DNA of 64,000 bases from positions 2,418,001-2,482,000 of the forward strand of contig NZ_CP083691.1 of assembly GCF_020097155.1 (NCBI RefSeq). The letters are read 5' to 3'. This document shows, piece by piece, positions 1-64,000 of the stretch (its first letter is position 1; each line of letters begins with the position of its first letter). A model generated the notes under the pieces. It worked only from the letters and a program-made list of their open reading frames with translations, was not told the origin of the DNA and did not search any database. Both the position numbers and the translations under genes were made by a program. This stretch comes from Micrococcus porci. Its GTDB lineage: Bacteria; Actinomycetota; Actinomycetes; Actinomycetales; Micrococcaceae.

Positions 1-1073
1 TCCGCACGGGCGCCGCAGGCGCCGCAGCCGCCTACGCCGAGTTCGCCGACACGCTCGAGGCCGAGCTGCGCCCGCACGCCCCCGAGGCGGACGCCGTCGG
101 CATCGAGCACTACCGCCTGGCCTCGCGCGTATTCCTCGGCGCGGAGATCGACCTGGAGGAGACCTACCGCTGGGGCCAGGAGGAGCTCGACCGCATCATC
201 GCCGCGCAGGAGGCGGACGCGGAGCGCATCAAGCCCGGCGCCACGATCGAGGAGGCCCGCGCGATCCTCGACGCCGACCCCGCCCGGACGCTCACGGGCA
301 CGAAGGCGCTTCAGGAGTGGATGCAGCGCCTCTCCGACGAGGCCGTGGAGGCCATGAAGGCCCACTTCGAGATCCCGGCGCCCATGGACCGCCTCGAGTG
401 CATGATCGCCCCCACCCAGGAGGGCGGCATCTACTACACCGGCCCCTCGGACGACTTCTCCCGCCCCGGACGCATGTGGTGGTCCGTGCCGGCCGGGGAG
501 GAGGAGTTCACCACGTGGGCCGAGACCACCACGGTGTACCACGAGGGCGTGCCCGGCCATCACCTGCAGATCGCCACCGCCATGATGAACCGCGGGACCC
601 TCAACCTGTGGCGCCGCAACTTCGCGTGGACCTCCGGCCACGGCGAGGGCTGGGCCCTGTACGCGGAGAAGCTCATGGAGGAGTTCGGCTTCCTCGACGA
701 CGCCGGGGACCACCTGGGCATGCTGGACATGCAGCGCATGCGCGCGGCCCGCGTGGTGTTCGACATCGGCTACCACTGCGGCTTCGAGATGCCCGCCTCC
801 GAGGGCGGCGGCGAGTGGACCCCGGAGAAGGGCTACGCCTTCTTGGAGAAGCACCTGCGGATCTCCGAGGGCCAGCGCCGCTTCGAGTTCACCCGCTACC
901 TCGGCTGGCCGGGCCAGGCGCCCGCCTACAAGGTCGGCCAGCGCATCTGGGAGCAGATCCGCGCCGAGCACGAGGCGCGCGAGGGCGCGGACTTCGACCT
1001 CAAGGCCTTCCACACCCGCGCGCTGCGCGTGGGCGGCATGGGGCTGGACACCCTCCGCGAGGCCCTCGCGTGA
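1..1073 (+). CDS. DUF885 family protein, probable zinc metallopeptidase (5' truncated by window edge)
   Basis: The reading frame is open from the left edge (first full codon at base 3) to a TGA at 1071-1073, so only the C-terminal ~356 residues are visible. The frame contains a YHEGVPGHHLQ segment, a HExxH-like zinc motif typical of DUF885, followed by a conserved GHGEGWALYAEKL block, in which the second Glu is a plausible further ligand. No signal peptide can be judged because the start is missing. The stop overlaps the GTG start of maf (GTGA), so the two genes are probably cotranscribed and translationally coupled. Family members are annotated as putative peptidases; the substrate is unknown. 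Confidence 0.88.
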   Translation, partial: RTGAAGAAAAYAEFADTLEAELRPHAPEADAVGIEHYRLASRVFLGAEIDLEETYRWGQEELDRIIAAQEADAERIKPGATIEEARAILDADPARTLTGTKALQEWMQRLSDEAVEAMKAHFEIPAPMDRLECMIAPTQEGGIYYTGPSDDFSRPGRMWWSVPAGEEEFTTWAETTTVYHEGVPGHHLQIATAMMNRGTLNLWRRNFAWTSGHGEGWALYAEKLMEEFGFLDDAGDHLGMLDMQRMRAARVVFDIGYHCGFEMPASEGGGEWTPEKGYAFLEKHLRISEGQRRFEFTRYLGWPGQAPAYKVGQRIWEQIRAEHEAREGADFDLKAFHTRALRVGGMGLDTLREALA

Positions 1074-1753
1074 GCACCCTCCCCCACGGCGGCGGGGCCC
1101 CCGCCGCCCTCGTCCTGGGCTCGGCCTCCCCGGGCCGCGCGCAGATCCTCCGACGGGCGCTGCTGCCGTTCCGCACGGTGGTCTCCCGGGTGGACGAGGA
1201 GGCCGTGGGGGCGGCCTCCCCGGGGGCGACCCCCGCCGAACTGGCCCGCCTCCTGGCGGAGGCCAAGGCGGAGGCGGTGGCCGGCGTCGTCGCGGCCGAG
1301 GGCGTGGACCGGCCCACGCTGGTCCTCGGCTGCGACTCGGTGTTCGAGCTGGACGGGCAGGCCCTGGGCAAGCCGTGGGAGCCGGAGACGGCGATCGCCC
1401 GCTGGCGCGCGCAGTCCGGCCGGTCCGGGACCCTCCACACGGGACAGCACGTGATCCTGCTGACCCCGGGGACTGACGCCGCCGGCGCCCCCGCCAGCGG
1501 CGCCACGGTGAGCGCCGGGGTGGCGTTCACGGACGTGGACGAGGCGACGATCCGCGCCTACGTCGCCACCGGCGAACCGCTCCAGTGCGCGGGCGGGTTC
1601 ACGATCGACGGCGCCGGCGCGGCGCTCGTGGAGTCCGTCGAGGGCGACCCCAACGCCGTCATCGGGCTCTCCGTGTCCACGCTGCGCCGACAGTGCTCGG
1701 TATTGGGCGTCGACCTGTCAGCGTTGTGGGGATCCTCCAACTGCGACGCCTGA
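1070..1753 (+). CDS. maf: Maf-like nucleoside triphosphate pyrophosphatase
   Basis: This 227-residue protein has the Maf fold signatures: an N-terminal LVLGSASPGRAQIL block, the R..DEEAV segment, a central LGCDSVFELDGQALGKP block and the C-terminal AGGFTIDGAGAALVE and GDPNAVIGLS blocks. Maf proteins hydrolyse non-canonical or modified nucleoside triphosphates to monophosphates (house-cleaning) and are cytosolic. The GTG start at 1070 overlaps the stop of the DUF885 gene by the GTGA quadruplet; no better start with these conserved residues lies downstream. A 107-base gap then separates it from the carboxylase gene. Confidence 0.9.
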   Translation: MSTLPHGGGAPAALVLGSASPGRAQILRRALLPFRTVVSRVDEEAVGAASPGATPAELARLLAEAKAEAVAGVVAAEGVDRPTLVLGCDSVFELDGQALGKPWEPETAIARWRAQSGRSGTLHTGQHVILLTPGTDAAGAPASGATVSAGVAFTDVDEATIRAYVATGEPLQCAGGFTIDGAGAALVESVEGDPNAVIGLSVSTLRRQCSVLGVDLSALWGSSNCDA

Positions 1754-1860
1754 TCCGCGGGATGGCGGCCCGCGGCCTGTGCGGGACCCCACCGCCGCAG
1801 TAAGGTGCTGGGGAACAGCGGCGCCCGCCGCCCGTCCCGTCCGAGGAGTCGTCCGCACCC

Positions 1861-3714
1861 ATGACCAACGCCAGCGCGCCCCAGGCCTCCGCCGACATCG
1901 CGGAGGCGCCCGGCCGCCCGTTCTCCCGCGTGCTGATCGCCAACCGCGGCGAGATCGCCGTCCGCGTGATCCGCGCCTGCCAGGACGAAGGCCTCACCTC
2001 CGTGGCCGTCTACGCCGAGCCGGACCGGGACGCCCTGCACGTGAAGCTGGCGGACGAGGCCGTCGCGCTGGGCGGGGAGACCGCCGCCGACTCCTACCTG
2101 GTGATCCAGAAGGTGCTCGACGCCGCCGAGCGCTCGGGCGCGGACGCGGTCCACCCGGGATACGGCTTCCTCTCCGAGAACGCCGAGTTCGCCCGCGCCG
2201 TCGAGGCCGCGGGGCTCGTGTGGATCGGCCCGCCCGCCGACGCCATCGACGCCCTCGGGGACAAGGTCTCCGCCCGTCGGATCGCCACGAAGGTGGGCGC
2301 ACCGCTGGCCCCCGGCACCACCTCCCCCGTGAACGGAACGGACGAGGTCGTGGCCTTCGCGGACGAGTTCGGCCTGCCCGTGGCCGTCAAGGCCGCCTAC
2401 GGCGGCGGCGGCCGCGGCATCAAGGTGGCCCGCACCCGCGAGGAGATCCCGGAGCTCTACGAGTCCGCCGTCCGCGAGGCGGTGGCCGCGTTCGGCCGCG
2501 GAGAGTGCTTCGTGGAGCGGTTCCTGGACCGCCCCCGCCACGTGGAGACCCAGTGCCTGGCGGACGCCCACGGGAACGTGGTGGTGGTCTCCACCCGCGA
2601 CTGCTCCCTGCAGCGCCGCAACCAGAAGCTCGTGGAGGAGGCCCCGGCCCCGTTCCTCACGGACGAGCAGAACACCCGCCTGGTGGAGTCCTCCAAGGCC
2701 CTCCTGAAGGAGGCCGGCTACGTGGGCGCCGGCACGTGTGAGTTCCTGGTGGGCCAGGACGGCACGCTCAGCTTCCTCGAGGTGAACACGCGCCTGCAGG
2801 TCGAGCACCCGGTGTCCGAGGAGGTCACCGGGATCGACCTGGTGCGCGAGCAGTTCCGGATCGCCCGCGGCGAGGCCCTGGGCTACGGCGACCCCGAGGC
2901 GCGCGGCCACTCGTTCGAGTTCCGCCTCAACGGCGAGGACCCGGGCCGGAACTTCCTGCCCGCCCCCGGCACCCTCACCCGCTTCCGGATGCCCTCCGGC
3001 CCGGGCGTGCGCGTGGACGCCGGCGTCACCGAGGGCGAGACCGTCTCCGGCGCGTTCGACTCCATGGTGGGCAAGCTGATCGTCACCGGCGCCGACCGCC
3101 GGCAGGCCCTGCAGCGGGCCGCCCGCGCCCTGGCGGAGGCGGAGATCGCGGGCATGCCCTCGGTGCTGCCCTTCCACCGCGCCGTGGTCGCCGACCCGGC
3201 GTTCGCGCCGGAGCTGGCGGGCTCGGAGGAGCCGTTCGCCGTGCACACGCGGTGGATCGAGACGGAGTTCGCGCACCAGATCGAGCCCACGGCCCTCACC
3301 CCCGCGGCTGCGCCCGACCGCCCGGAGCGCCACACCGTGACCGTCGAGGTCAACGGCAAGCGCGTGGACGTCACCCTGCCCACCTGGGGCGAGGCCATGC
3401 ACCAGCTGCAGGGCGCCGCCGCCCGGGCGGGTGCGGGCCGGCGTCGCCCGCGGGGCGCACGACGCGCGGGGGCAGCCCCCGCCGCGCCCGGCACGGACTC
3501 CCTGACCGCGCCGATGCAGGGCACCGTGGTCAAGGTGGCCGCCCAGAACGGCGACCGCGTGGCCGAGGGCGACCTGATCGTCGTCATGGAGGCCATGAAG
3601 ATGGAGCAGCCGCTCACCGCGCACAGGGCCGGCGTGGTCTCGGGGCTCGAGGTCGCCGCCGGGGACGCGCTCACGGCGGGCGCCGTGATCGCGGTGATCG
3701 CCGACGCGGAGTGA
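1861..3714 (+). CDS. Biotin-dependent acyl-CoA carboxylase alpha subunit (biotin carboxylase + biotin carrier)
   Basis: The 617-residue protein combines biotin carboxylase with a biotin carrier domain, as in actinobacterial AccA3-type subunits that serve acetyl-/propionyl-CoA carboxylases. The N-terminal [18 protein letters not shown] block (about residues 23-40), the ATP-grasp glycine loop [12 protein letters not shown] (179-190) and the [16 protein letters not shown] catalytic block (about 300) are intact. The C-terminal EAMKMEQ motif places the biotinylated lysine at residue 580. The linker before the carrier (about 510-545) is unusually Arg/Ala-rich. No carboxyltransferase (beta) gene is next to it, so the partner is encoded elsewhere. 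A TAAGGT at 1801-1806 could be its -10 box. Confidence 0.92.
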
Positions 3715-3797
3715 GCGGGCCGGCCCCGGTCTGAGCCGCGTGCGCGGCGCGCCACCTGGGACGATGACCCCCGGGTCTCCGGCCCAGTCGGTGGGGC

Positions 3798-4442
<645 letters not shown>

Positions 4443-4450
4443 AACGGCAC

Positions 4451-4456
4451 AGTCTA
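4451..4456 (-). promoter_or_regulatory. Leaderless -10 box of the tetR gene
   Basis: On the minus strand the sequence reads TAGACT, 8 bases before the GTG at 4442. The TAnnnT form at this distance matches the other leaderless promoters in the window and supports that start. Confidence 0.5.
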
Positions 4457-4484
4457 TGGAGCGGCTCGGCAGCGGCGGCCGCGC

Positions 4485-4499
4485 GTCCACCATATGGAC
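4485..4499. promoter_or_regulatory. Candidate TetR operator (GTCCA-N5-TGGAC)
   Basis: The 15-bp inverted repeat GTCCA CCATA TGGAC lies in the divergent intergenic region between the TetR regulator and the MHS transporter, where such repressors usually bind. Assignment rests on position and symmetry only. Confidence 0.35.
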
Positions 4500-4612
4500 A
4501 TTCGTGGCGAATTCACCGCCCCTCGCCCTGGGGGAGACTAGCGTCACAGGCATTCCATCTCACATCGTGGTCCTCGTGCGGGCCCATGTGACCAGCCGCC
4601 CCCTGGAGTGCC

Positions 4613-6022
4613 ATGTCCCACACCACCGCCCGCTCGGCCGAGGCCCCCTCGGTCGAGGACGTGCCGAAGTCCCGCGTGATCCTCGCGTCCCTCGTCGGCA
4701 CCTCGATCGAGTTCTACGACTTCTACGTCTACGCCACGGCCGCCGTGTCCGTATTCCCCCTGATCTTCTTCCCCGGGGACGACCCCACGACCGCGCTGCT
4801 GGCCTCCTTCGCCGTGTTCGGCACCGCCTTCGTCGCCCGCCCCATCGGCTCCATCCTGTTCGGCCACTTCGGCGACCGCATGGGCCGCAAGGTGACCCTG
4901 ATCGGCTCGCTGCTGACCATGGGCATCGCCACCTTCCTGATCGGCCTGCTGCCGACGGCCTTCCAGATCGGCCTCTGGGCCCCCGCCATGCTCGTGGTCC
5001 TGCGCTTCTGCCAGGGCCTGGGCCTCGGCGGCGAGTGGTCCGGTGCGGCCCTGCTGGCCACCGAGTACGCCGACCACGGCAAGCGCGCCCGCGCCGCCAT
5101 GTGGCCGCAGCTCGGCGCGCCGATCGGCTTCCTGCTGGCCAACGGCCTCTTCCTCATCCTGGTGCGCGCCTTCGGCCACGACTCCACCAACCCCCAGCTG
5201 GAGGGCTCCTTCCTCACCTGGGTGTGGCGCGTGCCCTTCCTGCTGTCGATCGTGATGGTGGCCGTCGGCCTCTACGTCCGCGTCAAGCTCGAGGAGACCC
5301 CGGTCTTCCAGCGTGCCCTGGAGGACGACACCCGCGTCAAGGCCCCCCTGGGCGAGGTCTTCAAGCGCAACTGGTGGGAGCTGATCCTCGGCACCTTCGT
5401 CATGTACGCGACGTACGTGCTCTTCTACCTGATGACCACCTGGATCCTCTCCTACGCCATCGGCAAGACCCAGAACGGCATGCTCGGCGTGAAGTACGCG
5501 GACTTCCTGGTGCTGCAGCTGGTCGGCATCCTGTTCTTCGCAGCCTTCGTGCCGGTCTCCGGCTGGCTGGCGGACCGCTTCGGCCGCAAGCCCACCCTGC
5601 TGGTCGTCTCTGGCCTGATGGTCGTCTTCGGCCTGTCCTTCGGCGCCTGGCTCTCCCCGGCCGCCATGGGTCAGGGCGACGCGCTGAACGTCCCGTCCAT
5701 GCTCGCGTTCCTCGCGGTCGGCATGGCGCTCATGGGTCTGACCTTCGGCCCCATGTCCGCGGTGCTGCCGGAGCTGTTCCCCACGAACACCCGCTACACC
5801 GGCTCGGGCATCGCCTACAACGTGTCCTCGATCCTCGGCGCCGCCCTGACCCCGTTCCTGGCCGGCTGGCTCGTCAAGGAGTTCGGCGTGGCCACCGTGG
5901 GCTGGTACCTGGCCATCGCCTCGGTGATCACGATGGCCGCCCTGGCCCTCTCCCCCGAGACCCGCCACGCGGACCTCCACGAGGTCACCTCGGCCCGCGA
6001 GCGCCGCGCCGCGGCCCGCTGA
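4613..6022 (+). CDS. MFS transporter of the metabolite:H+ symporter (MHS) family
   Basis: The 469-residue protein has about 12 hydrophobic segments and the MHS hallmarks: the first helix entry GTSIEFYDFYVY, the loop GHFGDRMGRKVTLIGSLL, and FCQGLGLGGEWSGAALLATEY. Members import organic acids, shikimate, betaines or proline by proton symport at the cytoplasmic membrane; the substrate cannot be told from sequence. It starts at ATG 4613 with a weak GGAG upstream. The adjacent divergent TetR gene probably regulates it. The transcript ends at a strong bidirectional hairpin at 6042-6088. Confidence 0.92.
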   Translation: MSHTTARSAEAPSVEDVPKSRVILASLVGTSIEFYDFYVYATAAVSVFPLIFFPGDDPTTALLASFAVFGTAFVARPIGSILFGHFGDRMGRKVTLIGSLLTMGIATFLIGLLPTAFQIGLWAPAMLVVLRFCQGLGLGGEWSGAALLATEYADHGKRARAAMWPQLGAPIGFLLANGLFLILVRAFGHDSTNPQLEGSFLTWVWRVPFLLSIVMVAVGLYVRVKLEETPVFQRALEDDTRVKAPLGEVFKRNWWELILGTFVMYATYVLFYLMTTWILSYAIGKTQNGMLGVKYADFLVLQLVGILFFAAFVPVSGWLADRFGRKPTLLVVSGLMVVFGLSFGAWLSPAAMGQGDALNVPSMLAFLAVGMALMGLTFGPMSAVLPELFPTNTRYTGSGIAYNVSSILGAALTPFLAGWLVKEFGVATVGWYLAIASVITMAALALSPETRHADLHEVTSARERRAAAR

Positions 6023-6041
6023 GCCGCCGCTCGGCCCCGCC

Positions 6042-6088
6042 CACGACGACGGCCGGTCACCCGCGCGGGGTGGCCGGCCGTCGTCGTG
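6042..6088. terminator. Bidirectional intrinsic terminator between MHS transporter and quinone reductase
   Basis: A 21-bp stem (6042-6062 with 6068-6088, one G-T wobble) closes a 5-base loop GCGCG, between the stops of two convergent genes at 6022 and 6101. No long T-tract follows, which is common for terminators in GC-rich actinomycetes. Confidence 0.88.
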
Positions 6089-6100
6089 CCCGGGACGGGA

Positions 6101-7534
6101 TCAGACCCGCACGTGCAGGCGACGGGCCGCCTCGGCGATGGACCCGGACATGGACGGGTACACGGTGAAGGTGTCCGCGAGGTCGTCCACGTGGAGCTTG
6201 TGGGTGACGGCCAGCGCCAGCGAGTAGATGAGGTCGGAGGCGCGCGGGGCCACCACCACGCCGCCGATCACGGTGCCGGAGCCCTGGCGGGCGAAGATCT
6301 TCACGAAGCCCGTGGAGACGCCCTGCATCTTGGCGCGGGGGTTGGTGGCGAAGTCCAGGCGGATCACGTCCGCCTGGTACTGGCCGGAGTCCACCTGGGC
6401 CTGGGTGACGCCCACGGTGGCGATCTCCGGGGACGTGAAGATGTTCGACGCCAGCAGGTGCGGGCGCAGCGGCTTGAGGGCGTCGCCCAGCAGGTGGGCC
6501 ACGGCGATGCGCCCCTGCATGGCGGCCACCGAGGCCAGGGCGAGCTGGCCGGTGCAGTCGCCGGCGGCGTAGATCGAGGGCACGGTGGTGCGGGAGACGC
6601 CGTCCACCTTCACGTGGCCGGACTCGGTGAGCTCGACGCCCACCTCCTCGAGGCCGAGGCCGGCGGTGTTGGGGACGCCGCCGACGGCGAGCAGGCAGTG
6701 GGATCCGTCGATGTACGGGCGGCCGTCGGCGCCCTCGCCGGAGAGGTGCACGCGCACGCCGGTCTCGGTGCGCTCCACGGACTCGGCGCGGCAGCGGCCG
6801 GCCACGTCCAGGCCGTTCTGGGCGAACACGTCCTCCAGCAGCTCGGCGGCGTCCGGATCCTCGCCGGGGAGCACACGGTCGCGGGAGGAGACCAGGGTGA
6901 CCGCGGCGCCGAGCTGGTTGTAGGCCGAGGCGAACTCGGCGCCCGTGACGCCCGAGCCCACGACGATCAGGTGCTCCGGCAGGTCCTGGAGCGCGTAGAC
7001 CTGCTTCCAGTTGAAGATGCGCTCGCTGTCCGGGCGGGCGGTGGGCAGCTCGCGGGGGCTGGCGCCCACCGCCACGAGGATCGCGTCGGAGGTGATCACC
7101 TCGGGCTCCTCCCCCTCCTCGATCCCGCGCCGGCGCACGGTCACCTCGTGCGGGCCGGTGACCACGGCGTCCCCGATCACCACGCGCACCCCGCGCTTCT
7201 CCAGCGCCCGGTGGATGTCGGAGGACTGCTGGCCCGCGAGCTCGAGGATGCGGCGGTCGACCGCGTGCATGTCGGCGTGCGGCTGCGCCTCGCCCAGGTC
7301 CACGCCCAGGCCCGAGGCGGCCATCACCCGGCGCATGGAGTCGGCCGTGGCGATCAGCGTCTTGGAGGGGACGACGTCGGTGAGGACGGCCGAGCCGCCC
7401 ATCCCCGCGCGTTCCACGACGGTGACGCGGGCGCCGAGCTTGGCGGCCACCAGGGCGGCCTCGTAGCCGCCGGGGCCGCCGCCGATGATGGTCAGGGACG
7501 GGAGGAAGGTCGTGTTCTCTTCGGTCACGTTCAC
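6101..7534 (-). CDS. NAD(P)H-quinone dehydrogenase, LpdA type (flavoprotein disulfide reductase fold without redox cysteines)
   Basis: The protein has the FAD-binding IIGGGPGGYEAALVAAKLG at its N-terminus, a central NAD(P) loop (VVGSGVTGAEFASAYNQLG), the second FAD block IYAAGDCTG, and a C-terminal dimerisation domain. Lipoamide dehydrogenases have a CxxxxC pair after the first FAD loop; here the matching stretch is GGSAVLTDVVPSKTLIA with no cysteines, as in mycobacterial LpdA, which reduces quinones. The role is therefore quinone reduction rather than lipoamide oxidation. GTG at 7534 or at 7528 could each be the start. The gene is monocistronic, convergent with the MHS transporter. Confidence 0.88.
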   Translation of the reverse strand: MNVTEENTTFLPSLTIIGGGPGGYEAALVAAKLGARVTVVERAGMGGSAVLTDVVPSKTLIATADSMRRVMAASGLGVDLGEAQPHADMHAVDRRILELAGQQSSDIHRALEKRGVRVVIGDAVVTGPHEVTVRRRGIEEGEEPEVITSDAILVAVGASPRELPTARPDSERIFNWKQVYALQDLPEHLIVVGSGVTGAEFASAYNQLGAAVTLVSSRDRVLPGEDPDAAELLEDVFAQNGLDVAGRCRAESVERTETGVRVHLSGEGADGRPYIDGSHCLLAVGGVPNTAGLGLEEVGVELTESGHVKVDGVSRTTVPSIYAAGDCTGQLALASVAAMQGRIAVAHLLGDALKPLRPHLLASNIFTSPEIATVGVTQAQVDSGQYQADVIRLDFATNPRAKMQGVSTGFVKIFARQGSGTVIGGVVVAPRASDLIYSLALAVTHKLHVDDLADTFTVYPSMSGSIAEAARRLHVRV

Positions 7535-7591
7535 CCATCTTGCCGGAGCGGGGGCGCGGTTCCCAGCCCGGCGACGCGCGGTGCGCGGACC

Positions 7592-7597
7592 TAGGAT
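7592..7597 (+). promoter_or_regulatory. Leaderless -10 box of the purine nucleoside phosphorylase gene
   Basis: TAGGAT lies 6 bases before the GTG at 7604 with no Shine-Dalgarno between, so transcription probably starts at or next to the start codon. Confidence 0.55.
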
Positions 7598-7603
7598 GGG
7601 CAC

Positions 7604-8458
7604 GTGAGCGAGCAGAGCACCCCCACCCCCACCCCCGCCTCCCTCGCGCGCCTGGCCGGCGACCACCCCGGCTTCGCCGAGGCCCGCGCCGCCGCTGAGG
7701 CGATCGCCGAGGCGACCGGCTGCGCCGAGCACCGGATCGCCGTCGTCCTGGGCTCCGGCTGGGGCGAGGCCGCGGAGCTGATCGGCGTCGAGCGTGCGCG
7801 CATCGACCTGGCGGACGTGCCCGGCTTCCACGCGCCGAAGGTCCCCGGCCACAACGCCGTGATCCGCTCGGTGGAGCTGGCCGACGGGTCCCGCGCCCTG
7901 GTGTTCGGCTCCCGCACCCACTTCTACGAGTCCCGCGACGCGCAGGCCGTGGCGCACACCGTGCGCACCGCGGCCGCCGCGGGCGCGGCCACCGTGGTCC
8001 TCACCAACGGCTGCGGCGGTCTGGACCCCGAGATCGCCCCGGGCACCCCGGTGCTGATCGCCGACCACATCAACCTCACCGGCGCCACGCCCCTGGTCGG
8101 GGCCACGTTCGTGGACCTCACCGACGTCTACTCGCCGCGCATCCGGGCCATCGCCCAGGAGGTGGACCCCACCCTCACCGAGGGCGTCTACGTCCAGTTC
8201 TCCGGGCCGCAGTACGAGACGCCGGCGGAGGTCCGCATGGCCACGGCCCTCGGGGGCGACCTCGTGGGCATGTCCACCGCCCTGGACGCGATCGCCGCCC
8301 GCCACGCGGGCCTCGAGGTCTTCGGCATCTCCCTCGTGACCAACCACGGCGCCGGGATCCAGGAGACCCCGCTGTCCCACCAGGAGGTCGTCGAGGCCGG
8401 CCAGGCCGCCGGACCGCGCATCTCCCGCCTCCTCGCCGAGATCGTGGGGCGGCTCTGA
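7604..8458 (+). CDS. Purine-nucleoside phosphorylase (trimeric class)
   Basis: This 284-residue enzyme splits purine (deoxy)nucleosides with phosphate into base and (deoxy)ribose 1-phosphate. Visible signatures are the phosphate loop VVLGSGWGEAAELI, RTHFYESRDAQ, TNGCGGLDPEIAPGTPVLI and the substrate-contact Met-Ser-Thr in GDLVGMSTALDAIAA, followed by SLVTNHGAGI, whose Asn marks 6-oxopurine specificity in this class. The start is GTG, leaderless. Its TGA overlaps the ATG of the mutase (TGATG at 8456-8460). With the mutase and deoC it forms a nucleoside catabolism unit. Confidence 0.93.
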   Translation: MSEQSTPTPTPASLARLAGDHPGFAEARAAAEAIAEATGCAEHRIAVVLGSGWGEAAELIGVERARIDLADVPGFHAPKVPGHNAVIRSVELADGSRALVFGSRTHFYESRDAQAVAHTVRTAAAAGAATVVLTNGCGGLDPEIAPGTPVLIADHINLTGATPLVGATFVDLTDVYSPRIRAIAQEVDPTLTEGVYVQFSGPQYETPAEVRMATALGGDLVGMSTALDAIAARHAGLEVFGISLVTNHGAGIQETPLSHQEVVEAGQAAGPRISRLLAEIVGRL

Positions 8459-10158
8459 TGCGCGCCCTCGACCCCCGCGTCCGGGAGCTGGCCGAGCGCT
8501 GGTCCGTGGAGGACCCCGAGCCGATGCACCGCGCCGTCCTCATGGACGAGCTCGCCGCCGCGGACGGTGACGACCCGGCGGCGGAGGCGGCCCGCGCGTC
8601 GCTGGCGTCCCGCTTCTCCGGACCGCTGGCCTTCGGCACCGCCGGCCTGCGCGCCGAGGAGGGTCCGGGCGAGTCCCGGATGAACCGCCTGGTGGTGCGC
8701 CGCACGGCGGCCGGCCTGGGCCGCCACCTCTGGAACGAGCTGGGCCCGGACCAGCCCGCGCCCCTCGTGGCCGTGGGCTACGACGCGCGGCGCGGCTCCG
8801 CGGACTTCGCGGCGGACACCGCCGCGGTGCTCACCGCCGCCGGCGCGCAGGTGGTCCTGCTGCCCCGCGCGCTGCCCACCCCCGTGCTCGCGTTCGCGGT
8901 GCGCCACCTCCACGCGGACGCCGGCGTGATGGTCACCGCCTCCCACAACCCGCCCGCGGACAACGGGTACAAGGTGTACCTGGGCGGGCGGATGACGGAC
9001 GAGGCCGGGCGGGGCGCCCAGATCGTCTCCCCCGCGGACGTCCAGATCGCCGCGCAGATCGACCACGACGCCTGGACGGCGGACATCCCGCTGGCCGCCG
9101 AGGGCTGGGAGGTGGCCGGCGAGGACCTGCTCGAGGCCTACCGCGCCGCGGCCCTGGGCGTCCTGGACCCCGGCGGCCACCCCGGCCGCGACCTGCGGAT
9201 CGTCTACACCCCACTGCACGGCGTCGGCGGCGCGGTGCTGCCGGACCTCCTGGCGGAGGCCGGGTTCGCGGACGTGCACGTGGTCCCGGAGCAGGCCGCC
9301 CCGGACCCCGCGTTCCCCACCGTGGCCTTCCCCAACCCGGAGGAGCCCGGGGCCATGGACCTCGCGCTGGCCCTGGCCGCGGAGGTCGGCGCGGACCTGG
9401 TGATCGCCAACGATCCCGACGCCGACCGCCTCGCGCTGGCCGTCCCCGCCGGCGACGGCGCCGCCCCCTCCTGGCGCATGCTCTCCGGCGACGCGGTGGG
9501 CACCCTGCTGGGCGCGCACCTGCTGCCGCGTCTCGCGGCACAGGGCCGCTCGGCCGCCAACTCGGTGGTATCCGCCCCGCAGCTGGCGGCCCTGGCCGCG
9601 GCGGCCGGCGTCGAGCACCACGTGACGCTCACCGGCTTCAAGTGGATCTCCCGCGCCCCGCGCCTCGGCTACGGCTACGAGGAGGCGCTGGGCTACTGCG
9701 TGGCACCGGACATGGTCCGGGACAAGGACGGCATGACCGCCGCCCTCGTGGCCGCGGAGCTCGCGGCCTCCCTGAAGGCCGCCGGCCGCACCCTGGACGA
9801 CGCCCGGGCCGACGCCGACGCCGTCACCGGGTCCATGCCCTCGGGGCAGGTGTCGGTGCGCGTGCAGGACCTGCGAATCATCGCGGACACCATGGCCGCG
9901 CTGCGCGCCCGGCCGCCCGCCGCCCTGGCCGGGGACCCCGTGACCGTGGAGCGGGACCTCGCCGCCGGCTCCGCAGACCTGCCCGCCACCGACGCCCTGC
10001 TGTTCGCCACGGACGCCGGCACCCGCGTGCTCGTGCGCCCCTCCGGCACGGAGCCCAAGCTCAAGTGCTACCTCGGCACGCAGGACGCCGACCCCACCGC
10101 GGCCGCCGCCCGCCTGGACCGGCTGAGGGAGGAGGTCGCCGCGCTCGTCGCCGGCTGA
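8458..10158 (+). CDS. Phospho-sugar mutase (phosphomannomutase/phosphopentomutase-like, alpha-D-phosphohexomutase superfamily)
   Basis: The 566-residue protein has the four-domain layout of the superfamily: the phosphoserine loop [15 protein letters not shown] with catalytic Ser162, the metal loop [10 protein letters not shown], the sugar loop [10 protein letters not shown] and the C-terminal phosphate site [13 protein letters not shown]. Placed between a nucleoside phosphorylase and deoC, and translationally coupled to the former, it most plausibly interconverts (deoxy)ribose 1- and 5-phosphates, as PGM2-type members of this family do; glucose or mannose phosphate mutase activity is the alternative. 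Confidence 0.9.
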
Positions 10159-10194
10159 CGGCGACGGGGCCCGCCGGGGCGGACGGGCAGCCAC

Positions 10195-10200
10195 TAGGCT
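10195..10200 (+). promoter_or_regulatory. Leaderless -10 box of deoC
   Basis: TAGGCT lies 7 bases before the ATG at 10208, giving deoC its own possible start point even though it also follows the mutase gene by 49 bases. Confidence 0.45.
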
Positions 10201-10207
10201 GGGCGGC

Positions 10208-10903
10208 ATGAGCGAGACCCCGCAGCTGACCACGGCCGAGCTGGCCAAGCACATCGACCACACCCTGCTCAAGCCCGAGGCCTCCCGCGAGGACATCCTG
10301 CGCGTCGTCGCCGAGGCCCGCGAGGCCGGTGTGAAGAGCGTGTGCGTGAACCCGCGCTGGGTGCGCGAGGTCCGCGCGGGCCTGGAGGGCTCCGACGTCC
10401 TCACCTGCACGGTGATCGGCTTCCCCCTGGGCGCCTCCTCCTCCGCCGTCAAGGCCTTCGAGACCACCCAGGCGATCGCCGACGGCGCGGACGAGGTGGA
10501 CATGGTGATCGACATCGCCGCGGCCCGCGCCGGGGATCGCGCCCGCCTCGAGGAGGACGTGCGCGCCGTCGTCGCGGCCGCCCACGCCTCGGGCCCGGCC
10601 GGACGGGCCGGCACGCTGGTCAAGGTGATCATCGAGACAGCCCTGCTCGACGACGCCGCCAAGGTCCTGGCCTGCGAGGCCGCCGTGGCCGCGGGTGCGG
10701 ACTTCGTGAAGACCTCCACGGGCTTCTCCACGGGCGGGGCCACGGTCGAGGACGTCGCCCTGATGCGCCGCACCGTGGGCCCGGAGATCGGCGTGAAGGC
10801 CTCCGGCGGCGTGCGCTCCCGCGAGGACGCGCTCGCCATGATCACTGCCGGCGCCACGCGCATCGGGGCGAGCTCCGCGCTTGCTATCCTGGGTGACGAC
10901 TGA
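10208..10903 (+). CDS. deoC: Deoxyribose-phosphate aldolase
   Basis: DeoC cleaves 2-deoxyribose 5-phosphate to glyceraldehyde 3-phosphate and acetaldehyde. The 231-residue TIM barrel shows [10 protein letters not shown] near the start, [10 protein letters not shown], and the Schiff-base lysine (K168) in [14 protein letters not shown]; the second active-site lysine is in VKASGGVRS. It completes the pathway opened by the nucleoside phosphorylase and mutase upstream. Start ATG 10208. Confidence 0.96.
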
Positions 10904-10947
10904 CGCCGGCTCGCACCGCCGGATGCTTCTGCACAGAGGAGATTGAC

Positions 10948-11241
10948 GTGATCCGCAACGGCAAGGCCATCGACCACTCGAACCAGGGCGGCTTCGGCGG
11001 CTCCGCGATCGCCTGGCTCGTGACCTACGCGATCTTCCTGGCCGCGGTCTATGCGATGGGCTTCTGGGACTTCACGCACGTGTGGATCCCGGGTCTGATC
11101 GCCCTGGCGCTCGCGTTCCTGACGATGTTCATCCCCAAGCAGCTGCTCGGCCGCGGGGACACCGTGGACGCCGTGGCCATCCATGCCGCCCGCCCGGCCG
11201 AGATCCACGCCCCGCGCGGCACCGGAGCCGTGCACCACTGA
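10948..11241 (+). CDS. Small two-helix membrane protein of unknown function
   Basis: The 97-residue protein has two hydrophobic stretches, AIAWLVTYAIFLAAVYAM and the Leu/Ala-rich GLIALALAFLTMFI, then a basic-to-polar C-terminal tail rich in His. The GTG start at 10948 has a good GAGGAG 6-7 bases upstream. I do not recognise a family. It follows deoC by 44 bases and may ride on the same transcript, which ends at the hairpin at 11295-11335. Confidence 0.75.
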   Translation: MIRNGKAIDHSNQGGFGGSAIAWLVTYAIFLAAVYAMGFWDFTHVWIPGLIALALAFLTMFIPKQLLGRGDTVDAVAIHAARPAEIHAPRGTGAVHH

Positions 11242-11294
11242 GCCTGTCCCGCGCCCCGCGCCGCGCAGGCGCACCGCGGCCCTCCGCCGCTCGC

Positions 11295-11335
11295 CGAAGG
11301 GCGTCCACTCGCAACACGGGAGTGGACGCCCTTCG
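11295..11335. terminator. Perfect 16-bp hairpin terminator overlapping the 5' end of the acyltransferase gene
   Basis: The arms at 11295-11310 and 11320-11335 are perfectly complementary around a 9-base loop, and TCTTGTGT follows. It is well placed to end the 7604-11241 transcripts. The right arm is also coding: it specifies the VDALR part of the next gene's conserved N-terminal motif. Confidence 0.8.
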
Positions 11336-12332
11336 TCTTGTGTCCATCTCCGCGGTGGTGCTGGGCCACGCCTACCTGGCCGACCTGACGTTCAGCCCGT
11401 ACCTGGAGATCTGGCGGATGCCGCTGTTCTTCTTCCTCACGGGCTACTTCTGGACCCGGGGCCGGCCATGGGCGGCGGACGCCCTCTCCCGGTTCCGCTC
11501 CCTGATGGTCCCGTACCTGCTGTGGTCGGTGCTGATGACTCTTGTGGTGCTGAGCTGGAGCCGCCGGAGCCAGATCGACGGCGTCACGCTGGCCGACCTG
11601 GTCTCCGCCGGCTGGTACGGCGGGGCGGACCAGCCGCCGCCGTGGTGGGCGTTCTGGTTCATCTCGGTGCTGTTCTTCGTGGCCCTGCTGCGCCGCGCCC
11701 TGGAGCGGGCGCCGTCCTGGGCCGGGTGGGCGGTGGCCCTGGCGGGGCTCGCGGCGGCCGAGCTGGTTCCGGAGTCCGCGATCGCGCGGACCCCGCTGGG
11801 GATCGGCCTCGCCGCCCCGTGCCTGTTCTACGTGCTCGCCGGGGAGGCGTTCCGGCGGCGCGTCCAGCCGCGGATCCGCCGCCACCGCACGCTGATCGGC
11901 GTCGCGCTCGTGGCGGCGGGGGTCGGGGCCGTGGCCCTGGGGCTGCCGCCGCACAACATCAAGTGGGGCGGCTTCGGACTGTTCCCCTGGACGCCCCTGA
12001 CGGGGATTGCGATGGCGGCCGGCATGGTGCTCGTGTTCGGCGCCTTCGTGGAGCGGCGGCTGCGGGCCTTCGCCCGCGACACCGGGACCGGACGGGCGAT
12101 CCGCGCGGGGATCACCGCGCTGACGAGGACGGGCACCGTGGTGGTGCTGCTGCATGGACTGGTGCTGATGGAGGCGATGCGCGTGGGGATCGAGGACAAC
12201 CTGATGAAGTTCGTGGTAGCCCTGACGGTGAGCTGGGCCGTGGGACTCGCCCTGCTGGCCACTCCCCTGGCCCGCCCCCTCACGGGCGTGCCGCAGCAGT
12301 GGTTCCCGTTCGGACGGGAGGCGGGGGCATGA
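11322..12332 (+). CDS. Acyltransferase family 3 membrane protein (start uncertain)
   Basis: The protein shows the acyltransferase-3 N-terminal motif VDALRLVSISAVVLGHAYL with its catalytic-type His, then PLFFFLTGYFW, and about ten hydrophobic helices. Such enzymes transfer acetyl or other acyl groups to surface glycans or small molecules. No normal start exists: the GTG at 11322 is the only candidate close to the motif, has no Shine-Dalgarno sequence, and lies in the right arm of a terminator hairpin; the frame runs open upstream to 11082 without family-like residues. It may therefore be truncated at its 5' end. The stop overlaps the phosphatase start (ATGA at 12329-12332). Confidence 0.72.
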   Translation: MDALRLVSISAVVLGHAYLADLTFSPYLEIWRMPLFFFLTGYFWTRGRPWAADALSRFRSLMVPYLLWSVLMTLVVLSWSRRSQIDGVTLADLVSAGWYGGADQPPPWWAFWFISVLFFVALLRRALERAPSWAGWAVALAGLAAAELVPESAIARTPLGIGLAAPCLFYVLAGEAFRRRVQPRIRRHRTLIGVALVAAGVGAVALGLPPHNIKWGGFGLFPWTPLTGIAMAAGMVLVFGAFVERRLRAFARDTGTGRAIRAGITALTRTGTVVVLLHGLVLMEAMRVGIEDNLMKFVVALTVSWAVGLALLATPLARPLTGVPQQWFPFGREAGA

Positions 12333-13021
12333 GCTGGTTCGAGCGCCCCGCCCTGCGGTCCCCGTTCGCGGCCGCCCCGGGGATGGATGCCCCGGCCGAC
12401 GACGGCGCGGGCGGCCCCCTGCGGATCCTCACCGTGTGCACGGGCAACATCTGCCGCTCCGCGTGGGCCCACCACGTGCTGCAGGCCCGCCTCGACGCCG
12501 CGCTCGGCGCCGACGTCGTGGAGGTCTCCAGCGCCGGGACCGGGCCCAACCAGGCGCTGGCCGTCCCAGAGGAGCTGCTCACCCTGGCCCCCGACGCGGG
12601 GGTGCGCGCCGCGCTGGCGGCCCATCGCCCCCGCCGGCTGACGGCGCGCGTGCTGGCCGGGCAGGACCTGGTGCTGACGGCCACCGAGGCGCATCGCGAC
12701 GCCGTCGTGCGCGAGGCCCCGGCCGCGCTCCGCCGCTCCGCCACCCTCCTCGACGCCGGCGCCCTGCTGGCCGACCCCGACGCCGTGGCCCCGGGCGGCG
12801 GCGGCCGGGCGCTGGTCGCGGCCCTGGAGGCCGCGCGTCGGGAGGGGAGGGGCCTGGACGCGGGACGACGGGGCCTGTTCCCGGCCGGACGCCGCGCCGC
12901 CGACCTCGCGGACCCGTTCCGCGGCCCCGCCGAGGGCTACACGGAGATGACGCGTGCACTGGAGCCGGCCCTCGCGGCGGTCGAGGCGGCGGTGGTGCGG
13001 GCCGTGGAGCCCGCCCGCTGA
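12329..13021 (+). CDS. Low-molecular-weight protein-tyrosine-phosphatase (Wzb-like)
   Basis: The C-x5-R signature is present as VCTGNICRSAW (Cys37, Arg43), and the general-acid Asp is in the DPF motif (Asp195). At 230 residues it is longer than the usual 150-180, because of a ~30-residue N-terminal extension and an Ala/Gly/Arg-rich insertion (about 145-185). The acyltransferase stop overlaps its ATG. Lying 1.5 kb from the BY-kinase gene, it is the likely phosphatase for that kinase's C-terminal tyrosine cluster. Confidence 0.88.
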   Translation: MSWFERPALRSPFAAAPGMDAPADDGAGGPLRILTVCTGNICRSAWAHHVLQARLDAALGADVVEVSSAGTGPNQALAVPEELLTLAPDAGVRAALAAHRPRRLTARVLAGQDLVLTATEAHRDAVVREAPAALRRSATLLDAGALLADPDAVAPGGGGRALVAALEAARREGRGLDAGRRGLFPAGRRAADLADPFRGPAEGYTEMTRALEPALAAVEAAVVRAVEPAR

Positions 13022-13042
13022 GCCGGCCTCCGCGCGGCCGGC
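13022..13042. terminator. Short hairpin between convergent phosphatase and polymerase genes
   Basis: GCCGGCC at 13022-13028 pairs with GGCCGGC at 13036-13042 across a 7-base loop, filling almost the whole gap between two convergent stops. Confidence 0.5.
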
Positions 13043-13043
13043 C

Positions 13044-14336
13044 TCAGTGCCCGCGGGCCGCCGCCTGCCGGAGGGTCCGCTCCTCGCGCCGGGCGCGGGC
13101 CTGGGCGTCGAGCGGGGCGTCGGCCTCCGTGATCGCCAGGGTCGCCCCGGCCGCCAGGATGAGCATGGACGGGATGGAGACGAACACCTCGCCGAGCTGG
13201 GTGGCGGTCACCAGGACCACCACGGCCGCGGCCTCCACGGCCACGCGCGACGGCGTCCGGAGGCGGGTGGCGCCCAGGCGCAGCCCGTACACGGCGTACG
13301 CGGTGAGCATCGCGGCGGTGAGCACCACCCCGCCCTCCACGTAGAGCGCCGCGTAGGAGTTGTGGAAGAGGAACCGGCCGGCGTCGAGCTCGACGAACGA
13401 CTGCGCCAGCCCCTGGCCCGTCCACGGCGTCGCCTCCACCTTGACGCCGGTGGCCGTCTGGATGACGCTGCGGAACCAGTCCGTGCCCTCGCGGTCCGAG
13501 TAGACGCCGACCCGCGCGAGGTTCTCCTCCGCGAAGCCGACCGCCCACGCCAGGAGGGCCAGCAGGGCGACCCGCAGGACCGGCCCCATGCGGGGGGTGA
13601 GGACCACCCAGACGAGGGCGCAGGCGAAGCCGGCGAGCGAGGTGCGGGATCCGGTGAGGAAGACGCACAGGCCGGAGGCGGAGAGCAGCAGCAGGCGCAC
13701 GCCGGGGCGGCGGACGAAGGTCAGGGCCAGGACGGGGACGGCGGCGTAGTAGAGGCCCGCCACGTTCTTGTCCGCGAGGAAGCCGGTGAGGAAGCCCTGG
13801 TAGGGCGCGGGCACGAGCCCGGCGTAGAACAGGGGCACGTTCACGGCCATCGCGGCGAGGAGGCCGGTGAGCACGGACCGCAGGTCGACGCGGCGCGCGG
13901 CGAAGCAGCCCACCAGGGCCGTGAGGGCGGCCATGCGGACCAGGCGGCGGAGCCAGACGGCGTCGGGGACGCCCATCGCGAGGGACACGGCGGCGAGGTA
14001 GACGCCGACGAGGACGGCCAGCAGCGCTGCGACGCCCAGCGCGGACGCCCTCCGCTTCGCCCGCCGGCAGAGCGCGAGGCCCAGCAGCACCATCATGGCG
14101 GCCTCGTTGAGCGGGACGGGCACGCCGCCGGCGGGCAGGGTGTACGCCTCCATGGCCAGGAGGAACCCCAGGAGCAGCTCGGGCACGCGGAGGGAGGTGC
14201 GGGGGCCGGCGGCGTCCTCGGCGGTGAGGACGGACACCCCCCGCGCGGTGGCGGCCTCACGGCGGCCGCGCTCAGCCAGGACCGCCTGATAGCGCGGGTC
14301 CTGGAGGGCGGGGCCGGAGGGGAGGTGCGGGGGCAT
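13044..14336 (-). CDS. Wzy/O-antigen ligase-family polysaccharide polymerase
   Basis: This 430-residue integral membrane protein has about ten transmembrane helices and the Wzy_C-type loop with an HNSYAALYVEGG motif near residues 320-330, preceded by a large extracytoplasmic loop containing DWFRSVIQTATG. Members join lipid-linked oligosaccharide repeats or ligate glycans outside the membrane. The first ~45 residues are hydrophilic. It is divergent from the Wzz/BY-kinase gene, so polymerase and chain-length regulator share a control region of 149 bases; a minus-strand TAGGCT at 14397-14402 is a plausible -10 box. Confidence 0.8.
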   Translation of the reverse strand: MPPHLPSGPALQDPRYQAVLAERGRREAATARGVSVLTAEDAAGPRTSLRVPELLLGFLLAMEAYTLPAGGVPVPLNEAAMMVLLGLALCRRAKRRASALGVAALLAVLVGVYLAAVSLAMGVPDAVWLRRLVRMAALTALVGCFAARRVDLRSVLTGLLAAMAVNVPLFYAGLVPAPYQGFLTGFLADKNVAGLYYAAVPVLALTFVRRPGVRLLLLSASGLCVFLTGSRTSLAGFACALVWVVLTPRMGPVLRVALLALLAWAVGFAEENLARVGVYSDREGTDWFRSVIQTATGVKVEATPWTGQGLAQSFVELDAGRFLFHNSYAALYVEGGVVLTAAMLTAYAVYGLRLGATRLRTPSRVAVEAAAVVVLVTATQLGEVFVSIPSMLILAAGATLAITEADAPLDAQARARREERTLRQAAARGH

Positions 14337-14485
14337 CCGGAGGCCTTCCTCATGCGGGAGCGCGGGGGCGACGCGCGGGACGGCGCCGTCGCCACCAGCC
14401 TAGTGGAGCCCCGGTGCGGCAGGTCGAGCCCGGCCCACAGGCTGTATAGAGTTCATGGAGACGCCACCAACCGATCGGGTCCTCC

Positions 14486-15875
14486 ATGAACATCCTCGAC
14501 TTCCTTCGCGTCCTGCGAGCCAATCGCCTCGTCCTCCTGGGAGGGGTGGTGCTGGGCCTCCTGGGCGGCTTGGTCTACTCCCTCCTCCAGCCGACGCTCT
14601 ACACCTCGACGTCCACCGGCTTCGTGACCGTGGCCGGCGAGGCCAGCATCTCCGGGACGGAGACGGCGTTGACCCGCGCGCAGTCCTACGTGCCGCTCAT
14701 CAACAGCCGCACGGTGCGGGAGAAGGTCGCCGAGTCAGGCGTCGACGTGTCGGGGTCCACGCTCTCGGCCCAGGTGGTGCCGAATTCCAATCTCATCACC
14801 GTGACGGCGCTGGCCCCGGACCCGCAGCGGGCCGCCGACCTGGCCAACACCGCGCTGGGGGCGACGGCGGAGGTGGCGAACAGCCTCGACCCCACCTCCA
14901 ATGTCAAGGTCACCGCCATGGAGGACGCCCTGCCGCCCGCTGGGCCGTCCAGCCCGGACCACCTGCGCAACGCTCTGATCGGGGCGGGGATCGGCCTCCT
15001 GGCCGCCCTGGCGGTGGCGTTCCTGCGGCGGGTGCTCGACGTGAACGTGCGCACCACCACCGACGCCACGGAGGCCTCCGGGGCCGGCCTGCTCGGCGCG
15101 ATCCCGCAGGACGGGACCATGAAGGCGGAGCGCACGGCCCCGCTCGGCGTGCCCTCGCCGCGGGCGGCGGAGGCCCTGCGCCAGCTGAGGACCAACCTGC
15201 GCTTCGCCGCGGTCGACGACCCGCCCCGCGTCGTGATGGTGACCAGCTCCAACCCGGGCGAGGGCAAGTCCACCGTCATCGCCGGCCTGGCGCAGGCCGT
15301 CGCCGTGTCCGGCCAGCCCGTGATCCTCGTGGACGCGGACCTGCGGCGGCCCCGCCAGGCCAGCCAGTTCGGCGTCGACGGACGCGTGGGCCTGTCGGAG
15401 GTCCTCAGCGGGGACGTCCTGCTGGAGGACGCCGTCCAGGACCTCGGGGACGGGCTCCTGCTCCTCCCGGCCGGCCGCACGCCCCCGAACCCGTCCGAGC
15501 AGCTCGGATCGCACCGCATGCAGGAGTTGCTGCGCGTGCTCGCCGAGACCCATCTGGTCCTCGTCGACGCCCCCCCCGGTGCTGCCGGTGACGGACTCCA
15601 CCCTGCTGGCGGCCGTCGTGGACGGGACCGTGCTGGTGGTGCGCCACGGCAAGACCCGGAAGGACCATGTGGAGGTGGCCCGGGACATGCTGGCCAAGGT
15701 CAACGCCCGCATGCTGGGCGTGGTGCTCAACGGCGTGCCCGCCTCCGGTGTGGGCTCGGACTACTACGGCGGGGGCTACGGCGCGGACGGCGGCAGCTAC
15801 GACGTCTACTACCAGGCGCCCCGGGACGCCGCCGACGCCGCGGCCGGGACCGCGGGCGACACGTCGCGACGCTGA
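14486..15875 (+). CDS. Wzz/BY-kinase (polysaccharide co-polymerase with tyrosine kinase), frameshifted at a poly-C run
   Basis: The first frame gives a chain-length domain with a transmembrane helix at about 14-34 and another at 162-182, then a BY-kinase domain with Walker A TSSNPGEGKST (Lys261), Walker A' ILVDADLRRPR and Walker B LVLVDAPP (357-364). A run of eight C at 15570-15577, inside Walker B, shifts the frame; the natural continuation (LPVTDSTLLAAVVDGTVLVV onward, ending in a Tyr-rich YYGGGY...YDVYY tail) lies in another frame from 15579 to the stop at 15875. Seven C would restore one 462-residue protein. As read, translation runs on to 15949 as unrelated sequence, losing the tyrosine tail. 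Slippage-based switching or a sequencing error are both possible. Confidence 0.88.
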
Positions 15876-15931
15876 TCGCGCCCGGCGGCAGGGCCAGGTC
15901 GTCGCACCGACGGCGCAGGCCCGGGGATGCA

Positions 15932-15965
15932 GAAGGGCCCCGCCTCTGACGAGGCGGGGCCCTTC
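15932..15965. terminator. Bidirectional terminator after the BY-kinase gene
   Basis: A perfect 15-bp stem (15932-15946 with 15951-15965) around the loop TGAC lies between convergent stops at 15875 and 15984. Confidence 0.9.
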
Positions 15966-15983
15966 ATGGTGGTGCTCCGACGA

Positions 15984-16544
15984 TCAGCAGCCCGCCGTGG
16001 GCGGGGTGGTCTCGAAGCAGTTCTTGAACTCGACGATGCCCCCGTTGCACAGATCCGCGCCCTCGGGGGCGCCCTTCGGCAGGGCCAGCTGCAGCTTGCC
16101 CTTGACGCAGCCGGACTCCTGGGCCGAGTTGCCGGTGTTGTTCACCACGTAGTAGTAGGTCTTGGACTGGCCCGGCTGCAGGAGCAGCTCGGGGTCCATG
16201 GCGGCCAGTCGCTTGCCTCCCCTGCACGGGCTGGCGGTGTAGAGACGCGCCTCGCCATTCCGGGTGGTGTGGCCGCCGAACACCACGGTCACCGTGCCCG
16301 GGTTGACGTACACGGGGGTGGGCGACGTGTTGGTGATGGTGATGGTGAAGCCGTAGGCCTGCTTGATGCCATCGGGGTGGCCACCGCCCGGGAACTTCTC
16401 GGCGGTGCCCGAGGTCACGTTGACACAGCCGGTCGGGGAGGCGGCGGCGAACGGGGCGGCGGCGACGGCGGCGACGGCGGGGACGGACCACGCGATGCCG
16501 GCGGACACGGTGCGGCGGTTGACGGTCTTGGGAGTGGTCTGCAT
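15984..16544 (-). CDS. Secreted protein of unknown function with twin-arginine-like leader
   Basis: The 186-residue protein begins with NRRTVSAGIAWSVPAVAAVA and an Ala-rich segment ending in AAAS, which resembles a Tat-type export signal. The mature part is predicted to be beta-rich, with four cysteines visible in spaced positions and a stretch TITITNTSPTPVYVNPGTVTV typical of Ig-like surface domains. The frame is open further upstream to 16646, but the ATG at 16544 has GGAG 6 bases upstream and begins the signal. A paralogue with the same leader pattern lies at 25173-25919. The function is unknown. Confidence 0.82.
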   Translation of the reverse strand: MQTTPKTVNRRTVSAGIAWSVPAVAAVAAAPFAAASPTGCVNVTSGTAEKFPGGGHPDGIKQAYGFTITITNTSPTPVYVNPGTVTVVFGGHTTRNGEARLYTASPCRGGKRLAAMDPELLLQPGQSKTYYYVVNNTGNSAQESGCVKGKLQLALPKGAPEGADLCNGGIVEFKNCFETTPPTAGC

Positions 16545-16759
16545 GCGATTCTCCAAAGCGAGGGGACGAGGGGGCCGACGCGGGGATGACGACGGGTGCA
16601 GGCGGGGCGGGTCACAGTCGGTGTGGCTGTGGGTAACCCCCTCCATGATAGCGCTGTGTCGTCGTCGTCACACGGGACAGGCCTCCCTCCTTCGTCACGA
16701 AACGGTATCGTTCCGCGTGATCCTGGGCGCAGGCACGGCGGTGTCACCCCCTGTTGGCC

Positions 16760-16798
16760 TGCTGTTCACCCCTGCTGTTCACCCCTGCTGTCCACCCC
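16760..16798. repeat. Three tandem 13-bp repeats upstream of the nucleotidyltransferase gene
   Basis: Copies TGCTGTTCACCCC (16760-16772), an identical one (16773-16785) and TGCTGTCCACCCC (16786-16798) are directly adjacent, 55 bases before the ATG. Possible roles are a regulator-binding array or a slippage-prone spacer. Confidence 0.9.
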
Positions 16799-16841
16799 GG
16801 AGGCCCGGCTCCTCCCGCGCCTGGGGGCCGCGGTGGCTGAC

Positions 16842-16847
16842 TAGAGT
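16842..16847 (+). promoter_or_regulatory. Leaderless -10 box of the nucleotidyltransferase gene
   Basis: TAGAGT is 6 bases before the ATG at 16854, with no ribosome-binding site between. Confidence 0.5.
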
Positions 16848-16853
16848 GAGGGC

Positions 16854-17717
16854 ATGACCGCCGCGCCCGCCCCCCTGGAGACCCGGGTCCGGCTGGCGCA
16901 CGCCCGCATCACCCACCTCATGGCGGCGGCCGGTGTGCGCTCTCTCCACATCAAGGGCTATGCGATGGGGCCGGGGGTCTACGCCGGCGGGCGGACGAGC
17001 TCGGACGTGGACCTGCTGGTGCACCCGGCCGACCTCTCCCACGCCCTGGATGCCCTCACCTCCCACGGGTGGCGTCGTATCGCGGACTTCGCGGAGGGCT
17101 CCGTGTTCGAGCACGCGGCGACCCTCTGGCACGACCAGCTCGGCTACGTGGACGTGCACCGGCGCCTCCCCGGCCTCGGCCGCTCCCCGGTGGACGCCTT
17201 CGAGGCGCTGTGGGGGGAGCGCACCACCACGGTGGTCGCCGGGCACGCCGTTCCCGTCCCGTCCCTCCGGCACCAACGCCTGGTCGTGCTGGTCCATGGG
17301 GCGCGCGACGCCGGCCGCGGCCGCTTCGACGTGGACCACCTGCGCCACACCCTCGACGCCGGCCAGTGGGCGGAGCTGCGGGTGCAGGCCCAGATCCTCG
17401 GGGCCGGGGCCGCGTGGTCGATCGCCACCGGGGAGACGGACGTCGCGGGCGTGGACGAGCGGGAGGCGCTGCTCCTGTCCGCGGTCCGCGGGGACGAGTC
17501 CGGCATCCGGCTGCTCGCCACCCGCTGGCACGCCGCGCGGGGGTGGCGGGAGCGACTCCACCTCCTGGTGCGCACCGTGCCCGTCAACCGCGCGCACCTG
17601 CAGATGCGCCTCGGACGTCCGCCCACCACGGCCGACGTCCTGCGAGAGCAGGCGTCGCGGGGCGCGGCGCTGACCCGCTGGGCCGCAGGGAAGGCGGTGC
17701 CCCGTGTCGGACGCTGA
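16854..17717 (+). CDS. Nucleotidyltransferase-fold protein (NTase_5-like)
   Basis: The 287-residue protein has a pol-beta nucleotidyltransferase core: HIKGYAMGPGVYAGGRTSSD followed by VDLLV, i.e. the Gly-Gly and Asp-x-Asp pair that binds metal and NTP. The next block, SHGWRRIADFAEGSVFEHAA and YVDVHRRLPG, matches the uncharacterised NTase_5 family, whose members sit beside PqqD-like and HPr-kinase-like genes in exopolysaccharide loci. The substrate is unknown. It overlaps the PqqD gene by 14 bases, and an HprK-PqqD fusion at 50250 may be the third partner. Confidence 0.75.
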   Translation: MTAAPAPLETRVRLAHARITHLMAAAGVRSLHIKGYAMGPGVYAGGRTSSDVDLLVHPADLSHALDALTSHGWRRIADFAEGSVFEHAATLWHDQLGYVDVHRRLPGLGRSPVDAFEALWGERTTTVVAGHAVPVPSLRHQRLVVLVHGARDAGRGRFDVDHLRHTLDAGQWAELRVQAQILGAGAAWSIATGETDVAGVDEREALLLSAVRGDESGIRLLATRWHAARGWRERLHLLVRTVPVNRAHLQMRLGRPPTTADVLREQASRGAALTRWAAGKAVPRVGR

Positions 17718-18063
17718 GCACCCGCCGTTCGCCCAGGCTCCCGCCGCACGCGCCTGGCGGGTCGCGCCGACGACGGCGTGGGTGCGTTCGGGCGAGCATC
17801 AGGTGACCGTGATGGACCTGGACGAGGGGAACCCCCAGGTCCTGAGCCCCACCGGGTCCGCGGTCTGGGAGCTGCTGCTCGACGGACGCACACCCGAGGA
17901 CGACCTCGCCGCGGATCCGCCGAAGCCCGTCGAGGAGGAAGCGCTGTGCGGGGCCGTCGCGGAGGCCTTCGGCGTCGACGTCGAGGTGGTCGCCGCGGAC
18001 ACGCGCGCGTTCCTGGGCATGCTGGCCGGGCACCGCCTCGTGGTGCCGGCCGTCCTCCCCTGA
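17704..18063 (+). CDS. PqqD family protein (peptide-chaperone-like winged helix)
   Basis: The 119-residue protein shows the PqqD pattern: a beta hairpin ending in VMDLDEGNPQVLSPTGSAVW, then ELLLDGRTPEDDL and a C-terminal helix pair. The 'L.p.G..vW.ll.dG.t..el' signature is clear. PqqD proteins bind peptide substrates for modifying enzymes, but in exopolysaccharide loci the partner is unknown. The GTG start at 17704 overlaps the nucleotidyltransferase gene in another frame, so the two are coupled. No precursor peptide or radical SAM gene is nearby. Confidence 0.72.
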   Translation: MSDAEHPPFAQAPAARAWRVAPTTAWVRSGEHQVTVMDLDEGNPQVLSPTGSAVWELLLDGRTPEDDLAADPPKPVEEEALCGAVAEAFGVDVEVVAADTRAFLGMLAGHRLVVPAVLP

Positions 18064-18078
18064 ACCACGGCCGGCACC
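18042..18078. terminator. Terminator hairpin spanning the end of the PqqD gene
   Basis: GGTGCCGGCCGT (18042-18053) pairs perfectly with ACGGCCGGCACC (18067-18078) across a 13-base loop that contains the PqqD stop, just before the convergent mfd stop at 18086. Confidence 0.65.
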
Positions 18079-18085
18079 GGCCGGC

Positions 18086-21000
18086 TCAGCCCGCGCTGAC
18101 CGGCTCCGGGGCGAAGATCGCCTGCACCACCTGGTCCGCCCACTCCAGCAGGGGCGCGTCGACGAGGTCCTGGCCCATGACCGGCTTGGTCTTGGGCCGC
18201 GGGATGAGCAGGGCGTTCAGGGCCGGCTTCAGCTGGGCGCCCTTGTACATGCGCTGGGCGCGCAGCTGTCGCGACTCGGGCAGGTCCGCGGCGGGGCCGA
18301 ACTTCACGTTCTGCCCCAGCAGCATGACCTCCGTGACCCCGGCCTCGCGGGCCCGGTTGCGGAACCGGGCCACGGCCACGAGCGCCTGGACGGGCTCCGG
18401 CAGGGGCCCGTAGCGGTCCTTCATCTCCTCGACCACGGCGTCCACGGCGGCGTCGTCGACGGCGGTGGCCAGGGAGCGGTACATCTCCAGGCGCAGCCGC
18501 TCCCCCGGCACGTAGTCGTGGGGCAGGTGGGCGTTCACGGGTAGCTCCACCTTGACCTCGGCGGGCGCCGTGTCCTCCTCGCCCTTGAAGTCGGCCACGG
18601 CCTCGCCCACCATCCGCAGGTACAGGTCGAAGCCCACGCCCGCGATGTGGCCGGACTGCTCGCCGCCTAGCAGGTTGCCGGCGCCGCGGATCTCGAGGTC
18701 CTTCATCGCCAGCTGGAGGCCCGCGCCGAGCTCGTTGTGCTGGGCCACGGCCTTGAGCCGCTCCATGGCCACCTCGCCGAGGGGCTTCTGGGCGTCGTAC
18801 AGGAAGTAGGCGTACGCGCGGTCGCGCCCGCGGCCCACGCGGCCGCGCAGCTGGTGCAGCTGGGACAGGCCGTAGCGGTGGGCGTCCTCCACGATCAGGG
18901 TGTTCGCGTTGGCGATGTCCAGGCCGGTCTCGATGATCGTGGTGGACACCAGCACGTCGAACCTCTTCTCCCAGAAGTCCACCATGATCTGCTCCAGGCG
19001 GGACTCGCTCATCTTGCCGTGGGCGACGGCGATGCGCGCCTCCGGGACCAGCTGCGCCAGGCGCGAGGCCACCTTGTCGATCGTGGTGACCCGGTTGTGC
19101 ACGTAGAACACCTGGCCCTCGCGCATGAGCTCACGGCGGATCGCGGCGATCACCTGCTGGTCCGTGTACGGGCCCACGGAAGTCAGCACCGGGTGGCGCT
19201 CCTCCGGGGCCGTGGCCAGGGTGGAGGTCTCGCGGATGCCGGTCAGCGACATCTCCAGGGTGCGCGGGATCGGCGTCGCGGACATGGCGAGCACGTCCAC
19301 GTTGGTGCGCATCTTCTTCAACGCCTCCTTGTGCTCGACGCCGAAGCGCTGCTCCTCGTCCACGATCACCAGGCCGAGGTCCTTGAACTGGACCTCCTTG
19401 GACAGCAGCCGGTGGGTGCCGACGACGACGTCCACCTCGCCGGCGGCGAGCCCCTCGACGACCTCCTTGGACTCCTTGGCGGTCTGGAACCGGGACAGCG
19501 CGGCCACGGTCACGGGGAAGCCGGCGAACCGGTCCGTGAAGGTCTGGTGGTGCTGGCGGGCGAGCAGCGTCGTCGGGACGAGGACGGCCACCTGCTTGCC
19601 GTCCTGGACGGCCTTGAAGGCGGCCCGCACGGCGACCTCGGTCTTGCCGAAGCCCACGTCGCCGGAGACCAGCCGGTCCATGGGGACCGGGGACTCCATG
19701 TCCTTCTTGACCTCCTCGATGGTGGTCAGCTGGTCGGGGGTCTCGATGTACGGGAACGCCTCCTCCAGCTCCGCCTGCCAGGGGGTGTCCGGGGCGAAGG
19801 AGTGCCCGCGGGTGGCCATGCGCGCCGAGTAGAGGCGGATGAGCTCGCCGGCGATCTCGCGGGTGGCGCGCTTGGCCTTGGACTTGGTCTGCGCCCAGTC
19901 CGAGCCGCCCATCTTGGACAGCGCGGGGGCCTCGCCGCCGACGTACTGGGAGATCAGGTCCAGCTGGTCCGTGGGCACGAACAGCCGGTCCCCGGGGGCG
20001 CCGCGCTTCGAGGGGGCGTACTCCAGGACGAGGTACTCGCGGTAGGACTCCTCCTCCCCCGGCCGCTTCCGGGCGCCGCCGGTGACGGGGCGGCGCTGCA
20101 GCTCCACGAACCGGGCGATGCCGTGCTGGGAGTGCACCACGAAGTCCCCGGGCTGCAGGGCCAGCGGGTCCACGGCGTTGCGGCGCCGACGGGCGAGCTT
20201 GCCGCCCGCGGCGCGGGTGCCGGCGGTGCGGTGCCGGCCGAACAGGTCCTGCTCGGTGACGACGGCCAGCTTGGTCTCGGGGTCGGTGAACCCGGTCCCG
20301 ACGGCGGCGGTCGCCACGCGCACGCGCCCGGGGGCGGGCGCCGGGTCCACGGGGCCGTCCAGGACGGAGGCGGTGAGGCCGGCGTCGGCGTGGAGCTCGG
20401 CCAGGCGGCGGGCCGAGCCCGGGCCGTCCGTCAGAAGGACCACGGACCAGCCGTCGGCGAGCCGCTCGCGGGTGAAGCGGACCATCGCCTCCATGTCCGC
20501 GCCGAACGTGGTGGGCACGCCCAGCGAGGAGCGCAGCGCGGAGGCGTCGGGGAGCAGCTCGGCGTCGGGCGAGAGGGCGGTGGTGGACCAGTGGCCCTGC
20601 CGCTCCTCGAGGACGGCCTCGCGCAGCTCTGCGAGGGTGAGGAACCCGCCGGCGGCGGACTGGTCCGCCCCGAGGTCCACGGGGGCCTGCGCGCCCTGGG
20701 CGGCGCCCGCCCACGCGGCGGCGAGGAACTCCTCGTTGGTGGCCAGCAGGTCGTCCGCGCGGCTGCGGATCCGCTCCGGCTCGACGAGCAGGGTGAGGGA
20801 CCCCTCGGGCAGCAGGTGAACCAGGGAGGTCATGCCGTCGGCGAGGAGCGGCGAGAGGGACTCCATGCCCTCCACGGCCTGGCCCTCGGCGATCCGCTCC
20901 AGCATGTCCGCGGCGCCGGGCAGGCGCGCCATCAGGGCGCGGGCCCGCTCCTGCACGGAGGGCGTGACCAGCAGCTCACGGCACGGCGGGGCGTGCAGCT

Positions 21001-21760
21001 CGGTGGGGTGCCCGCTGCCGTCCTCGGAGGTGTCCTGCAGGGAGCGCTGGTCCGCCACGGAGAACCAGCGCATCTGCTCGACCTCGTCGCCGAAGAACTC
21101 CACGCGCACGGGGTGGTCGGCGGTGGGCGGGAAGACGTCGATCAGCCCGCCGCGCACCGCGAACTCGCCGCGGCGGGACACCATGTCCACGCGGGCGTAG
21201 GCGGCGTCGGCGAGGTCCTGGACGACGGCGTCGAAGTCGCGCTCCTGCCCGACGCGCAGGTGCACGGGGGCCAGCTCCCCCAGGCCGCGGACGAGCGGCT
21301 GGATGACGGAACGGACGGGGGCCACCACCACGCGCAGCGGCGGCCGGCCGTCCTCCCCCGGGTGTGCCAGGCGGCGCAGCACGTCCAGGCGCGCACCCAC
21401 GGTGTCCGAGCGCGGGGAGAGCCGCTCGTGCGGGAGGGTCTCCCACGAGGGGAAGAGGGCGACGGACGCGGGGTCCGCCCACGCCGCGAGGTCCCCGATC
21501 AGGTCCTCGGCCTCGCGGGCGGTGGCGGTGACCACCAGCAGGACGGCGTCCGCGCCGTGCCCGGCGGCGAGCGCGTCGGCGAGGTGCGCGAACAGGGGCG
21601 CGCGGGCGCCGTCGGGCAGGCCGATCTCCAGCTCCTGCCCGCGGGCGGGCAGGGCACGGGCGGCGGAGGCGGCGGCCGCCTCGAACGCGGGCTCGCGGGC
21701 GAGGACCGGCAGCAGCGGGGCGAGGACGGGCACGGGCGCGGTGACGTCGGCGGGGCTCAC
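18086..21760 (-). CDS. mfd: Transcription-repair coupling factor
   Basis: Mfd displaces stalled RNA polymerase and recruits UvrA. The 1224-residue protein has the N-terminal UvrB-like region (SWETLPHERLSPRSDTVGAR), the RNA-polymerase-interacting CarD-like domain (LQPGDFVVHSQHGIARFVEL), the translocase with Walker A GDVGFGKTEVAVRAAF and DEEQ box (VDEEQRFGVEHKE), and the C-terminal TRCF domain. I start it at GTG 21760, because this overlaps the stop of the upstream gene (GTGA); the frame is open further up but without family-like residues. It lies in the usual actinobacterial neighbourhood with pth and rplY. Confidence 0.95.
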   Translation of the reverse strand: MSPADVTAPVPVLAPLLPVLAREPAFEAAAASAARALPARGQELEIGLPDGARAPLFAHLADALAAGHGADAVLLVVTATAREAEDLIGDLAAWADPASVALFPSWETLPHERLSPRSDTVGARLDVLRRLAHPGEDGRPPLRVVVAPVRSVIQPLVRGLGELAPVHLRVGQERDFDAVVQDLADAAYARVDMVSRRGEFAVRGGLIDVFPPTADHPVRVEFFGDEVEQMRWFSVADQRSLQDTSEDGSGHPTELHAPPCRELLVTPSVQERARALMARLPGAADMLERIAEGQAVEGMESLSPLLADGMTSLVHLLPEGSLTLLVEPERIRSRADDLLATNEEFLAAAWAGAAQGAQAPVDLGADQSAAGGFLTLAELREAVLEERQGHWSTTALSPDAELLPDASALRSSLGVPTTFGADMEAMVRFTRERLADGWSVVLLTDGPGSARRLAELHADAGLTASVLDGPVDPAPAPGRVRVATAAVGTGFTDPETKLAVVTEQDLFGRHRTAGTRAAGGKLARRRRNAVDPLALQPGDFVVHSQHGIARFVELQRRPVTGGARKRPGEEESYREYLVLEYAPSKRGAPGDRLFVPTDQLDLISQYVGGEAPALSKMGGSDWAQTKSKAKRATREIAGELIRLYSARMATRGHSFAPDTPWQAELEEAFPYIETPDQLTTIEEVKKDMESPVPMDRLVSGDVGFGKTEVAVRAAFKAVQDGKQVAVLVPTTLLARQHHQTFTDRFAGFPVTVAALSRFQTAKESKEVVEGLAAGEVDVVVGTHRLLSKEVQFKDLGLVIVDEEQRFGVEHKEALKKMRTNVDVLAMSATPIPRTLEMSLTGIRETSTLATAPEERHPVLTSVGPYTDQQVIAAIRRELMREGQVFYVHNRVTTIDKVASRLAQLVPEARIAVAHGKMSESRLEQIMVDFWEKRFDVLVSTTIIETGLDIANANTLIVEDAHRYGLSQLHQLRGRVGRGRDRAYAYFLYDAQKPLGEVAMERLKAVAQHNELGAGLQLAMKDLEIRGAGNLLGGEQSGHIAGVGFDLYLRMVGEAVADFKGEEDTAPAEVKVELPVNAHLPHDYVPGERLRLEMYRSLATAVDDAAVDAVVEEMKDRYGPLPEPVQALVAVARFRNRAREAGVTEVMLLGQNVKFGPAADLPESRQLRAQRMYKGAQLKPALNALLIPRPKTKPVMGQDLVDAPLLEWADQVVQAIFAPEPVSAG

Positions 21761-22809
21761 GGGCGGTGGCTCCCCTCGGCGGCCGCGGGCAGCTCGGTGG
21801 CCACGATCTCGCCGATCTCCTCGAGGAAGGCGATGACCTCGTCGGCGCCGAAGACGGGGCCGCCGGCGGTCATGCCGTCCGCGCCCAGCAGCACAGCGCT
21901 GGGGAAGCCGGTGAGGCCGAGGCCGCCGGCGGCGGCGCCGGCCGGGTCCTCCAGGACCAGCTCGGCCGGGATCGTGCCGTGGCGCAGCTCGCCGCCCGGG
22001 ACGGTCTGCGGCATGAGCACCCGGACGCGGATCGGCCCGAGGCGCTCGACCAGCTCCGGCAGGCGGGCGATCACCGCGGAGCAGGAGCCGCACCCGACGG
22101 ACAGCCGCAGGGCGACGACCGCGCCGGGGATCACGAGCTGGTGCAGGGTCACGAAGGCCCCGCCCTGCTGGACCGCGGCGACGGGGAACGGACGGCGCTC
22201 CGGCTCGTCGCCCTGCCCCTCGGCCGGGGCGGGCGCGGCCGAGCCGGGGACCCCGGCGGCGGGCACCGGGACGGCGGACGCGGCGGCGGGGACGGACTCC
22301 CGGCCCACCAGGACGGCGGCGGCGGCCAGCAGCAGGGTGACGACCACGGTCCAGGCGGTGACGTCCTCGCCGAACGCGGTCAGGGGCAGCCACTCCGTGG
22401 CGATCCCGTGCACGGCCAGGGAGGCGACGCCCTCGAACAGGGCCATGACGGCCAGCAGCAGGAACAGCACGTTGCGGACCACGGTCTGCCCGGTGATCGG
22501 CGCGGCGGAGGCCTCACCGAAGCAGCCGCAGGAGACGCCGTCGCCCGTGGCCCGGACCACGAGCACGAGGAACGCGACGAACAGCGCGACGGCGGCCAGC
22601 CCCACCAGGGGGCGCAGCACCGTGAACGGCTGGACCAGGGCCAGGGCGAGCAGCAGCTCGAGCCAGGGGAAGGCGCGGGCCAGGCGCGCGTCGTTCCACG
22701 GGGCCGGCACCTTGAGGCGGGTGAACACCGCGCCGACGTCCTCGCGGGAGCGCAGCTTCGCTGCCCCGCTGAAGAGCATGATCAGGGCCACGGCCCAAAG
22801 TGCGGACAT
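21757..22809 (-). CDS. MauE-type membrane protein fused to a thioredoxin-like domain
   Basis: The N-terminal half has four to five transmembrane helices and the MauE/DoxX-like features FSGAAKLRS in helix 1 and the redox motif VSCGCFGEAS. After a Pro/Ala-rich linker, the C-terminal ~140 residues have a thioredoxin-like fold with CxxC as VGCGSCSAVI and a cis-Pro block GFPSAVLLG. The likely job is electron or disulfide transfer across the membrane; the target is unknown. ATG 22809 has GGAAAGG upstream. The stop overlaps the mfd start (GTGA), so this redox protein is translationally coupled to a DNA-repair gene. Confidence 0.8.
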   Translation of the reverse strand: MSALWAVALIMLFSGAAKLRSREDVGAVFTRLKVPAPWNDARLARAFPWLELLLALALVQPFTVLRPLVGLAAVALFVAFLVLVVRATGDGVSCGCFGEASAAPITGQTVVRNVLFLLLAVMALFEGVASLAVHGIATEWLPLTAFGEDVTAWTVVVTLLLAAAAVLVGRESVPAAASAVPVPAAGVPGSAAPAPAEGQGDEPERRPFPVAAVQQGGAFVTLHQLVIPGAVVALRLSVGCGSCSAVIARLPELVERLGPIRVRVLMPQTVPGGELRHGTIPAELVLEDPAGAAAGGLGLTGFPSAVLLGADGMTAGGPVFGADEVIAFLEEIGEIVATELPAAAEGSHRP

Positions 22810-22946
22810 GTCGGAGGCGCCTTTCCGGAGGGGACGTCGGGCGGGCCGGCGGCGTGCGTCACGCCCGTGGCGATGCCCGCGGGGAGCCAGGCCGGAGGCC
22901 GCCGTCCAGCATATAGGCTGAAAGCTCCACGACCTGAGGAGTCCCC

Positions 22947-23453
22947 ATGGCATTCTCCGCCCAGCAGACCATCCCGCACCCGCCGGCCGCCGTGGCCGAG
23001 GCCCTGTTCTCCGAGGACTTCCACCGCTCCGTGGCCGAGTCCCTGGGCGGCGGCCTGGTGTCCTTCGCCCGCCAGGACCAGGCCGACGGCGGCGTCGAGC
23101 TGACCATCGTGCGCTCCGGCCCCACGGACCGCCTGCCGGACATGGTCCGCAAGGTGGTCGGCGAGAACCTCAACATCGAGCAGGTGGAGCGCTGGTCCGC
23201 CCCCGCCGCGGACGGCTCCCGCACCGGCACCACCACCATCCGCGTCCCCAAGGCCAAGGCGACCGCGGAGGGGACCCTCCGCCTCGCCGCCGCGCCCGCC
23301 GGCACCGAGTACGGCGTGAACGGCGATCTGCAGGTGAAGATCCCGCTCGTGGGCTCCAAGATGGCCCAGATGGCCGAGCCCATGGTCGGCAAGGTCGTCG
23401 CCCGCGCCGGCCGCGAGGTCTCCGCGTGGATCGACCGCGGCGGCCGGGGCTGA
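22947..23453 (+). CDS. DUF2505 family protein
   Basis: The 168-residue protein matches the actinobacterial DUF2505 family, a START/SRPBCC-like lipid-binding fold: HPPAAVAEALFSEDFHRSVAES at the start, a central variable sheet, and GDLQVKIPLVGSKMAQMAEP near the end. The function is unknown. It has a GAGGAG Shine-Dalgarno sequence 7 bases upstream and a TAGGCT -10 candidate at 22914-22919, in a transcript divergent from the MauE-thioredoxin gene. Confidence 0.85.
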   Translation: MAFSAQQTIPHPPAAVAEALFSEDFHRSVAESLGGGLVSFARQDQADGGVELTIVRSGPTDRLPDMVRKVVGENLNIEQVERWSAPAADGSRTGTTTIRVPKAKATAEGTLRLAAAPAGTEYGVNGDLQVKIPLVGSKMAQMAEPMVGKVVARAGREVSAWIDRGGRG

Positions 23454-23461
23454 CCCCGACC

Positions 23462-23584
23462 CCCTCGCCGGACGGCGCCGCGGCCGAGGAGCACGGCGTG
23501 ACGGGGCTGGCCTCGCACGTCCCGTCCCAGATGACCCCGGCGATCCTCGGCGCCGCCGACCTCATCCTGGCGGCCACCGGCTGA
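23462..23584 (+). pseudogene. Remnant of a low-molecular-weight tyrosine phosphatase gene
   Basis: In the frame ending at TGA 23582-23584, the ~40 residues before the stop (ending LASHVPSQMTPAILGAADLI then LAAT) align without gaps to residues ~94-117 of the phosphatase at 12329 (LAAHRPRRLTARVLAGQDLV then LTAT), with 11 of 24 identical by eye. There is no start, no C-x5-R and no DPF motif, so only an internal piece remains, just downstream of the DUF2505 gene. Confidence 0.5.
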
Positions 23585-23598
23585 ACCGACGCCCGGAC

Positions 23599-23640
23599 GA
23601 CGACGGCGCCGCACCCGAAGCCGGGTGCGGCGCCGTCGTC
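23599..23640. terminator. Bidirectional terminator between DUF2505/remnant and pth
   Basis: A 19-bp perfect stem (23599-23617 with 23622-23640) around a 4-base loop lies between the convergent reading frames. Confidence 0.88.
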
Positions 23641-23655
23641 CGGGGAGGCCGGACC

Positions 23656-24231
23656 TCAGCTGTTGAAGGCCTGCTGTGCGGCCTCGAGCCCGTCCGTGAC
23701 GAGCTTCTCGACCGCGTCCGCGGCCCGGTCCACGTGCAGCGGGAGCAGCTCCTGCTCCTGCTTGGTGAACGGCTTGAGCACGAAGTCCGCCACGTCCATG
23801 CGGCCCGGCGGACGGCCGATGCCCACGCGGACGCGGTGGTAGTCCTTGGTGCCCAGGGACGCGGTGATGGACTTGAGCCCGTTGTGCCCGCCCTCGCCGC
23901 CGCCGCGCTTGAGGCGCAGCGTCTCGAAGGGGATGTCCAGCTCGTCGTGCACCACCACGAGGTCCTCGGGGGCGACGTCGTAGAAGTTCGTCAGGGCGGA
24001 CACGGGTCGCCCGGAGGTGTTCATGTAGCCCGTGGACATCGCGAGGACCACGCGGGGCCCCCCGATGCCGAGGCGGCCGGTGGCGACCACGGCGCCGGCC
24101 TTGTGGCGGGTGAACCCGACCCCCATGCGGGAGGCGAGCTCGCCCGCCACCATGTGGCCGACGTTGTGACGGGTGCGCTCGTACTCCGGCCCGGGATTGC
24201 CGAGCCCGACGATGAGCGTGGTCCCCGTCAT
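23656..24231 (-). CDS. pth: Peptidyl-tRNA hydrolase
   Basis: Pth releases tRNA from drop-off peptidyl-tRNAs. The 191-residue protein has [20 protein letters not shown] with catalytic His22, the GYMNTSG block, and the HDELDIP block with Asp96; [13 protein letters not shown] and GRPPG follow. Its length is normal. It follows rplY by 6 bases and both are likely cotranscribed, as in most actinobacteria. Confidence 0.97.
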
Positions 24232-24237
24232 GGCGGG

Positions 24238-24915
24238 TCAGTCCTCGGAGCCCTCGGACTCGCCCTCGGCGGACTCCTCGGAGCCCTCCGACTCGCCCTC
24301 GCCCTCGGCACCCTCGGCCGACTCGGCGGCCTGCTCCTCCTGGACGGACTCGTCGCCGAGGTCCTGCTCCACGACCTCGGACACGGTGGCGATGACGATC
24401 TCGTCCTCGAGCTGCAGGGTCACGCCGGCGGGGACCTGCACGTCGGTGGCGTACACGTGCTGGCCGGGCTCGCGGCCCTCGACGGAGATGAGGACGTTCT
24501 CCGGCAGGTCGGTGGCCTCGGCCTCGACCGGAACGGTGGGGTAGTCCAGGACGTACTCGGCGTCCACGGCGGTGGAGAGCTCACCCTCGACGTGCACGGG
24601 CACCTCGACGACGACCTTCTCGCCGCGGCGGACCTCGATGAGGTCCAGGTGGTCCACGGTCTGGCGGATGGGGTGGCGCTGGATGTCCTTGGGCAGGACC
24701 AGGTGCTCCTCGCCGGCCTCGTTCACGACGGTGAGCAGGGCGTTGGGGTTGCGGACGGCCAGGGTGGTCTCCTGGGCCGGCAGCAGCAGGTGGATCGGCT
24801 CGGCGCCGTGGCCGTAGACGACGGCGGGGATCTGGCCGGCGCGGCGGGCCTGGCGGGAGGCGCCCTTGCCGAAGTCGGTGCGGCGGGTGACCTTGAGCTT
24901 GATCTGGTCAGACAT
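24238..24915 (-). CDS. rplY: 50S ribosomal protein L25/general stress protein Ctc
   Basis: The protein binds 5S rRNA in the large ribosomal subunit. At 225 residues it is the long (TL5/CTC) type: an N-terminal L25 domain (about 1-92), a beta-rich C-terminal domain (about 95-185), and a strongly acidic Glu/Ser/Gly tail of ~40 residues. An AGGAGG Shine-Dalgarno sequence lies 9 bases before ATG 24915. The 257-base gap upstream holds the terminator of the secreted-protein gene and, presumably, this gene's promoter. Confidence 0.95.
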   Translation of the reverse strand: MSDQIKLKVTRRTDFGKGASRQARRAGQIPAVVYGHGAEPIHLLLPAQETTLAVRNPNALLTVVNEAGEEHLVLPKDIQRHPIRQTVDHLDLIEVRRGEKVVVEVPVHVEGELSTAVDAEYVLDYPTVPVEAEATDLPENVLISVEGREPGQHVYATDVQVPAGVTLQLEDEIVIATVSEVVEQDLGDESVQEEQAAESAEGAEGEGESEGSEESAEGESEGSED

Positions 24916-25094
24916 GATGCGTCCTCCTGTGGGGGTCTCGGCCGCGCAGCCGGGGGGCGGCGCGGGATGCGGCCAGGAGGGGGCTTCGGTGCCGCGGCGG
25001 GTCAGCGTGCTGACGCGCGGCGGCGGCCTCGTCGATCACGGAGCGTGCGCTCCCTCGCCTGGGCAACCCGGACAGGATAGCACCCACGCGACGG

Positions 25095-25135
25095 GGGGGC
25101 GGGCCCGAGATGCTCGGCATCTCGGACCCGCCCCC
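25095..25135 (-). terminator. Terminator of the secreted protein gene
   Basis: A 19-bp stem with one C-A mismatch (25095-25113 with 25117-25135) around loop TCG lies 38 bases after the minus-strand stop at 25173. Confidence 0.8.
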
Positions 25136-25172
25136 GTGCACGTGTGAGTGAGCCGGTTCAGCTGCTCGGGCT

Positions 25173-25919
25173 TTACAACTGACTGGTGCCCTCAGCGTCC
25201 GGCGAAGCCGCCATACGAGCCTGGCCGCCGGAGACGTACGCGCCACTCATACCTGCTCGACGTTCGAAGTGCAGGGTCCGGGGCGACTGCGGGCCGTTGG
25301 GCCCGTCCGGATCCGCGACGATCTCCCGGTACGCCCAGTAATCGAGGGGCACGCACCTGCCACCCTCCAACTGGGAGAACGTGCTCGAGGTCACGTGGAA
25401 GTTCTCAAGGTACAGCCGCCCGTCACTCTTGACGTTCGCCGGATTGATGGTGCCGGTGTACGTCCAGGTGTAGGGGGTGTAGGTGAAACCGTCAGCCTTC
25501 CTCTGCGGGCTACCCGTCACCGGGCCTTCCCACTTCGAGGAATGCCCGGTGGCCGCCTTCCAGGTGATCGGGTTCTGCTTCACGTGGTCGCCACGCACCC
25601 AGTAGACGAGCTTGGCGTTGGTGTAGACACCCTCCGACGAGAAGTCGTAGAGGTAGAGCCCCCAAGGCGCGCCGTCGGGCGTGCGGCCTCCACCAGCGGG
25701 CGCCGAGGTCACGTCGAGAGAATAACCAGAGGCGCACCCGGCACGCCCACTGGGCGTGACCTGCACCCAGCCGTTGATGCCGGGATCCTTGCGCAGTGAA
25801 ATGGCGAAGGACGGTGCCGCCGAGACCATGGCGACGGCGGGGACAGACCAGGCCAGCCCGGTGGCGACGGCGCGCCGACTCGGGCCTGACGCGGTGGTGT
25901 GAGCAGAGCGAGCGTTCAT
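25173..25919 (-). CDS. Secreted protein of unknown function with twin-arginine-like leader (paralogous leader to 15984-16544)
   Basis: The 248-residue protein starts PSRRAVATGLAWSVPAVAMV and continues to a small-residue cleavage area (SFAIS). The leader pattern RR-x3-5-G-x-AWSVPAV matches the other secreted protein in this window, while the mature parts look different: this one is rich in aromatic residues (Trp, Tyr) and predicted to be beta-structured. I do not recognise a domain. ATG 25919 has AAAGG upstream. Codon use is less GC-biased than in the rplY-pth genes. It marks the left edge of the polysaccharide island. Confidence 0.78.
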   Translation of the reverse strand: MNARSAHTTASGPSRRAVATGLAWSVPAVAMVSAAPSFAISLRKDPGINGWVQVTPSGRAGCASGYSLDVTSAPAGGGRTPDGAPWGLYLYDFSSEGVYTNAKLVYWVRGDHVKQNPITWKAATGHSSKWEGPVTGSPQRKADGFTYTPYTWTYTGTINPANVKSDGRLYLENFHVTSSTFSQLEGGRCVPLDYWAYREIVADPDGPNGPQSPRTLHFERRAGMSGAYVSGGQARMAASPDAEGTSQL

Positions 25920-25990
25920 GACGGGGCCTTTCGGGGGGCGATGTATGCCAGATGTATTCTCTCTGAGCAGACGCGATTCCTGCAAGAATA

Positions 25991-27424
25991 TCAGCGTGTG
26001 CCACCCGCCGCTTCTGACAGGTGGTCTCGCAGGCGTTCGCGCTGATCCGGGGCGGTGTAGCCGACGGCGGCCAGGGGCCCGAGATCGAGGGCACTGTTGG
26101 TCGGCCGCGGGGCCGCGCCCTCCTTGCCGGCCATGTATTCGGCGGTGGTCGCGGCGGAGACGCGTGCGGCGTCGTGGCCGGTGTCCTCGAAGACCCACCG
26201 GGCGACGTCGTGCCAGGTGACCACGTCACCGCTGTTGGTCATGTGGAACGTGCCCGTGGGCGCGTCCGTGGTGACCAGGTGCAGCAGGGCGTCGGCGAGG
26301 TCGTCGGCGAAGGTGAGGCGGCCGTGCTGGTCGGCGACGACGGCCGGGTCAATCCCGCGCTCGGCGAGGGAGGCCATCGTGGCCACGAAGTTCTTCCCCT
26401 CCCCGATCACCCAGGAGGTGCGGACGATCCAGTGCCGCGGCACGGTGCGCACCGCGGCCTCGCCGGCGGCCTTCGACTGGCCGTAGACGCCCAGCGGCGC
26501 GAGCGGGTGGTCCACCGGGTGCTCCTGCCCCACGGGGAGGGTGCCGTCGAACACGTAGTCCGTGGAGACCTGCGCCAGGGGGACGCCGGCCTCGGTGCAG
26601 CGGCGGGCGAGCTCGGCGACGGCGGTCGCGTTGACGGCCCAGGCCTGGGCCCGGCCCTCGGGCGTCTCGGCGGCGTCCACCGCGGTCATGGCGGACGCGT
26701 TGACCACGGCGCGCAGGCCACGGAAGTGCTCCCGCGGCCAGGACGCCGGATCGGTCATGTCCCACGTGTCCCGTCCGTGGGCCTCCACGGGGATCCCGGC
26801 GGCCTCGGCGCGGGCCACGAGGGCGCGGCCGAGCTGGCCGCCGGCGCCGAGCACGAGGATCGGGGCGGGCGGCATGGGGGTGACGTCCGCGAGCATCGGG
26901 TGGGCGCGGTCCTTGTCCGAGAGCTCGGCGTCCTCGAGCGGGATGGGCCAGGCGATGGCGGCCGTCGGGTCCGCGAGGTTGAGGAACGTGTACTGGCCCT
27001 GCGCGTCGGCGGACCAGTGGTCGTTCACCAGGTAGGTGTAGGCGGTGTCCGGCTCGAGCGTCTGGTAGGAGTTGCCCACCCCGCGCGGCACGAAGACGGC
27101 CTTCTCCGGGCCGAGCTCCACGGTGGCGACGGCGCCGAAGGACGGCCCTTCGCGCAGGTCCACCCAGGCGCCGAAGATCCGGCCGTGGGCGACGGCCACG
27201 TACTTGTCCCACGGTTCGGCGTGGATGCCGCGGGTGGTGCCGACGGCGTCGTTGAAGGAGATGTTGTTCTGCACCGGGGCGAGCGAGGCCAGGCGGGGGT
27301 GCTCGGCGGCGAGGGCGCGGATCTTCTCCCGCTGCCAGTTCTCCTTGAACCAGCCGCGGTTGTCCCCGTGGACGTCGAGGTCGAGGACGAGCAGGCCGGG
27401 GATGGCGGTCTCGGTGATCTTCAT
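25991..27424 (-). CDS. Bifunctional dTDP-4-dehydrorhamnose 3,5-epimerase/reductase (RmlC-RmlD fusion)
   Basis: Residues 1-185 form an RmlC cupin (NNISFNDAVGTTRGIHAEPW, with the active-site His in RGIHAE; FVPRGVGNSYQTLEP). Residues 188-477 form an RmlD reductase with the Rossmann loop LVLGAGGQLGRAL, STDYVFDG and the YxxxK pair in YGQSKAAGE. Together these convert dTDP-4-keto-6-deoxyglucose to dTDP-L-rhamnose. The ATG at 27424 follows a GGAGG sequence; the frame is open upstream but overlaps rmlB. It lies 13 bases after rmlB and is cotranscribed with it. Fusion of the two steps is seen in several actinobacteria. Confidence 0.92.
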   Translation of the reverse strand: MKITETAIPGLLVLDLDVHGDNRGWFKENWQREKIRALAAEHPRLASLAPVQNNISFNDAVGTTRGIHAEPWDKYVAVAHGRIFGAWVDLREGPSFGAVATVELGPEKAVFVPRGVGNSYQTLEPDTAYTYLVNDHWSADAQGQYTFLNLADPTAAIAWPIPLEDAELSDKDRAHPMLADVTPMPPAPILVLGAGGQLGRALVARAEAAGIPVEAHGRDTWDMTDPASWPREHFRGLRAVVNASAMTAVDAAETPEGRAQAWAVNATAVAELARRCTEAGVPLAQVSTDYVFDGTLPVGQEHPVDHPLAPLGVYGQSKAAGEAAVRTVPRHWIVRTSWVIGEGKNFVATMASLAERGIDPAVVADQHGRLTFADDLADALLHLVTTDAPTGTFHMTNSGDVVTWHDVARWVFEDTGHDAARVSAATTAEYMAGKEGAAPRPTNSALDLGPLAAVGYTAPDQRERLRDHLSEAAGGTR

Positions 27425-27437
27425 CAGCGGTGCCTCC

Positions 27438-28445
<1,008 letters not shown>

Positions 28446-28694
28446 CCGAGGTTAGGGTCGACGCGATCCCGAGACGGCATGCTTGCCTTTCAATCTCACG
28501 CCCGTGGATACCCCGACCAATCCGTCCTATACGACGGCGCCCCACGGGCAGCGAAACACGCGCGGTTAGATCGCAGAATCGACGGAGCCCGGCACCCGAG
28601 GCACTACATAGACGCCGGGAGCGGATCAGCGGCCGGAGCACGTGCCGCTCCTGTAGGCCAGCGGGGCGCCCCTCCGGGGCAACCAGAGGCCCGC

Positions 28695-28712
28695 ACAATA
28701 CCTAGGTATTGT
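28695..28712. promoter_or_regulatory. 18-bp perfect palindrome before the GT25 gene
   Basis: ACAATACCTAGGTATTGT reads the same on both strands and ends 7 bases before the ATG at 28720. It is strikingly AT-rich for this genome and sits in the divergent rmlB/GT25 region. A dimeric regulator's operator over the start region is plausible; it could also hinder ribosome access as an RNA hairpin. Confidence 0.6.
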
Positions 28713-28719
28713 AAGGCGC

Positions 28720-29550
28720 ATGGGCCAGATCACGGACAGGTACGTCATCTCGTTGGAGGGGTCGCCGCGGCGGGAGGCGTTCTTCTCGCAGCCGGGCGTG
28801 GCCGACTTCGTCGTGTGGGATGCCTTCGACGGCCGGACCGGCGCGGGACGGGATCGCTTCGATGTGGTCGCCTTCGAGCGCCGGGCGGGCCGGCCTCCCG
28901 AGGGCGGGGAGATTGGCTGCACACTTTCCCACGCCGGTCTCCTTGCTGATTTCGCGGCAGGCTTGGGCCGTCCGGATGACCTCATGCTGGTCGCAGAAGA
29001 CGACGTCGTATTCACCCCCGACTTCGAGGCTGTCCTGGGCCGTGTTGCTCGCACGCGCGGGTGGGGCTGGACATTGCTGGCCCAGGGCCTTGAAGACCCG
29101 TTTCGGGACCCCTTCTGGGCCAAGAGCCGCGACCGAGCGCCCCAGTCTCTGCTGGCGAAACCCGTCGGGCCACCATCTTCCCCCTGGCGCTACCGCCTGG
29201 GCAACTGGGACGGGGAGCTGTGGGGCACCGGCCTCTACCTCGTGACCAGGGAAGCCGCCCGCGCTCTCACGGACCATGCCACCCGGGAAGGCTTGTCCTG
29301 GGCAGCCGACGACTATGTCACCTGGCACGCAGCGGCAGGGGTGAAGGTGTGGATCCTCCTCCCCACCATCGCTGGATGGGTCGGCGAATCAGAGATTAAT
29401 GCCACCACCCGGCCCCACCTCCAGATCCAGTCCTACGCGGCCCATCCGATGGGCCGGCAGGCGTGGTCGCGGCGCGTCTCCCGCTTCCGCGCGGGGGCCC
29501 GCATCGCGTGGAAAGAAATGCGCGGGGACACCCGCCCCTGGGCGAGCTGA
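28720..29550 (+). CDS. Glycosyltransferase family 25-like protein
   Basis: The 276-residue protein has GT25 (LPS biosynthesis type) features: an N-terminal YVISLEGSPRREAFF, the EIGCTLSHAGLLADF block, the acidic metal-site block LMLVAEDDVVFTPDFEAVL, and GTGLYLVTREAARAL. It would add a hexose (often galactose) to the surface glycan from the cytosol. It is the first gene of the rightward part of the island, divergent from rmlB and preceded by an 18-bp palindrome. Confidence 0.82.
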   Translation: MGQITDRYVISLEGSPRREAFFSQPGVADFVVWDAFDGRTGAGRDRFDVVAFERRAGRPPEGGEIGCTLSHAGLLADFAAGLGRPDDLMLVAEDDVVFTPDFEAVLGRVARTRGWGWTLLAQGLEDPFRDPFWAKSRDRAPQSLLAKPVGPPSSPWRYRLGNWDGELWGTGLYLVTREAARALTDHATREGLSWAADDYVTWHAAAGVKVWILLPTIAGWVGESEINATTRPHLQIQSYAAHPMGRQAWSRRVSRFRAGARIAWKEMRGDTRPWAS

Positions 29551-29660
29551 GCCCATCGCGCCCACCTCGAGAACCTATCCAACACAGAGTCTGGGCAACG
29601 CCTTCCTGGCCCACTAAGGGCCACCCACCGGGCTGGCGAGGGGCCTGTGTGGTGGCTGGG

Positions 29661-29666
29661 TAGAGT
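29661..29666 (+). promoter_or_regulatory. Leaderless -10 box of the capsular glycosyltransferase gene
   Basis: TAGAGT lies 7 bases before the ATG at 29674. Confidence 0.45.
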
Positions 29667-29673
29667 GCGGCAT

Positions 29674-30570
29674 ATGAGACTCATGTACTCTGCACGGCAG
29701 GCGAAGCACGCCGCCTTTGTGGCGAACAAGCGGACTCGACGCGTGCTGGGGGCAGGGAAGTGGCGGGCTCTGACCATGGTGACACCGGCCCTGTCCAGGG
29801 TCTGGCCCTTCCGCTACGACGCCCAGCGGTACACCGGTCCGAACCGGGGCAAGGAAGGGCACGATCTCTCGTTTCTGCAGCTCCCCCCCCCGATTGACGC
29901 GGCGTCCAGCGAGCTGCCGCGTCGCGTGTTCGTTCTGTGGACTGGCAACAACCCGCTTCCCCCAAACCGGTCGCGCAACCTCGCCCACCTGCGCAAGGTG
30001 ATCGCGGTGCCCGTAGTCCTGGTGACGCCACAGACGCTAGGCGGGTGGCTCATCCCCGGGCATCCCCTCCATCCCGCTTATGAGCACCTCTCCCTTGTGC
30101 ACCGCTCGGACTACCTGCGGGCCTATTTGATGCACCACCACGGCGGCGGGTACATCGACCTCAAGGCCCCCGTGGGTTCCTGGGCACCGGCCTTCGACCG
30201 GATGGAGCGAGATCCCTCGGCCTGGCTCTCCGGCTACGGGGAGATCAACGCGAACGCCTCCGCCCGGTTCCCCGGTCCGATGGGGCGGGACATCGCCACC
30301 CACTGGAAGAGCCTCGTGGGGACGGCTGCCATGATCGTTCGCTCCCACACCCCGTTCACCGGCGAGTGGATACGGGAGGTGGACCGCCGCATGGACGCGC
30401 TGGCTCCCCGCCTTGCCGCGAGCCCCGGCCTTGTCCGCCTCGGCGGGCCGGGCTACCCGGTGTCCTGGACGGATCTGCTGGGCAAGGTCTACCAGCCCCT
30501 GCAGCTCAAGTACTTCGAGCACATCCGCGTGGACGATGACCTCCTGGTCAATTTCACCGACTACCAGTGA
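29674..30570 (+). CDS. Capsular polysaccharide synthesis glycosyltransferase (Caps_synth/GT32-like)
   Basis: The 298-residue protein has RRVFVLWTGNNPLPPNRSRN, then HRSDYLRAYLMHHHGGGYID followed by LKAP, the family's SD-x-LR...GG-x-Y-x-D block. The usual DxD metal motif reads DLK here, so the second Asp is replaced. WLSGYGEINANASARFPGPM and a membrane-proximal basic N-terminus follow the family pattern. I choose ATG 29674 over an upstream GTG because of the TAGAGT box 7 bases before it. Its sugar specificity is unknown. Confidence 0.75.
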   Translation: MRLMYSARQAKHAAFVANKRTRRVLGAGKWRALTMVTPALSRVWPFRYDAQRYTGPNRGKEGHDLSFLQLPPPIDAASSELPRRVFVLWTGNNPLPPNRSRNLAHLRKVIAVPVVLVTPQTLGGWLIPGHPLHPAYEHLSLVHRSDYLRAYLMHHHGGGYIDLKAPVGSWAPAFDRMERDPSAWLSGYGEINANASARFPGPMGRDIATHWKSLVGTAAMIVRSHTPFTGEWIREVDRRMDALAPRLAASPGLVRLGGPGYPVSWTDLLGKVYQPLQLKYFEHIRVDDDLLVNFTDYQ

Positions 30571-30690
30571 CCCATGTCACTGCCCCCACGGGATTAGGCG
30601 CGGTGAACGATCCTCCAATCGTCCCTTCAAGAGGCTTACCGAAGAAGATGACGCCAGTGAACTGCCCTTCCTTCCAGTGGGGCACAACAA

Positions 30691-31776
30691 CTACTGGGCG
30701 CTCCAACCCCGCCGACGAATGGCCTCATCAACTTGTCTCCACATGTCGGCATAGGTGAAGTGGTCGGCGACCATGGCCGCAGCGTTTCTTCCCAGACGAC
30801 GGCGTGCCTCCGCGTCGCTTGTGAGCTCCGTGAGCGCCGTACGCCAACCGTCCGCGTCTCCCGGCGGGACAAAGACTGCGGTCTCGTCTGTGAAGTACTC
30901 GCGCATGGCCGGAGTGTCCGTGAGGATGAGGCAGGCTCCCGTCCCCGCCGCCTCCAGCGCCACGGTCTGACCACTCGGGTACGCCATAACGTGGGTGGGG
31001 ATCGCGACCATGGACGCGGTCGCGATGACCTCTTGATAGCGCTCGAACGGGACCCGCCCGTGGAGCACCGCCTCGGCGGGGAGCTCGACGTCGTTCAGAT
31101 GACCCTCGCCGGTGTACAGGTGCAGCTGCAGGTCCGAACCTTCCACAGCCTGGAGGAGCGTCGGGAAGTCCCGGCCGCGGTCGGCCCCGACAGAAACGAT
31201 GCCGCGTCGTTCCTCGAATGCCGCGACCGGAAACTGGTCGGGGTTGTATCCGAAACTGACGGCCTCGATTCGTGATGCATCGAACCCTGCCTCCACGAGG
31301 ATCTCCACCTGGTTCCGTGACAGGACGATGATCAGATCCACCCCACTGTAAGACGTCACCACCGCTGTTCGCTGCGCGGGCGACATCCGCTGAAGCTCGT
31401 CCGCGAGCCAGCACGCGATCATGACGAGCGGTCTACCGGCGAAGGGGGCCACCCCTCGGCGCTTGGCCCAGGAAGCAGCGAGCGCCTCCTTCTCCAGGAA
31501 GGCGAGCACCAGGTCCGCCTGCCATGCCTGGCGGACCGACCGGACGGTCTTGTCCATCGGCCGGCCGGAGCGGTGCTCCACGACATCGCGGAGCTTCCGG
31601 TGGACGCGAGTCCGTGCCGGCTCGACCTCGACGAGGTCGTAGCCGAACTGGCCGAGCTGGTCGATCCCGTAGGGGCCGTCCGCTGCTCGACCGGAGGTGA
31701 GGACCAGGCAACGGGTGTTCACGGGTGCCTCCCGAGTGGCATCGCGGATGGAGAGCGATTCCTCGACGCTCCCCAC
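30691..31776 (-). CDS. Glycosyltransferase family 4-like protein
   Basis: The 361-residue GT-B protein has a C-terminal nucleotide-sugar half with GIVSVGADRGRDFPTLLQAV, VLHGRVPFERYQEVIATASM, then YPSGQTVALEAAGTGACLIL, in which the usual E-x7-E pair is reduced to Q...E. The N-terminal acceptor half is divergent. It starts at GTG 31776 and is alone on the minus strand within a rightward block, convergent with the previous gene and divergent from the next. Specificity cannot be told. Confidence 0.75.
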   Translation of the reverse strand: MGSVEESLSIRDATREAPVNTRCLVLTSGRAADGPYGIDQLGQFGYDLVEVEPARTRVHRKLRDVVEHRSGRPMDKTVRSVRQAWQADLVLAFLEKEALAASWAKRRGVAPFAGRPLVMIACWLADELQRMSPAQRTAVVTSYSGVDLIIVLSRNQVEILVEAGFDASRIEAVSFGYNPDQFPVAAFEERRGIVSVGADRGRDFPTLLQAVEGSDLQLHLYTGEGHLNDVELPAEAVLHGRVPFERYQEVIATASMVAIPTHVMAYPSGQTVALEAAGTGACLILTDTPAMREYFTDETAVFVPPGDADGWRTALTELTSDAEARRRLGRNAAAMVADHFTYADMWRQVDEAIRRRGWSAQ

Positions 31777-31873
31777 GGGGAGCAGTCAGCAAGGAACTCG
31801 CCTCAGCGTACCGGCCTTCTCCGGCCTAGGATGGGCCTGACGCCGACCGCCTGACCGAGGAGTTGACTCACCC

Positions 31874-34156
31874 GTGGCCCTCCACGTCGGGCTCTACAGC
31901 CCGTGGAACACCACCGATCCCAGAGCCTGGTCCGGCGTGATCAGCCCGATGGCCGAGGCACTCCGCGACGTCTTCGACGTGACAGTCATCCCTCCCGTGG
32001 GGCAACGGGACGCTCGAGGTGAGCGGATCCGCACCCGCCTTCGTGGCATGACGGGGCGGCGCAGCCTTCCCACGCACACCATGGCGACCGCCCGCCTGCG
32101 CAGCGCGGTATTGGCGCACCAGCTCCGCCGCCACACGGGGGCTCCCCTTGACGCCTTGGTGACCATCGCAGCCTCCACCGATGTGCTCTCCCTGCCCGAT
32201 GACTTGCCCATCGTGCAGGTCACGGACGCCACCTTCCCCGCCATCCGCGGGTTCTATCCGCTCGCCACCGGTCTCGGCCGCCGCAACGAACGTGAGGGGA
32301 TGCGGGTGGAGGAGGCCGGGGCACAGGCAACGGACCGCTACCTTGTGGCCTCCGAGTGGGCAGCCCTTAGCCTCACCGACGTCGTCGGGGTGGCCCCGCA
32401 TCGGGTGACGGTGGCTCCCTTCGGACCTGGCACCCCTCCCCCCGCGGATGCCCGGCGCCGTGAGCCCGGATCGAGCCTGCGCGTTCTCGCCGTCATCGCT
32501 GACTGGGAACGGAAACGCGGGGACGACATCGTCGCCGCCGTGGCGCGGGCCCGGGAATTCCGTGATCTCACATTGACCATCGTGGGGCGGGCCCCCGAAG
32601 GACTCCCCTCCTGGGTGAACGCGCCGGGCGTCGTCGACCGTGCCCGCCTAGCTGAGCTCTACCGGGGTCACGACGTGCTCGTGGATCTCGCACTGGCGAA
32701 CGCCGCAGGCGTGGTGATGACCGACGCGCTGGCCTCCGGGCTGCCGGTCATCGCCACCCACGTGGGCGGCGTGGATACGATCGTGCGGGACGGGAAAACC
32801 GGCTGGCTCGTGCAGCCGAGCGGGGCGGTCGACGCGACGGCTAGGGTCCTCACGACGCTCGACGCGGCCGCCGTCACCCGCGCCTCCGCGGCCGCCCTCG
32901 CCGATGCCCGCGCGCGCTTGAGCTGGCGCGCCTGGGCGGCCACCGCCGACGAGGTGGTCCGCGCCGCCGTGGCAGAGCGTCGGGGGCAGGCGTCACCGGA
33001 GGCCCAGAGGCGACGGGCGCTGATGGTCACCCCCATCCTCCCCTCGACGGGCGGCCAGGAGTCGGCCGGAGAGCATCTGGTCAACGACATCGCCCAGGTC
33101 ATCGCCGAGCGGAGCGAACTCACGATGCTCAGCAGCGACGGACCGGCGAATCGTCGGGCCCTCGAGCGAGGGGTGGCCTTCGCGCACCGACTGCTCACGT
33201 CCGCGCCGTTGCGGTGCGACCGCCTCCCGCGCCTGCTCGGCGTGGCCCCCGCCTTGAACGCGCGCACTGTAGAGCAGGTCCGCGGGCTGGTGGCGTCGGC
33301 GGACCTGGTGGACCTCCAGTGGGAGGAGAGCGCCTTGCTGCTGGGGCCTCTGCGCCGGATGAACGCGGATGCGCGCATCGTGGTCACCCTCCACGACGTG
33401 CTCTCCCAGCGTTTCGCGCGGCAGCGCGAACTCCAGAGCAGCCGGCTTCGCAAAGGTGTGTGGGCCGCGCGTCAGGCGGCGGCCACGATGCTCGAGGCCC
33501 ATATCGTCCGCGAGGCCGACGCCGTGGTCGTGCTGAGCCAGAAAGACGCGGATTTGCTGCCGAAGCGGGGACGACGGGCTCGCATCCACGTCGTGCCCCC
33601 CGCGATCACCGGCCCCCTACGCCCCCTACGGGACGGGACGGGTGCTCCGTTCCTCCTCTTCGTGGCCTACATGGCCCGGTGGGAGAACGAGGACGCCATG
33701 CACTGGTTCGTCACCGAGATCCTCCCGCGAGTACGCGCTGAGGCGCCGGACGTGCGTGTCGCCGTCGCCGGTGGAGGTCTGCGGGACCACGTCGTCGCGG
33801 AGTTGGAGGCGAACGACGTCGAGGTGCTCGGCTTCGTCCACGACCTCGAGCCCCTCTACGAGGAGGCATCGGCCGTCGTCGTCCCCCTCCGCTACGGCGC
33901 CGGCGTGAAGTTCAAGGTGGTGGACGCCCTGGTGCGGGGCGTGCCCGTCGTGACCACCACCGTGGGCAATGAGGGCATCCACCCAGCGGATGCCGCCATC
34001 GTGGCCGACGAACCCGCCGCCTTTGCCGAGGCTGTCACCGCCGTCCTAGCCAACCTGCCGTGCGCGGAGAGGTACGCCCGCAGCAGGGCCACGGATGTCG
34101 CCCGAGAGTTCGGACCCAACCGATTCCGTGCCCGACTCCAGGAGGTCTACCGATGA
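31874..34156 (+). CDS. Tandem two-domain glycosyltransferase (GT4-GT4 fusion)
   Basis: The 760-residue protein contains two complete GT-B units. The first (about 1-375) ends with DALASGLPVIATHVGGVDTI and GKTGWLVQPSG; the second (about 380-760) has VTPILPSTGGQESAGEHLVN at its start and YEEASAVVVPLRYGAGVKFK with a KVVDALVRGVPVVTTTVGNE block. Two sequential sugar additions by one protein is the likely reason for the fusion. The GTG start at 31874 has GAGGAG upstream, and TAGGAT at 31827-31832 may be its -10. Its stop overlaps the next ATG (ATGA). Confidence 0.85.
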   Translation: MALHVGLYSPWNTTDPRAWSGVISPMAEALRDVFDVTVIPPVGQRDARGERIRTRLRGMTGRRSLPTHTMATARLRSAVLAHQLRRHTGAPLDALVTIAASTDVLSLPDDLPIVQVTDATFPAIRGFYPLATGLGRRNEREGMRVEEAGAQATDRYLVASEWAALSLTDVVGVAPHRVTVAPFGPGTPPPADARRREPGSSLRVLAVIADWERKRGDDIVAAVARAREFRDLTLTIVGRAPEGLPSWVNAPGVVDRARLAELYRGHDVLVDLALANAAGVVMTDALASGLPVIATHVGGVDTIVRDGKTGWLVQPSGAVDATARVLTTLDAAAVTRASAAALADARARLSWRAWAATADEVVRAAVAERRGQASPEAQRRRALMVTPILPSTGGQESAGEHLVNDIAQVIAERSELTMLSSDGPANRRALERGVAFAHRLLTSAPLRCDRLPRLLGVAPALNARTVEQVRGLVASADLVDLQWEESALLLGPLRRMNADARIVVTLHDVLSQRFARQRELQSSRLRKGVWAARQAAATMLEAHIVREADAVVVLSQKDADLLPKRGRRARIHVVPPAITGPLRPLRDGTGAPFLLFVAYMARWENEDAMHWFVTEILPRVRAEAPDVRVAVAGGGLRDHVVAELEANDVEVLGFVHDLEPLYEEASAVVVPLRYGAGVKFKVVDALVRGVPVVTTTVGNEGIHPADAAIVADEPAAFAEAVTAVLANLPCAERYARSRATDVAREFGPNRFRARLQEVYR

Positions 34157-35070
34157 ACCAGGCTGTCAGCGTGGTCATCCCTTGCCACAACGCGGCTGGG
34201 AGTATGCAGCGGCAGGTCGACGCGCTCCTCCCCCAGTTGGAGGAGACCGATGAACTCCTCCTCGTCGAAAACCGATCAGCAGACGGAACGCGCCGGATTG
34301 CGGAGGAGGCCGCCCTTCGGGATGCAAGGGTCCGGGTGCTGAACGCGCCCGACAAGGCGGGCGCCAACCACGCCCGGAACATCGGCGCCGCCCGAGCCCA
34401 CAACCCGATCATCCTGTTCTGCGACGCAGACGATGTGGTCCATTCTGGATGGGTGAGGTCCCTCCGACAGGTATTGGGGACTGATGGAATCGCGGGAGGG
34501 AGCGCGACGCCGGTAGATGAAGAGGGCCGTCGTCTTGGCCCCGATTTAGGACTACACGAGACCTTCGGCGGCCCTGCCTACCCCTTGGGCGCCACCATGG
34601 GAGTGCGGCGGGAGGTTCTGGAGACGATCGGAGGTTTCGACGAGTCCTACGCGGGTGGCCACGATGAAACGGACCTGGCGTGGCGAGCCGCACGAGCGGG
34701 GTGGCCAACCCACTTCGTCCCCGAGGCACGTATCGACTACGTCCAACGGCCGGACGCACGGTCTGCTCTTCAGCAACGACGGCTGTACGCCCGGACCTCC
34801 ATTCAGGTGTGGGTCCAGAATCCGGATCTCGTGGACCAGAGCGCCGTGAGCCTGCGTGGGGCCCTTAATGGCGTCCGCCTCGGTCTCCCCCTCGGGATCA
34901 AGATGATCCGGGGAACGGCCACGGCACGCGACGCCGCGCGCTGGGGGTGGGCTCTGGGTGTCCTGGAAGGCCATCTCCGGTATCGAGTCCTCGGTCGGCC
35001 ACCGGCACGTGTGGCGCCGCCCATTCCCCCCGCCCCGCACCCCGCCGAACCCAACCGCCCCTGCGCCTAG
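34153..35070 (+). CDS. Glycosyltransferase family 2 protein
   Basis: The 305-residue GT-A protein has [20 protein letters not shown], the N-rich switch [12 protein letters not shown], the metal motif [13 protein letters not shown] and the acceptor block [20 protein letters not shown]. The ATG at 34153 overlaps the stop of the double glycosyltransferase. The last ~20 residues are proline-rich, and the TAG stop forms part of the TAGACT promoter box of rmlA. Confidence 0.88.
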
Positions 35071-35073
35071 ACT
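35068..35073 (+). promoter_or_regulatory. Leaderless -10 box of rmlA, overlapping the upstream stop codon
   Basis: TAGACT begins with the TAG stop of the upstream glycosyltransferase and lies 7 bases before the rmlA ATG at 35081. Confidence 0.5.
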
Positions 35074-35080
35074 CGGCCTT

Positions 35081-35971
35081 ATGAAGGGCATCATCCTTGC
35101 CGGTGGCACCGGCTCGCGTCTGCACCCCATCACGCACGGCATCTCGAAGCAGCTTGTGCCCGTCTACGACAAGCCGATGATCTACTACCCGCTCTCCACG
35201 CTTATCCTCGCTGGGATCAGCGACATCCTGGTGATCACCACCCCTCACGACGCAGAGCAGTTCCAGCGCCTCTTGGGGGACGGTTCACAGTTCGGCGTGA
35301 GCCTCTCCTACGTCCAGCAGCCCTCCCCGGACGGCCTCGCGCAGGCGTTCATCCTCGGCGAGGAGCACATCGGCGACGACCGGGTGGCGCTCGTGCTCGG
35401 CGACAATATCTTCTATGGGCCCGGCATGGGCCAGCAGCTGCGCCGGCACACGGAGGTGGAGGGAGCCACGGTCTTCGGCTACTGGGTGGCCGATCCCACC
35501 GCCTACGGTGTCGTGGAGTTTGATGGAGCCGGCAAGGCCGTGTCTCTGGAGGAGAAGCCGAAGGAGCCCAAGAGCAACTACGCGGTCCCGGGCCTCTACT
35601 TCTACGACAACGACGTCGTCCAGATCGCGAAGGATCTCAAACCCTCTCCCCGCGGGGAGCTCGAGATCACTGACGCCAACCGCGTGTATCTCGAGCGCGG
35701 CATGCTCAACGTCGAGGTCCTGCCCCGCGGCACCGCGTGGCTGGACACCGGGACGTTCCACGACCTCAACGACGCGTCAAATTTCATCCGCACGATCGAA
35801 TCCCGCCAGGGCCTCAAAGTCGGATCCCCCGAGGAAGTCGCCTGGCGCCAGGGGCTGCTCACGGATGACGAGCTGCGCCAGCGTGCTGAGCCCTTGGTGA
35901 AGTCCGGGTACGGCCGCTACCTTCTCGGCCTGCTCGACCGTGCAGACCCCATCGGTCGAAGCTCCCGCTAA
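35081..35971 (+). CDS. rmlA: Glucose-1-phosphate thymidylyltransferase
   Basis: RmlA makes dTDP-glucose, the first step to dTDP-rhamnose. The 296-residue protein has [20 protein letters not shown] with the nucleotide loop, [17 protein letters not shown], the [13 protein letters not shown] metal block and [13 protein letters not shown]. All RmlA signatures are intact. Unusually, it is separated from rmlB and rmlCD (25991-28433, opposite strand) by several glycosyltransferase genes. Confidence 0.96.
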
Positions 35972-36013
35972 GTAACACCGCCCCATCCGACCGTCGTTCT
36001 GAAGAGGTATGAA

Positions 36014-36847
36014 GTGAATCCCCGAGTCTCATTTGTCATTCCTACGTACAACGATGAGCCCGCCCATCTGCAGGAGGCAATTGCCTCAGCCACAGCACAG
36101 ACCTCGCCGCCTCAGGAAATCATCGTTGTCGACGACGGGTCCACGCGGGCCGATCTGCTCGAGTTCCTACGGGCAACGGACGAGGGGGTCCAGGTTATCC
36201 ACCAGAAGAACGCGGGCCCCTCGGCGGCTCGGAACGCGGGGATCACCCGTGCCACGGGGGACTGCATCATCACACTTGACGGGGATGACTGGTTGGACCC
36301 TCAGTTCACTGCAGAAGCGGTGCATATTCTTCAGGATGCAACTGTGGAGATCGCCTTCGCCTCCACCCGTCACTTCGGCCAGGGGGAGGTATTGCGCCAC
36401 GTCAGCGCCGACTATGTCCTGAAGGACTTTATGGAGATGAACAAGGTACCGTCTGCCGCCATGTTCCGGCGGAGCCGCTGGGCGGAGGTCGGCGGGTATT
36501 TGGAATCCATGCGGTGGGGCATGGAGGACTACGAGTTCTGGGTGAGAGTCCTCCGCGACGGCGGGATAGCACGCCCCGTTCCTACCGCCTATTACCACTA
36601 TCGCTCCCGGGAGAACTCTCGTCTCTCCACCCTCGGGACGCATGCGGCACGAGATACCCATCAGGCTATCGTGGAGGCCAACCCAGAGCACCACGCGATT
36701 CTCTTGCAGGCTGCATTCCTCCGCCTGGAGGAAATGCACGACCTCCACCTTGAGTACCGCTCCTATGTGCACAAGTGGCAGGATCGATTCCGCCCGCTCA
36801 TCCGGGCGAGAGATTTCGCCAAGAGGGCAGTGCGGAAGATGTCCTAG
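36014..36847 (+). CDS. Glycosyltransferase family 2 protein
   Basis: The 277-residue protein has SFVIPTYNDEPAHLQEAIAS, IIVVDDGSTRADL, AGPSAARNAGITRATGD and the metal motif ITLDGDDWLDPQF, then WGMEDYEFWVRVLRDGG. It begins a run of three related GT2 genes whose GC content and codon choice are clearly lower than those of the flanking housekeeping genes. The GTG start at 36014 has AGAGG upstream. The acceptor and donor are unknown. Confidence 0.87.
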   Translation: MNPRVSFVIPTYNDEPAHLQEAIASATAQTSPPQEIIVVDDGSTRADLLEFLRATDEGVQVIHQKNAGPSAARNAGITRATGDCIITLDGDDWLDPQFTAEAVHILQDATVEIAFASTRHFGQGEVLRHVSADYVLKDFMEMNKVPSAAMFRRSRWAEVGGYLESMRWGMEDYEFWVRVLRDGGIARPVPTAYYHYRSRENSRLSTLGTHAARDTHQAIVEANPEHHAILLQAAFLRLEEMHDLHLEYRSYVHKWQDRFRPLIRARDFAKRAVRKMS

Positions 36848-36923
36848 GCTTCTGGACGGGCCTGTTCGGTTGGTTGTCAGTCCCGCAATACGCCCCCGCC
36901 CGCTCCGGACTAGGAGTCGACAC

Positions 36924-37784
36924 ATGGAGTCCACCCCGCCCGTTCCTCCGTTGCCTGACGGCCGTGTAGGGATCGTCATCCCGGTGTACAACACTGGGTC
37001 GTTAGCGCTCGGGGCCGCCCATAGCGCTCGAGTCGCCCTTGGCAGCACCGAGAACGTCGTCGTCGTCGACGATGGGAGCAAACATCCCGACACTCTTGCT
37101 GTCCTCGACTCCCTCCGCGTGGAGGGATTCCACGTCATTCGGCAGCCCAATGGTGGGGTCAGTTCAGCCCGCAATACAGGCATCCAGCAGGTGACGACGC
37201 CCTACGTCATTGCGCTTGACAGCGACGATGAAATCATGCCCGAAGCACCCCATGCGATGGCGGAAATCCTGGACCGCCACAGTGACGTCACCATTGTCAC
37301 GGGGGGCGCGTTCGAAGTGGTCGATGGCGCGGAGCACCTGAGCTCTCCACCCGACGGTCCTGTCACCCGCAGTGCAATGCGCGCGGCCACAGTTCTGGCA
37401 ATGGCCTCCATGTTCCGGCGCTCCGACTGGGAAGCTGTGGGAGGCTTCCCAGAGGGCCTCTCCGTGGGTGAGGACTGGGTCTTCTGGATGCGCCTCCTCC
37501 GAACTGGCGGGAAGGTCGAGATCCTGGACATTCCCATCGCACGCCGGCACCTAGGCGAACATCAGGTGACCCGTGGCTATATCGATCCGCGGCAGAGCAC
37601 GCAGGCGGCCGCACTGGTTCGCAGTGAAAATTCCGACCTATACGCTGGCCAGGAGGTGGAACTCATTGAGCGCCTGAATGCAGCGGAGCTGCAATTGGCC
37701 GCCTACCGCCATGCGTACCGCCACGTCGACCGCTTCAAGGCTGGAATCCGTAGCTTGCTCGGTCGCGCTCGTGCCAAACGGTGA
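36924..37784 (+). CDS. Glycosyltransferase family 2 protein
   Basis: The 286-residue protein has GIVIPVYNTGSLALGAAHSA, VVVVDDGSKHPDTL, NGGVSSARNTGIQQVTTPYV and the metal motif ALDSDDEIMPEAP, then GLSVGEDWVFWMRLLRTGGK. I prefer ATG 36924 to upstream in-frame starts because the first conserved strand begins 15 residues later and the upstream frame overlaps the preceding gene. It resembles its neighbours at 36014 and 37810, suggesting duplication and divergence within the island. Confidence 0.87.
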   Translation: MESTPPVPPLPDGRVGIVIPVYNTGSLALGAAHSARVALGSTENVVVVDDGSKHPDTLAVLDSLRVEGFHVIRQPNGGVSSARNTGIQQVTTPYVIALDSDDEIMPEAPHAMAEILDRHSDVTIVTGGAFEVVDGAEHLSSPPDGPVTRSAMRAATVLAMASMFRRSDWEAVGGFPEGLSVGEDWVFWMRLLRTGGKVEILDIPIARRHLGEHQVTRGYIDPRQSTQAAALVRSENSDLYAGQEVELIERLNAAELQLAAYRHAYRHVDRFKAGIRSLLGRARAKR

Positions 37785-37809
37785 CTACACCTCGACTGAA
37801 AGGGCCTGC

Positions 37810-38679
37810 ATGTCGACCGTCTCCATCATCATCCCGTGTTACAAGGAGGGCGCACTTCTGCTCGCGGCAGTGCACTCAGCCGTCGGGCAGACCCACCCTG
37901 ACATCGAGGTGCTCGTGGTGGCGGATGGCGTCGAGGACCCTGGCACCCTAGACATTCTTCGCCAGATTGTCACTCTCGACGGAGTGGCTGTTCTGCATCA
38001 GTGCAACGGTGGTGTGTCTTCGGCTCGGAACGAAGGAATTCGACATGCCACTGGCGAGTTCTTGATTTTCCTTGACGCAGACGATCTGCTCGCGCCCGAC
38101 TTCGCATCGCTTGGATCACAGTGGCTTGCAGAGCACCCACAAGTACGCGTCTTCGGCGGGGAGACAATCATGTTCGGGGACCTTGAGGGGCCGTATGGTC
38201 CCCGGTTCAATCTAGGGCAGCTCTTCAACCAGAGCCTTCTTCAGGTAGGCCAGATGGTGCGGCGGGCAGATGCAGAGGCGGTGGGGGGATTCGATGAAAA
38301 TCTTCGCCGTTATGAAGACCAAGACTTCTTCCTGAAAATCCTTGCCCTGTCGGATGATCCACATCGGGCTGTCCATCAGATTGCCCGCCCCCTCTACTAT
38401 TATCGCAAGCACGCAGCATCGGAGACTGCAGGCGGCGATGACGATCTGGAGATTCGATCGCAAGCCAGGGTGTTCCGGAACAATGTCGCGCTCTTCGAAC
38501 GCCACGCGGAAGACTTCGTGTCCTGGAGGATCATGAAGATGTCGTATCTCGACCACCTCCGCCACCGCTACGGCTGGGTCGAGCGCAGGTTGTCGAGAAT
38601 AGGACGTCTTCGTCACCGAATGGCGTCAGTGGCAGGCCGCATCGGAACCCCTGGCCGAACTGGCACGGGGAACGGCTGA
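37810..38679 (+). CDS. Glycosyltransferase family 2 protein
   Basis: The 289-residue protein has SIIIPCYKEGALLLAAVHSA, VLVVADGVEDPGTLDIL, NGGVSSARNEGIRHATGEFL and the metal motif FLDADDLLAPDF, then YEDQDFFLKILALS. The NGGVSSARN block is shared with the gene at 36924, and the overall layout is the same, so the two are probably paralogues. Base composition is low for this genome (one sampled line, 38401-38460, has 35 G/C of 60). It ends 18 bases before the convergent gene on the right. Confidence 0.88.
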   Translation: MSTVSIIIPCYKEGALLLAAVHSAVGQTHPDIEVLVVADGVEDPGTLDILRQIVTLDGVAVLHQCNGGVSSARNEGIRHATGEFLIFLDADDLLAPDFASLGSQWLAEHPQVRVFGGETIMFGDLEGPYGPRFNLGQLFNQSLLQVGQMVRRADAEAVGGFDENLRRYEDQDFFLKILALSDDPHRAVHQIARPLYYYRKHAASETAGGDDDLEIRSQARVFRNNVALFERHAEDFVSWRIMKMSYLDHLRHRYGWVERRLSRIGRLRHRMASVAGRIGTPGRTGTGNG

Positions 38680-38697
38680 GGACGCGTCACCATTTTG

Positions 38698-39855
38698 CTA
38701 GACGGCACCATGAGGATCATCAAGTAATCGAGCCAGGCGTTCCCTGAACGCCACCTCGGAGAAGTGCTCCGCATGCGCCTGCATGGCTCCTCGATCCCAG
38801 TCCTGTGCCAGCACTTGTTCGACGACGTCGGTCACGGCTTCCACGGTCGGCTCCGGCACGAACACCCCGTTCACCCCCTCGACGATCGTGTCCAGGTAGC
38901 CGCCGGCGCGCAATGCCACGGTAGGGACGCCCCACGCGCTTGCCTCGAGCGGGGTGATGCCGAAGTCCTCGTGGCTGGCGGCAATCAGCGCGACGGCGTG
39001 GGCGTACGCCCAGCGCAGCTGCGCGTCGGTGAGGTCCTGGGCGAAGACCACACCCTGACCAGCTAAGGCGCGCAGCCGCGCTTCCTCGGGACCCTTGCCG
39101 ATCACCAGCAGGCGCCGGCCGGTGCGTTCGGCCGCGCGGATCGCGACATCCACATGCTTGTACGGCATCAGGCGTGCCACGGAAAGCAGATATCCGCCCT
39201 CGGCCAGGTCTTCGGCACCCGGGATCGGAGCCTGCGGTCCGTCCGTGCTGACCGAGTGCGGGGGAAAGACAAGGTCTACGTTCGCTACCCCGTAGACCTC
39301 CTCGATTCGCCGCTTCACCACCGTGGAGTTGGCCACGTAGCGGGTGCGGCGCAGCTGAGCTGCGCTGTCCCACGCGCGCAGAGCAGGACGCAGCGCACGG
39401 GCCACCCGCCCCTTGAGGCTCCTCTGGCCGCCCTCACCCAGGTAGTCCTCCAGGAGGTACACCCAGCGGGCGGGCGTATGGCAGTACACGAGGGTGTCCC
39501 CCTCGTACCGGAACCCGTGGGCCCAGCCGGAGGTGGACACCACCGCGAGGGGCTCCTTCACGTGCATCAGCGAGGACGCGAGGGGCAGCAGCGGCAGGGC
39601 ACGCCGGGGATCCGAGCGCAGCACGCCCACCCGGTTGAGCGGGGACGTGATGATCCGCGCCTTCTTGAACTCAGGGAAGGTGCCCTCGGGGTTGTAGAAC
39701 GTTGTGTAGATCGGCGCATCCGGCCACATGCGGTGGAGCGCGAGGACGACGCGCTCGGCACCGCCCTTCTGGGTGAGGTAGTCGTGGGCGATCGCGATGC
39801 GGCCGGGCTGCGACGCGCGGCGCGCAGACAGAGGGCGACTGGCGTGGATCTTCAT
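38698..39855 (-). CDS. Glycosyltransferase family 4 protein
   Basis: The 385-residue GT-B protein resembles WbaZ-type mannosyl/rhamnosyl transferases: IAIAHDYLTQKGGAERVVLA, YCHTPARWVYLLEDYL, the YLLSVARLMPYKHVDVAIRA switch, LLVIGKGPEEARLRAL and ASHEDFGITPLEASAWGVPT with the E-x7-E-type pair. It is the last gene of the ten-gene minus-strand operon running from 50087 and lies 14 bases after the previous stop. Start ATG 39855 with AAGGGA upstream. Confidence 0.88.
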   Translation of the reverse strand: MKIHASRPLSARRASQPGRIAIAHDYLTQKGGAERVVLALHRMWPDAPIYTTFYNPEGTFPEFKKARIITSPLNRVGVLRSDPRRALPLLPLASSLMHVKEPLAVVSTSGWAHGFRYEGDTLVYCHTPARWVYLLEDYLGEGGQRSLKGRVARALRPALRAWDSAAQLRRTRYVANSTVVKRRIEEVYGVANVDLVFPPHSVSTDGPQAPIPGAEDLAEGGYLLSVARLMPYKHVDVAIRAAERTGRRLLVIGKGPEEARLRALAGQGVVFAQDLTDAQLRWAYAHAVALIAASHEDFGITPLEASAWGVPTVALRAGGYLDTIVEGVNGVFVPEPTVEAVTDVVEQVLAQDWDRGAMQAHAEHFSEVAFRERLARLLDDPHGAV

Positions 39856-39869
39856 GATGTCCCTTGGTG

Positions 39870-40829
39870 TCAGATGGGTCGCTGGGCTCGCTCGGGGTAG
39901 GCACGTCCGGCCTCGGAGGCCCCCTCCACCTGGAGTGCGATCAATTTGCGAGCGACCGTGATGGGGACCCGATCAGCGATGGCATCGATGAGCGCGCTCG
40001 AACGGGTGAGAGAGCCTTCCGTCGCCCCCAGCGCAACCAGCCGGACTGCCGCGCCCCATAGACCCCGCGGCGCATCTACGCCACCCAGCACCTCGGCTCC
40101 GTGCTTCTGGATGAAGAGGTTGCGCGCTGCCGTGCCGTGGAGTGCGCGCACCGCCTTCGAATACGTGGTGACGGCCGCTGCGTGGTGTGACGTGGCCAGC
40201 TCCGGACGGATGCGCACCGGGTAGCCGGCGGCGTGGAGCCTGTAGCCGAAGTCAATGTCCTCCCAGCCGTACTGGCGGTAGTCGGGGTCGTAACCACCCA
40301 GCTCTTCGTGAACGGCGCGCGGCACGGAGACGTTGCCCGCCCAATGCCGCCACTGCTGATCAGCGGGGAGGGCGTAGGCATGCTCCCGGTGGAGCACATC
40401 CTGCGCGTCCCCGTAGACGCGCTGGTACGGCGTCGACTCGAGGATGTTGAGGTAGAGACCGATGGCCCCGCCGGGCCCCTCCGCGTGCGCCGCCACGTGG
40501 TCCCGGATGTAGTGGACGCCGGGCTCGAGGTCGTCGTCGGCGCGGATGAGGATGCGCCCGGTGGTGGCGTCGGCGCCGGCGTTGAGCGCGGCCACGCGGC
40601 CGCGGTTCTCCTCGAACACCGTCCACGTCAGCGGCAGGTCCGGGTGCGCCGCGGCCAGGCGTTCCAGGGCACTCGCCGAGTCGTCCACATCTCCGTCCAC
40701 CACCACGTGGACGTCAAAGGGGGGCGCCTCCTCCTGGGCGGCGAGCGCTCCAATCAGGCGAGGCAAGCGCCCGGCGCCGCCGCGGCTGGGCACGATCACG
40801 CTGGCCTCGTACGCGGTCTGGTCAGACAT
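39870..40829 (-). CDS. Glycosyltransferase family 2 protein
   Basis: The 319-residue GT-A protein has SVIVPSRGGAGRLPRLIGAL, NRGRVAALNAGADATTGRIL, the metal motif IRADDDLEPGVHY and GGYDPDYRQYGWEDIDFGYR. I choose ATG 40829, which has GGAGGAG 5 bases upstream and overlaps the preceding gene by 8 bases; the frame is open 11 codons further up. The sugar is unknown. Confidence 0.87.
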   Translation of the reverse strand: MSDQTAYEASVIVPSRGGAGRLPRLIGALAAQEEAPPFDVHVVVDGDVDDSASALERLAAAHPDLPLTWTVFEENRGRVAALNAGADATTGRILIRADDDLEPGVHYIRDHVAAHAEGPGGAIGLYLNILESTPYQRVYGDAQDVLHREHAYALPADQQWRHWAGNVSVPRAVHEELGGYDPDYRQYGWEDIDFGYRLHAAGYPVRIRPELATSHHAAAVTTYSKAVRALHGTAARNLFIQKHGAEVLGGVDAPRGLWGAAVRLVALGATEGSLTRSSALIDAIADRVPITVARKLIALQVEGASEAGRAYPERAQRPI

Positions 40830-41865
40830 GCAGCTCCTCCAGCAGGGCGGCGACACCGGCACGGCCGGCCTCGGGCGAGAACAGGGCCTCCCAGCGGCGA
40901 TGCTGGGCGGCGACGAGCGGAGCGAGGTCTATCTGCCGGGCTCGGCGCAGGGCCGCGGCAAGTTCCTCATGGTCGTCGCATTCGAAGAGCAGCGGATGGT
41001 CATCTCCCGCGACCTCGGGCAGTGCACCGGAATCGGAGACGGCCACGGGGACACCGGCTGCCATCGCCTCCGCGGCGACCAGACCGAACGATTCCGGGGC
41101 GAGCGAGGGGACGACGAGCACGTCCACCGTGGGCAGGAAGTCGCCCGGAGCCTGCCACCCGAGCGCAGTCACGGCCCGGCTGGCTGCGAGCCGCTCCCGG
41201 ATCTCCCGTGCGTCGTCCCCGGTGGTGAAGCGGGGCTCCCCGGCGACGAAGAACCGCCACTCGTCTGGCTGCTCTCTGTGCAGCTCTTCGGCGACGTCCA
41301 TGAGGAGGTGGAATCCCTTGTCGAAGGAGAGACGCCCGAGATATCCCACTCGCAGAGCACCCCCCTCACCTGGCCGCCGTCGAGCCGGTGCCGCGCCCGA
41401 GAGCGGCAGGGGGCGGGGAACCCAGTTGTGCAGGACCCGGCACCCGGGGATCTCCCGCGCCACTGACTCGGAGGGCGCAATGACCGCCAGGGCGCCGCGC
41501 ATCGCGAGGGTTCCGAGCACCCGGTCACGGGGGCGGATCAGCCACTGGTGCAGATGCACGATCCGCCGGGGCCGGCCCGCGAGCGCGGTGGCGGGGAGCA
41601 GCCCGTTGCACCACACCACGTCCTCCCGGTGGCCGTTGTGCCAGCGCCGCAGCGCGCGCATGTACCCGGCCCGGCCCGGACCGCCGACGCGGTCCACCGT
41701 GAAGCCGTCCGCCTCCAGGCGGGCGGCGGTGGCGGACGGCGCGGCGGGCGCCACGACGGCGATGTCCCGGCCGAGTTCGTGCAGCGCGGTGGCGAGGTGG
41801 TGGAGCATCACCTCTCCCCCGCCCACCTCGCCCTGGTTGGCGGCGATCCAGATGCGGCGGGTCAT
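40822..41865 (-). CDS. Glycosyltransferase family 4 protein
   Basis: The 347-residue GT-B protein has an N-terminal IWIAANQGEVGGGEVMLHHL, HLHQWLIRPRDRVLG, the LRVGYLGRLSFDKGFHLLMD switch and PSLAPESFGLVAAEAMAAGV with the catalytic E-x7-E. ATG 41865 overlaps the stop of the acyltransferase (ATGA), and the stop overlaps the next gene, so it is embedded in the coupled operon. The frame is open far upstream, but only this start gives a family-like N-terminus. Confidence 0.88.
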   Translation of the reverse strand: MTRRIWIAANQGEVGGGEVMLHHLATALHELGRDIAVVAPAAPSATAARLEADGFTVDRVGGPGRAGYMRALRRWHNGHREDVVWCNGLLPATALAGRPRRIVHLHQWLIRPRDRVLGTLAMRGALAVIAPSESVAREIPGCRVLHNWVPRPLPLSGAAPARRRPGEGGALRVGYLGRLSFDKGFHLLMDVAEELHREQPDEWRFFVAGEPRFTTGDDAREIRERLAASRAVTALGWQAPGDFLPTVDVLVVPSLAPESFGLVAAEAMAAGVPVAVSDSGALPEVAGDDHPLLFECDDHEELAAALRRARQIDLAPLVAAQHRRWEALFSPEAGRAGVAALLEELHV

Positions 41866-42815
41866 CGGGCAGCCTCCCGTTTCGATGCCACGGCCCGAGG
41901 GGACACGTGGTCCCGCAGGCTCACCAAACCGGTGCGGGCGTGCTTGCCAAGCCACTGCTCCCCGACCCGCCATACCAGCCACGCGAGCGCGCACACCGCG
42001 GCCACCATCACCCCGTGCTCCGAGCCGCGCAGGAGCGTCGCTCCCAGCGCCGTGGACGCCGCCGAGGCGATCGCCCAGCCGGGATGCCGGCCGGTCTCGC
42101 GGACCAGGTAGAACAGCATGCCGGTGACGAAGAGCGGTCCGTACTCGGCCACCGTGGCGTTGGTCAGCAGCTTGACCCAGGTCGGGTCCGCCTGGGGGTT
42201 GTCCGAGGTGACCCGGAAGGCCGCCAGGATCACCACCCAGGACACCGCCGTCCATGCCGCGGCCGCCCAAAGCAGCACGCGCCCGCGCAAGCGGCACCGC
42301 GTCACCAGGAGCAGGACGAAGACGATCACGTAGAACTGCATCTCCACCGCGAGGGTCCAGTAGACCTCCACCACGTTGGGGAATAGGAACCACCGCTGGA
42401 CCATCGTGACGTTCGCGACCACGGTGGCCGGGTCGATGGGGAAGCCCGGCATGGGTCGCCACAGGAGCAGGCTCACGGCCACGGCCAGGGAGATCCAATA
42501 CGGCGGGTACAGGCGGGCCACCCGGGAGATCGCGAAATCGCTGGGGCGCTTTGCCCGCCATGCGGTCATGAGGATGACGAACCCGCTGAGAAGGAAGAAC
42601 AGCTGCACGCCGTACTCCCCCCACCAGAAGTCGTGGAACGCCCGCGGCGCCGCGGGGAACCGCGCTGCGAAATGTCCCGTGAAGTGGTAAAGGACTACGG
42701 CCAGCGCCGCGATGCCGCGCAGGCCGTCCAGCTCGCGGAACCGCGGGCCGGGGTGGCGTTTCTCGATGGGCGGGACGGTGGCCGCGCCGGGTTCGTTGGA
42801 GCTCGCGGCCGTCAT
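41862..42815 (-). CDS. Acyltransferase family 3 membrane protein, short C-terminus
   Basis: The 317-residue protein has the acyltransferase-3 start RELDGLRGIAALAVVLYHFT with His, GVQLFFLLSGFVIL, ISRVARLYPPYWIS and about eight transmembrane helices including YWTLAVEMQFYVI. It would O-acetylate or otherwise acylate the surface glycan. The usual last helices with an SY.lYL.H-type motif are missing; the protein ends in a polar tail of ~30 residues directly at the overlap with the next gene, so it may be C-terminally shortened. Start ATG 42815 (ATGA overlap). Confidence 0.82.
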   Translation of the reverse strand: MTAASSNEPGAATVPPIEKRHPGPRFRELDGLRGIAALAVVLYHFTGHFAARFPAAPRAFHDFWWGEYGVQLFFLLSGFVILMTAWRAKRPSDFAISRVARLYPPYWISLAVAVSLLLWRPMPGFPIDPATVVANVTMVQRWFLFPNVVEVYWTLAVEMQFYVIVFVLLLVTRCRLRGRVLLWAAAAWTAVSWVVILAAFRVTSDNPQADPTWVKLLTNATVAEYGPLFVTGMLFYLVRETGRHPGWAIASAASTALGATLLRGSEHGVMVAAVCALAWLVWRVGEQWLGKHARTGLVSLRDHVSPRAVASKREAAR

Positions 42816-43948
42816 CGGGTCTTCCTCCTCCGGGCGTCCTGCGTCTCCACCACGTCCCGCTCGGCCCGCGCGGTGGCCTCCGCCATCCCCTCCACGTCGT
42901 CCACGCGCACCTCGCCCGGGCCCTCGGCGGCGGCGCGGGTGACGGCGTCGGCGATGGCCGCCGGCGTGGTCTCGTGGACCAGGCGCTCGGGCGGCAGGAT
43001 CTCCCCGTTGCCGCCCACGTCCGTGGCGACGGCGGGCAGGCCCGCGGCCGCGGCGTCGAGCAGGGTGTAGCTGAGGTTCTCCCACGCGGAGAGCTGCACC
43101 AGCACGTCGTGCTCGGCCATGGTCTCCCACGGCTCCACGAAGCCGGGCAGGTCGACCGCATCCGCGACACCGAGGTCCTCGGCCTGGGCGCGCAGCTGCC
43201 CCTCCAGGGGACCCGAGCCAGCCAGCGTCAACCGCGTCCCGGGGTCCCGCTCGCGCAAGGCGGGCAGCGCGGCGATCAGCCGGTCCAGGCCCTTCTCGGG
43301 CGCCAGGCGGGAGAGGGACAGGATCCGCAGCCCCTCCCCCGGTGCGCGCCGCTGCCCCGCGGCCGCGGCGCGCACCGCGGACACGTCCACCCCGTTGCGC
43401 ACCACGGTGAGGGGCGCCCCCGCACCCCACTTGCGCCGGAGCACGTCCGCGGTGGACTGCGCCACCGCGATCACGAGGTCCGTGCCACGCAGCCGGGCGC
43501 GGTGCGCGGCGTTCTTCACCCGGGCCGCCGCGGCGCGGTTGTACAGCCCGTCGTCCGGGGCGATCCCGTGCTCGGTGCTGAGCAGCGCCGGCGCACCGGC
43601 CCGCCGCCGGGCCCGCCCCGGACCGAGCGCGGTGAAGGCCGCGAGGTCGGCGTAGGCCAGGTGCGTGTGGACCGCGGCCGGGCGCAGGGTGCGCACCGCC
43701 GTCCGGAGCGTCCGCACCGAGGCGGCCAGGCCGGCGTCGGGACCGACGTCCCCGGTGAACACCGCCGCGCCCTGCTCGCGGAGGCGCTCGGCGAGCGGCC
43801 CCTCGGGGCAGAGCACCGCCAGACGCAGGCCGGGCAAGCCCACGCGCGCGACGTCGAGGACGTGCCGGGCCACACCGCCGAGGTCGGCGACCGGCACCAC
43901 CCAGAGCGTCAGCGGGGCCGGGGTGGTCGTCGCGGCCTCGGGGATCAC
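42812..43948 (-). CDS. Glycosyltransferase family 4 protein
   Basis: The 378-residue GT-B protein has LWVVPVADLGGVARHVLDVA, HTHLAYADLAAFTAL, STEHGIAPDDGLYNR, the RILSLSRLAPEKGLDRLIAA switch and SAWENLSYTLLDAAAAGLPA, where the second acidic residue of the E-x7-E is Asp. GTG 43948 overlaps the NeuB-fusion stop by GTGA; GTG 43954 is an alternative. The C-terminal ~45 residues form a charged helix. Confidence 0.85.
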   Translation of the reverse strand: MIPEAATTTPAPLTLWVVPVADLGGVARHVLDVARVGLPGLRLAVLCPEGPLAERLREQGAAVFTGDVGPDAGLAASVRTLRTAVRTLRPAAVHTHLAYADLAAFTALGPGRARRRAGAPALLSTEHGIAPDDGLYNRAAAARVKNAAHRARLRGTDLVIAVAQSTADVLRRKWGAGAPLTVVRNGVDVSAVRAAAAGQRRAPGEGLRILSLSRLAPEKGLDRLIAALPALRERDPGTRLTLAGSGPLEGQLRAQAEDLGVADAVDLPGFVEPWETMAEHDVLVQLSAWENLSYTLLDAAAAGLPAVATDVGGNGEILPPERLVHETTPAAIADAVTRAAAEGPGEVRVDDVEGMAEATARAERDVVETQDARRRKTR

Positions 43949-46188
43949 AGCCACTGCTCCAGGCGGTCCAGGGCCGTCCAGAAGCCCTCGCCGTTGTTGA
44001 TGTGGCCCTGCCAGATCTCCGGGATGAAGCTCACCCCGGGGGCCAGGCGGTCCAGCTGCTCGCACAGCACGGGCCAGTCGACGTCGCCCTCGCCGATCTG
44101 CGGTCCCTCCCCGTCCACACCGGTGGCGTCCACGAGGTGCAGGTGGATGGTATGCGGGGCCAGCTTCTCCACCATCTCCGAGAAGGGGATCCCCAGGAAC
44201 GTGGCCGAGAGCTTGGAGTGGGAGATGTCCAGGCACAGGGGTACCCCCGTGGCCTCCACGAACGCCACGGTGTCGTCCGGGTCCATGAAGAGGTTGTGGT
44301 ACTGCTGACCGCCCATCAGCCACGGGAACGGCGGCAGCGTCTGCGCGGCGATCCGGATGCCGGAGGTGTCCAGGCGCTGCACGGCCTCGGCGATGCGCTC
44401 GTACTTCGGCTGCCTCTCCTCCGGGCGGATGTGCCGGTCCAGGGTGAACCCGCCCATGGTGATGACCATGATGGGCGCCTCCTCGGACGGGAACCAGCGC
44501 TTGAGGTCGCGGGTGATGTCGATCGTGCGCTGCACCTCGGCGATCGAACGCTCCCACACCTGCTCGTCCATGCTGGCCAGGTCCACCAGGAAGTCGCCGG
44601 CGAAGATGTCCGGCAGGTGGGTGGTGAAGCCTCCCGGCATGGGCTCACGGAACACCGTGTCGATGTCGATCTCCAGGTCCTTGTAGGAGAAGTGGAACTC
44701 CAGGAAGTCCGGGGTGCAGTCCTTCGTCAGGGCCGCGTAGTCGTGGTAGCGCACGGGCAGGCCCCACGGCCGGCGGAACTCGAACTGACGCCCGGTGGGC
44801 ACGGAGTCGGTGAGGTCGCCGGCGAAGAAGAAGTCGCCCTCCTCCAGGTCGCGGTGGAGGGTGCGGCCCACCAGCTGCGGCAGCTGGTTCGGCTGCAGCC
44901 CGCGACCCGGGGACTTCACGGTCACGTCCGCCTCCGCGACGACGTCGCCCGCCGTGAGCGAGCGGGCCGCCACGAGGGACTTGGCGAGGTTGATGCGGTT
45001 CATCGCCTCGCCCGTGGAGACCACGCGCTCGCCGGCGACGCCGATCGACTCCTCGATCTCGCGGGTCTGGCGCACCATCTGCGCGAACTCGTCCGGCAGG
45101 AGCGAGACCTTGTGGTCGTTGCCCTCCAGGGAGCGGTCGATCGTGAAGTGCTTCTCGATGATCGAGGCGCCGCGGACCACGGCCGCCAGGGCCACATGGA
45201 ACCCGCGCTCGTGGCCCGAGTAGCCCACGGGGGCCTGAGCGATCTCCGCCAGACGGTCCAGGTACGCGAGGTTCACGTCCTTGTAGGGCGCCGGGTATGT
45301 GGACTGCGCGTGGAGCATGGCGAACGGCACGCCGTACGAGCGCACCAGCGCGGCCGACTCCTGGATCTCCTCCTCGCGGGACATGCCCGTGGAGAGGACC
45401 ATCGGGATCCCGCGGGAGGCGGCGTCGCGCAGGAGGCCGTGGTTGGTGAGGTCCGCCGAGGCGATCTTCACGCCGTCCACCGGGTAGTCCGCCAGCACCT
45501 GCATGGAGGGCGCGTCCCACGGGGTGCACATCAGGGCGACGCCGGCGGCGCGGGTGTGGTCGAAGACCTTCACCATGTCGTCCACGGAGAGGGAGAACTT
45601 CGCCAGCTCGTCGAGCGTGCGCTGGGCGCCGAGGTCCTCCCCCGCGGTGGCGGCGCCGGACTGGCGGTAGAGCGCGTCCATGTCCCGCAGCTGGAACTTC
45701 ACCGCGTCCGCACCCGCCTCGACGGCCAGGTCCACGAGACGGCGGGCCAGGTCCACGCTGCCCTGGTGGTTGTTGCCGATCTCCGCGATGAGGAACGCCG
45801 GGCGGCCCTCGCCGACGCGGTGGGAGCCGATGCGCAGCTCGGACTCGCGGTTGATGGCCAGCGCCGTCAGGTGGCCCCGCTCGTCCAGCAGCGGCAGGTG
45901 CAGCGCGCCCTCGGGCAGGGCCGCCAGCACCGACGACGGGGCGTCGCCCACCAGGCCCGTGGCCGGGGACGGGTTGGCGGCCGCGACGGCCGGGGAGTCC
46001 AGCGCGGCCCCCGGATGGGCCAGCAGCCAGCGGCGGACGTCCCCGTCCGTCAGGGAGCCCTGCAGGAAGCCGTGGGTGTCCACCACGAACACGATGCGCT
46101 CCCGGTTGTCCGTCATCTTCTGCAGGGCGACGGTCAGCGAGTCCTCGGGGAAGACGAGGTAGGGGGTGAGGTGGCGTTCGATGATCAC
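43945..46188 (-). CDS. Nonulosonic acid synthase (NeuB) fused to CBS, SAF and TIM-barrel isomerase-like domains
   Basis: The 747-residue protein has four parts. Residues 1-115 form a CBS pair (FVVDTHGFLQGSLTDGDVRR). Residues 130-380 are NeuB: FLIAEIGNNHQGSVDLARRL, DAVKFQ, STGMS, GYSGHERG and IIEKHFTIDRSLEGNDHKVS, where PEP and a 2-acetamido-mannose-type sugar are condensed. Residues 400-460 are the SAF (antifreeze-like) domain. Residues 480-747 resemble AP-endonuclease-2/xylose isomerase barrels (LEFHFSYKDLE, LCLDISHSKL, HLHLVDATGVDGEGPQIGEG). No separate NeuC-type epimerase is in the window; the last domain might replace it. Start GTG 46188 overlaps neuA (GTGA). Confidence 0.87.
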   Translation of the reverse strand: MIIERHLTPYLVFPEDSLTVALQKMTDNRERIVFVVDTHGFLQGSLTDGDVRRWLLAHPGAALDSPAVAAANPSPATGLVGDAPSSVLAALPEGALHLPLLDERGHLTALAINRESELRIGSHRVGEGRPAFLIAEIGNNHQGSVDLARRLVDLAVEAGADAVKFQLRDMDALYRQSGAATAGEDLGAQRTLDELAKFSLSVDDMVKVFDHTRAAGVALMCTPWDAPSMQVLADYPVDGVKIASADLTNHGLLRDAASRGIPMVLSTGMSREEEIQESAALVRSYGVPFAMLHAQSTYPAPYKDVNLAYLDRLAEIAQAPVGYSGHERGFHVALAAVVRGASIIEKHFTIDRSLEGNDHKVSLLPDEFAQMVRQTREIEESIGVAGERVVSTGEAMNRINLAKSLVAARSLTAGDVVAEADVTVKSPGRGLQPNQLPQLVGRTLHRDLEEGDFFFAGDLTDSVPTGRQFEFRRPWGLPVRYHDYAALTKDCTPDFLEFHFSYKDLEIDIDTVFREPMPGGFTTHLPDIFAGDFLVDLASMDEQVWERSIAEVQRTIDITRDLKRWFPSEEAPIMVITMGGFTLDRHIRPEERQPKYERIAEAVQRLDTSGIRIAAQTLPPFPWLMGGQQYHNLFMDPDDTVAFVEATGVPLCLDISHSKLSATFLGIPFSEMVEKLAPHTIHLHLVDATGVDGEGPQIGEGDVDWPVLCEQLDRLAPGVSFIPEIWQGHINNGEGFWTALDRLEQWL

Positions 46189-46937
46189 AGGGCGCCTCCG
46201 GCGGTGCGGGTGAGGTCGGGACGGGTCTGCAGGAGCTTCTGCACGGCGAGGTACTGGTCCATCTGCTGCTCCGCGAGCGCGAAGTCCAGCTCGGTGTCGA
46301 TGTCCACGCCCTCGAGGTCGTCCAGCTCCAGGAGGGCGATCCGTCCGCCGAGCCGGTTGTGGCGCTCGTCGTACACCCAGGGGGCGGTGACGTAGAGCGA
46401 GCCGTTCTCACGGAAACGCAGGTCCGCGCGGTCCATGTCCTGGCGGCGCTTGCGCCCGTCGACGTCGTAGTCGGCCACCGGGGCCGCGGCCGGGTCCGCG
46501 GCGTGGCGCCACAGGAACGGGGAGACGGGCACGACGCCGACCACCGAGTCCACGCCGGGCTCGCGGAACGCCGCCACGGCGCGGTCCAGGGTGCCGGGCA
46601 GGCGCAGCGGGCTGGTGGCCTGCAGCAGCATCACGGCCTCCGGCTCCACCCCGCGGGCACGCTCGGCGGCCAGCGCGTGCTCCACCACGGGCTCGGTGGG
46701 CGTGTCGTCCCGCGCCAACTCGGCCGGGCGCAGCGCGGGCACGTCCGCGCCGTACTTGCGGGCGACCTCGGCGATCTCCTCGGAGTCCGTGGAGACGACG
46801 ACGTGCAGGTCCGCCTCGGCGTCGAGGGCGGCCTGGATGGTCCACGCCACCAGCGGGTGCCCGCCCAGCATGCGGATGTTCTTGCCGGGCAGGCCGCGGG
46901 AGCCGCCGCGGACGGGGATGACGCAGAGGATGCTCAT
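46185..46937 (-). CDS. neuA: CMP-nonulosonic acid synthetase (acylneuraminate cytidylyltransferase)
   Basis: The 250-residue protein activates a nonulosonic acid with CTP. It shows CVIPVRGGSRGLPGKNIRML (the nucleotide loop), VVVSTDSEEIAEVA, LLQATSPLRLPGTLD and a C-terminal VDIDTELDFALAE block that contains the metal-binding Asp residues. The ATG at 46937 overlaps the upstream gene's stop (ATGA). With the NeuB-type gene directly after it, the cassette can make and activate a sialic-acid-like sugar. Confidence 0.92.
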   Translation of the reverse strand: MSILCVIPVRGGSRGLPGKNIRMLGGHPLVAWTIQAALDAEADLHVVVSTDSEEIAEVARKYGADVPALRPAELARDDTPTEPVVEHALAAERARGVEPEAVMLLQATSPLRLPGTLDRAVAAFREPGVDSVVGVVPVSPFLWRHAADPAAAPVADYDVDGRKRRQDMDRADLRFRENGSLYVTAPWVYDERHNRLGGRIALLELDDLEGVDIDTELDFALAEQQMDQYLAVQKLLQTRPDLTRTAGGAL

Positions 46938-48103
46938 GCGTGCTCCTTCCAGAGGTCGCGGGCGATCGCCGCGGCGGGGTCCGCCGTGGGCGCCACGAGG
47001 GCGGGGGTGGGCGTCGGGTCGGCGCCCGGCATCCAGCGGGTGATGCCGTAGCGGTCCCAGAACTCGACCAGCCACCGGGGCGGGTCCGGGTGCACGGCCC
47101 AGGCGGGCCGGCCGGTCTGCGCCGCCTCCAGGATGCCCGTGGAGAACACGGCGGCCACGGGGCCGGCGGTCTGCGTCAGGGGCGCGCCGGAGCGGTCCAC
47201 CGCGATCCCCGCACCCTCCCACCGGGCGTGCTGGGCGCGGGAGAGCCGGTCCCGCTCGGCGGGATGGGGGCGGTAGACGGCGCCGGTGGTGCGGACGTAC
47301 TGCTCCGCCGCGGCCGCAAACTGCGCGCGCGGCAGCTCGGCGCCGTGCAGCTGGCCCAGGAACAGGCCCGGGCCGGGGCCGGTCGATCCCGTTGCGGTCG
47401 GGTCCGCCGAGGCGGCTCCCCGGCGGGCGGCCTCCAGCAGGGCGGAGCCCACCGGGACGGCGCGCACGTCGGCGCGGCCCTGGGTCCACCAGTCGGCGTC
47501 CCGCGCGGTGAACGCGTAGAGCGTGGCGTCCCGGGGAACGGGCGGGGTGGAGACGGCCAGCAGGCCGTGCTGCACCACGTGCACGGACGCACCCCGCTCG
47601 TGCGCCCAGCGGACGGCCGCGCGCCCGGCCGGCAGGTACTCCCCCGCCACGAGCACGCGCTCCAGGCCGGCGAGCCGTGTCCCCACGGTGTCCGGGTCCG
47701 CGGCGTGCCCGGTCAGCTGCGCGGCGGCGGGCAGGTCCGGCAGCAGCGCCCCGGCGACGTCGGCCGGGACCACCCAGGCGACGCCCCCGAGGAGGCGGGT
47801 GCGGGCGGCGGCGTCGAGCCCGGTGCGGCCCTCCGCGAGGGCGCGCGTGGGCTCCACGAGGGCCGCGCGCTGGGTGGGGCCGGCGGACTCCACGGCGATC
47901 AGCGTGTGGACGTCCCCGGCCGGCAGGAGCAGGCGCAGGCCCGCGTCCGGCGCCTGGACCGCCCCGCGCGACCGGGCGACGCCGCCGCGGACGAGGTCGG
48001 CGGCACGCCGGGCCAGGGGCCACTGGGTGCGCTGCCAGCGGCGCCAGGCGTCCAGCTGCTCGGCCCGCCAGAACAGCGGCGGCTGCGCGACGGCGCGCGT
48101 CAC
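46934..48103 (-). CDS. Putative sialyl/polysialyltransferase-like GT-B protein
   Basis: This 389-residue protein is not a standard GT4. It has VHVVQHGLLAVSTPPV, the block YRPHPAERDRLSRAQHARWE, and VAAVFSTGILEAAQTGRPAW. The HP motif followed by a Ser-Thr motif is what bacterial polysialyltransferases and related CMP-sugar transferases use. Its place next to neuA and the NeuB fusion supports use of a CMP-nonulosonic acid donor. The N-terminal 200 residues are Ala-rich and unlike anything I recognise. GTG 48103 overlaps the upstream stop (GTGA). Confidence 0.6.
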   Translation of the reverse strand: MTRAVAQPPLFWRAEQLDAWRRWQRTQWPLARRAADLVRGGVARSRGAVQAPDAGLRLLLPAGDVHTLIAVESAGPTQRAALVEPTRALAEGRTGLDAAARTRLLGGVAWVVPADVAGALLPDLPAAAQLTGHAADPDTVGTRLAGLERVLVAGEYLPAGRAAVRWAHERGASVHVVQHGLLAVSTPPVPRDATLYAFTARDADWWTQGRADVRAVPVGSALLEAARRGAASADPTATGSTGPGPGLFLGQLHGAELPRAQFAAAAEQYVRTTGAVYRPHPAERDRLSRAQHARWEGAGIAVDRSGAPLTQTAGPVAAVFSTGILEAAQTGRPAWAVHPDPPRWLVEFWDRYGITRWMPGADPTPTPALVAPTADPAAAIARDLWKEHA

Positions 48104-49161
48104 GCCCACCACTCCTGGGCCATGCGCGCACGATGGGAGAAGGTGTGCTCCGCGTGGGAGCGGCGACGGCCGGCCGCGCGGATCCGGTCCCCCCACGCCG
48201 GCTCCGCGACGATGCGGCGCCCCAGCTCCACGAGGTGCTCGGTGTCCTCGAAGACGAGGACCTCCTCGCCGGGGACGTAGAACTCGGCGACGTCGGGCCG
48301 GTCCACCAGCTGGAGCCCGCCCATGCCCGGCACCTCGAAGGTCCGCATGGCGTGGCCGGCCTGGAGGCCGTGGATGTTGATGGCGCCGGCGGCGGCCGCC
48401 TGCACGGCGTAGGCCTCGGCCAGCGGGATGTCCCGCTCGGCCGGCAGGTCCGGACGGGACAGCTCCCAGGTGCGCAGCCGGTCCACCGGGTGGTGGCTCC
48501 ACTGCCGACCGTACGCGCGCACGGGGACGCCCGCGGACGCCAGGGCTCTCAGCAGCTCCACGCGGTTGGGGTACCGGGAGCCGACGAAGACGAGCTCCTC
48601 CGTCCGGGGGACGGCGGGCAGCACCATCTCCGGGTCGAAGCCGTTGGGCATGTAGTGCGCGTCCACCCCCTGGGCTGCGAGGGACTCGGCCTCGGAGCGG
48701 GCGTAGCTCAGCACGGGGCCGATGCCGCGGAGGAAGTCCATCGAGTAGTCGTGCCGCGAGAGGTCGTCGTAGAGCCAGAGCATGCGGGGGAGCGCGCGCC
48801 CGGTGACCTCGTCCCAGAAGGCGTCCCCGAGCGAGTCGCCCTTGATGACGAGCACGCGGTCCGGCGCGGCCGCGCGGAGGGCGGCCACGGCGCGGTCCGT
48901 GTCCCAGGCGACCCGCGCCGCGGTGCGGTCCAGACCGGCCTTCTGCGGCAGCTCCAGCGCCAGCTTGTTGCGCAGCTTCATGCCCAGGTCCGCGTACGCG
49001 TCGTAGCAGTGCACGGTGACGTCGAAGCCCTGCGCGGCCCAGGCCGCGGCGATGGAGCGGTGGTAGCCGTGGAACGCCGGGGAGACCAGGAAGAGCCGCT
49101 CCGGGCGGCCGGAGACGGGGCGCTCCCCGCGGGCGGCGATCGTGTAGGTGCCGGCGCTCAT
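48100..49161 (-). CDS. CgeB-like glycosyltransferase (Glyco_trans_1_2 family)
   Basis: The 353-residue GT-B protein has LFLVSPAFHGYHRSIAAAWA at the start, DRVLVIKGDSLGDAFWDEV, LWLYDDLSRHDY and the typical C-terminal MRTFEVPGMGGLQLVDRPDV followed by AEFYVPGEEVLVFEDTEHL. This pattern is shared with CgeB/spore-maturation and related surface glycan transferases. ATG 49161 overlaps the stop of the GT2 gene upstream. Its donor is unknown. Confidence 0.82.
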   Translation of the reverse strand: MSAGTYTIAARGERPVSGRPERLFLVSPAFHGYHRSIAAAWAAQGFDVTVHCYDAYADLGMKLRNKLALELPQKAGLDRTAARVAWDTDRAVAALRAAAPDRVLVIKGDSLGDAFWDEVTGRALPRMLWLYDDLSRHDYSMDFLRGIGPVLSYARSEAESLAAQGVDAHYMPNGFDPEMVLPAVPRTEELVFVGSRYPNRVELLRALASAGVPVRAYGRQWSHHPVDRLRTWELSRPDLPAERDIPLAEAYAVQAAAAGAINIHGLQAGHAMRTFEVPGMGGLQLVDRPDVAEFYVPGEEVLVFEDTEHLVELGRRIVAEPAWGDRIRAAGRRRSHAEHTFSHRARMAQEWWA

Positions 49162-50087
49162 CGTCGGGTGCCCTTCCAGATCAGGTCCCTCTCCGCCCGG
49201 AACACGGCATTCGCGTCCACGTCCGTGCCCCGGGTCTGGCGGACGCGGTTCACGGCCCAGTTCACGCCCGTGGCGGCGGTGAGGGCGCCCCTCAGCAGGC
49301 GCGGGCGGCCGAACTTCCGGGCGTAGCGGAAGCGGGAGTCGACGAGCCAGGCACGCCGGCGCAGCGGGTCCGAGGAGCCGTGGAGCCCGTGCACCACCCG
49401 CACGGAGGGCACCACCACGGAGGGGACGCCCCGCTCGCGCAGACGCCGCTGCAGGTCCACCTCCTCGGAGTTCATGAAGTACTCCTCGTCGAAGCCCCCG
49501 ACCGCGCGGACCTCCGCCATCGGCAGGAGCATCACGGCGCCCATGACCCAGTCCACGGCCACCGGGGAGTCGGCCTCGGCGGCCCGCACATCGTGGCCCA
49601 CGGCCTCGTGGAGGGCGGGCAGGTGGCGGAAGCGGGCCAGGGGGGTCAGCCACTCGACCGTCTGGTGCGTCACCGTGGGGAAGTGCCGGCCGGACCACTG
49701 CGGGGACCCGTCCTCGTTGACCACCTGGGGGCTCACGACGGCCGGCTGGTACGGGCGGGCGGCCTCCACGAGGGCGTCGATCTGCTCGCCCGTGATCTCG
49801 GCGTCCGAGTTCAGCACCAGCGCGAGCTCCGTGCGGACCTCGGCCAGGCCGGTGTTCACGTTGGCCCCGAAGCCCCCGTTCGCCTCGCGGCGCACCACCG
49901 TCAGCCCCTCACGGCCGGGCGCGGGCTGGGGGTACGGCTCCGGGGAGGCGTCGTCGGACACCACGACGCCGGCCACGCTGCGCCCGGGGGCGGCCAGGAG
50001 GGCATCGACCAGGGCGCGCGTGGGCTCCGGGTCGCCGTAGTGCGGGATGACCACGGTGACGGACGGGGCGATCCGTGAAGCAGGCAT
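49158..50087 (-). CDS. Glycosyltransferase family 2 protein (rhamnosyltransferase-like)
   Basis: The 309-residue protein has TVVIPHYGDPEPTRALVDAL, VVVSDDASPEPYPQ, ANGGFGANVNTGLAEVRTEL, the metal motif LNSDAEITGEQ and GGFDEEYFMNSEEVDLQRRL, a layout typical of bacterial rhamnosyltransferases of the GT2 family. It is the first gene of the coupled minus-strand operon and begins at ATG 50087, with GGAGG 10-12 bases upstream; the frame is open upstream but overlaps nothing conserved. Confidence 0.87.
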   Translation of the reverse strand: MPASRIAPSVTVVIPHYGDPEPTRALVDALLAAPGRSVAGVVVSDDASPEPYPQPAPGREGLTVVRREANGGFGANVNTGLAEVRTELALVLNSDAEITGEQIDALVEAARPYQPAVVSPQVVNEDGSPQWSGRHFPTVTHQTVEWLTPLARFRHLPALHEAVGHDVRAAEADSPVAVDWVMGAVMLLPMAEVRAVGGFDEEYFMNSEEVDLQRRLRERGVPSVVVPSVRVVHGLHGSSDPLRRRAWLVDSRFRYARKFGRPRLLRGALTAATGVNWAVNRVRQTRGTDVDANAVFRAERDLIWKGTRR

Positions 50088-50154
50088 GGGACGACATTCC
50101 TCCGACGGGGACGGCTCGACGAGGCCGCTGATGCAGACCCTGCAGCCGCCCCTC

Positions 50155-50160
50155 AGTATA
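50155..50160 (-). promoter_or_regulatory. Candidate -10 box of the ten-gene glycosyltransferase/NeuB operon
   Basis: On the minus strand TATACT matches the consensus in five of six positions, 67 bases before the ATG at 50087; no convincing -35 is seen. Confidence 0.4.
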
Positions 50161-50249
50161 GGGACGAGGGCGGGGTGGAATCGGGCGTGGGGGATGCCGT
50201 CGCCCTCGCTAGGCTGGCCGGACCACCCGCCCGCACGAAGGAGCCTCCC

Positions 50250-51350
50250 GTGACCGATCCCCGCCGAGGTGGCCGCGCCGTCCGCATCCCCGCCGGCGAC
50301 GGCAGCACCACGGCCGCGGGCCTCGACGAGACCGGCGTGCGGACCCTCCTGGACGCGTGGCGGCGGTGCGGCGCCGAGGAGGTCGCGGCACCGGCCGAGG
50401 GCGCCGCCGCGTACTGGGAGGCGACGGGCTGGGACTGGTTCCACGAGAACCTCGTGCACTCCGCCACCACCGCGGCCATCACCGCCGGCGTCGGCCGCAG
50501 GCTCCTCTTCCACGGCGCCTGCCTGGCCGATCCCGGCACGGGCAGCGCCGTCGCGCTGGTCGCCGCCTCCGGCACCGGGAAGACCACCGCGACCCGCCGC
50601 CTCGGACCCCACTACGCCTACCTCACGGACGAGACCGTGATCGTCGCCCCGGACACCCTCGAGGTGACCCCCTTCCCCAAGCCGCTGTCCCTGCTCGGCC
50701 CCTCCGGCGTACGGCCGAAGACGCAGGTCTCCCCCGACGAGCTCGGCCTCGGCGACGCGGTCCCCGCCCGGCTGGCCCGCCTCGCCGTCCTGGACCGGGT
50801 CCGGGACGTCGACGGACCCGTGACGGCGCGCGCCGAGACCATGGGCCTCGGCGACGCCCTGATCGCGGTGGTCCCCCAGACGTCGTCCCTGGCCCGGCTG
50901 CCCCGGGGTCTCCGGGAGCTGTGCCGGGTGATCGACCGGCTCGGCGGCGTCCAGCGCCTCGTCTACGCCGAGGCCGACGGGCTGCGCCCCGTGGTGGACG
51001 AGCTGCTCGCCGCCGCCCCCGAGCCCCTCGAGCCCGCCTGGGAGCCGCTGACCCCGGCCGAGCTCGCGGCGTCCCGGGAGACGGGCGACGCCGCCGCGGG
51101 AGCCGCGCGTCGCGAGGCCGTGGACGACGGGATCGTCACCGACGACGGTCGTCTCATCCTGCTCGCCGGCCCCCAGCTGGCCGCCCTGGAGGGGCTCGGA
51201 CCGGTGGTGTGGCTGATGCTCGAGGAGCCGCTCACCAACGCGCAGATCGTGGAGCGCCTCGCGGCCGAGGGACCCGTGCCCGACGACGCCGCCGACCGGG
51301 TGGCCGACGCCGTCACCGCCCTCGCCGAGTCAGGGCTCGTGCGGATCTGA
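50250..51350 (+). CDS. HPr-kinase-like (HprK-related) protein with C-terminal PqqD-like domain
   Basis: The 366-residue protein has a central P-loop, ALVAASGTGKTTATRRL (Lys111), preceded by LLFHGACLADPGTGSAVA and followed by YLTDETVIV, the layout of the HprK-related kinases found in exopolysaccharide loci. Residues ~290-366 look like a PqqD winged helix: LLAGPQLAALEGLGPVVWLM then LEEPLTNAQIVERL. The GTG start has AAGGAG 6 bases upstream and TAGGCT at 50210-50215 as -10. No HPr target is encoded nearby. It is divergent from the glycosyltransferase operon and complements the nucleotidyltransferase-PqqD pair at 16.9-18.1 kb. Confidence 0.75.
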   Translation: MTDPRRGGRAVRIPAGDGSTTAAGLDETGVRTLLDAWRRCGAEEVAAPAEGAAAYWEATGWDWFHENLVHSATTAAITAGVGRRLLFHGACLADPGTGSAVALVAASGTGKTTATRRLGPHYAYLTDETVIVAPDTLEVTPFPKPLSLLGPSGVRPKTQVSPDELGLGDAVPARLARLAVLDRVRDVDGPVTARAETMGLGDALIAVVPQTSSLARLPRGLRELCRVIDRLGGVQRLVYAEADGLRPVVDELLAAAPEPLEPAWEPLTPAELAASRETGDAAAGAARREAVDDGIVTDDGRLILLAGPQLAALEGLGPVVWLMLEEPLTNAQIVERLAAEGPVPDDAADRVADAVTALAESGLVRI

Positions 51351-51370
51351 CCCTGGCGCGGCCGACGGCT

Positions 51371-51386
51371 CCCCCACCAGCGGGGG
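51371..51386. terminator. Weak hairpin between the HprK-like gene and lepB
   Basis: CCCCC (51371-51375) pairs with GGGGG (51382-51386) across 6 bases in the 71-base gap between convergent stops. The stem is short. Confidence 0.3.
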
Positions 51387-51421
51387 TGTGCGGCTCTCCT
51401 GGGCCGCCGGCCCGCCCCCAC

Positions 51422-52222
51422 TCAGTGCCCGGACCAGTTCGACGGAGGCCAGACGGTGCTGAACACCCGGCCCACCACGTCCTCGTCCCGGACGAAGTGC
51501 GCGCAGTCCCCCGCCTGCTCCGCGGTGAGGCCGCGGCACTGGTACACGGAGTCCGCGGAGTTGGAGCGGTGGTCGCCCATGACCAGCATGGAGCGCTCCG
51601 GCACCGTCACCGGGCCGAAGCAGCGCGAGGACCTCGGGGTGGTGGTGCAGTCCAGCGTCCCGGGCACGAACGGCAGGTCCTCGTAGAGGTAGTCCTCCTC
51701 CAGCGGCGTGCCGCCGACGGTCACCGCGCCCTGCGAAGTGCAGCACTCCACCGTCTCCCCCGGCAGGCCGATGACGCGCTTGACCAGCGCGTTCTCGTGC
51801 GAGCGGCCGATGCCGGTGAGGTCGCCGAAGGTGCGCACGGCGCCCTCCACCGGGCCCTCCTCGCCCACCGTGTCCACACCCCAGGTCTCGTTGGCGTCGA
51901 ACACCACGATGTCCTGGCGCTCCGCCACGCCGTCCGGGTACGCGGTGCGGTTCACCAGCATCCGGTCGCCGACCTGCAGGGTCTGCTCCATCGAGCCCGA
52001 CGGCACCGAGTACACCTTGACCCAGAGCGCCTGCACCACGGACACCACCAGCAGCGCGACCGCCACGTTCAGAAGGACCGAGGCCCAGAACGGCAGCTGC
52101 ACACGGCGACGCCGCCCGGGCGCCGCCGCCGAGGAGGCGGGGGCGGGGGCGGCGTCGTCGCGGACGGCCTCGTCACAGGCGGCCTCGTCACGGGCGGGGA
52201 CGGCGTCCGGGGTGTGCGCCAT
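51422..52222 (-). CDS. lepB: Signal peptidase I
   Basis: The 266-residue protein has a disordered N-terminus, one transmembrane helix (about 44-68), then the catalytic Ser77 in YSVPSGSMEQTL and the general-base Lys148 in ALVKRVIGLPGE; GDHRSNSADS completes the active site. It removes export signals outside the membrane. It lies 3 bases after prs and is probably cotranscribed with it. It could process Sec-type proteins in general; a special link to the island is not shown. Confidence 0.95.
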   Translation of the reverse strand: MAHTPDAVPARDEAACDEAVRDDAAPAPASSAAAPGRRRRVQLPFWASVLLNVAVALLVVSVVQALWVKVYSVPSGSMEQTLQVGDRMLVNRTAYPDGVAERQDIVVFDANETWGVDTVGEEGPVEGAVRTFGDLTGIGRSHENALVKRVIGLPGETVECCTSQGAVTVGGTPLEEDYLYEDLPFVPGTLDCTTTPRSSRCFGPVTVPERSMLVMGDHRSNSADSVYQCRGLTAEQAGDCAHFVRDEDVVGRVFSTVWPPSNWSGH

Positions 52223-52225
52223 GGC

Positions 52226-53206
52226 TCAGGCATCCCCGTCGAACAGGCTGGTGACGGAGCCGTCCTCGAAGACCTCGCGGATCGCGCGGGCGATCAGCGG
52301 GGCGATCGAGAGCACGGTGAGGTTGTCGAAGCGCTTCTCTTCCGGGATGGGCAGGGTGTTGGTCACCACGACCTCGCGGGCCCCGGACTCCCCGAGGCGC
52401 TGGGCGGCCGGATCGGAGAACACCGCGTGGGTGGCCGCGATGATGACGTCCTTGGCGCCGGCCTCCTTGAGGATCCGCACGGCGCCCGCGATCGTGCCGC
52501 CGGTGTCGATCATGTCGTCGATGAGCACGCAGACGCGGCCCTCGACGTCGCCGACGACGGTCTTGGACTCGGCCTTGTTCGGCACGGTCAGGTCGCGGGA
52601 CTTGTGCACGAAGCCCAGCGGCACGCCGCCGAGGCGGTCCGCCCACTGCTCGGCCACGCGCACGCGGCCGGTGTCCGGGGAGACGACCGTGACCTTCTCG
52701 CCCTCGACCTGGCCGCGGATGTAGTCCGCGAGCAGCGGGATGGCGAAGAGGTGGTCCACGGGTCCGTCGAAGAAGCCCTGGATCTGCGCGGTGTGCAGGT
52801 CCACGGACATGACGCGGGACGCGCCGGCGGTCTTGTACAGGTCCGCCACGAGGCGGGCCGAGATCGGCTCGCGGCCGCGGCCCTTCTTGTCCTGACGGGC
52901 GTACGGGTAGAACGGGGAGACGACGGTGATCCGGCGGGCGGAGGCGCGCTTCATGGAGTCCACCATGATGAGCTGCTCCATGAGGTGGTTGTTCAGCGGC
53001 GCCGGGTGGGACTGGATGACGAACACGTCCTTGCCGCGCACCGACTCCCCCGAGCGCACGTAGATCTCGCCGTTGGCGAAGTCGTACGCGCTCATGGGCA
53101 GCAGCTCGGTGCCCAGGGCCTCCGCGATCTCCTGCGCGAGCCCGGGATGTGCCCGGCCCGCGGCCAGCACCAGTCGTTTGTCCTCGCTGCGGCTCAGCTC
53201 CGTCAT
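52226..53206 (-). CDS. prs: Ribose-phosphate pyrophosphokinase
   Basis: Prs makes PRPP from ribose 5-phosphate and ATP. The 326-residue protein has the ATP-binding block FVIQSHPAPLNNHLMEQLIM, the flexible-loop PYARQDKKGRGREPISARLV and the PRPP loop VLIDDMIDTGGTIAGA. The ATG at 53206 has a ~60-base leader if TAGGAT at 53275-53280 (minus strand) is the -10 box. glmU lies 82 bases upstream, in the usual actinobacterial glmU-prs order. Confidence 0.97.
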   Translation of the reverse strand: MTELSRSEDKRLVLAAGRAHPGLAQEIAEALGTELLPMSAYDFANGEIYVRSGESVRGKDVFVIQSHPAPLNNHLMEQLIMVDSMKRASARRITVVSPFYPYARQDKKGRGREPISARLVADLYKTAGASRVMSVDLHTAQIQGFFDGPVDHLFAIPLLADYIRGQVEGEKVTVVSPDTGRVRVAEQWADRLGGVPLGFVHKSRDLTVPNKAESKTVVGDVEGRVCVLIDDMIDTGGTIAGAVRILKEAGAKDVIIAATHAVFSDPAAQRLGESGAREVVVTNTLPIPEEKRFDNLTVLSIAPLIARAIREVFEDGSVTSLFDGDA

Positions 53207-53288
53207 GACGTCCCCTGTCCTCGGTCCTGCTCGGTCATTCCCCGTGCGCCTGCGGCCACGGTTCGGCGCACCCCATCCTAGGCCCGCG

Positions 53289-54797
53289 TCAGTCCTGCGC
53301 GGCCTCCGTGGCCTGGTCGCGACCCACGGCGCCGGCCGCCTGCGCGGCCTCGGCCGAGGCGGTGCCGGCGCGGCGGGAGACGACCCAGCCGTCCACGTTC
53401 CGCTGGTCCACGGCGTTCAGGGCCAGGGCGCCGGCGGGCACGTCCTGGCGCACGGTGGCCGCGGCGCCCGTGTAGGCGCCGTCACCCACGGTCACCGGGG
53501 CGATGAACACCGTGTTGGAGCCGGTACGCACGTGGGAGCCGATCACGGTGCGGTGCTTGTCCACGCCGTCGTAGTTGGCGGTGATGTTGCCGCAGCCGAT
53601 GTTGGTGTACTCGCCGATCTCCGCGTCGCCGGCGTAGCCCAGGTGGGAGAGCTTGGCGCCCCGGCCGATGGTGACCTTCTTGGTCTCGTAGAACGCGCCG
53701 ATCTTGCCCTCCTCGCCGAGCACGGTGCCCGGGCGCAGGTAGGTGAACGGGCCCACGGTGGCGTCGTCGCCGATCACGGCCTCCGTGGCGTCCGTCCGCT
53801 TGACGGTGCCGCGCTCGCCCACCCGCGTGTCCACCAGGGTGGAGTCCGGGCCGACGACGGCGCCCGTGGCCACCGTGGTGGAGCCGTGGAGCTGCGTGCC
53901 CGGCTTGAGGGTGACGTCCGCGGCGAGCTCCACGGTGACGTCCACCCAGGTGGAGGACGGGTCGACGACGGTGACGCCGTCCTTCATCCAGCGGCGCAGC
54001 ACGCGCTCGTTCAGCTGGCGGCCCAGGTCGGAGAGCTGGCGGCGGTCGTTGGCGCCCTCGACCTCCCAGACGTCGTCCGTGCCCACGGAGGCGACGCGGC
54101 CGCCCTCGGCGCGGGCCATGCCCAGCACGTCGGTCAGGTACTTCTCGCCCTGCACGTTCTCCGTGGAGAGCTGCGGGAGGGTGCGGCGCAGGAGGGCGGC
54201 GTCGAAGGCGTAGATGCCGGAGTTGACCTCCGCGATCTCCACGTAGGAGGAGTCCCCGGTGGCCTCGGCGTGGGCCAGGGCGTCCTTGTGCTCCATGATG
54301 CGCTCCACGAGGCCGTCGGCGTCGCGGACGATGCGACCGTAGCCCGTGGCGTCCGCGAGCGTGGCGGTGAGCACGGTGACGGCGTTGCCGTCCGCCTCAT
54401 GCGCGGCCACCAGGCGCTGCAGGGTCTCCGGGGTGAGCAGCGGGACGTCGCCGTAGGTCACCACCACGGTGCCCTCGAGGTCCTCCGGCAGGGCTGCCAG
54501 GCCCAGCTCCACCGCGCGGCCGGTGCCCGGGACCTCGTCCTGATCCGCGATCGCGAGGCCCGTGACGCCCAGGTCGGCGGCGGCCTCCTCGATGTGCGCG
54601 GCCACCCGGTCCCGCTCGTGGCGCACCACGGTCACCAGGTGCTCCGGCGCCAGCGACTGCGCGGCGGCCAGCGCGTGGCCCACCAGGGAACGCCCGCCGA
54701 TCGCGTGCATGATCTTCGGCGTCGCGGACTTCATGCGCGTGCCCTGGCCCGCGGCCAGCACGATCACGGCGGAGGGACGGACGGCGGTCTGCGGCAT
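53289..54797 (-). CDS. glmU: Bifunctional N-acetylglucosamine-1-phosphate uridyltransferase/glucosamine-1-phosphate acetyltransferase
   Basis: GlmU makes UDP-GlcNAc for peptidoglycan and surface glycans. The 502-residue protein has the uridyltransferase start VLAAGQGTRMKSATPKIMHA, GDVPLLTPETL, a left-handed beta-helix with repeated hexapeptides and the acetyltransferase block ETKKVTIGRGAKLSHLGYAG. The C-terminal ~35 residues are an Ala/Glu-rich tail often seen in actinobacteria. AGGAG lies before ATG 54797. Confidence 0.97.
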   Translation of the reverse strand: MPQTAVRPSAVIVLAAGQGTRMKSATPKIMHAIGGRSLVGHALAAAQSLAPEHLVTVVRHERDRVAAHIEEAAADLGVTGLAIADQDEVPGTGRAVELGLAALPEDLEGTVVVTYGDVPLLTPETLQRLVAAHEADGNAVTVLTATLADATGYGRIVRDADGLVERIMEHKDALAHAEATGDSSYVEIAEVNSGIYAFDAALLRRTLPQLSTENVQGEKYLTDVLGMARAEGGRVASVGTDDVWEVEGANDRRQLSDLGRQLNERVLRRWMKDGVTVVDPSSTWVDVTVELAADVTLKPGTQLHGSTTVATGAVVGPDSTLVDTRVGERGTVKRTDATEAVIGDDATVGPFTYLRPGTVLGEEGKIGAFYETKKVTIGRGAKLSHLGYAGDAEIGEYTNIGCGNITANYDGVDKHRTVIGSHVRTGSNTVFIAPVTVGDGAYTGAAATVRQDVPAGALALNAVDQRNVDGWVVSRRAGTASAEAAQAAGAVGRDQATEAAQD

Positions 54798-54861
54798 GGG
54801 GTGCTCCTGACGGGGTGGCTGGCGGGGGCGTGCCGCCCGGAGGAGCCGGGCGGGCGGGGCG

Positions 54862-54933
54862 TTCCGCCCCTAGGACTCGAACCTAGACTGCACGGCTCCA
54901 AAGGCCGGCGTGCTGCCATTACACCAGGGCGGA
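54862..54933 (-). tRNA. tRNA-Gln (anticodon TTG)
   Basis: On the minus strand the acceptor arms TCCGCCC and GGGCGGA pair perfectly, the D arm is GTGT/GCAC, the T arm is CTAGG TTCGAGT CCTAG, and the anticodon loop is CTTTGGA with TTG at 54899-54901. The discriminator base is A; CCA is not encoded. It sits between glmU and the sugar transferase, as in many related genomes. Confidence 0.93.
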
Positions 54934-55001
54934 GGGTCCGTCCACGCCTCGGGCGGGACGACGTGCCATTGTCCCACAGGCCCCGCCGGGGGTCGGGCCC
55001 G

Positions 55002-56495
55002 TCAATAGGCGCCGTCGGCCGCCAGGACGGCCTTGACCGTGCGGCCCAGGATGACGAGGTCGCCGAGGACGGACCAGTTCTCCACGTAGTACAGGTCCAG
55101 GCGCACGGCGTCCTCCCAGGACAGATCCGACCGTCCCGAGACCTGCCACAGGCCCGTGATGCCGGGCTGGACGAGGAACCGCCGGTGCACGTACTGGCCG
55201 TACTGCTCCACCTCGTGGGGCAGGTGCGGGCGCGGGCCCACCAGGGACATGTCCCCGCGCAGCACGTTCACCAGCTGGGGCAGCTCGTCGATCGACGTGC
55301 GGCGGATGAACCTGCCGACCCGGGTGATCCGCGGGTCGTCCTTCATCTTGAAGAGCACGTCCTCCTCGCCGCGGTCGGACATCAGCTGCTGCTTGATCTC
55401 CTCGGCGTCCACCACCATCGAGCGGAACTTGAGCATGGTGAAGTGCTCGCCGCGCAGGCCCACGCGCTCCTGGCGGAACAGCACCGGGCCGCCGTCGGTG
55501 GCCTTCACCGCGATGGCCACGGTCAGCAGCAGCGGCGAGATCACCAGCATGCCGAGGCCCGAGGCGACGACGTCGAAGGACCGCTTGACGAACGCCTTGC
55601 CGCGGGAGAGGCGCGGGGTGGAGAGGTGCAGCAGCGGAAGTCCCGCAAGCGGCTGCGTGTGCAGGCGCGGACCCGCCACGTCCACGAGCGCCGGGGCCAT
55701 GATCAGGGAGATCCCCCGCTCCTGGAGGTCCCAGCCCAGGCGGCGGACGTCGTCGGGCACGAAGGGGTGCCCGGAGGTGATGACCACGGCCTCGATGTCC
55801 ATCTCACGCACCTGGGCGACGAGCTCGTCCACCCCGTCCACCTCCGTGGTCACGGGGATGGGCAGCCAGCCCTCGTCCCGAGCCCGGTACCCCGGCAGCA
55901 CGGCCGCGATGGGCTTGTAGCCGGCGCCGGCCTCGGAGTCGAGGGTGTCGTGCACGTACTTGACGGCCTGGGGACCGCCCACCAGGAGCAGGCGCCGACG
56001 CATGGCGCCGCGATGCCGGCCGCGCGCCACCCAGCCGCGGATGAGGAACCGCCCCAGCATCAGGAGGAGCAGGCCGATGGGCAATGCGAGGGCGACGTAG
56101 CCGCGCGCCACCTCGAACGCGAACGCGTACGCGAGGATGGCGATCATGCCGAACAGGTAGAGGGTGCCGCGGAGGACGCGCTTGTACTCCTCCGCGCCGA
56201 TGCCCAGGATCCGGATGTCCCGCGACCCGTCCACGCCCAGGGCGACGACCCAGGACGCGCTCAGCACCGCGCCCACCAGGAGGTAGTTCACGCTCTCCGC
56301 ACCCGGAACGGCCGCGTTGCGGGCGGTGCCGAAGCGCAGCTCGGAGGAGAGGAACGCGGCCAGCACCACGGCGACGACGTCCGCGAGCAGCACGAGGCGG
56401 GGCAGGCCGCGCTCCCACGGTGCGCCCAGGACACGGGCGTGGACGGAGGAGCCCCCCCGGCCCGTCTGGCTCGTCGTCACGGCACTGGACGTCAT
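55002..56495 (-). CDS. Undecaprenyl-phosphate sugar-1-phosphate transferase (WcaJ/CpsE-like initiating enzyme)
   Basis: The 497-residue membrane protein has four N-terminal helices, a CoA-binding-like middle domain, a fifth hydrophobic segment (RSFDVVASGLGMLVISPLLL) and the bacterial sugar transferase core: LKFRSMVVDAEE, RRTSIDELPQLVNVLRGDMS, LVGPRPHLPHEV and QPGITGLWQVSGRS. It loads the first sugar phosphate onto the lipid carrier and so starts repeat-unit assembly. It is separated from the glycosyltransferase island by lepB-prs-glmU, so the initiating step is encoded apart. Confidence 0.93.
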   Translation of the reverse strand: MTSSAVTTSQTGRGGSSVHARVLGAPWERGLPRLVLLADVVAVVLAAFLSSELRFGTARNAAVPGAESVNYLLVGAVLSASWVVALGVDGSRDIRILGIGAEEYKRVLRGTLYLFGMIAILAYAFAFEVARGYVALALPIGLLLLMLGRFLIRGWVARGRHRGAMRRRLLLVGGPQAVKYVHDTLDSEAGAGYKPIAAVLPGYRARDEGWLPIPVTTEVDGVDELVAQVREMDIEAVVITSGHPFVPDDVRRLGWDLQERGISLIMAPALVDVAGPRLHTQPLAGLPLLHLSTPRLSRGKAFVKRSFDVVASGLGMLVISPLLLTVAIAVKATDGGPVLFRQERVGLRGEHFTMLKFRSMVVDAEEIKQQLMSDRGEEDVLFKMKDDPRITRVGRFIRRTSIDELPQLVNVLRGDMSLVGPRPHLPHEVEQYGQYVHRRFLVQPGITGLWQVSGRSDLSWEDAVRLDLYYVENWSVLGDLVILGRTVKAVLAADGAY

Positions 56496-56517
56496 GCGTG
56501 TCCCTTCAAGCTCTCGA

Positions 56518-56534
56518 CAGGCTCACTGAGCCTG
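56518..56534. repeat. Short inverted repeat (CAGGCTC-ACT-GAGCCTG)
   Basis: Arms of 7 bases (56518-56524, 56528-56534) pair perfectly; the left flank reads CTCGACAGGCTCA, which resembles a short interspersed repeat common in actinobacterial genomes. It lies between the ABC-F stop and the sugar transferase start and could end the ABC-F transcript. Confidence 0.55.
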
Positions 56535-56577
56535 GTCATTCAGGAAGGATACAGATGGGGCAGGGTCAAATGAACGA

Positions 56578-58407
56578 TCACGCATCCCGTTCGGCGGCCT
56601 CGAGCCACTGCTCCTCGAGGTCCTCCAGCTCGGCGTCCACGGCCGTGAGCTCCGCCGTGGCCGCGCCGAGCTCGTCGTACTTCTGCGCCTGGCCCAGCTC
56701 GGCCATCCGCGCCTCGATCCCCCCGCGGGACTCGCGCAGCCGCTGCATCTGCCGCTCCAGCCGGGCCATGTCCTTGCGGGCCTGGCGGCGCTCCGCCTCG
56801 GACACCTCCGGGATGTCCACCACCATGCCCGCGCAGGTGCCCTGGGCGTCCCCGCGCCCACGGGAGGAGCCGGGCGCGGGGGCCGCTCCCCCGGCGTCGT
56901 CCATGAGAACGCGCAGCTCCAGGTACTGGTCCACGCCGCCGGGCAGGTCGCGCACCCTGCCGTCGCCGAGCAGGGCCACCTGGTGGTCCGTGACGCGCTC
57001 GAGGAGGTAGCGGTCGTGGGAGACGACGACGAGCGTGCCCGGCCAGCCGTCCAGCACGTCCTCGACCGCGGCGAGGGTGTCCGTGTCGAGGTCATTGGTG
57101 GGCTCGTCCAGCATGAGCACGTTCGGCTCGCCGACGAGCAGGCGCAGCAGCTGCAGACGGCGACGCTCGCCGCCCGAGAGCTCGGACACGGCGGTCCACT
57201 GGCGGGTGGGGCCGAAGCCCAGCATCTCCAGCAGCTGGCCCGGGGACATCTCCCGGTCCCCCACCTGGAATGCGGAGCCCTCGCGGGCCATGACCTCCGC
57301 CACGCGCAGGTCGGCCACCTCGTCCAGCTCCTTCACGTCCTGCGTCAGGGTCGCGGAGACCACGGTCTTGCCGCGCTTCATGCGGCCGGAGTCCGGCTGC
57401 AGGCGACCGTCGAGCAGGCGCAGCAGCGTGGACTTGCCGGCGCCGTTGACGCCGACCACGCCGAGCCGCTCGCCGGGGGCCAGGCGGAGGGTGACGTCGT
57501 CGAGGATCGTCCGGTCCCCCAGGGTGAGGGTGACGTCCTCGAGGTCGATGACGTCCTTGCCGAGCCGCGCGGTGGCGGTCTTGGCCAGGGAGACGGTGTC
57601 CCGGGGCTCGGGGACGTCCGCGATGATCGCATTGGCCGCCTCGATGCGGAACTTGGGCTTGGACGTGCGGGCGGGCGCACCGCGGCGGAGCCAGGCCAGC
57701 TCCTTCTTCATGAGCTGCTGGCGCTTCTGCTCGGTGACCTGCGCCTGACGCGCGCGCTCGGCGCGGGCCAGGATCCAGGCCGCGTAGCCGCCGTCGAACG
57801 GGTCCACGGCGGCGTCGTGCACCTCCCACGTGCGCGTGCACACGGCGTCGAGGAACCAGCGGTCGTGGGTGACCACGACGAGGCCGCCGTCGTTCGGCCG
57901 CCACCGGGCGTTCAGATGACCGGCCAGCCAGGCCACGCCCTCCACGTCCAGGTGGTTGGTGGGCTCGTCGAGGAACAGGACGTCGTCGTCCCCGGCGAGC
58001 AGGCGGGCCAGGGCCACGCGGCGGCGCTGGCCCCCCGAGAGCCCCTCGACCCTCTGCTCCAGGTCCATGCCCGCGAGCAGACCGCCCAGGACGTCGCGGA
58101 TCCTGGCGTCCGAGGCCCAGACGTGGTCCTCCACGTCCCCGACGACGGCGCGGCGCACCGTGTCCTGCGGGTCGAGGACGTCGCGCTGGTCCAGCACGCC
58201 CACGTGGACGCCGCCGCGGCGGGTGACGCGGCCGGTGTCCGGCTCCTGCAGTCCGGCGAGGATGCGCATCAGGGTGGACTTGCCGTCGCCGTTGCGGCCC
58301 ACCAGGCCGATCCGGTCCCCCTCGTCCACGCCGAGCGAGAGCCCGTCGAGGACGGTGCGGGTGCCGAAGGAGATGCCGATGTTCTCGGCGCCGAGCAGGT
58401 GGGCCAT
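56578..58407 (-). CDS. ABC-F family ATPase (ribosome-associated, Uup/EttA type)
   Basis: The 609-residue protein has two ATP-binding cassettes and no membrane domain: Walker A GLVGRNGDGKSTLMRIL and GVVGVNGAGKSTLLRLL, signature LSGGQRRRVALARLL and LSGGERRRLQLLRL, Walker B VLFLDEPTNHLD and VLMLDEPTNDLD, joined by a charged linker, and a C-terminal coiled coil (about 525-605). ABC-F proteins act on the ribosome. Its place next to ispE and rsmA is the standard actinobacterial context. Confidence 0.93.
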   Translation of the reverse strand: MAHLLGAENIGISFGTRTVLDGLSLGVDEGDRIGLVGRNGDGKSTLMRILAGLQEPDTGRVTRRGGVHVGVLDQRDVLDPQDTVRRAVVGDVEDHVWASDARIRDVLGGLLAGMDLEQRVEGLSGGQRRRVALARLLAGDDDVLFLDEPTNHLDVEGVAWLAGHLNARWRPNDGGLVVVTHDRWFLDAVCTRTWEVHDAAVDPFDGGYAAWILARAERARQAQVTEQKRQQLMKKELAWLRRGAPARTSKPKFRIEAANAIIADVPEPRDTVSLAKTATARLGKDVIDLEDVTLTLGDRTILDDVTLRLAPGERLGVVGVNGAGKSTLLRLLDGRLQPDSGRMKRGKTVVSATLTQDVKELDEVADLRVAEVMAREGSAFQVGDREMSPGQLLEMLGFGPTRQWTAVSELSGGERRRLQLLRLLVGEPNVLMLDEPTNDLDTDTLAAVEDVLDGWPGTLVVVSHDRYLLERVTDHQVALLGDGRVRDLPGGVDQYLELRVLMDDAGGAAPAPGSSRGRGDAQGTCAGMVVDIPEVSEAERRQARKDMARLERQMQRLRESRGGIEARMAELGQAQKYDELGAATAELTAVDAELEDLEEQWLEAAERDA

Positions 58408-58485
58408 GGGGTGGGGGTCCTTCCGGGACGGGGCGGGCGGAGTGTGGGGGGCGCGGAGCGGCGGGGTGCGGGGACGGCTCGGGGG

Positions 58486-59451
58486 TCAGAGCACGTGCGC
58501 GCCGGGCACGGGGCCGTGCACGGCCAGGGCGGCCACGCCGGTGCGCTCCTGCACGGCGGTGGCCAGGCGGGCGGCGTCCTGCTCCGAATGGGCCAGGAGC
58601 AGCAGGGTGGGCCCGGAGCCGGAGACCATGGCGCGCAGGGCACCCTCGTCCAGGCCGACGTCCATGACGTCGGACAGCTCGGGGAAGAGCGTCACGGCGG
58701 GGGTCTGGAGGTCGTTCTCCATGGCCAGGGCCAGCGCCAGGGGGTCCGCCTGGGCCAGGGCGCGGACCACGTCCGCGTCCACGGCCGGCTCCCCCTGCCC
58801 CTCCGGAGCCCGACCGAGGGAGCGGAGCTCGTCCAGGGTGCGGAACACGATGGGAGTGGACAGCCCGGCGTCCGCGGGCACGAGCACCAGGTGCACGGGC
58901 CGACGCGCGGCCACCGGGGTCAGCTCCGAGCCGGTGCCCCGCCCGACGGCGGCCCCGCCGGTCACCGCGAACGGCACGTCCGCGCCGAGGGGCGCGGCCA
59001 GCTCGGCGAGTTCGGAGCGGGTCAGGCCGGTGTCCCAGAGGACGGAGCACGCCAGCAGCGCGGCGGCCGCATCCGCGGAGCCGCCGCCCATGCCGCCGGC
59101 GACGGGGACCTGCTTGGACACCTCGAGGTGCACGCCGTGGGTCTCCGGGGCCAGGCCGAGGCTCTGGCGCAGGTGGAGGGCGGCCCGGTGGGCGAGGTTG
59201 CGCTCGTCCCAGGGGACGTCCCGGGTGTCCACCGAGCTGGGCTGGCGGGTGGACTCGGCCAGGGTGATCCGCGCGTCGCCGTCCGGGCGGGCCACGGCGG
59301 TGACGGTCTCCGCCAGGCTGACCGCCAGGTAGACGCTGGCCACGGGGTGGTAGCCGTCCGGGCGTGGCGGGCCCACGCGCAGGGAGAGGTTGACCTTGCC
59401 GGGCGCACGGACGGTGACGTGGCGGGCGCTCGGGCCCGGGAGGCCGCTCAC
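58486..59451 (-). CDS. ispE: 4-(cytidine 5'-diphospho)-2-C-methyl-D-erythritol kinase
   Basis: IspE is the GHMP kinase of the MEP isoprenoid pathway. The 321-residue protein has the start [20 protein letters not shown] with the catalytic Lys-Asn, the ATP loop [20 protein letters not shown], and the C-terminal [17 protein letters not shown] 59451 overlaps the rsmA stop (ATGA), so the two are coupled. Confidence 0.96.
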
Positions 59452-60356
59452 GACGCCGCCTCCGGCCGGTGTTCGGCGATCCGCGCGAACGCCGCGATGT
59501 CCAGGGCCTCGCCGCGGGCCTTCGGGTCCACTCCCGCGGCCACGAGCGCCTCCTCCGCGAGCGCGGGCGAGCCGGCCCAGGTGGCCAGGGCGGCGCGGAG
59601 GGTCTTGCGGCGCTGGGCGAACGCGGCGTCCACCACCGCGAACACCTCACGGCGGTCCACGGCCTGCGTGGGGGGCTCGCGACGGGTGAAGGCGACGAGG
59701 CCGGAGTGGATGCGCGGCGCCGGCCAGAACACCTGGGTGCCGATCACACCCGCCTTGCGCACGTCCGCGTACCAGGCCGCCTTGGCCGAGGGCACGCCGT
59801 AGACGCGGGATCCGGGTCCGGCGGCGAGGCGGTCCGCGACCTCCTCCTGGACCATGACGAGGCCGTGGCGCAGTCCCGGCAGCACGGCCAGGGCGTGGAG
59901 CAGCACGGGCACGGCGACGTTGTAGGGCAGATTCGCCACCAGCGCGGTGGGCCCGGAGGCGGCGCCGGCCGGGCGGACGGAGTCCAGGCCCTCGGCGGTG
60001 AGGGTCATGGCGTCCGCGTGGAGCACGGCGAGATCCGCGGCCCGCTCGGGGCGGAACTCGGCGGCGGTGGCGGGCAGGCGGGCCGCCGTGACGGGGTCGA
60101 TCTCCACGGCCGTCACGGCCGAGGCGGCATCCAGCAGGCCGAGGCTCAGGGAGCCGAGGCCGGGGCCGATCTCCAGGACGTGTTCGTCCGGGGCGAGGTC
60201 CGCGGCGGCGACGATGCGGCGGATGGTGTTGGGGTCGATCACGAAGTTCTGCCCCCACTGCTTGGTGGGGCGCAGGTCCAGTTCGGCGGCCAGACGGCGC
60301 ACGTCGGCCGCGCTCAGGAGGGGCGCGGTGGCGGGGGCGTCGGGGGGCGGGACCAT
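59448..60356 (-). CDS. rsmA: 16S rRNA (adenine-N6,N6)-dimethyltransferase
   Basis: RsmA (KsgA) dimethylates two adenines near the 3' end of 16S rRNA. The 302-residue protein has the family's [19 protein letters not shown], the SAM loop [16 protein letters not shown] and the motif [14 protein letters not shown] minus-strand TAGACT box lies 7 bases before the ATG at 60356, so the mRNA is probably leaderless. Confidence 0.96.
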
Positions 60357-60363
60357 GCCGGCG

Positions 60364-60369
60364 AGTCTA
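60364..60369 (-). promoter_or_regulatory. Leaderless -10 box of rsmA-ispE
   Basis: On the minus strand TAGACT lies 7 bases before the rsmA ATG at 60356. Confidence 0.5.
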
Positions 60370-60398
60370 CCGGCGAGGTTGGACGCGGTCAGGGGCGG

Positions 60399-62210
60399 TC
60401 AGGACGAGAGGTCTCCCAGGCGGACCAGCTCCTGGAATTCCGGGCTGGTCTCCTGCAGGCCTGCGAAGGTCCCCTGGTCGAGGATCCGGCCCTCGTCCAT
60501 GAGGACGACCTGGTCGCAGTGCTTGACTGTGGAGAGCCGGTGGGCCACCACGATGACCGTGATCCTCCCCTTGAGCGACTCAATCACGTCCGTGACCTTC
60601 CGCTCGGTGACGTTGTCCAGCGCCGACGTCGCCTCGTCCAGCACCAGGAGGCGGGGCCGGCGGTACAGCGCGCGGGCGATGCCGAGCCGCTGCCGCTGGC
60701 CACCGGAGACGCCCACGGCGCCCTCGCCCACCACGGTGTCCAGGCCGTCCGGCAGCGCGTCGAGCCAGTCCCCCATCTGCGCGTCGCGGAGGACCCTCTC
60801 CACCTCGGTCCGGTCTGCGGTCCTGGCCGCCTCGATGTCCAGCACCACGTTGTGCAGCACGGAGCCGTTCACCACGGTCACGGACTGCGGGACGAACGCG
60901 ACGTTGTCCCACCAGCCGCGGGGATCGGCCTGCAGCTCGACCCCGTCCACGTACACCCCGCCCTGCTGGGCGTGATGGAAGCCGATGAGCAGGTCCACGA
61001 GGGTGGTCTTGCCCGCGCCGCTGCCGCCCACGAAGGCATAGGACGCGCCGAAGGGGATGGACAGGTCGATGCCCTTGAGCACCGGCTCGTCCTTGCCCGG
61101 GTAGGTGAAGGACGCGTTGCGCGCCTCGAGCGAGCGCTCGAAGGGCAGACGATCGTAGGGGCGATCGGCCGCGTCGAGGACCGGCTGGGCGTCCTTCAGC
61201 TCCGCGACCGTCCGCTCGAAGGCCGGCCAGGACGCTCGGATCTCATTGCTGGTGGCCATCACGGAGGCGATGGAGGGAAGGAGCCGGAAGCCGGCCATGG
61301 CGAGGAGGGCGAGCGACCCGAAGGCCTGGTCGCCCCGGCCGGAGGCGAAGGCCACCGCCACCAGGCCGGCGATGGCCGCGACGAAGGCGACCTCGAGCAC
61401 GTACCGAGGCATCATCGTGAGGATCATCTTGAGGCGGATCGCCTCGGCGTTCTCCCGCCGTGCGTCGACGTACTCGTCCATGAAGGCCGAGTCGTTGCCC
61501 CGGACCTTCACGTCCTTGTAGTTCTCCAGGCCCTGCAGGGCGGCGGTGTTCGCGCGCTCTCCGGTGACCACCAGCGTCCACCCGAGCTGCGAGGCCGGCT
61601 TGCGGATGACGTGCCGGATGATCAGCGTGACGACCAGGAAGTAGGCGCCCATGCCGAGCGCGGTGAGCGGCATGGTCACCCCGACCACGATCCCCACCGC
61701 GAGGAGGGTGACCGCTTCGGTGAGGAGGGTGACGGACGCGTTCACCACGCCGGTGTAGGCCATGGACGAGGTGCCGGTCACGTTGTTCACCAGGGTGCCG
61801 ACGGTGCGGGTGAGGTGGAGGCCGTAGTCCGCTCGCAGGTAGTAGCGCAGCAGCTTCGCGGACGTCTGGATGAGGTTCTTGTTGGTGAACCCCATGGTCC
61901 ACCAGCGGAAGGACAGCACCAGCACGGCCTTCAGCAGGTACGCGACCACGATGACCCCCGCGAAGGCCACCGTCTGCTCGGCCACGGAGACCGCGCCGAC
62001 CGAGGCCAGGAGCTCCGTGATGACGGGAGCTCCGGGCGACCCGGTGGTGAGGAGGTTGACCAGCGGGAGGATCGACGCCAGCGCCGCCATCTCCAGGAGG
62101 GCCACGAGGATGGAGCCGAGCACCACGAAGCCCAGCCGGATGCGCATGGGCCGGTCGACGAGGTACTGCGTTCCCTCGGGGAGCCGGGACTTGAGGAGGC
62201 GGGTCACCAC
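60399..62210 (-). CDS. ABC exporter, PglK/MsbA-like lipid-linked oligosaccharide flippase candidate
   Basis: The 603-residue half-transporter has six transmembrane helices (about 25-330) and a nucleotide-binding domain with Walker A FVGGSGAGKTTLVDLL, signature VGVSGGQRQRLGIARALY and Walker B LLVLDEATSALDN. The SALDN ending and overall layout match PglK-type flippases that move lipid-linked glycans. It starts at GTG 62210 and sits between tatD and rsmA, in an otherwise housekeeping operon, where it looks like an added polysaccharide gene. No Wzx flippase is in the window, so it may fill that role. Confidence 0.82.
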   Translation of the reverse strand: MVTRLLKSRLPEGTQYLVDRPMRIRLGFVVLGSILVALLEMAALASILPLVNLLTTGSPGAPVITELLASVGAVSVAEQTVAFAGVIVVAYLLKAVLVLSFRWWTMGFTNKNLIQTSAKLLRYYLRADYGLHLTRTVGTLVNNVTGTSSMAYTGVVNASVTLLTEAVTLLAVGIVVGVTMPLTALGMGAYFLVVTLIIRHVIRKPASQLGWTLVVTGERANTAALQGLENYKDVKVRGNDSAFMDEYVDARRENAEAIRLKMILTMMPRYVLEVAFVAAIAGLVAVAFASGRGDQAFGSLALLAMAGFRLLPSIASVMATSNEIRASWPAFERTVAELKDAQPVLDAADRPYDRLPFERSLEARNASFTYPGKDEPVLKGIDLSIPFGASYAFVGGSGAGKTTLVDLLIGFHHAQQGGVYVDGVELQADPRGWWDNVAFVPQSVTVVNGSVLHNVVLDIEAARTADRTEVERVLRDAQMGDWLDALPDGLDTVVGEGAVGVSGGQRQRLGIARALYRRPRLLVLDEATSALDNVTERKVTDVIESLKGRITVIVVAHRLSTVKHCDQVVLMDEGRILDQGTFAGLQETSPEFQELVRLGDLSS

Positions 62211-62244
62211 AGTCCGTCACTCTACTGGCCGCAGCCAGTGCTCC

Positions 62245-63240
62245 TCAGAACTCCCCGTAGACGCGCGCGGTGTTCTCCGCCACCGCCGCAGCCAGCTCCG
62301 CCACCTCCTCGCCCCGGGCCTCGGCCATCCCCCGGAGGGTCACGGGGATCAGGTACGGCGCGTTGGGCCGGCCCCGGTGGGGGTGCGGGGTGAGGAAGGG
62401 CGCGTCGGTCTCCACCATGACCAGCTCCCGGGGCAGCAGGCGCAGGGCGTCGCGCAGGTCGTCGTTGGCCTTGAACGTCACGGGGCCGGCGAAGGAGGCG
62501 TGCCAGCCGCGCTCGGCGCAGGTCCGGGCCAGGTCGGGCCCCCCGGAGAAGCAGTGGAAGACGACGTGGGGCGGCAGGCCCCCGTCGGCCTCCTCCTCGA
62601 GGAGCACGCGGACGACGTCGTCGTGGGCGTCCCGGTCGTGGATCTGCAGTGCCTTGCCCAGCTCCCGGGCGAGCCGGATGTGCCGGCGGAAGGACTCCTC
62701 CTGCGCCGCGTGGCCGGCCTCGTCCGTGGTGCGGAAGAAGTCCAGGCCGGTCTCCCCCACGGCCCGCACGCGCGGGTGCTCCGCCAGCTCGGCAATCACC
62801 GCGAACGCCTCCTCGAACTCCCCGCGTGCGGTCAACCGCGCGGCGTCGTTGGGGTGCAGGGCCACGGCGCCCAGCAGGCGCGACTCGGCCTCGATCGCCT
62901 CCACGGTGAACCGGGCCGACTCGACGTCGCAGGCCACCTGGACCGCCCCGACGACGCCCACCGCCTCCGCGGCGTCCATCGCCTGGTGCACGTCCACCCT
63001 CACCAGCCCGTCTCGGAAGTCCAGGTGCGTGTGGTTGTCCACCACGGGCACGGGGAGCGGCTCGGGCGCCGGCGGGTACTCCAGCCGACGCTTCCGGCCG
63101 GACTTCTCCTCGCGGGTGTCGCGGGCAGGGCCGTCGCCCAGGTCAGCGGGCGTGGCGGGCGGCCGGTAGGCGGAGGGGATTCCGGGCTCGGTGGAGGCGG
63201 ACTGGGTGGAGGCGGACTGGGCGGACGTCGTGGTGGCCAT
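62245..63240 (-). CDS. TatD family metal-dependent hydrolase
   Basis: The core (about 75-331) has the metal motif DNHTHLDFRDG, the AVALHPNDAARL block, VGETGLDFFRT, LQIHDRDAHDDVV, VFHCFSGGPDLAR and VETDAPFLTP, all as in TatD 3'-5' exonuclease/deoxyribonucleases. The first ~70 residues are an extra Ser/Thr/Ala-rich, then basic, segment that includes a duplicated QSAST repeat. A minus-strand TAGGCT at 63247-63252, 6 bases before ATG 63240, supports this start. Confidence 0.93.
   Translation of the reverse strand: MATTTSAQSASTQSASTEPGIPSAYRPPATPADLGDGPARDTREEKSGRKRRLEYPPAPEPLPVPVVDNHTHLDFRDGLVRVDVHQAMDAAEAVGVVGAVQVACDVESARFTVEAIEAESRLLGAVALHPNDAARLTARGEFEEAFAVIAELAEHPRVRAVGETGLDFFRTTDEAGHAAQEESFRRHIRLARELGKALQIHDRDAHDDVVRVLLEEEADGGLPPHVVFHCFSGGPDLARTCAERGWHASFAGPVTFKANDDLRDALRLLPRELVMVETDAPFLTPHPHRGRPNAPYLIPVTLRGMAEARGEEVAELAAAVAENTARVYGEF
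63190..63219. repeat. Two tandem 15-bp repeats in the tatD 5' coding region
   Basis: GGTGGAGGCGGACTG occurs twice in a row and encodes a repeated Gln-Ser-Ala-Ser-Thr on the minus strand. Confidence 0.85.
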
Positions 63241-63246
63241 GCCTCG

Positions 63247-63252
63247 AGCCTA
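63247..63252 (-). promoter_or_regulatory. Leaderless -10 box of the tatD-family gene
   Basis: On the minus strand TAGGCT lies 6 bases before the ATG at 63240. Confidence 0.45.
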
Positions 63253-63267
63253 GGCCCCGGACACGAC

Positions 63268-63301
63268 GGCGCCCCTCACCCGGGTGCGGGTGAGGGGCGC
63301 C
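63268..63301 (-). terminator. Terminator of the aldehyde dehydrogenase gene
   Basis: A perfect 14-bp stem (63268-63281 with 63288-63301) around a 6-base loop lies 11 bases after the minus-strand stop at 63313. Confidence 0.85.
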
Positions 63302-63312
63302 GGCCGGCCTGG

Positions 63313-64000
63313 TCAGCGGCCCGCGAACGGGTCCTCGATGCCGATGTACTGCACGGTCGTGTACTCGGCGATGCCCTCGGCGCCGCCCTCGCGGCCGAGG
63401 CCGGACTGCTTCACGCCGCCGAACGGCGCGGCCGGGTTGGAGACGACGCCCACGTTGTAGCCCACGATGCCGAAGTCGATCTGCTCGGTCACGCGGTGCA
63501 TGCGGGCGTTGTCCTCGGTGAACACGTAGGAGGCGAGGCCGTACTCCGTGTCGTTGGCCATCTGGATGGCCTCCTCCTCCGTGGAGAAGGTGACGATCGG
63601 GGCCACGGGGCCGAAGATCTCCTTCTTGAGGATCGGGTTGTCCTTGCCGACCTTCAGGGCGGTGGGGGCGTAGAAGTAGCCGTCGCCCTCGATCTTGTGG
63701 CCGCCGGTGAGGATCTCGCCGCCGGCGGCGACGGCCTCCTCGATGAGCGCGTGGATGTCGTCGCGCGCGCCCTCGTCCACGATCGGGCCCAGGGTGGACT
63801 CCGGGTCGGTGCCGCGCAGCGGCTTCAGGGCCTCCAGGCGCTCCACGAAGCGCCGGGTGAACTCCTCGGCCACGGACTCGTGGACCAGGAAGCGGTTGGC
63901 GGCGGTGCAGGCCTCACCCATGTTGCGCAGCTTGGCGGCGAAGGCGCCGTCCACGGCCTTGTCCATGTCCGCGTCCTCGAACACGATCAGCGGGGCGTTG
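63313..64000 (-). CDS. Aldehyde dehydrogenase, succinate-semialdehyde dehydrogenase-like (5' part outside window)
   Basis: Only the C-terminal ~229 residues are in the window; the frame is open to the right edge. The catalytic Cys is in NMGEACTAANRFLVHE, and LKKEIFGPVAPIVTF, NDTEYGLASYVFTED and the final PFGGVKQSGLGREGGAEGIA match NAD(P)-dependent succinate-semialdehyde dehydrogenases (GabD type). The EACTAANR context favours GabD over betaine aldehyde dehydrogenase, but related substrates cannot be excluded. Confidence 0.88.
   Translation of the reverse strand, partial: NAPLIVFEDADMDKAVDGAFAAKLRNMGEACTAANRFLVHESVAEEFTRRFVERLEALKPLRGTDPESTLGPIVDEGARDDIHALIEEAVAAGGEILTGGHKIEGDGYFYAPTALKVGKDNPILKKEIFGPVAPIVTFSTEEEAIQMANDTEYGLASYVFTEDNARMHRVTEQIDFGIVGYNVGVVSNPAAPFGGVKQSGLGREGGAEGIAEYTTVQYIGIEDPFAGR

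Follow-up and report, generated by a model that had tools for sequence, protein, structure and literature searches.

An RRE-kinase-nucleotidyltransferase set of Micrococcus-like actinobacteria that appears to modify exported proteins tagged in their twin-arginine signal

The window analyzed here is a stretch of 64,000 nucleotides from Micrococcus porci. It encodes an NTP_transf_5 nucleotidyltransferase (NTase), a discrete PqqD/RRE (RiPP recognition element) whose gene overlaps that of the NTase by 14 bp, and, ~32 kb away from this pair, an HprK-like kinase with an RRE fused to its C-terminus (Table 1). Polysaccharide genes lie between the two halves, as a preliminary description of the window had claimed and as Pfam scans of the island confirm. 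The gene of one tagged exported protein adjoins that of the NTase, while a second one borders the glycan island. In the whole genome, one contig of 2.65 Mb, there is one NTase match, and the discrete PqqD and the kinase fusion are the only PqqD matches over the cut-off. The closest named relatives of the system proteins belong to Micrococcus.

Table 1. Genes and features of the window, in order of position.
Feature	Coordinates	Strand	Evidence
Low-molecular-weight phosphotyrosine phosphatase, Wzb-like	12329..13021	+	PF01451, E 5.8e-14
Wzy/O-antigen-ligase-like polymerase	13044..14336	-	PF04932, 30.5 bits (cut-off 31.7)
Wzz + BY-kinase polysaccharide co-polymerase	14486..15949	+	NCBIfam tyrosine-kinase matches below cut-offs
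Tagged exported protein 1, 186 aa; tag 16437-16520, Trp19, Ser36	15984..16544	-	Signal profile, E 7.4e-19 (itself a profile seed)
NTP_transf_5 nucleotidyltransferase (NTase), 287 aa	16854..17717	+	PF14907, E 8.7e-21, 75.1 bits (cut-off 31.2)
Discrete PqqD/RRE, 119 aa	17704..18063	+	PF05402, E 5e-12, 46.4 bits (cut-off 23.4)
MauE/DoxX membrane protein, redoxin-like tail (tail read by eye)	21757..22791	-	PF07291, E 3.8e-19
Tagged exported protein 2, 248 aa, ATG at 25919; Trp24, Ser41	25173..25919	-	Signal profile, E 3.1e-12
Glycan island between the system halves: rhamnose genes, glycosyltransferases, acyltransferase, NeuB-/NeuA-like	25991..50054		Pfam scans
HprK-like kinase + C-terminal RRE fusion, 366 aa; RRE about 51105-51350	50250..51350	+	
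Signal peptidase I (SipI), adjoins HprK-RRE	51422..52222	-	PF10502, E 2.2e-33
Undecaprenyl-phosphate sugar transferase	55002..56495	-	PF02397, E 9.3e-72
ABC exporter, membrane + ATPase domain, 9 kb from HprK	60399..62210	-	PF00005, E 1.7e-25; PF00664, E 1.1e-6

The families first proposed for the NTase and the discrete PqqD were upheld by the profile search, in which both proteins scored over the Pfam cut-offs. For the kinase with its own C-terminal PqqD, profile scores were weak, the fused PqqD reaching 23.1 bits, just below the Pfam cut-off of 23.4. The fusion was modeled with confidence by AlphaFold2 (pLDDT 92.8, pTM 0.90), and in a Foldseek search with this model HPr kinase/phosphatase chains (3tqf, 2qmh) ranked first, intermixed with PEPCK chains, with a best E of 6.4e-4 and a probability of 1.00 for 3tqf. 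The lasso RRE TbiB1 (5v1v) appeared lower in the list (E 0.037, 27% identity over 71 columns, TM 0.63 by target). The Walker A residues Gly108, Gly110, and Lys111 as well as Asp127 are invariant in 12 aligned sequences of the HprK-like kinase. As modeled, the fusion kinase has the HprK fold and the Walker A motif that characterize the PTS HPr kinase/phosphatase. In the NTase, Asp51, Asp53, Asp100, and His102 are kept in all 29 aligned sequences, the window copy among them. One relative of the kinase (P0086, 457 aa), read by eye, apparently bears a PqqD-like stretch at both ends.

The same three superfamilies make up the HPr-rel-A system (TIGR04352, TIGR04353, and an NTP_transf_5 protein), which is linked to surface polysaccharide genes and to which the window proteins had initially been ascribed as a possibility. 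This membership is not supported, as the scores are far below the equivalog cut-offs: the kinase fusion reaches 24.1 bits on HprK_rel_A TIGR04352 (E 1.7e-5; cut-off 200), and the discrete and the fused PqqD reach 15.2 and 15.1 bits, respectively, on PqqD_rel_X TIGR04353 (cut-off 35).

The two RREs differ in their leader pocket. In a PDB profile search with nine discrete PqqDs, TbiB1 (2.1e-14), LppB (1.4e-9), and PbaB1 (1.6e-8) ranked above the PqqD of PQQ synthesis, and the discrete PqqDs are therefore read, on sequence, as RREs of the lasso/LPP type. The leader-pocket Phe is present in 18 of 22 discrete PqqDs, the pocket position for Asp being occupied by Asp in nine and by Gln in six; the window copy retains both Phe and Asp. 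None of 27 kinase-fused RREs has the Phe. By analogy with lasso and LPP systems, only the discrete RRE would be a clear leader binder; the fused RRE, given the missing pocket Phe, probably has a docking role.

To determine whether the families belong together, we surveyed 120 genomes from 32 genera of the family. Kinase and NTase occur together in 33 of these genomes, one without the other in two, and neither in 85, which agrees with the original proposal that the three families form one system. The kinase profile separates cleanly, with 34 genomes at ≥190 bits and a best score elsewhere of 48 bits. With E up to 1e-3 allowed, 34 genomes have an NTase match, which exceeds the Pfam cut-off in 30, and PqqD was found in 34 genomes, 32 of which have the kinase. 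The two exceptions to the pairing are a weak NTase match (20.9 bits in G039) and a kinase in an assembly that is 82% complete (G067). In one genome (G024), PqqD and NTase share an open frame of 468 aa. The NTase-PqqD pair can be far from the kinase in family genomes; in a Propionibacterium MAG (L006), NTase, MauE, PqqD, and HprK adjoin inside a glycan cluster. In a genus of another family (g40), the six kinase genomes (loci L223-L226, L241, L242) have BY-kinase, HprK, discrete PqqD, and tagged genes together, the NTase being labeled in five of the six loci and placed by coordinates in the sixth. Two further genomes of g40 lack the kinase, one of them without the tag (G127) and the other with one tag match (G215).

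The tag was first noticed as a shared N-terminus of exported proteins among the gene neighbours of the system. It follows the pattern RR-x(6,7)-A-W-x-x-P-x-[VI]-x(6)-P-x(4)-S inside a twin-arginine (Tat) signal, with the consensus SRRxVxKGAAWSVPVVAAAVAAPxAAAS, and 11 columns are invariant in the alignment of 13 seeds (R, R, A, W, P, A, A, A, P, A, S). The Tat motif is S/T-R-R-x-F/V-x-K. Judged by its SRRxVxK motif and its AxA-type cleavage site, the tag reads as a Tat signal, which would suit protein modification in the folded state before export.

The genetic link between the trio and the tag is strong. With strong matches defined as E below 1e-7, the tag was found in all 34 kinase genomes of the family and in four of the 86 others (both 34, kinase only 0, tag only 4, neither 82; p 7.9e-26), five more genomes with weak matches only (5e-5 to 8e-4) being left out of the count. 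Profile seeds came from 12 of the 34 kinase genomes; the other 22 are all tag-positive. The tag also follows the kinase inside seven mixed genera (stratified p 1.2e-4). Two of the four genomes with tag and no kinase score (G061, G083) carry kinase pieces only, and the signals read from all four (these two, G074, and G077; loci L206, L212, L220, L221, L222) retain the Ser. Among 218 genomes of the order, 34 have both, four the kinase only, four the tag only, and 176 neither (29, 4, 4, and 167, respectively, when 14 genomes already seen are removed). Among 246 genomes of the class, the corresponding numbers are 11, 0, 5, and 230, where the kinase was counted at ≥189 bits, and 15 further genomes with only weaker, kinase-like matches of 45-64 bits did not enter the count. 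Two class-level tag-like matches (L247, L248), in genomes that lack a strong kinase match, were read; both lack the Ser and one also the Trp. The NTase matches of the order, grouped by eye, are of two kinds. The first kind, near full-length at 96-148 bits, was found in 16 genomes, none of which is among the 38 tag genomes, while 31 of the 36 genomes with the second kind (match ≤76 bits) are tag genomes. Of the 33 family genomes whose HprK/NTase neighbourhoods were fetched, 16 have a tagged gene at most 9 kb from one of these two genes, and the other 17 have none in the fetched stretches. The number of tag matches per genome reaches 17 (G043; E up to 0.01), and several-copy clusters of tagged genes resembling substrate cassettes were seen at some loci (L219 of G013; L224-L226).

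The preliminary description had reported that no peptide precursor was visible, but the window encodes two tagged exported proteins. The own genome holds one more tag-like match (L122, C1:2402681-2402749), which degenerates beyond the W..P motif and is without the Ser. In 17 sequences of the protein 1 family, mean column identity is 95% in the tag region (residues 9-36) and 62% in the mature part, whereas for ordinary secreted proteins the reverse is expected, with the signal less conserved than the mature part. The mature part of protein 1 was modeled as a beta-sandwich, and six Cys are kept in 94-100% of the 17 rows. Protein 2 gave no Pfam match. Tagged open reading frame (ORF) fragments have a median length of 211 aa (range 66-497); none of the 129 scanned has an LPxTG-like end, and seven have TM-like segments. 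The MauE/DoxX-redoxin protein could make the disulfides of such Cys-rich tagged proteins. Its gene adjoins mfd in the window, and elsewhere NTase (L006) or HprK (several family loci).

To examine the Ser with a model that excludes it, we searched the window and the fetched loci with a truncated profile that stops at the second Pro and leaves the cleavage region out of the model. This search gave 131 non-redundant signals, of which two without the full RR..W..P were set aside. The Ser is located at W+17 in 122 of the remaining 129 signals and at W+18 in six more, the last being the degenerate copy of the own genome; the W+17 count is partly circular, since many loci had been fetched through the full profile, which includes the Ser. 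In the window and the loci fetched for HprK or NTase, seeds excluded, 13 of 15 signals place the Ser at W+17 and one more at W+18. A profile-free pattern search, which is noisy as it includes shadow frames, found Ser at W+17 in 130 of 210 cases, compared with 151 of 1299 W..P motifs elsewhere. Among 22 other exported-like proteins taken as a control, Ser follows AxA at +1 in one and at +2 in three. A signal peptidase I site (small-x-Ala/Ser) is present at W+13/W+15 in 92 of the 129 signals and at W+14/W+16 in 70, both occurring in 39; the W+13/W+15 site also suits protein 2 of the window. Cleavage at the former site would make the Ser residue +2 and at the latter residue +1, and because both sites are acceptable to the peptidase, its predicted position in the mature protein is given as +1 or +2.

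The tag holds WxxPxV, the motif bound by lasso and LPP RREs, at lasso or LPP spacing: W, P, and V/I stand at -17, -14, and -12 in lasso numbering, with the Ser as +1, or at -16, -13, and -11 in LPP numbering, with the Ser as +2. LPP precursors are described with Y-16, P-13, V-11, and a phospho-Ser at position 3, and are cleaved by a SipW-like signal peptidase, and paeninodin-type RREs are reported to prefer Trp over Tyr (PMC13381572). The leaders of Bsf-type lasso peptides carry the RRE-binding YxxPxL at -17 to -12, and the kinase BsfK phosphorylates Ser3 of the core, alanine changes in YxxPxL not having abolished phosphorylation according to that account (PMC10368454). Hence the earlier remark that no biochemistry is known for these families does not hold, as HprK-like kinases are described to phosphorylate a precursor Ser in LPP and lasso systems (PMC13381572, PMC10368454, PMC8498205), and the pseudomycoidin NTase is reviewed as adding one or two hexoses onto the phosphorylated peptide (phospho-Ser) in vivo (PMC8498205). 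For LPP, deletion of the NTase is reported to leave the product unchanged (PMC13381572).

The linear polyphosphorylated peptide (LPP) RiPPs are among the closest known systems. As described for LPP (PMC13381572), HprK-like kinase, discrete RRE, and NTP transferase occur together here, with a signal-peptidase relative in a capsule locus; [Y/W]xxPxV is followed by a Ser at an aromatic-to-Ser distance of 17 here and 18 in LPP, and in both the N-terminal region is conserved and the C-terminus variable. In contrast to LPP, which Popov et al. 2026 call restricted to Bacillota (PMC13381572), the hosts are actinobacteria, the kinase carries a fused RRE, a Tat signal doubles as the leader, and the substrates are larger proteins with up to 17 tag matches per genome. 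The peptidase is also of another type: SipI, the one peptidase of the genome that was typed, scores 102.8 bits on the bacterial TIGR02227 (cut-off 47) and 20.6 bits on the archaeal TIGR02228 (cut-off 51.85), and is thus not the archaeal/SipW-type leader peptidase of LPP. By analogy, the system likely works like LPP, but with a bacterial-type peptidase beside the kinase and whole exported proteins as substrates. Lasso clusters of the paeninodin, pseudomycoidin, and Bsf types share an HprK-like Ser kinase, a discrete RRE, and an NTase with the system (PMC8498205, PMC10368454), as well as the position of the leader motif (-17 to -12), provided that the Ser is +1. Unlike in these clusters, the substrate here is no short peptide, and neither a macrolactam synthetase nor a B2 peptidase was matched by Pfam among the window proteins scanned.

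Micrococcus-like actinobacteria therefore appear to use an enzyme set usual for modified peptides to read a fixed tag in an export signal and to modify a Ser at the start of the mature protein. Building on the computed families, their co-occurrence, the tag with its near-invariant Ser, and the spacing of its motif, we propose a model of five steps in which NTase, discrete RRE, and HprK-RRE probably form a modification machine for exported proteins tagged in their Tat signal. The first three steps are inferred from characterized relatives. In the cytoplasm, the discrete RRE would bind the tag at the Trp, Pro, and Val/Ile positions of W-x-x-P-x-[VI], in the manner of lasso and LPP RREs with their leaders; the HprK domain would then phosphorylate the conserved Ser (+1 or +2 of the mature protein), perhaps repeatedly; and the NTase would add a nucleotide or sugar to the Ser phosphate. 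For the fourth step, our guess is that the RRE doubles as an export checkpoint, that the folded protein exits by Tat, and that the signal peptidase, often a dedicated copy beside HprK, removes the signal. Guessing further, the modified N-terminus would in the fifth step probably be joined to surface polysaccharide from the neighbouring Wzy/Wzz-BY-kinase pathway. The trio had been suggested to be a regulatory or modification module for glycan assembly; modification of exported proteins is the more likely role, rather than regulation of that assembly. Weighing against the model are the continued phosphorylation in the Bsf system after alanine changes in YxxPxL, the LPP product unaltered by deletion of the NTase, the missing pocket Phe of the fused RREs, the 17 family genomes lacking a tagged gene in the fetched neighbourhoods, the four order-level kinase genomes with no tag match, the tag-only genomes of the family (four, with the Ser retained), the order (four), and the class (five), and the nine system genomes that show no signal peptidase excess.

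A dedicated peptidase for the tag, for which SipI is the candidate in the window, is suggested in many, but not all, lineages by the excess of signal peptidase I genes and their adjacency to HprK. At least three copies are present in 25 of the 34 system genomes compared with 12 of the 86 others, the excess being absent in nine of the 34, and a signal peptidase I gene adjoins HprK in 13 of 30 kinase loci on maps read by eye.

Several observations favour an N-terminal phospho-glycan anchor for the tagged proteins, although the attachment to glycan itself is a guess: the hexoses of pseudomycoidin, the retained Asp residues of the NTase, the constant presence of a BY-kinase, the lack of LPxTG ends, and the scarcity of TM segments. 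BY-kinase genes were found in all 34 system genomes and in 47 of the 86 others, in line with the co-occurrence predicted for them at the outset. In PEP-CTERM/exosortase and LPXTG/sortase systems, one machine handles many substrates that share a short conserved tag on unrelated bodies, and there the sorting tag differs from the present one, which is N-terminal and within the signal peptide. We tentatively put forward, as a possibility that falls short of an even chance, that the system is an N-terminal counterpart of sortase and exosortase, in which the RRE reads the Tat-signal tag, the kinase and the NTase together put a phospho-sugar onto the Ser at +1 or +2, and many proteins with one tag become covalently anchored to capsule or surface polysaccharide.

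The RRE and the kinase might instead act as an export checkpoint only, proof-reading tagged Tat substrates with phospho-Ser as a release signal and no glycan involved. The position of the tag within the signal peptide, the RR invariant in all 13 seeds, and the occasional distance of the NTase-PqqD pair from the kinase agree with this explanation, but it accounts neither for the conserved NTase nor for the Wzz-BY-kinase that constantly accompanies the system, and we consider it rather unlikely. Another explanation, that the tagged proteins are precursors of an LPP-like RiPP trimmed to secreted modified peptides, the folded domain being incidental, draws on the same enzyme set and signal-peptidase relative in capsule loci of Bacillota and on LPP precursors that share conserved N-termini and variable C-termini (PMC13381572). 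LPP clusters of Bacillota are also described to include an MsbA-like transporter (PMC13381572), of which the ABC exporter of the window is, by analogy, a possible counterpart. However, the lengths of the tagged ORF fragments, the beta-sandwich predicted for one family, and its conserved Cys all argue against trimming. Moreover, a scan of the short ORFs of the loci with a relaxed form of the first half of the LPP precursor motif YxxPxVLxHQxIxFETxxS gave eight matches, none plausible and none in the window. We consider this explanation improbable. Slightly less probable still is a coincidence of lifestyle, in which the tags are ordinary Tat signals of capsulated actinobacteria and the kinase set acts elsewhere, for instance on glycan enzymes as first supposed. 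The company of BY-kinase genes speaks for this explanation. Against it, BY-kinase is frequent (47 of 86) and the tag rare (four of 86) in system-free genomes, tagged genes lie near HprK or NTase in 16 of the 33 family genomes, and neither Tat nor signal peptidase is known to require a fixed W..P spacing or a Ser.

We thus file the system, with the tagged modification machine as the preferred reading, as a variant of the HprK-RRE-NTase kind with exported-protein substrates. This offers substrates and a chemistry for an RRE-kinase-nucleotidyltransferase trio thought to be precursor-less here, widens the range of LPP-type enzymes to hosts other than Bacillota and to substrates that are entire exported proteins instead of peptides, and allows residue, recognition motif, and substrate list to be predicted from any genome sequence. 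Should the glycan step be true, it would represent a new route of protein attachment to the surface in actinobacteria.

With respect to the glycan genes, the frame of Wzz-BY-kinase changes near a C run at ~15570: residue 365 is the last one covered by the kinase match, and the Tyr-rich tail is found in a second ORF (15579-15875), reflecting either a sequencing slip or a real break. The relative in L005 is a single continuous gene, and in g40 the relative lies inside the NTase-PqqD-HprK cluster. Within the island, a 747-aa protein (43945-46188) joins CBS, NeuB, SAF, and a xylose-isomerase-like TIM barrel, and its relatives belong to the glycan clusters of several family genomes and of the Propionibacterium MAG. 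The third-position GC of the predicted genes falls to 81-91% at ~30000-42000, compared with 94-99% around, which suggests that this stretch is a recently exchanged glycan island between the system halves.
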